A stretch of 32,679 nucleotides of DNA from Spirochaetota bacterium (GTDB lineage Bacteria > Spirochaetota > B62-G9 > DRHN01): positions 1 to 32,679 of the forward strand of contig DRHN01000134.1 in assembly GCA_011049595.1 (NCBI GenBank), given 5' to 3'. Positions within the stretch are counted from its first letter, which is position 1, and each line of letters starts with the position of its first letter. The notes under the pieces are model-generated. The model was not told the origin of the DNA, searched no databases, and worked only from the letters and a program-made list of their open reading frames with translations. Made by a program: the position numbers and the translations under genes. Of this stretch, positions 1 to 32,679 are shown piece by piece.

Positions 1-318
1 GCCCGAGAACGTATCGGGCAGGATGTGCTTCTTGAGTCTCTGGCGTTGAATCTTTGCGTGACGCCGGGTGATGCTCTTACCTTCCTCACGGAGCCTGCGA
101 ATGTGCGGGCAGCGATCCCAGTCGAAAAACGGTTGAGCATACTTGCGGAATGTGAGATGACGTGGTCGCCCGTGAGTTTCTTGGCTCTTAAGTAACTCGA
201 TAATGAAGTCTTCGGCTTTGCTGCGGGTTTTCTGACCAGTGGTATGAAACGTTTTTTCTCCGGCAAACCGGTAATACCACACGTTATCACGCTTGAATAG
301 CAGATAGGGACGTTTCAT
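1..318 (-). CDS. Tyrosine recombinase / phage-type integrase, N-terminal part, truncated by the window edge
   Basis: Reverse-strand ATG at 318 opens 106 codons to base 1 without a stop: MKRPYLLFKRDNVWYYRFAGEKTFHTTGQKTRSKAEDFIIELLKSQETHGRPRHLTFRKYAQPFFDWDRCPHIRRLREEGKSITRRHAKIQRQRLKKHILPDTFSG. Integrase-like N-terminal beta-sheet (YYRF..., TTGQKTRSKAEDF) and SAM-like core-binding region; adjacent to a tRNA 3' end. Absent from the ORF track because it is open-ended. Confidence 0.8.
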   Translation of the reverse strand, partial: MKRPYLLFKRDNVWYYRFAGEKTFHTTGQKTRSKAEDFIIELLKSQETHGRPRHLTFRKYAQPFFDWDRCPHIRRLREEGKSITRRHAKIQRQRLKKHILPDTFSG

Positions 319-419
319 GTAAAAATTCTTTTCCCATTTTTTTCACAGAGTGTGTTGAAGCCGGAGCCTGTAAAGCAGGGAACGAACGGATAAAAAGTTA
401 TGGTAAAATAAATTACCTT

Positions 420-493
420 CGGGCAATACAGGATTCGAACCTGCGACCTCTGGCTCCGGAGGCCAGCGCTCTATCCAGCTGAGCTAATTGCCC
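420..493 (-). tRNA. tRNA-Arg (anticodon CCG)
   Basis: Reverse complement gggcaattagctcagctggatagagcgctggcctccggagccagaggtcgcaggttcgaatcctgtattgccc folds as a cloverleaf: 7-bp acceptor gggcaat/attgccc, anticodon stem ctggc/gccag with loop ctCCGga, T-arm gcagg-ttcgaat-cctgt; no encoded CCA. Confidence 0.95.
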
Positions 494-594
494 TGTAAAA
501 TACTTCGATAATAATTTTTTTGTCGTAATATCCGGATAAAACAGTATAAACCGAAGGGAGCATTATGTCAAAGCATTTTCCAGGCTTGTAAAAA

Positions 595-1587
595 TCAAAT
601 TCTATCGGGCACCAGCTGACCGCACGCGGCCCGTATGTCCGCTCCTCTCCGGTATCTTTCAGACACCTCGATCCCGCGGTCCTTAAGGATTGTTTTAAAC
701 TGGTTTACTTTACCCGCACGGGGAGCACAAAGGTCGTTACCGTCAACTGGGTTAAACCTTATAACATTGACGTGGGTTCCCGCCTGTTTTGCGAAATCGG
801 CCAGCGCGTGCGCGTCCTTTGTTGTGTCATTTACATCCTTAATTATGGTGTACTCGATGCTGACCCGCCTTTTTGTTTTTTCCCGGTAGAAGATGACGGC
901 CTTTTTGAGTGCTTTAAGATCATTATATTTCGAAATAGGGATGAGTTTTATTCTTTTTTCCTCGATAGCGGATCCGAGCGACACCGCAAGCCTTGGTCTT
1001 AACCCTGACAGCGCGAGGTCGTGTATCTTTTTGACAATGCCGCAAGTGGAGACCGTTATTTTCCTGAAGCCGATGCCGGCGTCGTGAAGCATCTCAATGG
1101 TTTTTTTGACATTTGTATAATTTAACAGGGGTTCACCCATTCCCATGAACAGGATGCTGTCAGGTATTTTATGTAGCTTGATAAGTGAATAAATTTCATT
1201 GATGATCTCCTCTTTGGTCAGGTTTTTAATAAGCCCTATCCTGCCTGTTGCACAGAACAGGCACCTTGCCGGACAGCCGGCTTGAGAAGATATGCAAAAC
1301 GAAGTCCGGCCGTTTCTGTCGGAGAGAACTACGGCTTCTATACAGGTTTTATCAATCGGAAAGCTGTATTTCACCGCGCTCCTGTCTCCGGAATAAACAA
1401 TTTTTATGGGCTTGAAATAATCAAGCACAAATTCCTCATTTAAAAGTTTTCTCAAGCTCAGAGGCAGGTCCGTCATTTCGTCGAAATTTTCCGCAAATCT
1501 GTTATAGATCCATTTATAAAGCTGGATTCCGTGGAAGTTCCTGTAGCCTCGGTCCAGGCAGTAATGCTCTAGCTCTGCTCCGGTCAT
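595..1587 (-). CDS. rlmN: 23S rRNA (adenine2503-C2)/tRNA A37 methyltransferase RlmN, radical SAM
   Basis: CPARCLFC radical-SAM motif, FMGMGEPLLN, VSTCGIV, C-terminal RRGADIRAACGQL. Confidence 0.95.
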   Translation of the reverse strand: MTGAELEHYCLDRGYRNFHGIQLYKWIYNRFAENFDEMTDLPLSLRKLLNEEFVLDYFKPIKIVYSGDRSAVKYSFPIDKTCIEAVVLSDRNGRTSFCISSQAGCPARCLFCATGRIGLIKNLTKEEIINEIYSLIKLHKIPDSILFMGMGEPLLNYTNVKKTIEMLHDAGIGFRKITVSTCGIVKKIHDLALSGLRPRLAVSLGSAIEEKRIKLIPISKYNDLKALKKAVIFYREKTKRRVSIEYTIIKDVNDTTKDAHALADFAKQAGTHVNVIRFNPVDGNDLCAPRAGKVNQFKTILKDRGIEVSERYRRGADIRAACGQLVPDRI

Positions 1588-1634
1588 TCCTATGATACTT
1601 TTTTTTGGTATTGTTTTAGAAATTGAGTTGTTCC

Positions 1635-1711
1635 TAATTAGTTTTTGATAACAACGCCGGGAGACCCGGTAAACTTCGGGGAACCCGACGATGTCGAGCC
1701 TGCCCGACTGG
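1635..1711 (+). repeat. Intergenic repeat copy A
   Basis: TAATTAGTTTTTGATAACAACGCCGGGAGACCCGGTAAACTTCGGGGAACCCGAC...; shares CCGGGAGACCCGG-(N)-AACTTCGGGGAACCCGAC with copy B. Confidence 0.8.
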
Positions 1712-1717
1712 AAAACA

Positions 1718-2824
1718 TTATTTGTGGTGTATTAGCAGTTTCATCCTGTTTTTTATATTCTCATTGTTTATCCCTTTTTTCAGCGCGCTGCTCAATATAT
1801 CAATGGCTTTATCTCTTTCATTCATCTCATCATAGCATTCAGACAGCAGAAGCGTGATCTGTATATTAAGTCCCGATAGATTTTCCAGCTGGGTAAGATT
1901 TTCGATGGCTGCCGTATAGTTTTTTTCTTTTTTCTCAAGTATGCTCAGACCCAGGATGGCGTAGTAATCAAACTCCCTTTCAATAGCCTTCTTGTAATAA
2001 AACTTGGCGGTTTTCAGATTTCCGAGGTTCCGGTAGGAATCTCCCACACGAGTGAGGATCTTTTTGTTGTGCGGGTCATTTTCGAGTATTTTACGCCAGT
2101 ATTCGGTTGCTTTTTCATAATCTTTTAACCCTCTGTAAGAATCGGCTATGCCGTAAAGGGCGTAAAAGTTTCGATTCTCCACTTCAAGAGCCTTGTAAAA
2201 ATATTTTAAGGCATGGCTGAACTCACGTAGTTTTCTGTAGCAGTTGCCTGTATTGGTCAATACCTTTACATCATCAGGTTCAATTTCAAGAAGCTGGTGC
2301 CAGTAAGAAAGAGATGTGTGGTAATCGTTCAATTCGAAATGTAATAATCCAAGGCCTGAAAGAACATAGGGGTTCTTTCTGTCGATAGAAAAGGATTTAT
2401 CATACCATGTAAGAGCTTTTTTCGGTATCTTTTTTTTCCGGTAGGTGTCGGCAAGGCGCGTGATTATAGCAATGTCGAACTCATTCTCACTGTAGGACAG
2501 GTATTCTTCCCAGATCTTTATCGCGTCATTGAAACGGTTAAGTCCTCTATAAGCGTCCGCGATACCGATTAGCGCGAACTTGTTCAGCGGCTCGGCCGAG
2601 AGTGCGAGTTGATAAAAATCCACCGCCTCGTTATATTTTCTTCCGGATCTTTTCGAGTCTCCCATTCCAACAAGAGCATAGATATTTTTTTTATCCATCC
2701 CGAGTATTTTTTGGAACTCTCCTTCTGCTTCCTCCAGCCGTTTTTCTCTCAAAAGGCGATAACCGGATTTGGAAAGTTCAGGAATTTTCTGCCACTGTTC
2801 ATGATCTTTTTTTTGTTTTTTCAT
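1718..2824 (-). CDS. Tetratricopeptide-repeat protein
   Basis: About nine TPR-type repeats (e.g. NIYALVGMGDSKRSGRKYNEAVDFYQLAL, NFYALYGIADSYRGLKDYEKATEYWRKIL); no signal peptide seen. Confidence 0.85.
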   Translation of the reverse strand: MKKQKKDHEQWQKIPELSKSGYRLLREKRLEEAEGEFQKILGMDKKNIYALVGMGDSKRSGRKYNEAVDFYQLALSAEPLNKFALIGIADAYRGLNRFNDAIKIWEEYLSYSENEFDIAIITRLADTYRKKKIPKKALTWYDKSFSIDRKNPYVLSGLGLLHFELNDYHTSLSYWHQLLEIEPDDVKVLTNTGNCYRKLREFSHALKYFYKALEVENRNFYALYGIADSYRGLKDYEKATEYWRKILENDPHNKKILTRVGDSYRNLGNLKTAKFYYKKAIEREFDYYAILGLSILEKKEKNYTAAIENLTQLENLSGLNIQITLLLSECYDEMNERDKAIDILSSALKKGINNENIKNRMKLLIHHK

Positions 2825-2959
2825 AGATCCTTCTTTTACTTTTGCGCTTCTTCATAGTCCAAATACCTGGCTTTTGGCTTCCAGGTTAAAAGGGAATTTT
2901 ACCTAAATCTGTTGAAACGTCCGGCAAGCAATAAAATGAGATCTACCAGCTCTTGTTCA

Positions 2960-3025
2960 GGTGCCCGGCTTAGTCGGGTTCCCCGAAGTTGCCGGGTCTC
3001 CCGGAGTGGCACCATGAACTAATTA
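2960..3025 (-). repeat. Intergenic repeat copy B
   Basis: Reverse complement TAATTAGTTCATGGTGCCACTCCGGGAGACCCGGCAACTTCGGGGAACCCGAC; inverted relative to copy A; its last 25 bp match copy C at 23/25. Confidence 0.85.
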
Positions 3026-3294
3026 CCCTCGTTCAGCCAATTTTTCAGGACAAGTGCCATGCGCTCAGTAAGTTCACGAATTCTTTTTTCATATTTTGCT
3101 TCAAGATAAAGATTTAAGGCTTTGAAGACATTTTTCTGGTCAAAATAATAATAATCCCCGATTCTTATCAACCCATCCTTATAAGCTGTAGTAACAAAGA
3201 TTTTTTCCGCCTTCTCAATGTCCCCGTCATTTAACAACTCGTTTCCTTTTCTTATAAGCAAAATCCTTTCTTTGGGGGTCAGCACTTTTTCCAT
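3019..3294 (-). CDS. Short TPR-like conserved hypothetical protein
   Basis: 91 aa, NELLNDGDIEKAEKIFVTTAYKDGLIRIGDYYYFDQKNVFKALNLYLEA; the stop codon lies inside repeat copy B. Confidence 0.65.
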   Translation of the reverse strand: MEKVLTPKERILLIRKGNELLNDGDIEKAEKIFVTTAYKDGLIRIGDYYYFDQKNVFKALNLYLEAKYEKRIRELTERMALVLKNWLNEGN

Positions 3295-3510
3295 AAATAT
3301 AGTTTATATTGTAATCAAGGTTTTTTCAATAAAGATAGTATAAAAATGACATTAAATGGCTGAATTTAATCAGATTTCAGTATATATTTAAAACAATCGA
3401 CCAAACTCAGGGTTTCATTGATTTAAAAATTAATTTTTATCTTTATTCGAATTGACTTAAATATAGAGAATTCTTAATTTATTTTAGGTAATTAACTTAG
3501 ATATCCTGCC

Positions 3511-4269
3511 ATGAAGAATATATTTCTGGACTTAAATTGTTTACACGGCGATAAGGTGATTATCAGTGATGATGATTTTCACTACCTGAAAAATGTCAGA
3601 AGAATAAGAAAAGGAAATACTCTGGATGCGGTGATCGGGGACGGAAAATACCGGCTTGTTGTCTCAAATGTAGATAAAAAAAGTCTTGAGTGTGATATTG
3701 TTGCCGGCAGAAAAACAAGAAATGAAAACATTGTGCGCATTCAAGTGTTTCAGGGCTTGTTAAAGGCGAAAAAAATGGACTTTGTCGTCTCAAAACTTAG
3801 TGAGCTCGGTGTGGAAGCACTGTTTCCCCTCAATACCTCCAGGACTGTACCGGTGGTAGACCCCCGCGGCAGCAGGTCTGAACGGTGGCGGAAGATAGCG
3901 GCGGAGGGATCCAAGATATCAGGTATTGAGACTGTCATGCAGGTCAAAGACCCTGTTGATATATGCAAGATAAGGGGCGACTTTAAGTCTGAAGGACTTC
4001 CGGTGGAAGGGAAACAGGCACTGATAGTGTTCAGCACTGCTTATACCGGCTGCCATATTAAACAGCTGCTAGATACACTCGACTTTTCACATGATATGAT
4101 GTTCAGCCTTTTCTTCGGCCCGGAGGGCGGCTTTTCAAACAAAGAAATAAAATCACTCCTTGATATAAACGGGATACCGGTTTCAATGGGGGGTCTGGTT
4201 TTACGGTCAGAGACCGCGACAGTTGTAGGTGCCGGGTTTGTCCGGTTATATTATTCATTCAGAAATTAA
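3511..4269 (+). CDS. rsmE: 16S rRNA (uracil1498-N3)-methyltransferase RsmE
   Basis: VFQGLLKAKKMDFVVSKLSELGVEALFPLNTSRTV, FFGPEGGFSNKEI and LVLRSETATV motifs of the RsmE SPOUT family. Confidence 0.93.
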   Translation: MKNIFLDLNCLHGDKVIISDDDFHYLKNVRRIRKGNTLDAVIGDGKYRLVVSNVDKKSLECDIVAGRKTRNENIVRIQVFQGLLKAKKMDFVVSKLSELGVEALFPLNTSRTVPVVDPRGSRSERWRKIAAEGSKISGIETVMQVKDPVDICKIRGDFKSEGLPVEGKQALIVFSTAYTGCHIKQLLDTLDFSHDMMFSLFFGPEGGFSNKEIKSLLDINGIPVSMGGLVLRSETATVVGAGFVRLYYSFRN

Positions 4270-4333
4270 CTATTGAAAACCGGGATTATGATAATCAAAG
4301 GTAGTTATTTCCGGAAAAAATAAGGTTCAAAGT

Positions 4334-5071
4334 ATGACAAGAGAAAGAATATTGGGGATCCCTTATGATAATTTAACCATGGAAAGTATGATCTCGAGAG
4401 TTGAACATTTTTTTCGTGAAAATAAACCCCGCATAGTTGTGCTCCTTTCTCTTCCATTATTAATGACTGCCCGGCGTATAAAACTTATCAAGATGCTTCT
4501 GGAAAGGGCTGACCTTATAATCCCGACAGGAAAGCACATATACCGTGCTGCGAAACTATTAAAAAGGCCTCTTGTTGAGACGATCGACCCATCGGTTTTT
4601 GTGAAAAAATTGATGCTTCAATCTGTTGAGCTTGGAAAAAAAGTGTATTTGTTTGGAGGAAAAGGTAATACCATTGATAGAGCATACGATAATCTCAAAA
4701 AGGAGATTTCAAAGCTCTTTGTCATCGGCCGACACAAAGCCAACTACAATAAGCGGGAGCATGATGATATCATCAAGGCCATCGGAAAGGCTTCGCCGGA
4801 TTACTTTTTCATCGGGATAGGATCACCCGATGAAGAGAAGTGGATATTAGAAAATCAAAAGGAAATAAATGCCGGTATTATTGTACTTATTGAAGGGTTG
4901 TTTGATCTATTTGCCGGGAATATTAAAAAGGGAGTAAGGTATAAAAACCTGTTAATCGAAACGAAGGTCACAAACCGGAACATCCCTCACCCTCATTCTT
5001 TGAAAAAGTTGTGGATGGTCCCGGTCTATGTTATCGCTGTATTTATTGAAAGGATATTCTGGAAAAAATAA
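4334..5071 (+). CDS. WecG/TagA/CpsF-family glycosyltransferase homologue with atypical active site
   Basis: Overall WecG/TagA pattern (KVYLFGGKGNTIDRAYDNLKK, DYFFIGIGSPDEEKW, GLFDLFAGNIKKG), but PDG is PTG and PKQEKW is PDEEKW. Confidence 0.75.
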   Translation: MTRERILGIPYDNLTMESMISRVEHFFRENKPRIVVLLSLPLLMTARRIKLIKMLLERADLIIPTGKHIYRAAKLLKRPLVETIDPSVFVKKLMLQSVELGKKVYLFGGKGNTIDRAYDNLKKEISKLFVIGRHKANYNKREHDDIIKAIGKASPDYFFIGIGSPDEEKWILENQKEINAGIIVLIEGLFDLFAGNIKKGVRYKNLLIETKVTNRNIPHPHSLKKLWMVPVYVIAVFIERIFWKK

Positions 5072-5073
5072 TA

Positions 5074-6210
5074 ATGGCTCAACTGACAGTATTGATACTG
5101 ATTCAAAATAAGGAAGAAGGTTTATTATCAATTGCCGATCACAGGGAAAAGTCTCTGGTCCCCGTGCTTGGCGGGGCCAAAGTAATTGACTATTATATAG
5201 ATCCTGTTCTTTCATCTCCTTTTGACAGGATCAAGATATTAATTGACAGAGATATGACAGGGATCAAGGATTATCTTATTTATACGTACAATTCCAACAA
5301 GATCAGGATCATAAGTGAGAAGGATATATTTCAATCGTTTTTGGACCTTTTAAGACTTAAAAAGGGCGACGGGATGCTGATTTTACGTGCGGGGGGGCTG
5401 TTCCTGCCTGACTGGAAAGATTTCCCGGAGTTTTTGAAAAAAATTCCTTCCGGTACTTATAAAATTACGACTAAAAACAAACATACCATCGGATATTTTC
5501 TGAGAGAAACCAAATTTGCCCGGAAATTAAAGAATTTCGGGCCTTCCATCGACTCAACATCCCCCAAAACGGATCAATTGTGGGATGTCCTGGTAAATGC
5601 TTTTGAAACAACCGCGAAAATTAAGGAATACGATGCAAAGTACCTGGGTCTATTGACAGCATTTGAATATTATACTGTTCATTTTTCATTGATGCGGAAT
5701 ATCGAGGAGTTTAATAATTACAGAAATTATCTGTCTTCGGCGTCTGTAAACGATGAAAACCTTGCACGGATACTGGGTTCTGGTTTTGTAAAAAACTCGC
5801 ATATTTCATCGTCATGTTCGATCGAAGGGTATGTTGAAGGCTCGATCATATTTTCAAATGTTAAAGTGGGAAAGAATGCCCGTGTTCTGAACTCTGTTAT
5901 TATGAACAATAACTACATTGGAGAAAGGGCTGTGATCCAGAACGCGATAGTATGTGACAACAGCGAGCTGTTTTCCAGGGTCTCTCCAAACATCGGGGAG
6001 GATGCCCGCATTGGTGAAGATGATTGTACAGGCGCCAATGTTCTTTATCCGGGACAGATATACGGCGGAGTTACTTTAATCGGCCAGAATGTTGAGATAC
6101 CAAAAGGATTTAAGATATCAAGGAATTGTTATATTGCTTCGGGCGTGGATAAATCAACACTTAGGTTCAGAAACAGAGTAAAAGTCGGTGATTCGGTATT
6201 GCCTGCGTGA
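5074..6210 (+). CDS. GlgC/GlgD-like nucleotidyltransferase homologue with left-handed beta-helix C-terminus, probably non-catalytic
   Basis: N-terminus REKSLVPVLGGAKVIDYYI matches GlgC RAKPAVPFGGKYRIIDF; C-terminal hexapeptide repeats (SSCSIEGYVEGSIIFSNVKVGKNARVLNSVIMNNNYIGERAVIQNAIV). The GGxGTRL loop is absent. Confidence 0.75.
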   Translation: MAQLTVLILIQNKEEGLLSIADHREKSLVPVLGGAKVIDYYIDPVLSSPFDRIKILIDRDMTGIKDYLIYTYNSNKIRIISEKDIFQSFLDLLRLKKGDGMLILRAGGLFLPDWKDFPEFLKKIPSGTYKITTKNKHTIGYFLRETKFARKLKNFGPSIDSTSPKTDQLWDVLVNAFETTAKIKEYDAKYLGLLTAFEYYTVHFSLMRNIEEFNNYRNYLSSASVNDENLARILGSGFVKNSHISSSCSIEGYVEGSIIFSNVKVGKNARVLNSVIMNNNYIGERAVIQNAIVCDNSELFSRVSPNIGEDARIGEDDCTGANVLYPGQIYGGVTLIGQNVEIPKGFKISRNCYIASGVDKSTLRFRNRVKVGDSVLPA

Positions 6211-6278
6211 TCAAACCTTTTCTGTTCAAACTAAAAAGTGAATTGGCTGTAGTTTCAACTAATGAGACCTTTTAATGA

Positions 6279-7319
6279 ATGCTGGTAAATCAAATGATTA
6301 AATTTTACAAACCGTCCATAGGGAAAAAAGATCTTGAATCTGTTTTGTACTGCATGATCGGTGATGACCTGAGGCCGGGTGATCACCTGAAGACTTTTTC
6401 ATCGATGCTTTGCAGGGAGCTGGACCTGTCCAATACAATTGTTTTCAGCATTTATTTACACACTTTTGAGAATATTTTTCATTTGATAGATGCCGCACCA
6501 GGCGATGAGGTCATTTTACCCAGCTTTGCAAGGTACGGAATTCTGCATGCTATCGAAAAATGCCGCCTTGAACCTGTGCTGGTCGATCTCGCCGATGATT
6601 CCCTTCTGCCTTCGATTGGCCAGATCAGGAAAAAGATCAGCAAAAGCACATGCTGCCTTTTTATTCCACAGATGTTCGGCATTCCCAATGACCTCTCCGA
6701 TTATCATGAATTTCAACTGCCTCTGATAGAGGATATTGACGGATCGATCGGCTCCAGGGTAAACAGAAAACCTGTTGGAAATTTCGGTACATTCGTAACA
6801 ATGAATTTTAACGACAATTCGATGCTGGTTACAGGCGGCGGAGGGCTTGTAGCTTCCGGGGACAAGAGGCTCAAGCATCTTGCAAAATCTATTAAGGAAA
6901 ATTTATCCTATGAAGATTACCTCATGAGTGATTTTAACGCTTCGCTGGGAATATCACAGCTAAACCAGCTTAAACGGAGTCTGGAGATTAGAAGAAACAT
7001 CGGGCAGCATTACGATAACGCGGTTATGGCCTCGGGTTGTAGCCTTGTCGGGCGGGATGAGGCAAAAGAGTTGTCCTTTTCAAGCTATGTAGTGAAAACA
7101 CAAACACCGTTTAAAGATTGCAAGCAATCATTTAAGCGCTCCGGTATTCCTGTAAAGAGAGGGATCGAAAAACCGCTTCACTCTTTTCTGGACCTGGGGG
7201 TCGCTGGGTTCTCTAATACCGAAGAGATGAATAATAAACTTGTGTCATTGCCGATATATCCGGGCCTGTCAAGTGAAGATATCGAGAATATAGTTAAAGG
7301 TATAAGGACCATCCTTTAA
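6279..7319 (+). CDS. DegT/DnrJ/EryC1-family aminotransferase homologue lacking the PLP lysine
   Basis: Fold-type-I features (APGDEVILPSFARYGILHAIEKCRLEPVLVDL, IEDIDGSIGSRVNRKPVGNFGTFVTMNF...GGGGLVAS); canonical SFxxxKxLxxGxGG reads NFNDNSMLVTGGGG. The likely start may be the ATG at 6297. Confidence 0.8.
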   Translation: MLVNQMIKFYKPSIGKKDLESVLYCMIGDDLRPGDHLKTFSSMLCRELDLSNTIVFSIYLHTFENIFHLIDAAPGDEVILPSFARYGILHAIEKCRLEPVLVDLADDSLLPSIGQIRKKISKSTCCLFIPQMFGIPNDLSDYHEFQLPLIEDIDGSIGSRVNRKPVGNFGTFVTMNFNDNSMLVTGGGGLVASGDKRLKHLAKSIKENLSYEDYLMSDFNASLGISQLNQLKRSLEIRRNIGQHYDNAVMASGCSLVGRDEAKELSFSSYVVKTQTPFKDCKQSFKRSGIPVKRGIEKPLHSFLDLGVAGFSNTEEMNNKLVSLPIYPGLSSEDIENIVKGIRTIL

Positions 7320-7329
7320 TTTTCCATTG

Positions 7330-7347
7330 CCATATGTTTACATATGG
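7330..7347. terminator. Possible hairpin terminator downstream of the DegT-like gene
   Basis: Perfect CCATATG-TTTA-CATATGG stem-loop 11 bp after the stop, followed by gtatttt. Confidence 0.35.
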
Positions 7348-7371
7348 GTATTTTCGTTGATCATATTTTGA

Positions 7372-7520
7372 TAATTAGTTCTTGGTAAAGAATTCATGTT
7401 TTAAATAGTTAAAGTATCTTCAAGATTATTAGCGAATTGAATAATAAGAGTTAAATAGAACTAATTATTGATTTGGTGATCTAATCACCAAGAACTAATT
7501 AGTTCTTGGTAAAGAATTCA
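7372..7520. repeat. Intergenic repeat copy D: 25-bp direct repeats plus inverted terminal sequence
   Basis: TAATTAGTTCTTGGTAAAGAATTCA at 7372-7396 and 7496-7520; ACCAAGAACTAATTAGTTCTTGGT (7487-7510) is a perfect 24-bp palindrome; GGTGAT-CTA-ATCACC hairpin at 7475-7489. Confidence 0.85.
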
Positions 7521-7657
7521 CTAAAACTAAATAAAAGTAGTGATTTTTTATTAAATTTATGAAATAAAAGGAAGAACTGACTTGTTTTGAAAATTATCTG
7601 ATCGATCTACGGGAATCCTGATAATATTGTGTATATAAATGTAACACGGAGTGTGGT

Positions 7658-8497
7658 GTGAATTTAGTCGGAATTGTGATAAAAAGCAAAAGCCTGAAAG
7701 CAAATAAAGCCGCCGAAACTCTGGTTAACTACCTCGAATTAAAAGCAATCGGTTATTTCATAATTAATTCAAAAGAGACCGCATTTAATGAAGAGGTACA
7801 GCAAAAAATACCTCTAACAAACTTGTGCGTGACTTTTGGAGGGGATGGAACTCTTCTTTATGCCGCAAGAATATTTTCACAGCATGAAGTGCCTATCATC
7901 GGTGTAAATCTTGGGAGGCTTGGTTTTATAACCGAGTTCAGTGAGGCTGACGTGCTCGAGTGCCTGGAATGTGTCATAAATGAAAATAACGAGTTTGAGG
8001 ACCGGATCATGGTGGATGTCCAGGTATTCAGAGATGGCAGCTATTTATATCGATCTACGGGACTAAATGATCTGATAATAAATACCGGTGGAATATCAAG
8101 GCTCATACAGCTGGAGGTTTCAAGCGGGAAGAACAAAATCGGCAGCTACAGGGCCGATGGGATAATTGTTGCGACTCCGACAGGATCGACCGCCTACTCT
8201 CTTTCTGCCGGAGGCCCTATCCTGGCACCGACCATGAGCGCGTTTGTGATCTGTCCTATATGCCCGCACTCGCTGGGAGCGCGTCCTCTGGTCGTACCTT
8301 CAGAAGAAAGGGTCATGATAAAGATAATGTCCGAAGACATGGAAATAATGGGGACGATAGACGGCCAGGTTGCTTTCGATCTGGAATTTATGGATGAGGT
8401 TTATATAGAGAAATCAAAGACCGTGACGAAACTGGTTTCTTTGGGGACAAGAAGATTCTATGATATTGTGAATGAAAAGCTGTACTGGAAGGGATGA
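7658..8497 (+). CDS. nadK: NAD kinase (GTG start)
   Basis: TFGGDGTLLYAAR, GVNLGRLGFITEF, YRADGIIVATPTGSTAYSLSAGGPI. Confidence 0.95.
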   Translation: MNLVGIVIKSKSLKANKAAETLVNYLELKAIGYFIINSKETAFNEEVQQKIPLTNLCVTFGGDGTLLYAARIFSQHEVPIIGVNLGRLGFITEFSEADVLECLECVINENNEFEDRIMVDVQVFRDGSYLYRSTGLNDLIINTGGISRLIQLEVSSGKNKIGSYRADGIIVATPTGSTAYSLSAGGPILAPTMSAFVICPICPHSLGARPLVVPSEERVMIKIMSEDMEIMGTIDGQVAFDLEFMDEVYIEKSKTVTKLVSLGTRRFYDIVNEKLYWKG

Positions 8498-8498
8498 G

Positions 8499-10199
8499 AT
8501 GCTGAAGGAGCTGTACATAAAGAATTTCGCGCTGATCGATGAGTTGACGATTGCGTTTAATGAAAATTTGACTATCCTGTCAGGCGAGACCGGCGCGGGA
8601 AAGTCTATCATTGTCGGGGCACTGGGTCTCGTCCTGGGGGACAAAGCTAAAACTTCTTTTATCAGAACAGGGGCTGAATATTGCGTTGTAGAAGGCAGGT
8701 TCGAGGTGGCTTTTTCTCATCCTGTGTTCAGGATTTTAAAACAAAAGGGGATCGAGTATGAAAAGGATGGTCTCATTATATTACGCAGGATAATTTCAAA
8801 AAATGCCGGTTCGAAAACCTTTATAAACGGGCTTCAGGTCACGGTTAAAGATGTTCAGGAAATCACAGCACTGCTCATAGATATTCACGGTCAGCACGAG
8901 CACCAGTCTCTTCTCAATATTAAAAACCACCTTCTTCTCCTCGATCGTTTCGGCAAGCTCCGGAAGGACCTTGAGGTTTATCAGAGAAGCTACAAAAAAA
9001 TTATCGATTTAAATGCGGAAATTAAAAAACATACTGTCGATGAGCGGGAGAAAGAGCGAAGGATCGATATCCTGAAATATGCAGTGAAAGAAATAGATAA
9101 GGCAAGGCTTGAGGAAGGTGAAGAGGAGGAGCTTGAAGAAGAGTACAAGGTTCTAAAAAATTATGAAGCACTGGTTTCATCAGTAACGAATGCATATAAC
9201 AATCTTAAGCTTGATGATACCTCTGCAATGACGATGTTTGAAAAAGCGCTCGCTGAATTGAAAAAAGTAAAGGATTTTTCCAATGATGTTGCAGGGTTTA
9301 CTGCTGAACTGGAAACGACCAAATTTGTTGTCGAGGATACAGCTTTAAATTTGAAAAATTATATTGACAGTATTGAATATGAGCCCGGTAAACTTGACAC
9401 TATATTATCCAGACTGGAGTTTATTAAAAGTTTAAAAAGGAAGTATGGAGATACGATTCAGGAGATCAAGAATTATGGGCGAAAATGCGGGCAGGAGCTG
9501 GAGCAGCTCGAAGTCAACGAGGATGTAATAAAAGGCCTGAAAGAAGAATTGGACCGTGAGCTCGATAGCGCTCGTGAATACGCGGTGTCTCTTTCTGCTC
9601 AAAGACGCGTTTGCGCGCACGCTCTTGAAGAAAGTGTTAAAAAGGAGCTCGTGTATTTGAGTTTAGAAAAGGCAAATTTTAAAGTGGGCCTGGGATACAG
9701 GGAATCAAAAAATGGTCCGGTCATGATCGACAGTAAGAGATATGAACTCTCCTCTTCCGGGCTCGACCATGTGGAATTCCTTGTTTCAACAAATGTAGGG
9801 GAACCTCTTTTACCATTAAAGAGTGTTGCATCCGGCGGCGAGCTTTCCCGGATAATGCTGGCAATCAAAACAGTTCTCGGAAACGTTGACCAGATCAGGA
9901 CTTTTGTTTTTGATGAGATCGACGCGGGCATTGGGGGTAAAGTCGCCTGGGCGGTGGGAAACAGGCTGAGTGATCTGTCCCGGCTGAAACAGATACTCTG
10001 CATCACCCATCAGGCGCAGATTGCGTCAAAAGGGGATCTCAATGTTTATGTTGCAAAAGTCAGTAAAGGGCAGCGCACGATCACGGAAGTTAAGCTGTTG
10101 AACAGTAAGGAAAAGGTACAGGAGATAGCGCGGATGATAAGCGGGCACAATATCAGTGACGCGGCAATTGAACAGGCATATGAAATGATTAAGAATTAG
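8499..10199 (+). CDS. recN: DNA repair protein RecN (start placed at the ATG at 8499)
   Basis: MLKELYIKNFALIDELTIAFNENLTILSGETGAGKSIIVGALGLVLG; C-terminal ASGGELSRIMLAIK, FDEIDAGIGGKVAWAVG, CITHQAQIAS. Confidence 0.95.
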   Translation: MLKELYIKNFALIDELTIAFNENLTILSGETGAGKSIIVGALGLVLGDKAKTSFIRTGAEYCVVEGRFEVAFSHPVFRILKQKGIEYEKDGLIILRRIISKNAGSKTFINGLQVTVKDVQEITALLIDIHGQHEHQSLLNIKNHLLLLDRFGKLRKDLEVYQRSYKKIIDLNAEIKKHTVDEREKERRIDILKYAVKEIDKARLEEGEEEELEEEYKVLKNYEALVSSVTNAYNNLKLDDTSAMTMFEKALAELKKVKDFSNDVAGFTAELETTKFVVEDTALNLKNYIDSIEYEPGKLDTILSRLEFIKSLKRKYGDTIQEIKNYGRKCGQELEQLEVNEDVIKGLKEELDRELDSAREYAVSLSAQRRVCAHALEESVKKELVYLSLEKANFKVGLGYRESKNGPVMIDSKRYELSSSGLDHVEFLVSTNVGEPLLPLKSVASGGELSRIMLAIKTVLGNVDQIRTFVFDEIDAGIGGKVAWAVGNRLSDLSRLKQILCITHQAQIASKGDLNVYVAKVSKGQRTITEVKLLNSKEKVQEIARMISGHNISDAAIEQAYEMIKN

Positions 10200-10297
10200 C
10201 GAGAGTCCTGAAGCGCGACCGGTCTGTTTTTGTACCTAAATAACAATTCCCTTGTTTTTTTTGCACAAACTATAGTTTGCAGGAAACATATTTAAAA

Positions 10298-10336
10298 GTC
10301 GGGCAAGCCCGACAACTTCGGGTCCCCCGACGTTGC
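10298..10336. repeat. Intergenic palindromic repeat, copy E (divergent or partial)
   Basis: Perfect GTCGGGC-AA-GCCCGAC hairpin (10298-10313) followed by AACTTCGGGTCCCCCGACGTTG, resembling the internal module of copies A, B and C. Confidence 0.55.
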
Positions 10337-10482
10337 AAGAATGTGGCTTGGCTACATCAAAATTCTGAAAATGTTTAATTCTACGGCCCGGGCCGGCAGC
10401 ACTGTTGTAATTTAGATAAAAAACCCTTTGAGAAACGAGTATTTGGAGTTATAATGATAAGAAAGGATACATTATTATTCAC

Positions 10483-11163
10483 ATGAGGCAGGAAAAATTG
10501 AAAAGGAATTTTTTATTTTTGCTTATCTTTGGTTTGATCATTTTCAGCCATGGCAGTGTTTATTCACTGGACGATCTCGATGAGATCTACAATAATATTG
10601 AAAAAATGGCAAAAAAGAACACCCCGGCGTCTTATACCGTTGAGCTTGTGAATAGCAAATTCGATGAAGCATTGGAGGAACTGCCGGAAGATATATTGAC
10701 CGGAAAAGGTGCACCAAAAGTAAAGATACAGTTTTCAAAAGGTGTAGGTGTAAAGATCATAATTGAAAATATAAAGAGTGAATATGCTTCTTTATTTTCA
10801 ATGTATGAAGAGTATTTTAAATTTTCAGGTATCTCAAAGGTCCAGAATCCGGTCGAGTTCAAGCAGATAATTGACAGCAATAAGGCCAGTTTTTATGAAG
10901 AAAATGATGAGTTTATAGTGATACAGGCATGGGACCCCGAAAGTGATGTAAAAGATGAGAATTACGCATTGTTTTCTCTTGATAAAAGTAAATGGGTGAT
11001 AATGAAAGCGGTCTACTATTTGGATGGCACTCCTTTTGTCCAGGCTGAAAACAGTTACAAATTTTTCGGGAATTATTACATGCCCTATAGAATCGAGCTG
11101 ATATATCTTACTGAGGACTCATCTGATGTGTTTCTGTTCAGGGATTACAACTTTAGCCAATAG
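10483..11163 (+). CDS. Exported hypothetical protein, LolA/outer-membrane lipoprotein-sorting-like
   Basis: N-terminal signal peptide (KRNFLFLLIFGLIIFSHGSVYS); beta-rich body ending YMPYRIELIYLTEDSSDVFLFRDYNFSQ. Confidence 0.5.
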   Translation: MRQEKLKRNFLFLLIFGLIIFSHGSVYSLDDLDEIYNNIEKMAKKNTPASYTVELVNSKFDEALEELPEDILTGKGAPKVKIQFSKGVGVKIIIENIKSEYASLFSMYEEYFKFSGISKVQNPVEFKQIIDSNKASFYEENDEFIVIQAWDPESDVKDENYALFSLDKSKWVIMKAVYYLDGTPFVQAENSYKFFGNYYMPYRIELIYLTEDSSDVFLFRDYNFSQ

Positions 11164-11249
11164 TCACGGATTTTCGAAACATTTATAAAATTTAATTGCG
11201 GCAAATATTTTTTAGACTTTTTCCATTCCACTATAGGGGTCAAGTGCCT

Positions 11250-11432
11250 ATGGGCGATGCAATTAATAGTACCGATTATCTTCCTTACTCACGGGAGATG
11301 GTGAACGGTATCGGTGTCGCAGGGCCGCCGGCAGAAGAAGCTCAGTCAAACACAGAACAAGTCGATGTTAGCAGCGAAAAAATAGAAAATATTGATGAAG
11401 AAATCGGCGGAAATGTTGATGTTGTTGTTTAA
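11250..11432 (+). CDS. Small acidic hypothetical protein (60 aa)
   Basis: ATG at 11250 with an upstream aggggt; MGDAINSTDYLPYSREMVNGIGVAGPPAEEAQSNTEQVDVSSEKIENIDEEIGGNVDVVV. Confidence 0.4.
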   Translation: MGDAINSTDYLPYSREMVNGIGVAGPPAEEAQSNTEQVDVSSEKIENIDEEIGGNVDVVV

Positions 11433-11542
11433 ATAGTCAGTGGCGAAATTCCGGGCTAGCCAGGGCGATCTATGCTTTCCGGCCCCGGATCGACCGTGCG
11501 TTTAAAGTTGAGAACTCGTGCTGAGCTGAGAAATTATTTAAT

Positions 11543-12394
11543 TTGAATTTTGTGAAATACGATTTGGAGCACAAAATGGCCGGCACCAAAGAGGATAAGA
11601 ATAAGTTTTCCGAAGAGATAGCCTATCTCAAAAGAAAATTGGATGAAATAAATCAAAAAATCAGTCATTTAGAAACCAAAAAAGGAGAAAACGAAAAACT
11701 CGATAAAATATTAATTTCATCACACCTCGTCGATCTGGTAACTGTTTACAACGCTATGACCGACCTGAGCATGAACCTTTTAGGTTACAAAAATGAGTCC
11801 TATCTCGATAAAGGGAGAAAAAGTCTATATAAAGCTATAATAAACCTGGAGGAGGTTGTTACCAATTATATAGATGTGCCGCTTGGGGGAAACCATGAAT
11901 TGTTAAAATCCCTTGATACATTCAAAGATAAGGACAGATTGAGACTTGTGAGGAAAATAGGATACACTGTTTCTCTATTAGAGGACAGGTATGGCGACAA
12001 GTCGAAATGGAAATGGAGTTTTGTGGAGCTGGAAGGAAGATTTGCAGTTGTCGCGAAAAATCTGTTCGATTTTCGTACATACCAGGAGAAAAATGATCCG
12101 CGTGAAGAAGGCTTTCATGACCGCTACGATTACCTGTATCTTATAAAAGATTTTTTGATAAATGCCAGTAATCGATACAGGGAGAGGTATGAGTTGACAA
12201 ATCAAACCGCTGATGACATGAATAAAGCGATCGAATACCTCAGGGGTTTAAAAAGAATACATATTCTATTCAACGAATCCGAAGAAGTGCAGAACATTGA
12301 CAAGCGTATTGAGCTCTGGTCACAAAAATTTGAGACGGACCTGAAGGCAAAAGAAGCGCAGATGAAAGAAAGTTACAGGGGGAAGAAAAAGTAA
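11543..12394 (+). CDS. Conserved hypothetical helical/coiled-coil protein
   Basis: 283-aa uninterrupted ORF on the main coding strand, N-terminal coiled coil; the ATG at 11576 is an alternative start. Confidence 0.6.
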   Translation: MNFVKYDLEHKMAGTKEDKNKFSEEIAYLKRKLDEINQKISHLETKKGENEKLDKILISSHLVDLVTVYNAMTDLSMNLLGYKNESYLDKGRKSLYKAIINLEEVVTNYIDVPLGGNHELLKSLDTFKDKDRLRLVRKIGYTVSLLEDRYGDKSKWKWSFVELEGRFAVVAKNLFDFRTYQEKNDPREEGFHDRYDYLYLIKDFLINASNRYRERYELTNQTADDMNKAIEYLRGLKRIHILFNESEEVQNIDKRIELWSQKFETDLKAKEAQMKESYRGKKK

Positions 12395-12551
12395 CAGATA
12401 AAAAATCTGCACCAGCTGTCACATGCACATGTTAACCCGCGTTTGCGAGGGATCTGCCCGTATAATCCTCCAAAAGAGCACCGGTTTTTGCCCCTACTAA
12501 TTTTGAAACAAATTATGTATTTTTGTTGTTTTATATTAAAAACGTTTTATC

Positions 12552-12579
12552 TTGACGGATTAATATATATTATTATATT
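12552..12579 (+). promoter_or_regulatory. Candidate sigma70-type promoter upstream of the HTH gene
   Basis: TTGACG - 16 nt - TATATT in an AT-rich region. Confidence 0.4.
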
Positions 12580-12661
12580 AAAGGTAGAAAAATATTATAA
12601 AAAACTACTATAGTTATAATAATTGTCCGGCCTTGATCAGGGCACTCTTTATGAGGTCAGC

Positions 12662-12889
12662 ATGAGCAGTGATTATACCGAGGGTCTCAAGAACACACTT
12701 TTAGATCGAGAATTGAACAGGATGCTTACAATTACCGAAGCCGCTGAACTCCTGGGTGTAAGCTGTACATCATTGAGAAGGTACGCGAATGAAGGGAAGA
12801 TAAAAGTGTACAGAATAGGCCCTGGAAAGCACAGACGGTTCAGGAAAAGAGACGTGCTTGAATATCTGGAGTACAATAGTGAATTTTAA
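12662..12889 (+). CDS. Excisionase/MerR-like helix-turn-helix DNA-binding protein (ATG start; TTG at 12623 also possible)
   Basis: MLTITEAAELLGVSCTSLRRYANEGKIKVYRIGPGKHRRFRKRDVLEYLE is a canonical HTH_17 domain. Confidence 0.85.
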   Translation: MSSDYTEGLKNTLLDRELNRMLTITEAAELLGVSCTSLRRYANEGKIKVYRIGPGKHRRFRKRDVLEYLEYNSEF

Positions 12890-13595
12890 ATCCGGGTTTT
12901 TTATTTATTTGCTTTTTCTGTTTTTTTTTATTGCAGGATGTGGCGGGAACGGGGATAAAAGGACTATAATAAAAAGTAGAAAGGAACTTGGGCGGCAGAA
13001 GAAGGACACAGAGGAGCTGATCAAGGTAAGAGGTGAGCTGAAAAGGATAGTGGAGAGAAAGGTCCACGCGGTTAAACTTCTCGAGAGCATTGACAGAGTT
13101 CTCGGAAGAAAGTATCTGGAGCTCGGGAGCTACAACCTTGCTGAAGAGGCGCTTCTTGAAGCCGAGTTTTTAAAGCCTCACAGCCCGTTTATAAAGAAGG
13201 ACCTGGGTGAGTGTTACTATTTTTTAGGTCTCTCCGCGCTGAATTATGATGAGAAAAAAGGTTATTTTTCCAAATCCCGGAGTTACTTTAAAAAAACGCT
13301 CGAGTTGGATCCAGAGCTGGCCGAGGCCCGATACGGGCTCGGTCTGCTTCTGTTTTTCGGGTTTTCCGACACCCGGGGGGCGATACAAGAGATGCTGGAA
13401 GTCCTGGAACGTGAAAAAAATCACGTGGGGGCACGGTTTGCTCTCGGGAGGTTTTACTATGAAAACGGTGAGCTGAATAAATCCCTTGGCGAGTATATTA
13501 CTTTGACAAGAATACTCCCGGGTTCTTCACCGAAAAAAAAGAAGGCCCAAGACAATATCATACGTATCACCCGGGAATTGGGAAACAATGAATGA
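12879..13595 (+). CDS. TPR lipoprotein (GTG start)
   Basis: Signal and lipobox FFIYLLFLFFFIAGCGG followed by TPR repeats; overlaps the HTH gene and dprA. Confidence 0.8.
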   Translation: MNFKSGFFIYLLFLFFFIAGCGGNGDKRTIIKSRKELGRQKKDTEELIKVRGELKRIVERKVHAVKLLESIDRVLGRKYLELGSYNLAEEALLEAEFLKPHSPFIKKDLGECYYFLGLSALNYDEKKGYFSKSRSYFKKTLELDPELAEARYGLGLLLFFGFSDTRGAIQEMLEVLEREKNHVGARFALGRFYYENGELNKSLGEYITLTRILPGSSPKKKKAQDNIIRITRELGNNE

Positions 13596-14688
13596 TGATG
13601 AACAGCGGGCATTGATCATATTCAACAGGGTTACAAATTATTCACCGAAGCAGAAATTCGATCTTTTTGAGAGATATAAAAACGCGGCAAAGATCTTATC
13701 GAAAAAAATAGAGGCGGAGTCTGTTTTTCAAAAGCCGTTTAAAATAAATGGGAAGCCCCTGGATATTGAAAAAGAAATAATAGGTGCGCACGCTGAGCTT
13801 GAATATTACAAGGAAAATGAAATCGCTGTTATTGATATGAATGACAGCACGTATCCGGCGAGGCTCAGGTATATATATGACCCGCCGATCGTGATCTTTG
13901 TCAGGGGCCGTGCCGAATTGTTAAACGGTAAACACCTGGTGGGGATTGTAGGCTCCCGGAAGGCGTCAAATGCGGGCATAACTGTTGCCTACAGCGTGTC
14001 CAGGGAGCTGTCCTGTGCCGGGGCGGTTGTCGTCAGCGGCCTTGCGTCAGGGATTGATTTTTATGCGCATAAAGGAGCACTTGGGGGCCCCGCTTCCACA
14101 GTTGCCGTTCTGGGAAACGGGATAGATGTTGTTTACCCGAAGGATAATGAATATATGTATAAAAAAGTTATGAAAAAGGGCGCGGTTATCACGGAGTTTC
14201 CCTCCGGGATACCTCCCTTCAAGCAAAATTTTCCGAGAAGAAACAGAATAATAAGCGGCCTGTCTCTCGGGGTTGCGGTAGTCGAAGCATCAAAAAATTC
14301 AGGTGCACTGATAACAGCAAATTACGCCCTGGACCACGGGAGGGAGGTTATGGCTTTCCCCGGTATGGCGACTTCGGAATCCTACGGGGGCAACAACGGA
14401 TTGATAAGAGAAGGCGCCCATCTTGTTGAAAATGCGTCCGACATTTTGTCGGTTCTGGGGATTGATCATAATAATGATAAATTAAATGTTGCATTACCCT
14501 CTTCTCAAATAGAGCGTGATATCCTGACTGTAATAGGGGACACAAAAGTCAGTTTGGAAGAGATAGATAGTGTATTGAAAACCCCTGTCTCAAAAATAAC
14601 CTCAGCTCTTATGCTGCTGGAGCTCAAAGGTGCTGTGGTACAGCACCCGGGTAAAATATTTTCGAAAGTGTACAAATATGAGAGATAA
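13588..14688 (+). CDS. dprA: DNA processing protein DprA/Smf
   Basis: VGIVGSRKASNAGITVAYSVSRELSCAGAVVVSGLASGIDFYAHKGAL, FPRRNRIISGLS, C-terminal winged helix. Confidence 0.95.
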   Translation: MNDDEQRALIIFNRVTNYSPKQKFDLFERYKNAAKILSKKIEAESVFQKPFKINGKPLDIEKEIIGAHAELEYYKENEIAVIDMNDSTYPARLRYIYDPPIVIFVRGRAELLNGKHLVGIVGSRKASNAGITVAYSVSRELSCAGAVVVSGLASGIDFYAHKGALGGPASTVAVLGNGIDVVYPKDNEYMYKKVMKKGAVITEFPSGIPPFKQNFPRRNRIISGLSLGVAVVEASKNSGALITANYALDHGREVMAFPGMATSESYGGNNGLIREGAHLVENASDILSVLGIDHNNDKLNVALPSSQIERDILTVIGDTKVSLEEIDSVLKTPVSKITSALMLLELKGAVVQHPGKIFSKVYKYER

Positions 14689-16801
14689 GAAAAAAGAAAA
14701 CAGCAAGGCTCTTGTTATTGTCGAATCACCGACAAAAGCAAAGACGATCAATAAATACCTCGGCAAAGGGTACAAGGTTAAATCTTCGATGGGGCATCTG
14801 ATAGATCTCCCCAAGTCAAGAATGGCGGTGGATGTTGATAACAGGTTCAAGCCGGATTATATCACTATAAGGGGTCGAGGCAAGTTATTAAGCGAGCTGA
14901 AGACGGAAGCCCGAAAAAGTAAATACGTGTTTCTGGCTGCCGACAGCGACAGGGAAGGAGAGGCGATCTCATATCATATAAAAAACGCGTTAGAAAAAAA
15001 AGACTCAAGTGTAAACATAAAAAGAATTGTTTTTAATGAAATAACAAAAAATGCCATTCAGGAAGCCATAAGGAACCCGAGAGATATCGATCTTACTCTT
15101 GTAAACGCACAGAAAGCGCGGCGTATTCTCGACAGGCTGGTAGGATACAACCTTTCACCTCTTCTGTGGGAAAAGATCAAAAAGGGGCTTTCCGCCGGCA
15201 GGGTCCAGTCTGTTGCCCTGAAGATCATCTGTGAAAGAGAGGAAGAGATAGAGCGTTTTGTGCCTAGAGAATACTGGACAATAGAAGCTGAATTTAAAAA
15301 GGGGAAAAAGGTTTTTACGGCAAAACTTGTTAAGTTCAACGATAAAAAGGCCTGGATCGGGTCTGAAAAGGAGGCTGATCGAATTCTGGGAAGCGTAGAA
15401 AAAGAGGATTTTATTGTTACACAGGCAGATGAAAAAAAGAGAAAACGAATGCCGTCGGCTCCTTTTACGACAAGTAAACTGCAGCAGGCTGCCAGCTCAA
15501 AATTGGGGTTTCCATCCAAAAAAACAATGATGATCGCGCAGCAGCTCTACGAGGGGATAAATATCGCCGAGGGCCCTGTCGGGCTCATAACATATATGAG
15601 AACGGATTCGGTGAGAGTATCGGACGCGGTCCGTGAAGAAGCCGATAAATTTATCAGGGAGAACTATTCGGACAAATATATCCCGAAAAAACCGAATCAA
15701 TTCAAAAACAAAAAAGGATCCCAGGACGCGCATGAGGCTGTGAGGCCTACTTCTGTTTACAGGACTCCCGAGGCAATGAAGCCCAGCCTGAGCAGGGATC
15801 AGTTCAAATTGTACAGGCTGATATGGGAGCAGTTTTTGACATCACAGATGGCTGAAGCACAGATGATGAACAAGACAGTGGATATTACTGCGGACGGCGG
15901 CCTTTTCAGGGCTTACGGCCAAAACGTCATGTTTGACGGCTTTTTAAAGGCCCTCAGGTCCAAAGACAAGGTTGAGCAAAAGCTGCTTCCCGACCTTTCT
16001 GTCGGCGACAGGCTGGTCCCTGAAAAATTGGAGAAGGAAGTCCATTGCACCGAACCTCCGCCCAGGTTCTCCGATGCCTCTATCGTTAAGTTTCTTGAAG
16101 AGTCGGGTATAGGCAGGCCCAGTACGTACGCGCCGATTATAACGACCCTGATCAGAAGATACTACATCGAGAGGGATAATAAGCAGTTCGTACCTACCTT
16201 TTTAGGGAAATTAACAAACAAACTGTTGACTCAGCATTTTTCCGATTTGATCGATGTTGAGTTCACTTCAAGCATGGAGGCAAAGCTCGATAAAATTGCC
16301 GAGGGGAAGCTCAATTGGGAAGAGCTTTTGAATGATTTTTATTTTCCCTTTATAAAAACGGTTGAAACCGCAAGAGAAAAATTGGAAAGTTACAAAGGCA
16401 TCACTGACGAAGAAACAGATTATGATTGTGAAAAGTGCGGAAGAAAAATGGTTAAAAGGCTGGGAAAATACGGCTATTTTCTGGCCTGTCCCGGGTTCCC
16501 GGACTGCAGAAATGCCAAGTCTCTTCCTCTGGGAAAGTGCCCGAGGGCATTATGCGGAGGGGATGTAGTAGAGAGAAAGACAAAACGAAAAAGAAAGTTC
16601 TACGGCTGCAGTAACTATCCTGAATGTGAATTTATGACATGGAACAAACCCTCTGATAAAGAATGCCCGAAATGCGGCAGTATTACCATAGAAAAATCAG
16701 TTGAAGGGGGAAAATATATTGTCTGCCTAAATGAAGAGTGCGGGCATAAAACACCTGTTGAAAAAGATATAGAAAAGAATGAACCTGTTGGCGTTCAATA
16801 A
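14678..16801 (+). CDS. topA: DNA topoisomerase I (start placed at the ATG at 14678)
   Basis: KALVIVESPTKAKTINKYLG, AADSDREGEAISYHI, ITYMRTDSVRVS, three C-terminal Cys4 zinc-ribbon motifs. Confidence 0.97.
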   Translation: MRDKKKENSKALVIVESPTKAKTINKYLGKGYKVKSSMGHLIDLPKSRMAVDVDNRFKPDYITIRGRGKLLSELKTEARKSKYVFLAADSDREGEAISYHIKNALEKKDSSVNIKRIVFNEITKNAIQEAIRNPRDIDLTLVNAQKARRILDRLVGYNLSPLLWEKIKKGLSAGRVQSVALKIICEREEEIERFVPREYWTIEAEFKKGKKVFTAKLVKFNDKKAWIGSEKEADRILGSVEKEDFIVTQADEKKRKRMPSAPFTTSKLQQAASSKLGFPSKKTMMIAQQLYEGINIAEGPVGLITYMRTDSVRVSDAVREEADKFIRENYSDKYIPKKPNQFKNKKGSQDAHEAVRPTSVYRTPEAMKPSLSRDQFKLYRLIWEQFLTSQMAEAQMMNKTVDITADGGLFRAYGQNVMFDGFLKALRSKDKVEQKLLPDLSVGDRLVPEKLEKEVHCTEPPPRFSDASIVKFLEESGIGRPSTYAPIITTLIRRYYIERDNKQFVPTFLGKLTNKLLTQHFSDLIDVEFTSSMEAKLDKIAEGKLNWEELLNDFYFPFIKTVETAREKLESYKGITDEETDYDCEKCGRKMVKRLGKYGYFLACPGFPDCRNAKSLPLGKCPRALCGGDVVERKTKRKRKFYGCSNYPECEFMTWNKPSDKECPKCGSITIEKSVEGGKYIVCLNEECGHKTPVEKDIEKNEPVGVQ

Positions 16802-17726
16802 GGTCGATCAGATGAGATTTGAACACTGCGTCAAGGATATTGAAAACACCGGTTTCAGAAAAGCCCTGGAGCATTTTTATAAATATCTCCAGGTACTTAA
16901 CCGGTCGGAAAATACTATCCGCTGGTATCTGGCGGACAATGTCCTGTTCTTGAAATATGTTGAAGAGGAGCCAGGTGAAAAAAAATTAGCTGATTTAGGG
17001 AAAAATGACCTGAGGGATTTTCTGGCCGACCAGTTATCGCGGAAAATTTCAAGGAGATCTCTGGCGAGAAGGGTTTCAAGTATTAAAAACTTTTTCAAAT
17101 TCCTTATAAAACAGGGCTGTCTGGAAAGCAGCAGTATCATACATATTGACAGCCCAAGAGGTGAAAAGAAATTGCCGAAAGTGGCCGCAAAAGAGGACCT
17201 CCTCGATATACTCAAACACCATGTTCCTGAATCCGCGCTTGATAGAAGGAATACGGCAATTGTTGCATTTCTTTACGGTACCGGTGCCCGTGTCAGCGAG
17301 ATGATCGGGCTGGATCTGAGAGACATCGATTTCAGAACGGGCCTTGTGTCATTGAAAGGCAAGGGGGATAAAACAAGGCTTGTACCTGCGGGCCGCTTTG
17401 TGCTTGACAGGATAAAAGGCTGGCTTGATGTACGGCAGGCATCCTCAGAAGCGGTATTTACATCGCTTTCGGGAAAAAGGCTGACAGCACGCCATATCAG
17501 AAATATTCTTGATGCCGCTATAAAAAAAGTGTCATTGAATATGAGGCTCTCGCCCCACACTATCAGGCATTCGTTTGCGACACATCTGATGGATAAAGGG
17601 GTTGATGTAAGAGTTGTCCAGGAGCTTTTGGGTCATGTGAGTTTATCGACTACACAGATATACACGCATGTATCCATGGAAAGATTGAAGGCAATGTACA
17701 ACAGGTATCATCCGCATGCGAAATAG
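16779..17726 (+). CDS. Tyrosine recombinase XerC/XerD
   Basis: LYGTGARVSEMIGLDLRDIDF, LSPHTIRHSFATHLMDKGVDVRVVQELLGHVSLSTTQIYTHVS; R...HxxR...H/Y catalytic set present. Confidence 0.93.
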   Translation: MNLLAFNKVDQMRFEHCVKDIENTGFRKALEHFYKYLQVLNRSENTIRWYLADNVLFLKYVEEEPGEKKLADLGKNDLRDFLADQLSRKISRRSLARRVSSIKNFFKFLIKQGCLESSSIIHIDSPRGEKKLPKVAAKEDLLDILKHHVPESALDRRNTAIVAFLYGTGARVSEMIGLDLRDIDFRTGLVSLKGKGDKTRLVPAGRFVLDRIKGWLDVRQASSEAVFTSLSGKRLTARHIRNILDAAIKKVSLNMRLSPHTIRHSFATHLMDKGVDVRVVQELLGHVSLSTTQIYTHVSMERLKAMYNRYHPHAK

Positions 17727-17730
17727 GACC

Positions 17731-17804
17731 TAAATAGTTCCTGGTGACAACTTCGGCTACGACTAAAGTCTTCGCAAGTCCGGCGTGGCACCAGGAACTA
17801 ATTA
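17731..17804. repeat. Intergenic repeat copy C, 74-bp element with 16-bp terminal inverted repeats
   Basis: TAAATAGTTCCTGGTG at 17731-17746 versus CACCAGGAACTAATTA at 17789-17804 (15/16 inverted match), five bases after the xer stop codon. Confidence 0.85.
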
Positions 17805-17839
17805 TCGAGAATGCGGCTTGTCCGCGTTGAGGAGGATTT

Positions 17840-18397
17840 ATGGTTAAATCAACAACAATACTGGCTGTCCTGGCTAAGGAGGGCGTGGCAATGGGGGGAG
17901 ACGGTCAGGTAACGATAGGGCAAACAGTCATGAAGGGGAATGCCCGGAAAGTTCGGCGAATGTTTGACGGGAAGGTGCTGGCCGGTTTCGCGGGCGCGAC
18001 TGCTGACTCGTTTGCGCTGTTTGAAAAATTCGAGGGCAAACTGAATGAGTACAGCGGTGACCTCGCGAGAGCGGCGGTGGAGCTGGCAAAAGAGTGGAGG
18101 CTCGACAAGGTCCTGAGAAGGCTCGAAGCGCTCATGATCGTCTCAGACCTGGAGAATATGTTTTTAATTTCAGGCGCGGGAGATGTCATTAGGCCTGAAG
18201 ATGACGGCATACTCGCAATCGGGTCGGGCGGTGCATACGCTACAGCCGCGGCGAAAGCCTTTTTTAAATCCGGCGCTAAAATGTCCTTAAATGAGATTGT
18301 AACTGAATCGCTGAAAATTGCGGCTTCTATATGTATTTATACAAATGAGAATATTATTGTCGAGGAGATAACATGCGAAAACCGGAAGAAGAACTGA
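17840..18397 (+). CDS. hslV: ATP-dependent protease subunit HslV
   Basis: [62 protein letters not shown]. Confidence 0.96.
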
Positions 18398-19770
18398 CTC
18401 CAGTACAGATCGTCAAGGAGCTGGATACATATATCATAGGCCAGGAAAAAGCAAAAAAATCGGTTGCGATCGCTTTGCGTAACCGATACAGGAGAAAAAA
18501 ACTGCCGGAAGATTTAAGAGACGAGGTGGCGCCGAAAAATATTGTTATGATCGGACCCACGGGTGTTGGAAAAACCGAGATTGCCAGAAGATTGTCCAAT
18601 ATCAGCGGTGCGCCTTTTATCAAGGTCGAAGCAACCAAATACACCGAGATTGGATATGTGGGCAGGGATGTGGAGAGCATGATAAGGGACCTCACAAACA
18701 TTGCGGTAAACGATGTAAAAAAGGAACTTAGTGAAGAAGTGGAAGCGCTCGCGAAAGAAAGGGCTGAGGGAGATCTTCTTGACATCCTGCTCCCTCCTAT
18801 ATCATTTCCCCGTAATAAAAGCGCTGCCGCTGCACATGAAAGTCAGGATAAGGGTGTCGGTACCGCCGGGGCCAGTTCTGAAGAGAGAGGTACAAGGACC
18901 AGGGAACGATTCAGGGAGAAACTGAAAAACGGGGAGCTCGAGGACAAATTAGTTGAGATCGAGGTGAAACAGCCAAAAACCCAGGTCCTTGGTATGTTTG
19001 CCGGCACAGGCCTTGAAGACATGGACTCTAACCTTTCAAACATGTTCAGTAATATTTTTCCTGAAAAGAAGAAGAGAAAAAAGGTATCAATAAAAGAGGC
19101 AAGAAAGATACTGGAAGAGGAGGAAAAGGACAAGCTCATCGACATGGACAAGGTGGTCAAAATTGCTACCGAGAGAGTCGAACAGTCGGGGATCGTATTT
19201 CTCGACGAAATAGATAAGGTGGCAGGTAAGGGGAACAGCCATGGCCCTGATGTTTCAAGGGAAGGAGTGCAGAGAGACATCCTGCCCATTGTGGAAGGGT
19301 CTACAGTGACTACCAAGTACGGTGCGGTGAGGACCCACCATATTCTTTTTATAGCAGCCGGGGCTTTTCACATGAGCAAGCCGTCGGACCTGATACCCGA
19401 ACTTCAGGGGAGGTTCCCTATACGGGTGGAATTGAAAAGCCTGACAACAGAGGACCTTGAAAAAATACTTACACAGCCGAAAAACGCCCTGGTCAAGCAG
19501 TACTGCGCCCTGCTCGCGACCGAAGGAGTCACACTCGACTTTAAACCTGACGCGATAAAGGAGATCGCCAAGATCGCTACTTTTGTCAATTCGCAAACGG
19601 AAAACATAGGCGCCCGAAGGCTGTACACAATTATGGAGCTTCTCCTCGAGGATGTTTCATTTTCCGCGCCCGAACTAAGCGGCCAGACCATACCGGTAAC
19701 GGTCGATTATGTGCGCACGAGACTCAAAGAAATCCTGGAAAACAAGGATCTGTCAAGGTACATTCTTTAA
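18373..19770 (+). CDS. hslU: HslU ATPase subunit of HslUV
   Basis: [79 protein letters not shown]. Confidence 0.97.
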
Positions 19771-19822
19771 GTACGAGATCAAAATTTTGTGAGATATGGT
19801 GAACAACGGCCTGTTAAGGGTT

Positions 19823-19851
19823 TTGTTATTTTACCGAGAATGTAATATAGA
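19823..19851 (+). promoter_or_regulatory. Candidate sigma70-type promoter upstream of flgB
   Basis: TTGTTA - 17 nt - TATAGA about 42 bp before the flgB ATG. Confidence 0.4.
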
Positions 19852-19893
19852 TAATGCTTGAATCGGGTTTATACCGGAAAAGGGGTTGGATAT

Positions 19894-20310
19894 ATGTTTT
19901 TGGATTCCGGGTTTATGAAGACAATAGATATACTTCAGCGGACGATGTCAACCTCTGTTCTGCGTCAGGAGGTAATTGCGGACAACGTTGCCAATGCCGA
20001 CACACCGCATTTTAAGAGAAGAGAAGTTGCCTTTGAAAGCGAACTGAACCGGGCCCTCAAGTCATATGACCCCGAACCCTTCCCGGCAGCTCTCACAAAC
20101 CGAATGCATATACCTTTTTACAGACCTAAAAATTATAGAGAGGTAAAACCGTTTGTCCACCTGGAGTACGCGACATCATACAGAAATGACGGCAATAATG
20201 TCGATATCGAAAAAGAAATGGTGGACGCCAGGGAGAATGCACTCAGGTATATGGCGATGGCCCAGATGACAAACGGTAAACTCAGGCTGCTGTCTATAGT
20301 GCTCAGGTAA
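19894..20310 (+). CDS. flgB: Flagellar basal-body rod protein FlgB
   Basis: MKTIDILQRTMSTSVLRQEVIADNVANADTPHFKRREVAFESEL; start placed at the ATG at 19894. Confidence 0.95.
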   Translation: MFLDSGFMKTIDILQRTMSTSVLRQEVIADNVANADTPHFKRREVAFESELNRALKSYDPEPFPAALTNRMHIPFYRPKNYREVKPFVHLEYATSYRNDGNNVDIEKEMVDARENALRYMAMAQMTNGKLRLLSIVLR

Positions 20311-20320
20311 GGAGTTTTAG

Positions 20321-20779
20321 ATGGGTATTTTCACTTCAATAAATATTGCTTCCACCGGTCTCACGGCCCAGAGACTCAGGATGGATGTGATTTCAAATAA
20401 TATCGCTAATGCCAACACGACCCGTACGACGGACGGTGAGGCATTCAGGAGAAAGAGAGTGATCCTGAGACCACGAAATGATCAGCCGGAATTCAGGACA
20501 AGATTTCTTCCTCAGTCACTCTGGCACGGTATGGGAGAAGGTGTCAGGGCGATCAAGATCGAAGAGGATAGATCACCCGCCCGGCTGGTGTACGACCCTA
20601 CACATCCGGACGCGGTAAAGAGCGGCCAGCTGAAGGGTTATGTTAAATATCCGAATGTAAATGTGGTAACTGAAATGGTGGACATGATTTCTGCCAGCAG
20701 GGCATATGAAGCGAACGTTACCGTCATTCAGAACTCGGGCCAGATGTTTATGAAAGGATTGGAAATCGGGTCCAGATAA
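20321..20779 (+). CDS. flgC: Flagellar basal-body rod protein FlgC
   Basis: SINIASTGLTAQRLRMDVISNNIANANTTRT; VNVVTEMVDMISASRAYEANVTVIQNSGQMF. Confidence 0.96.
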   Translation: MGIFTSINIASTGLTAQRLRMDVISNNIANANTTRTTDGEAFRRKRVILRPRNDQPEFRTRFLPQSLWHGMGEGVRAIKIEEDRSPARLVYDPTHPDAVKSGQLKGYVKYPNVNVVTEMVDMISASRAYEANVTVIQNSGQMFMKGLEIGSR

Positions 20780-20820
20780 CCCGGATTTCACGAACATAAT
20801 ATATTTTTACGGAGGAAGCG

Positions 20821-21156
20821 ATGTTGAGTTTTACTGGAGCGGAAGGTGACCTGGTTTCATTAAATGCTACAAATAAAGCACATTTCGGTTTTTCGGGCGG
20901 GAAACTTAAAGCAGGCAGTAAAAGTGACGACTTTGCCACTGGTTTTGCGAATGCCTTAAAGGAAGCTTTTTATAATGTCAATGATCTTCAGAGAGAGTCC
21001 GAGGAGCTCACCAGAGCCCTTGCTGTAAGACCCGACACTGTTGAAATACACGATGTTACGATAGCTGCCGAGAAAGCGAGGATAGCGCTTCTCTTCACAA
21101 AATCTATCGTCGACAAAATGACTCAAGCCTACAAGGAGCTCATTAACATGAGATAA
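20821..21156 (+). CDS. fliE: Flagellar hook-basal body protein FliE
   Basis: C-terminal DTVEIHDVTIAAEKARIALLFTKSIVDKMTQAYKELINMR; position between flgC and fliF. Confidence 0.93.
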   Translation: MLSFTGAEGDLVSLNATNKAHFGFSGGKLKAGSKSDDFATGFANALKEAFYNVNDLQRESEELTRALAVRPDTVEIHDVTIAAEKARIALLFTKSIVDKMTQAYKELINMR

Positions 21157-21199
21157 CCGCGCAGGCATTTATTGAGTTTTAGTTTTTTGGGAGGGGACC

Positions 21200-22903
21200 A
21201 TGGATGCGTTTTTAAAAAGAATACTCGAATATGCAAAAAATTTATTATCGAAATTATCTCAAACTCAGAAACTGATACTTATAGGTGTTGGTGCTCTCGT
21301 AATTGTAGGTTTCTTTTTTCTCATCTCATTTTCATCAAAACAAACTGAGGCCCTTCTTTTTCAATCTCCTCTTGAGCAGTTTGACTTTGTAAGGATCACA
21401 AACAAACTTACGGAATGGAACGCGGATTACAATTCCCGGGACGGCAAGTATATCGTTGTGCCGGATGAAAACACTGGAGCCTATCTGAGGATGAAAATTG
21501 GCCAGGCCGGGATCCTGCCTGCCGGTATCAAGGGATGGGAGTTGTTCGATACACAGGCCTGGACCACCACGGATTTTGAAAGGGATATCAATAAAAGAAG
21601 GGCGATAATCGGGGAGATCACACGGCACATAAAGCTTCTGGATGACGTGGAGGATGTGAGCATCCAGGTCACGATGCCTGAAGCCCAGCTTTACATAGAC
21701 AATGAAGAGCCTTTTACTGCATCCGTGATCATTACCCCGTCGCCATTTTCTGACATTATTACAAACAAGAAAAAGATCCAGGGGATAATAGATTTGATCG
21801 CCTTTGGAGTTGACAGGCTGAAACCTGAAAACGTTGTTGTCACAGATAACCATGGAAATATTCTTTCCGATTTTGATGCTGATGAGGATGTAAACTACCT
21901 GACAAGGGCAAAAGAAGAGTGGAAGATCAAGGAAAAACTCAGGTTAAAGACGCAAAGCGAGATCAGCAGCAAATTAAAAGGTGTTCTTGGAGAGGACAAG
22001 GTGGATGTGGCTGTGGAAATTGAATTGGATTTTGACCAGAAGAAAATAGAGAAAACCGAGTTTATTCCTATTGTAAAAAGACAGGACAACCCTGAAACCC
22101 CTTATGATGAAACCGAAGTCGTGCTCAATGTAATAAGGAGTGAAAAAGATACATCGGAATATTTTGAAGGTGTAGGATTTGTCCCTGAGGGTCCCCCCGG
22201 GGTTGAGCCGAATATTCCACCGGGCTACAAGGAAGCAATGGGGGAGGGCACCAAGTATGAAAAAACTGAAAATGTAAAAAACTATGAGGTCAGCCAGCAG
22301 ATTTCATATATTGAATCCTCACCATATAAATTGAAAAGGGTTTCAGTTGCGGTGTGGGTGGACGGGAGCTGGAAAAAAGTCTTCGATGAAAACGGGAAAC
22401 CTGTAATTACTCTGGAAGGGGTGATAGAGCGGGAATATTTACCAAGGACCCCCGAAGAGCTTAAAACTTTTGAAGAAGTAGTGAAAGCGGCGATCGGGTT
22501 CAATCCGGCCCGCAAGGACACTGTCGTGGTCAAAAATATTCAGTTTGACAGGACAGGGGAGTTCGCACTGGAAGACGCCTATTTAAAGAAGAGAGCCCAG
22601 ATGCGTAAAACCCTGCTTTCAGCGCTTATAGCATTGTTCTCAATATTTATTGTCACCCTTGCTTACAGGGCGGCAGCGCGGGAAGTATCGCGTAGAAAGA
22701 GGATCAAAGAGGAGGAGCTCGCTCGCCAGCAGCAGCTTATGAGAGAGGCGGCGCTGAAATCAGCGGAAGAGGAAGGCGCCGAAGTCGAGCTTGCACCCGA
22801 AGAGAAGGCAAGACTCGAAATGCAGGAAAACGTCATGAATTTGGCCAGGGACCACCCCGAAGAGGTAGCGAAACTCATCAGGACCTGGCTTGCCGAAGAG
22901 TGA
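21200..22903 (+). CDS. fliF: Flagellar MS-ring protein FliF
   Basis: 567 aa with N- and C-terminal TM segments; LDDVEDVSIQVTMPEAQLYIDNEEPFTASVIITPSP (secretin/YscJ-like ring domain). Confidence 0.95.
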   Translation: MDAFLKRILEYAKNLLSKLSQTQKLILIGVGALVIVGFFFLISFSSKQTEALLFQSPLEQFDFVRITNKLTEWNADYNSRDGKYIVVPDENTGAYLRMKIGQAGILPAGIKGWELFDTQAWTTTDFERDINKRRAIIGEITRHIKLLDDVEDVSIQVTMPEAQLYIDNEEPFTASVIITPSPFSDIITNKKKIQGIIDLIAFGVDRLKPENVVVTDNHGNILSDFDADEDVNYLTRAKEEWKIKEKLRLKTQSEISSKLKGVLGEDKVDVAVEIELDFDQKKIEKTEFIPIVKRQDNPETPYDETEVVLNVIRSEKDTSEYFEGVGFVPEGPPGVEPNIPPGYKEAMGEGTKYEKTENVKNYEVSQQISYIESSPYKLKRVSVAVWVDGSWKKVFDENGKPVITLEGVIEREYLPRTPEELKTFEEVVKAAIGFNPARKDTVVVKNIQFDRTGEFALEDAYLKKRAQMRKTLLSALIALFSIFIVTLAYRAAAREVSRRKRIKEEELARQQQLMREAALKSAEEEGAEVELAPEEKARLEMQENVMNLARDHPEEVAKLIRTWLAEE

Positions 22904-22968
22904 TAGATAAATTAAAGAATAACCGATTGTACAGCAAAAGGTTTTATTGAGAACAGGAGGATGAAAAG

Positions 22969-24021
22969 ATGGCAAAATCTGGCCCAAAACAAATACAGCC
23001 ACAGCAGGTGTCAGTCGGCAAACGGACACTCAACGGGAGACAGAAAGCCGCGGTCTTTCTGGTGACTCTGGGTTCGGAAGTATCCGCGGAAATATTCAAA
23101 CATCTCCGGGAGGATGAGATCGAGCAGCTCACCTTTGAGATCGCACGTTTAGAGACAGTGGATGCCGGGGAGAGGGACAAGGTTCTCATGGAGTTTCAGG
23201 AACTGATGATGGCCCAGGACTTCATAGCTTCCGGAGGGCTGGATTATGCGAGAGACCTGCTTGAAAGGGCGCTTGGTTCACAGAAAGCTATCGATATAAT
23301 AAACAGGCTGACATCCTCATTGCAGGTGAGGCCTTTTGATTTTATAAGAAGAACCGACCCGAGCCATCTTTTGAACTTTATACAGGGCGAGCATCCTCAG
23401 ACTATCGCTCTGATCCTTGCCTATCTCGAGCCCAACAAGTCTTCGATCATCCTGGGTGCTCTTCCCGATGAGATACAGGCCGATGTCGCAAAGAGGATCG
23501 CGACAATGGATAGGACCTCTCCGGATGTGCTCCGCGAAGTGGAAAGAGTGCTCGAGAAGAAATTATCCACACTGGCCAGTGAAGATTACACGGCTGCCGG
23601 AGGAATAGGAACGGTTGTTGATATTCTCAACCTTGTTGACAGAAGCACAGAGAAAACGATCATCGAATCACTGGAAGAGGACGATCCTGAACTGGCTGAA
23701 GAGATAAAGAAGAGGATGTTTATATTTGATGATATTGTGCTGCTTGACGACAGGGCGATCCAAAAAGTCCTCCGCGAGGTGGATACCCAGGACCTTTCAA
23801 AGGCGCTTAAGGGTGTGGATTCGGAAGTCCAGGATAAGATATATAGAAATATGAGTAAACGGGCGAGCAGTCTGCTGAAGGAAGACATGGAGTTTATGGG
23901 TCCTGTGAGGTTAAAGGATGTGGAAGAGGCGCAGCAGAAGATCGTTAGTATAATTAGAAAGCTGGAAGAGGCTGGTGAAATTGTGGTTGCCAGAGCAGGT
24001 GAGGACGAGCTTGTCGTATGA
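22969..24021 (+). CDS. fliG: Flagellar motor switch protein FliG
   Basis: QKAAVFLVTLGSEVSAEIFKHLREDEIEQLTFEIA, EHPQTIALILAYLEPNKSSIIL, FIFDDIVLLDDRAIQKVLREVD. Confidence 0.97.
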   Translation: MAKSGPKQIQPQQVSVGKRTLNGRQKAAVFLVTLGSEVSAEIFKHLREDEIEQLTFEIARLETVDAGERDKVLMEFQELMMAQDFIASGGLDYARDLLERALGSQKAIDIINRLTSSLQVRPFDFIRRTDPSHLLNFIQGEHPQTIALILAYLEPNKSSIILGALPDEIQADVAKRIATMDRTSPDVLREVERVLEKKLSTLASEDYTAAGGIGTVVDILNLVDRSTEKTIIESLEEDDPELAEEIKKRMFIFDDIVLLDDRAIQKVLREVDTQDLSKALKGVDSEVQDKIYRNMSKRASSLLKEDMEFMGPVRLKDVEEAQQKIVSIIRKLEEAGEIVVARAGEDELVV

Positions 24022-24089
24022 TCTGAACCTTGTGTTATTTCCAGGGCCGGCCGGGCCAGGTAAATACTATTTTTTGTTCGGAGGCGCTT

Positions 24090-25010
24090 TTGGCAAAGAA
24101 AATATTTAAATCCTATGAAATAAAAGTAGCCGAATCTAGGGTGTTGATCCCCCCTCCGCGTATATTTTCAGAGCAGAAAAAAGTGGAGGAAGTAATAGAG
24201 GAAGTGGAGGAGATAGGTGAGTTTCAACCGCTTGAAGAATCGGTTGAGGTTGAGACCCGTGACATCGAAACTGAAAGAGAAGAACTGCTTGAACTGGCTA
24301 AAAGAGAAACAGAGGAGGCCCTGCAGCAGGCCGGGATCATAAAAGAGGAAGCCGAACAAGAGGCTTTTAAAATATTGCAGAAGAAGAGTGTTGAAGTGAG
24401 GAAACTGAAGGAGGAAGCTCAGGAAGAAGCAGAGATAATACTAAAGGATGCGAAAAACGAAGCTGCCCGGCTGGAGAATGAGGCAAAGGCGAAGGCTGAC
24501 GCAATCGTCCAGGAAACAAGAGATAAAGCTGTCGAGGAAGGAAAGGACGAAGGGTATAAAAAGGGTGAAGAAGAGGTGAACAGGCTCATCGAAAGGGTCC
24601 ATGCTATTATAAACGCCGCCATCGACAATAAAAAGAACATTATAGAAAATACCGAAGAACAGCTTGTAGATCTGGTCCTTTTAATTGCCAGGAAAGTTGT
24701 AAAGGTAATTTCGGAGATGGAAAAAGACGTGGTTATTGAAAACGTCAGGGAAGCTTTGAAAAAGCTGGGAAAAGAAACAGAGATCGTTATAAAGGTCAAC
24801 ACCAAGGACCTGGATCTCACAACAAAAAATAAACGTAATTTTATATCCATGGTCGAGTCTCTTGAGCGGGTTAGAGTAGAAGAGGATGACCGGATAACCC
24901 GCGGTGGCTGTATCATAGAGACTTCTCTCGGAGATATCGACGCCAGGGTACAGACACAGCTTCAGGCAATTGAGGAAAAGATCAGGGAGCTTGTGCCGAT
25001 AAAAGGGTGA
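24090..25010 (+). CDS. fliH: Flagellar assembly protein FliH (TTG start)
   Basis: Coiled-coil middle and C-terminal FliH domain; ggaggcg RBS at 24079 precedes TTG at 24090 (LAKKIFKSYEI...). Confidence 0.9.
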   Translation: MAKKIFKSYEIKVAESRVLIPPPRIFSEQKKVEEVIEEVEEIGEFQPLEESVEVETRDIETEREELLELAKRETEEALQQAGIIKEEAEQEAFKILQKKSVEVRKLKEEAQEEAEIILKDAKNEAARLENEAKAKADAIVQETRDKAVEEGKDEGYKKGEEEVNRLIERVHAIINAAIDNKKNIIENTEEQLVDLVLLIARKVVKVISEMEKDVVIENVREALKKLGKETEIVIKVNTKDLDLTTKNKRNFISMVESLERVRVEEDDRITRGGCIIETSLGDIDARVQTQLQAIEEKIRELVPIKG

Positions 25011-25051
25011 TTTTATCGGACCGGGTATCAATATATTGCGCAGGAACATAA

Positions 25052-26377
25052 ATGGTTCAGAGAATTTTCGATAAATATGTGACCGCGGTTGAGCAGCTTG
25101 AAACCGTTGTCTATGAAGGAACGGTCAGTAAAGCGGTCGGTCTCCTAATTGAAAGCAAAGGGCCTCTTGCCGGCGTCGGGGAAATGTGCAGGGTAATTCT
25201 CCCTGAAAAAGGAAAAGAGGTCCCTGCCGAGGTCGTAGGGTTCAAGAACGGAATAACGCTTCTATTTCCCTATGATAACGACAGCGGCATTAAATCGGGC
25301 TTGAGGGTTGTTGCCACGGGAAAACCGCTTTCCGCGAAAGTCGGGGATGCGCTTTTAGGCAGAGTGATAAACACTCTCGGTAAACCGATTGACGATAAAG
25401 GTCCCGTTTATTATGATCAGGAATATCCAATATTCAATACCCCCCCCCACGTGCTTAAAAGAAGAAGGATCACGGAGGTACTCGCGACAGGTATCAAATC
25501 GATCGATGGGTGTCTTACGATAGGAAAGGGGCAGAGGCTGGGGATATTTTCAGGCAGCGGTGTAGGCAAAAGTACACTTCTTGGAATGATCGCGAAGCAT
25601 ACGGCAGCGGATGTAAATGTTATTGCACTTATAGGAGAGAGGGGCCGGGAGGTCCGGGATTTTATCGAAGGGGACCTGGGCGAAGAGGGGATGGAGCGGT
25701 CGGTTGTCGTGGTAGCTACCTCCGATCAGGCGCCTATATCCAGGATAAGGGGCGCATATCTGGCTATGGCTGTTGCCGAATATTTCAGGGACCAGGGAAA
25801 AGATGTCCTTTTTATGATGGATTCCATTACTAGGTTCGCGCGTGCGCAGCGTGAAATAGGGCTCGCTGTCGGTGAACCTCCGGCGACAAAAGGATACACA
25901 CCGAGTGTTTTTTCTATATTACCGAAACTGCTCGAGAGAAGCGGTATGGCGCAGTCAGGGTCAATCACAGGGATATTCACAGTCCTTGTAGAGGGTGACG
26001 ATATAAATGAACCTGTGTCCGATGCAGTTAGAGGGGTTCTTGACGGTCATATAGTACTTTCCAGAGACCTTGCTCAGAAGAACCAGTACCCGGCTGTGGA
26101 TGTGCTGGCCAGCATCAGCAGGCTGATGCCCTACATCACTTCCGAGAAGCATAAAAGAGCAATAGGCAAGCTCAAACAGGTCCTGGCCTATTATTACGAT
26201 ACAGAAGATCTGATCCAGATCGGGGCGTATGTAAAAGGTTCTGATAAGAGAATTGACTGGGCAGTCGAAAAAATTGACGACGTGACTCGATTTTTAATGC
26301 AGGGTGTGGATGAGGATTTCAGCTTTCAGGATATTCAAAGCGGGCTTTTTGAGATATTTGATGGTGAAGGGGAATAA
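25052..26377 (+). CDS. fliI: Flagellum-specific ATPase FliI
   Basis: IFSGSGVGKSTLLGMIAKHTAADVNVIALIGERGREV, DVLFMMDSITRFARAQREIGLAVGEPPATKGYTPSVF. Confidence 0.97.
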   Translation: MVQRIFDKYVTAVEQLETVVYEGTVSKAVGLLIESKGPLAGVGEMCRVILPEKGKEVPAEVVGFKNGITLLFPYDNDSGIKSGLRVVATGKPLSAKVGDALLGRVINTLGKPIDDKGPVYYDQEYPIFNTPPHVLKRRRITEVLATGIKSIDGCLTIGKGQRLGIFSGSGVGKSTLLGMIAKHTAADVNVIALIGERGREVRDFIEGDLGEEGMERSVVVVATSDQAPISRIRGAYLAMAVAEYFRDQGKDVLFMMDSITRFARAQREIGLAVGEPPATKGYTPSVFSILPKLLERSGMAQSGSITGIFTVLVEGDDINEPVSDAVRGVLDGHIVLSRDLAQKNQYPAVDVLASISRLMPYITSEKHKRAIGKLKQVLAYYYDTEDLIQIGAYVKGSDKRIDWAVEKIDDVTRFLMQGVDEDFSFQDIQSGLFEIFDGEGE

Positions 26378-26380
26378 TGG

Positions 26381-26857
26381 TTGGAGAAGTTTGTATTCAG
26401 GCTTGAAAATGTGCTGAAACTGCGTAAAAGAATGGAAGAGCGCATTCAGCTGGAGTTCGCAAAGAAGAGGGCTGAGCTTTTAAAGGTCGACATTGAAGTC
26501 GATAGATCCAGGGACACTCTTTCAAATTTTGTCAACGAGAACCTGCGGATGGAAGGCACATTTTTAGCTTCAGAGATATTGGCTGTTGATAATTATATTC
26601 ACAGGGTCAGAGGAAGGATCCGGCAGTTGAAGGACCTTCGCATGGAAAAAGAGGATGAAGTAAACAGCGCGCTGGGGGTTCTCAAAGACGCAAGAAAATC
26701 AAGGAAAGTTATTGAGAACCTCAAGGAAAGGAAATACAGGAAGTATCTGGAGAAGCTGAACAGAGAGGAGAATGATGATATGGATGACATAACACAAAAT
26801 ATTGGTTTAAATATAGAGAAGCTGACCATAGATGATATTGTGTTGGAGGATATGTAA
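26381..26857 (+). CDS. fliJ: Flagellar FliJ/FlbA-like protein
   Basis: 158-aa coiled-coil, FVFRLENVLKLRKRMEERIQLEFAKKRAELL; position after fliI. Confidence 0.85.
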   Translation: MEKFVFRLENVLKLRKRMEERIQLEFAKKRAELLKVDIEVDRSRDTLSNFVNENLRMEGTFLASEILAVDNYIHRVRGRIRQLKDLRMEKEDEVNSALGVLKDARKSRKVIENLKERKYRKYLEKLNREENDDMDDITQNIGLNIEKLTIDDIVLEDM

Positions 26858-27510
26858 TGTCAGAAAGCAGCGTATTTCAGAATATTGGAAACGTACTTTC
26901 GAGAATAGATGAAATTAAAAGAAAATATGGTGTAAATAAAACAGTTGCATACCCGGGTTTTGATTACTGGCTGGACAGGGAAATGCAGATTGAGCATGAA
27001 GAGGATGCCGTTGAAAACCTGCAGCTTGAAAAAAGTGTTGAAGAAACAGCCCCGGCGCGGGAAATACCGCTTATAAAAAATATGAACACCGGCAGCGGCA
27101 CGAAAGAGGATACAGCACAGAATACTGACATGTTCGATGATATAATCAGAAAGGCTTCCCAAAGATTCATGGTCCCGGAGCAGTTGATCAGTGCCGTAAT
27201 AAAACAGGAATCCGACTTCGATCAGACCGCTGTTTCGCCGAAAGGCGCCATGGGGCTTATGCAGTTAATGCCTGCGACCGCGACTTTTTTAGGGGTCGAA
27301 GATCCGTTCAATGCTGAAGAAAACATTTTTGGAGGAACACAATATCTAAGAGAGCTCATAAATCTGTATAACGGAAACCTGAACAAAGCGCTGGCTGCGT
27401 ATAATGCCGGTCCTCAGAGAGTAGGAGAGGATATTCCCGATATTCCTGAAACAAAGGACTTCATACAATCAGTGCTTGATTATTACAATGCGTTTTCTAA
27501 ATACGATTAA
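26857..27510 (+). CDS. Lytic transglycosylase (SLT domain), flagellar-operon encoded
   Basis: VPEQLISAVIKQESDFDQTAVSPKGAMGLMQLMPATATFLGVEDPFNAEENIFGGTQYLRELINLYNGNLNKALAAYNAGPQRV. Confidence 0.93.
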   Translation: MSESSVFQNIGNVLSRIDEIKRKYGVNKTVAYPGFDYWLDREMQIEHEEDAVENLQLEKSVEETAPAREIPLIKNMNTGSGTKEDTAQNTDMFDDIIRKASQRFMVPEQLISAVIKQESDFDQTAVSPKGAMGLMQLMPATATFLGVEDPFNAEENIFGGTQYLRELINLYNGNLNKALAAYNAGPQRVGEDIPDIPETKDFIQSVLDYYNAFSKYD

Positions 27511-27522
27511 CCGGAGAGAAAA

Positions 27523-28143
27523 ATGAGCACCGCATCAACGATTACAAATTTGCTGAAAATAATTTTTCTGCTGATACTTATAGTCGTTATCATGCTCGGA
27601 GGGGTTTACTGGTTTGATCACCTCGGGCTTGTTGACTATAACAAATTTATCGGGGCTTTCGAGAAGTACATGCCAGTGTTTATGAAAAAGGGAGTGGAAG
27701 TAACGGATGAGCCGGCCCTTCTTGAGGAGGAATTTTTAAATAAAAGAGAAGAAATGCTGCTTGCAAAAAATCGGGAACTTGAACTTGAAAAGCAGGAGAT
27801 AGAAAAAAAGAAGCTCGAATTACAGGAGATCGAAGCAAAGCTGACAGAGGAGACTTCCAGGCTTGAAGAGGAGAAAAAAGTATTAAGCGAAAAACTTCGT
27901 GAATACGATAATTATAATGAAAATATTAAAAGGCAGGCAGGGTATTTTACTAATATGCCCCCAGCTGCTGCTGTTGAAAGGATCGCGAAACTCGAAGATC
28001 TGCTTGCCATCGATATTCTGCGTCAGATTGACGCGGCCGCTGAGGAGGAAGGGCGGATATCGATGGTCCCGTTTTTTCTAAGTTTAATGGACCCTGAGAG
28101 GGCCGCGACATTACAGCGGAAGATGACAAAGGTCGGTGAATAG
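27523..28143 (+). CDS. flbB: FlbB/MotE-like periplasmic flagellar collar protein
   Basis: Single N-terminal TM, long coiled coil, C-terminal MotE-like YFTNMPPAAAVERIAKLEDLLAIDILRQID...FFLSLMDPERAATLQRKM; position matches flbB/ylxF. Confidence 0.82.
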   Translation: MSTASTITNLLKIIFLLILIVVIMLGGVYWFDHLGLVDYNKFIGAFEKYMPVFMKKGVEVTDEPALLEEEFLNKREEMLLAKNRELELEKQEIEKKKLELQEIEAKLTEETSRLEEEKKVLSEKLREYDNYNENIKRQAGYFTNMPPAAAVERIAKLEDLLAIDILRQIDAAAEEEGRISMVPFFLSLMDPERAATLQRKMTKVGE

Positions 28144-28148
28144 TACAG

Positions 28149-29441
28149 ATGATAAATACACCAGGTCAAATTAAGACAAAGGATGTTATGGCTCCCCGAA
28201 AAGGTGCCGACCGGACCGGACCGAAGGCGGAAGAAAGTAAGGATAGCACATTTTCTTCATTTTTTACACAATATCTTGAAGCCGGGGAAAAAAATCGGGA
28301 CAAGCTGAAGTCATCGAAGCAAAACCTGGAAAGTGCGGCGGTAGGAAAAGGAGTTAAAACCCGGAAAAATTTTTTAACAGTGAAAAAGCCTCCGGGCGGT
28401 AAACAGGGGCAGCGGGTAATCCGGCTGAAAAACCGCCAAATAGCATATCTTTCCGCCGGAATTTTATCCGGAACTCTAAAGGATAAAACATTACAAAACA
28501 GAAAAGAGGGCAGGGTTATTCAGCTGATGGCCGAAAATCGGCCATCCAACGGCCAGCTTCGAAAAAGAATACTGTCCCTTCAAGGTAAAAAGCAGCATTC
28601 GCTGTCGGCTCTAAACAAAAAATCAGCAGGCCGTAACTCAACAATAGAAAGAACTGTTGTTCTTGCCAAGAAGTACATCGCAGGTAAAAAACGTACTTAT
28701 AATAAAGATGTATTGAAAGGGGAGTGGGCTGTAAAGGGCGGTGACGACGCGAAAAAAAGTTCAGCAATTACCGGAGGCGGAAAATCCGATAGGAAAATAA
28801 ACAGTGCAAATAAAACAACAGGACCGGGTTTAGTAAAAGACAGGAATAACGGTCCTTCATTTAATGGTGCCGATGATAAAAAGAATGCTGTTTCAAAAAC
28901 CACTGAATCTGATAACGTGCAGGGTAGAAAAACGGCCGTCGGTGAACTGTCAGATGCCGGTGTAAAGTATGATAATAATGTACCCAGGACAACAGTAAAA
29001 CTTGATTATCAAATTAATAGAAATGCCGATGAGATATTTAATGACATAGTAAAAAGGTTTTCACTCGTAGTTAAAAAGGGAGGGGGCGAGGCCAGGATAG
29101 TGCTTCAGCCCGAAGTCCTGGGGCAGTTGAAAATGAAAATGAGTCTCAATAATCACGAAGTAAATACCTTCATGGTTGTAGAGAATGAAACCGTAAAAGA
29201 TTTAATATTAGGGAAGCTGAATATACTGGAACAAAATCTTTTACAGCAGGGTTTCAGTCTGGGCTCGTTCCAGGTTGATGTAAAGGATAAAAACACCGAG
29301 CTCGGCACTTGGGGGGAAAAAGGTAAAAAGGGGCATCGGATCGATGACCTTGATGACCTTGATGAAGAAGATGGAATCCCGGAAATCGAAAAGAGTCCCG
29401 GCGTGCCCTGGATCTCGACAATAGTGGATCTCACAGCATAA
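28149..29441 (+). CDS. fliK: FliK-like flagellar hook-length control protein
   Basis: Low-complexity basic N-terminal region plus C-terminal Flg_hook domain (EARIVLQPEVLGQLKMKMSLNNHEVNTFMVVENETVKDLILGKLNILEQNLLQQGFSLGSFQVDV). Confidence 0.85.
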   Translation: MINTPGQIKTKDVMAPRKGADRTGPKAEESKDSTFSSFFTQYLEAGEKNRDKLKSSKQNLESAAVGKGVKTRKNFLTVKKPPGGKQGQRVIRLKNRQIAYLSAGILSGTLKDKTLQNRKEGRVIQLMAENRPSNGQLRKRILSLQGKKQHSLSALNKKSAGRNSTIERTVVLAKKYIAGKKRTYNKDVLKGEWAVKGGDDAKKSSAITGGGKSDRKINSANKTTGPGLVKDRNNGPSFNGADDKKNAVSKTTESDNVQGRKTAVGELSDAGVKYDNNVPRTTVKLDYQINRNADEIFNDIVKRFSLVVKKGGGEARIVLQPEVLGQLKMKMSLNNHEVNTFMVVENETVKDLILGKLNILEQNLLQQGFSLGSFQVDVKDKNTELGTWGEKGKKGHRIDDLDDLDEEDGIPEIEKSPGVPWISTIVDLTA

Positions 29442-29453
29442 CAGGAGAAGGAA

Positions 29454-29927
29454 ATGGATATGTCTTTTGCCATGAATACAAATGATTTGTTTAAAACCCG
29501 GCTACAAGTGGAAAGTTTCAATAAATCCATTGAAAAAGCGGGAAGAAATGTGACAAACACTCTCGGTAAGGATGATTTTTTAAAACTACTGGTGGTTCAG
29601 CTCGAAAACCAGGACCCCACAAAACCTCTTGATGATAATGAATTTATTTCCCAGATGGCGCAGTTTTCTTCTCTCGAGCAGATGACCTCGATTAATAAAA
29701 CGCTGTCCAGTCTCATTTCCAATTATAAAGTAACTCTCTCCTATTCCCTTCTGGGAAAGCAGGTTGAGGTCCTGGACAGGGCAACCGGGGAGCAAAACAG
29801 CGGTGTAGTGTCCGAGATAACCTTCAGCGGCGGAAGATTCGAAGATGAAGTTCCTAAAATATCTTTTAACGGTTTAAGTTACAGTGTGGATGACGTAGTA
29901 AAAGTTTCGATGAGTCGGTTAGATTAA
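29454..29927 (+). CDS. flgD: Flagellar hook-assembly scaffold FlgD
   Basis: LGKDDFLKLLVVQLENQDPTKPLDDNEFISQMAQFSSLEQMTSINKTL. Confidence 0.95.
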   Translation: MDMSFAMNTNDLFKTRLQVESFNKSIEKAGRNVTNTLGKDDFLKLLVVQLENQDPTKPLDDNEFISQMAQFSSLEQMTSINKTLSSLISNYKVTLSYSLLGKQVEVLDRATGEQNSGVVSEITFSGGRFEDEVPKISFNGLSYSVDDVVKVSMSRLD

Positions 29928-29993
29928 TTAATATATATGATTCCGAAGATCCGGGAGGGGGCAACGCGTTAAAATGACAAGGAGTGTGTTCAA

Positions 29994-31379
29994 ATGATGC
30001 GATCTCTTTATTCTGGTGTTTCGGGTTTGAGAAACCACCAGATCAGAATGGATGTCCTGGGCAGCAATATTGCGAATGTAAACACCTATGGATTTAAAAA
30101 GAGCAGAGTTTCGTTCCAGGACATTTTGTCCCAGACGATTTCCGGGGCGGCAGCCCCCACAGCTGAAAAGGGTGGCGTTAATCCAAAACAGGTCGGGCTC
30201 GGTATGAATATTTCGAGTATTGACACAATTTTTACCCAGGGCAGCCTGCAGACCACAGGACTGAACCTCGACCTCGCGATACAGGGGGAAGGTTTTTTCG
30301 TGTTGAGCAGGGGAGAGGAGCTGTACTACACACGGGCCGGAAGTTTCGGGCTTGATAAAAATGGTACCCTTGTAAACCCGGCCAACGGGTTGAGGGTCCA
30401 GGGCTGGCAGGCTGTAAAAGCGGGCACAGACTACATAATAAACACCTCCGGTGAAATGGAGGATATAATAATACCGATCGGCGGAAAGGACCCCGCGAAA
30501 GCGACGGAGATAATAAGATACAAGAGCAATCTCAATTCGGAAACTCCGCTTCTCCCTGAGGGCCGTGCGCCGACACCCGAGGAGGCGTTGAACTCGACCA
30601 TGGTAACGAATATAGATGCCTATGACAGTGTCGGTAATGTCCACAGAGTCACGGTCGAGTTTACAAGGGTTCAGGGCGAAGTCAACACATGGCTTGCCTC
30701 GGCATTTGTAGAAGGAGCGGATGAAACATCCCTCACTTTTGATGTCGAAGGGCTGAACGGGAATGATTCGAACACCATCATCATGAGATTTAACAATCAG
30801 GGAGCCCCCGTTTCAATTGAAGACAGTCCATTAACAGCCGGGGCACCGGTCGATATGATAACCGATGGGCAGCTGGTCGCCACTCTAAATGTAGATTTTC
30901 CAGAGCTCGGGATAAACCAGGCCATAAATATCAATTTTGGTACCGCGGATGAATATACCGGGATAACACAATTTGCAGCCCCTTCCTCCGCAAAGGCGTA
31001 CGAGCAGGATGGATATGGAATGGGGTACCTGCAATCTTTTACAGTTGACAGCTCCGGGATAATCACGGGAGAATACACAAACGGTAAAAAGGCACCCATA
31101 GCACAGGTCGCGCTCGGGACTTTTGTCAATAATCAGGGACTCGTCGCGGGGGGGGACAATACCTTTTCACAGACGAACAACTCGGGGATAGCCAATATAG
31201 GAGCAGCCGAAACAGGTGGAAGGGGGAAGATCACGGCAGGGACACTCGAGATGAGTAACGTCGATCTTGCTGAACAGTTTACAGATATGATCGTTACACA
31301 AAGGGGGTTTCAGGCAAACTCCAGGAGCATAACCACTTCTGATCAGATGCTCCAGGAGCTATTGGCATTGAAGAGATAG
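29994..31379 (+). CDS. flgE: Flagellar hook protein FlgE
   Basis: MMRSLYSGVSGLRNHQIRMDVLGSNIANVNTYGFKKSRVSFQDILSQT; C-terminal GTLEMSNVDLAEQFTDMIVTQRGFQANSRSITTSDQMLQELLALKR. Confidence 0.97.
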   Translation: MMRSLYSGVSGLRNHQIRMDVLGSNIANVNTYGFKKSRVSFQDILSQTISGAAAPTAEKGGVNPKQVGLGMNISSIDTIFTQGSLQTTGLNLDLAIQGEGFFVLSRGEELYYTRAGSFGLDKNGTLVNPANGLRVQGWQAVKAGTDYIINTSGEMEDIIIPIGGKDPAKATEIIRYKSNLNSETPLLPEGRAPTPEEALNSTMVTNIDAYDSVGNVHRVTVEFTRVQGEVNTWLASAFVEGADETSLTFDVEGLNGNDSNTIIMRFNNQGAPVSIEDSPLTAGAPVDMITDGQLVATLNVDFPELGINQAININFGTADEYTGITQFAAPSSAKAYEQDGYGMGYLQSFTVDSSGIITGEYTNGKKAPIAQVALGTFVNNQGLVAGGDNTFSQTNNSGIANIGAAETGGRGKITAGTLEMSNVDLAEQFTDMIVTQRGFQANSRSITTSDQMLQELLALKR

Positions 31380-31441
31380 AACTGAAAATATAAAGAAGTA
31401 ATAACGACTGAATTCGGATCCGGTTTTTAAGCTTGAGCAGC

Positions 31442-31461
31442 AGCCCCTTTTTTTAGGGGCT
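31442..31461 (+). promoter_or_regulatory. Intercistronic stem-loop between flgE and flbD
   Basis: AGCCCC-tttttttA-GGGGCT perfect 6-bp stem with a T-rich loop. Confidence 0.45.
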
Positions 31462-31492
31462 ACAGCTGATTTTATAGGGACGGGGTTTTATT

Positions 31493-31690
31493 TTGATCAA
31501 GGTAACCCGGCTGAACAATACGGCATTCTGGCTGAACCCTCATATGATCGAACTGATAGACCAAAAGCCGGATACGACTATAACCTTGAATTCGGGGAAG
31601 TTACTGATAGTTAAAGAATCTCCTGAGGAAATATTTGATGAGATTGTGGTTTACCGGCAGAAGCTATGGCCGTTTGGGAACGAAAAATAG
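31493..31690 (+). CDS. flbD: Flagellar protein FlbD (TTG start)
   Basis: IKVTRLNNTAFWLNPHMIELIDQKPDTTITLNSGKLLIVKESPEEI. Confidence 0.93.
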   Translation: MIKVTRLNNTAFWLNPHMIELIDQKPDTTITLNSGKLLIVKESPEEIFDEIVVYRQKLWPFGNEK

Positions 31691-31749
31691 GTATATCTTA
31701 TGCAAATACAATTTATTGAATTAAATAGATATCCAGGAGGCCTTTCAAT

Positions 31750-32544
31750 ATGGATCTAGGGACACTCGCCGGTCTTGGACTTGGAGCTTTTGCAATAATT
31801 GTAGGTATTGTTATAGCGGGTGGAATAGGCGGCCTTTTCAGTTTCATAAACATACCTTCCGCCTTTATCACCATAGCCGGATCTTTAGGAGCGGTCATGG
31901 TTACCACTTCTCTGGCGAAGACTCTCGGCGTAATTAAGTTATTTATGAACACCATAAAAGTAAAACCTATGGAAACGGACAGGATCATAACGACAATAGT
32001 TACTTTTTCTGAAAAGGCGAGAAGGGAAGGACTTTTGGCTCTGGAAGACGACCTTGAAGAGCTGGACGATGAGTATCTTAGAAAAGGGATACAGCTTGTC
32101 GTAGATGGTACTGACCCTGAGATAATCAGGAGTATAATGGAGACGGAGCTTAACAACATGCAGTCACGGCACGAGGATGGGATAAAGTTTTTTGAGGACT
32201 GGGGTGCCTTTGCCCCGGCCTTTGGAATGATAGGGACCCTCATCGGTCTGATCCTTATGCTTTCAAATATTGAAGATAAAAGCGCCATCGGGCCCGGTAT
32301 GTCGACTGCTTTGATCACTACTCTTTATGGGGCAGTTTTGGCCAACCTTGTTTTTATTCCCATAGCAGCCAAGCTCACCTTAAATGATAAGAACGAGTCG
32401 CTTGTGAGAGAGATCATGATAGAGGGCACACTTTCGATACAATCCGGAGACAACCCCAGAATTGTAAAGGAAAAACTGATCTCATTTCTGCCCCCGGAGA
32501 TAAGAGCGCAGGTAGCGGAGGAGTCAGGGGAGGGTGAGAGATGA
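31750..32544 (+). CDS. motA: Flagellar motor stator protein MotA
   Basis: MDLGTLAGLGLGAFAIIVGIVIAGG; FFEDWGAFAPAFGMIGTLIGLILMLSNIEDKSAIGPGMSTALITTLYGAVLANLVFIPIAAKL. Confidence 0.96.
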   Translation: MDLGTLAGLGLGAFAIIVGIVIAGGIGGLFSFINIPSAFITIAGSLGAVMVTTSLAKTLGVIKLFMNTIKVKPMETDRIITTIVTFSEKARREGLLALEDDLEELDDEYLRKGIQLVVDGTDPEIIRSIMETELNNMQSRHEDGIKFFEDWGAFAPAFGMIGTLIGLILMLSNIEDKSAIGPGMSTALITTLYGAVLANLVFIPIAAKLTLNDKNESLVREIMIEGTLSIQSGDNPRIVKEKLISFLPPEIRAQVAEESGEGER

Positions 32545-32587
32545 CAAAGCTGCAGACAAATACTATTGATATTAATGGTAATTTATA

Positions 32588-32679
32588 TTAAAATTTAATT
32601 AAACGTGGCAAAGCAGTCGACATACCGGGCCCGATGGCGCTTTTGTCTTCAATATTTGAAAGCATAAGGATCAGCCCGA
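32588..32679 (-). pseudogene. Inverted partial near-copy of motA running off the right edge
   Basis: 32609-32679 is the reverse complement of 32243-32313 at 69/71 identity; minus-strand reading ...GLILMLSNIEDKSAIGPGMSTAL then PRLIKF-stop. Could be an assembly chimera. Confidence 0.7.

What the first reader, a model, noticed from the sequence alone, without database searches (positions are those of the whole stretch)
17731..17804. Family of palindromic intergenic repeats with shared TAATTAGTTCYTGGTG ends
Copy C (74 bp) has near-perfect 16-bp terminal inverted repeats. Its right end CCGGCGTGGCACCAGGAACTAATTA (17780-17804) matches copy B CCGGAGTGGCACCATGAACTAATTA (3001-3025) at 23/25. Related ends occur at 1635 and in the 7372-7520 gap, and a related internal module at 10298-10336. 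All copies sit in gene-free gaps or at gene 3' ends. Probably a MITE/REP-like family not tied to a known name here.
Basis: seen in the sequence. Interest (0 to 1): 0.62.

Follow-up and report, generated by a model that had tools for sequence, protein, structure and literature searches.

The report
Modular hairpin elements inserted after TAATT
This spirochaete-related genome carries well over a hundred copies of a small hairpin-forming mobile DNA element, built from interchangeable hairpin blocks, that lands just after the sequence TAATT (often exactly at a gene's stop codon); it works like known bacterial "REP/MITE" hopping hairpins but belongs to no described family that I could match, and the enzyme that moves it is not known.

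Summary
The 16-bp end CACCARGAACTAATTA occurs 243 times (≤2 mismatches) in the 4.44-Mb host genome, against 2 for the reversed control. Related ends occur in other genera and families of the phylum: 133 versus 3 in one single-contig relative. I extracted 81 paired-end copies (77 could be oriented, 46-263 bp). They are mosaics of short hairpin modules between conserved inverted ends.

New facts:
- Polarity: AATTA borders one end in 68/77 oriented copies; the other end's flank varies (p≈6e-15).
- No target-site duplication above chance in 81 copies.
- Stop codons: the TAA of the TAATT border is a gene's stop codon far more often than at other TAATT sites (odds ratio 11, p≈3e-7). For 8 of 13 such genes a related gene in another genome stops at the same codon, so TAATT is probably the host target.
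- Gain: the same-genus relative and five others lack copy C between xerC and hslV.

Best reading: non-autonomous REP/MITE-like elements inserting 3' of TAAT(T), probably through single-stranded DNA. No Y1/RAYT transposase or reverse transcriptase was found in the host, and no autonomous copy was seen, so the mobiliser is inferred. New variant of a known kind.

The parts
17736..17799 (+). Copy C: 64-bp element between AGTTC and GAACT (74 bp with TAAAT / AATTA borders), between xerC-like and hslV
   Evidence: absent from the orthologous gap in six relatives
17800..17804 (-). AATTA = TAATT target border on the constant side of copy C
   Evidence: constant side in 68/77 oriented copies
17731..17735 (+). 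TAAAT, variable (AT-rich) border of copy C
3001..3025 (+). Copy B: constant-side end; TAATTAG gives the TAG stop of the 91-codon ORF 3019-3294 (-)
7377..7496 (-). AT-rich 120-bp full copy, followed by a partial abutting end (7497-7512)
1639..1717 (-). Copy A: one constant-type end plus GC hairpin modules, other end lost; far limit approximate
10296..10341 (+). Internal hairpin modules (GTCGGGCAAGCCCGAC, CTTCGGGTCCCCCGACG) without ends; a fragment
16779..17726 (+). xerC-like tyrosine recombinase upstream of copy C (host gene, not part of the element)
   Evidence: Pfam Phage_integrase 1.8e-43
17840..18397 (+). hslV downstream of copy C (host gene)
   Evidence: Pfam Proteasome 1.4e-23

Best explanation
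A family of non-autonomous, REP/MITE-like palindromic mobile elements. SHOWN: elements are bounded by inverted ends AGTTCYTGGTG...CACCARGAACT, built from interchangeable hairpin modules, lie between genes, have one constant side (TAATT directly 5' of AGTTC on that strand) and one variable AT-rich side, show no target-site duplication, and often sit so that the TAA of TAATT is a gene's stop codon. INFERRED: TAAT(T) is the host target, with insertion directly 3' of it. A transposase supplied in trans recognises the 11-16-bp ends, probably as a hairpin in single-stranded DNA (HUH/Y1-type cut-and-rejoin as in IS200/IS605 and REP systems). Module gain and loss come from hairpin insertion and deletion. 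Insertion at TAA stops is tolerated because the protein is unchanged.
For: Copy number and controls. Same ends with diverged interiors in other genera/families, as expected if an enzyme reads the ends. Polarity 57 vs 2, p about 6e-15. No TSD in 81 copies. TAATT-at-stop enrichment 12/78 vs 11/694 non-internal sites, p about 3e-7. Same-codon natural stop in a related gene for 8 of 13 tested TAA(-5) genes: ArgC, MinD-like, two ABC permeases, FeoA-like and others. Empty site for copy C. Strong single-strand folding.
Against: No Y1_Tnp (PF01797) in the 89%-complete host nor in element-bearing G002 and G055. Relatives with Y1/RAYT genes do not carry these ends beside them in the loci read, and G003 has five Y1 matches but a single end. 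No autonomous copy between facing ends in the stretches read. Outer-stem pairs mostly do not vary, so covariation neither supports nor refutes the hairpin. The variable side still prefers TAATT-like sequence. Some ORFs end in TAG at the border, which a pure TAA-target model does not predict.
Confidence: 0.55

Rival explanations
1. Ordinary MITE: internal-deletion derivative of a DDE-transposase insertion sequence (for example IS630-like with a TA target), moved in trans by it.
For: Terminal inverted repeats, 46-263 bp size range, intergenic placement, AT-rich target, related ends over several genera.
Against: No target-site duplication in 81 copies at any length or fixed offset tested; only one side is constant; no transposase gene seen between facing ends. 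A TA duplication inside a preferred TAATTA target would be hard to see.
Confidence: 0.27
2. A host-selected regulatory RNA or DNA structure (mRNA 3'-end stabiliser, attenuator or protein-binding site) whose dispersal is secondary.
For: Strong folding; copies at gene 3' ends and within the xerC-hslV gene pair.
Against: Absent at the orthologous xerC-hslV site in six relatives; all four flanking-gene orientations occur; no terminator or promoter match at copy C; no Rfam match there; little pair covariation; interiors not conserved between genera.
Confidence: 0.1
3. RNA-mediated (retro-)insertion with a fixed 3' end and 5' truncation.
For: Some one-ended copies keep the constant end.
Against: No reverse transcriptase PF00078 in the genome; in the less biased sample one-ended copies are roughly 13 constant-end vs 6 variable-end by my reading, several with a diverged partner; no duplication.
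Confidence: 0.04

Closest known systems
REP / GTAG- and CGTC-tagged palindromes (PMC3733652, PMC8266576)
   Same: High-copy extragenic palindromes with a short conserved tag at one foot; mostly downstream of or between genes; GTAG REP termini often supply a TAG stop to flanking ORFs; CGTC REPs also have no associated transposase and occur in Spirochaetes (PMC3733652).
   Different: REPs are 20-50 nt; these are mostly 46-263 bp and multi-module. Tag is TAATT, not GTAG/CGTC. No RAYT gene detected in the host; RAYT-like genes of relatives not flanked by these ends.
BOX elements of streptococci (PMC3049150)
   Same: About 100+ copies, modular composition with variable inner modules between conserved end modules, MITE-like, strongly folding.
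   Different: BOX is reported to have TIRs and cause TSDs; here no TSD was detected. Sequence similarity to BOX was not tested.
MITEs (RUP, NEMIS/Correia, ERIC, Nezha)
   Same: Short, inverted termini, intergenic, non-autonomous, AT-rich targets.
   Different: No TSD, one-sided TAATT border, no parent IS found.
IS200/IS605 family ends
   Same: Sequence-specific insertion 3' of a short target without TSD and hairpin recognition (general knowledge of the family, not tested here).
   Different: No Y1 transposase linked; whole elements are hairpins rather than having subterminal hairpins.

Membership tests
REP (GTAG/CGTC-tagged) | GTAG or CGTC tag at one foot of the palindrome | tested here: not met
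   Constant border is TAATT
REP (GTAG/CGTC-tagged) | 20-50 nt palindrome | tested here: not met
   Oriented copies 46-263 bp; a few 23-31-bp palindromes exist
REP (GTAG/CGTC-tagged) | One-sided conserved tag, polarity | tested here: met
   57 vs 2
REP (GTAG/CGTC-tagged) | RAYT gene in the genome flanked by the repeat | tested here: not met
   PF01797 absent in the 89%-complete host; RAYT-like loci of relatives without the ends
DDE-type MITE | Terminal inverted repeats | tested here: met
   AGTTCYTGGTG / CACCARGAACT
DDE-type MITE | Target-site duplication | tested here: not met
   81 copies, no excess over shuffled pairings; a TA duplication within TAATTA cannot be excluded
DDE-type MITE | Parent IS with matching ends | tested here: inconclusive
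   None among facing ends in the fetched stretches; genomes incomplete and not fully read; no genome-wide DDE family search was made
IS200/IS605-like insertion | Insertion 3' of a fixed short target, no duplication | tested here: inconclusive
   TAATT-side constancy and natural stop codons agree; no base-exact empty site from a close strain
IS200/IS605-like insertion | Y1 HUH transposase | tested here: not met
   PF01797 not found in host; host 89% complete
BOX | boxA/boxC ends with boxB modules | not tested
   No sequence comparison made; modular analogy only

The most novel reading that the evidence does not exclude
A phylum-level superfamily of single-stranded-DNA mobile elements that grow and diversify by taking hairpin modules into one another, target TAAT(T) including natural stop codons, and are moved in trans by an undescribed (non-RAYT) enzyme.
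Probability: 0.25. Interest if true: 0.75.

Novelty: new variant of a known kind. Interest (0 to 1): 0.5.

Why it matters
It extends REP/MITE biology to an uncultured lineage next to the named Spirochaetota, with a distinct tag (TAATT), larger modular bodies and no visible RAYT. This bears on the open question, raised for CGTC REPs, of which enzyme moves tagged palindromes. The stop-codon targeting offers a simple, testable reason why such repeats accumulate at gene 3' ends without harming the host.

Tried and rejected
Reverse transcription with 5' truncation: suggested by one-ended copies, weakened by a less biased sample and no PF00078. RAYT mobilisation: no PF01797 in the host; RAYT-like genes of relatives not flanked by the ends. 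Target-site duplication: none. Autonomous element between facing ends: none in fetched stretches; the one interval found holds an unrelated ORF. Presence elsewhere: two viral contigs patterns, plasmids, phages and one genome contigs 21-mer gave no match. Known RNA family: none at the copy. Terminator or promoter at copy C: none. Covariation of the outer stem: mostly invariant, uninformative. No structure prediction was run because there is no encoded protein to fold.

Full report
OBSERVATION. Copy C lies at window 17731-17804 with 15/16 matching ends, and its right end matches copy B at 23/25. The window is a contig of a 4.44-Mb, 521-contig, 89%-complete genome. Across it the 16-bp end CACCARGAACTAATTA occurs 243 times with up to 2 mismatches against 2 for the reversed pattern, and the exact core AGTTCYTGGTG 154 times against 8. 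That suggests roughly 100-150 elements (my estimate from the end counts).

ANATOMY. After fetching neighbourhoods I extracted 81 copies with paired ends. The 77 that could be oriented are 46-263 bp; a few shorter palindromes of 23-31 bp exist. Between the ends lie short hairpin modules in varying number and order: GTCGGGCAAGCCCGRC, CTCCGGGTCTCCCGGCG or CTCCGTGTTTTATACGGCG (same base, different apical sequence), CGTCGGGTTCCCCGAAG, and a long AT-rich body with TTGAGCCGTTTCACCGCGACTAAT and TTAGTTCTATTTAAC. Forms up to 110 bp average 55% G+C and 111-180-bp forms 33%, against 43% for the fetched host DNA. Short copies fold far better than shuffles (z about -5.5 to -7.2).

POLARITY AND TARGET. Oriented by interior sequence alone, one end is followed by AATTA in 68 of 77 copies, while the other end is preceded by exact TAATT in 13 of 77 (mostly one or two changes away); discordant copies split 57 to 2 (p about 6e-15). 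In contigs C2-C296, where the exact-core search was listed completely, the figures are 48 and 12 of 56. There is no direct repeat across the insertion above shuffled pairings for lengths 4-9 or fixed offsets.

STOP CODONS. Of 36 ORFs (at least 80 codons) running into an end, 15 stop at the TAA of TAATT and 10 at the TAG of TAATTAG (several of the latter are doubtful ORFs). Excluding sites inside genes, TAATT sites next to an element are gene stops in 12 of 78 cases versus 11 of 694 for other TAATT sites in the same DNA (odds ratio 11, p about 3e-7). The C-termini of 20 such genes were searched in six relatives and the aligned stop regions read. For 8 of the 13 TAA(-5) genes searched, at least one related gene stops at exactly the same codon: c323 (ArgC), c357 (MinD-like), c165 and c517 (ABC permeases; the c165 matches may include paralogues), c233, c272, c520 (FeoA-like; stop position within about one codon) and c73. 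The others differ by a few codons or could not be judged. Gene names are from my reading of the sequences. This fits TAA(TT) being host sequence retained as the target. It is indirect, because relatives are about 75% identical and the target bases themselves are not conserved in them.

EMPTY SITE. Window 15130-32679 is collinear with G001 contig C25 at about 70-76% identity, and the alignment breaks at 17728/17830, an insertion of about 101 bp in this genome only. G001 and five other relatives have a short xerC-hslV gap without the element. The inserted stretch is longer than the element (it includes AATTATCGAGAATGCGGCTTGTCCGCGTTG), so the exact breakpoints are uncertain.

DISTRIBUTION. HslV phylogeny places the window with its relatives beside the named Spirochaetota (100/86). 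In 247 genomes of the phylum the 16-bp end (up to 1 mismatch) is abundant in the host (165) and G004 (56), with 3-6 in G001, G002, G005, G009, G055 and G173; reversed-control hits are 0 in all of these except one in G009. G004, one contig, has 133 vs 3 at up to 2 mismatches. Relatives' elements share the ends but have diverged interiors, including ones with extra nested hairpins at one internal site. The 90-bp host consensus itself was found in none of the other genomes among 60 searched.

MOBILISER. No Y1_Tnp or reverse transcriptase was found in the host. Y1_Tnp matches exist in G003, G004, G005, G009 and G173 (and a weak fragment in G001) but not in G002 or G055; the loci read show none flanked by the ends. 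No transposase was seen between facing ends. MAG incompleteness leaves the question open.

COMPARISON. It works most like tagged REPs: one-sided tag, stop codons supplied or abutted (PMC3733652), cleavage guided by the tag beside a hairpin (PMC8266576). In modularity it resembles BOX (PMC3049150). It fails defining features of each that were tested, so I file it as a new variant of REP/MITE-like elements rather than a member.

Noticed in passing
L055, L149, L165, L166, L202 and C194:14096: A ~22-25-bp internal module (TATTGAGCCGTTTCACCGCGACTAA) is present or absent between GTTAxTAA and TCTTGAAG in otherwise alignable long copies, as if it were itself a tiny insertion with TAA on both sides.
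   Followed up: partly
G004 loci L285, L293, L246, L301, L247: Different perfect hairpins (GAATTGGTTATT..AATAACCAATTC, GCAGTTGGTG..CACCAACTGC, TTAGTTGTTA..TAACAACTAA) sit at the same internal site of the ~140-bp element.
   Followed up: partly
L289, L290, L291, L303 (G004): 29-bp palindromes AGTTTCTGGTG...CACCAGAAACT (and variants) lie next to 95-96-bp elements, in two cases separated by GCGTTCTTCGAACGTATTT.
   Followed up: no
L254, L255 (G055): Elements with the same ends carry a different cargo resembling GTCATTTCGACC...GAGAAATCTTT.
   Followed up: no
window 17805-17834: A second small hairpin (GCGGCTTGTCCGC) follows copy C within the DNA absent from G001.
   Followed up: no
L307, L308, L309, L312, L313: RAYT-like Y1_Tnp proteins (open frames of about 213-354 aa) in relatives, without these ends within the ~1.5 kb read on each side.
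   Followed up: partly
window 420-493: tRNA gene on the minus strand (Rfam RF00005).
   Followed up: no
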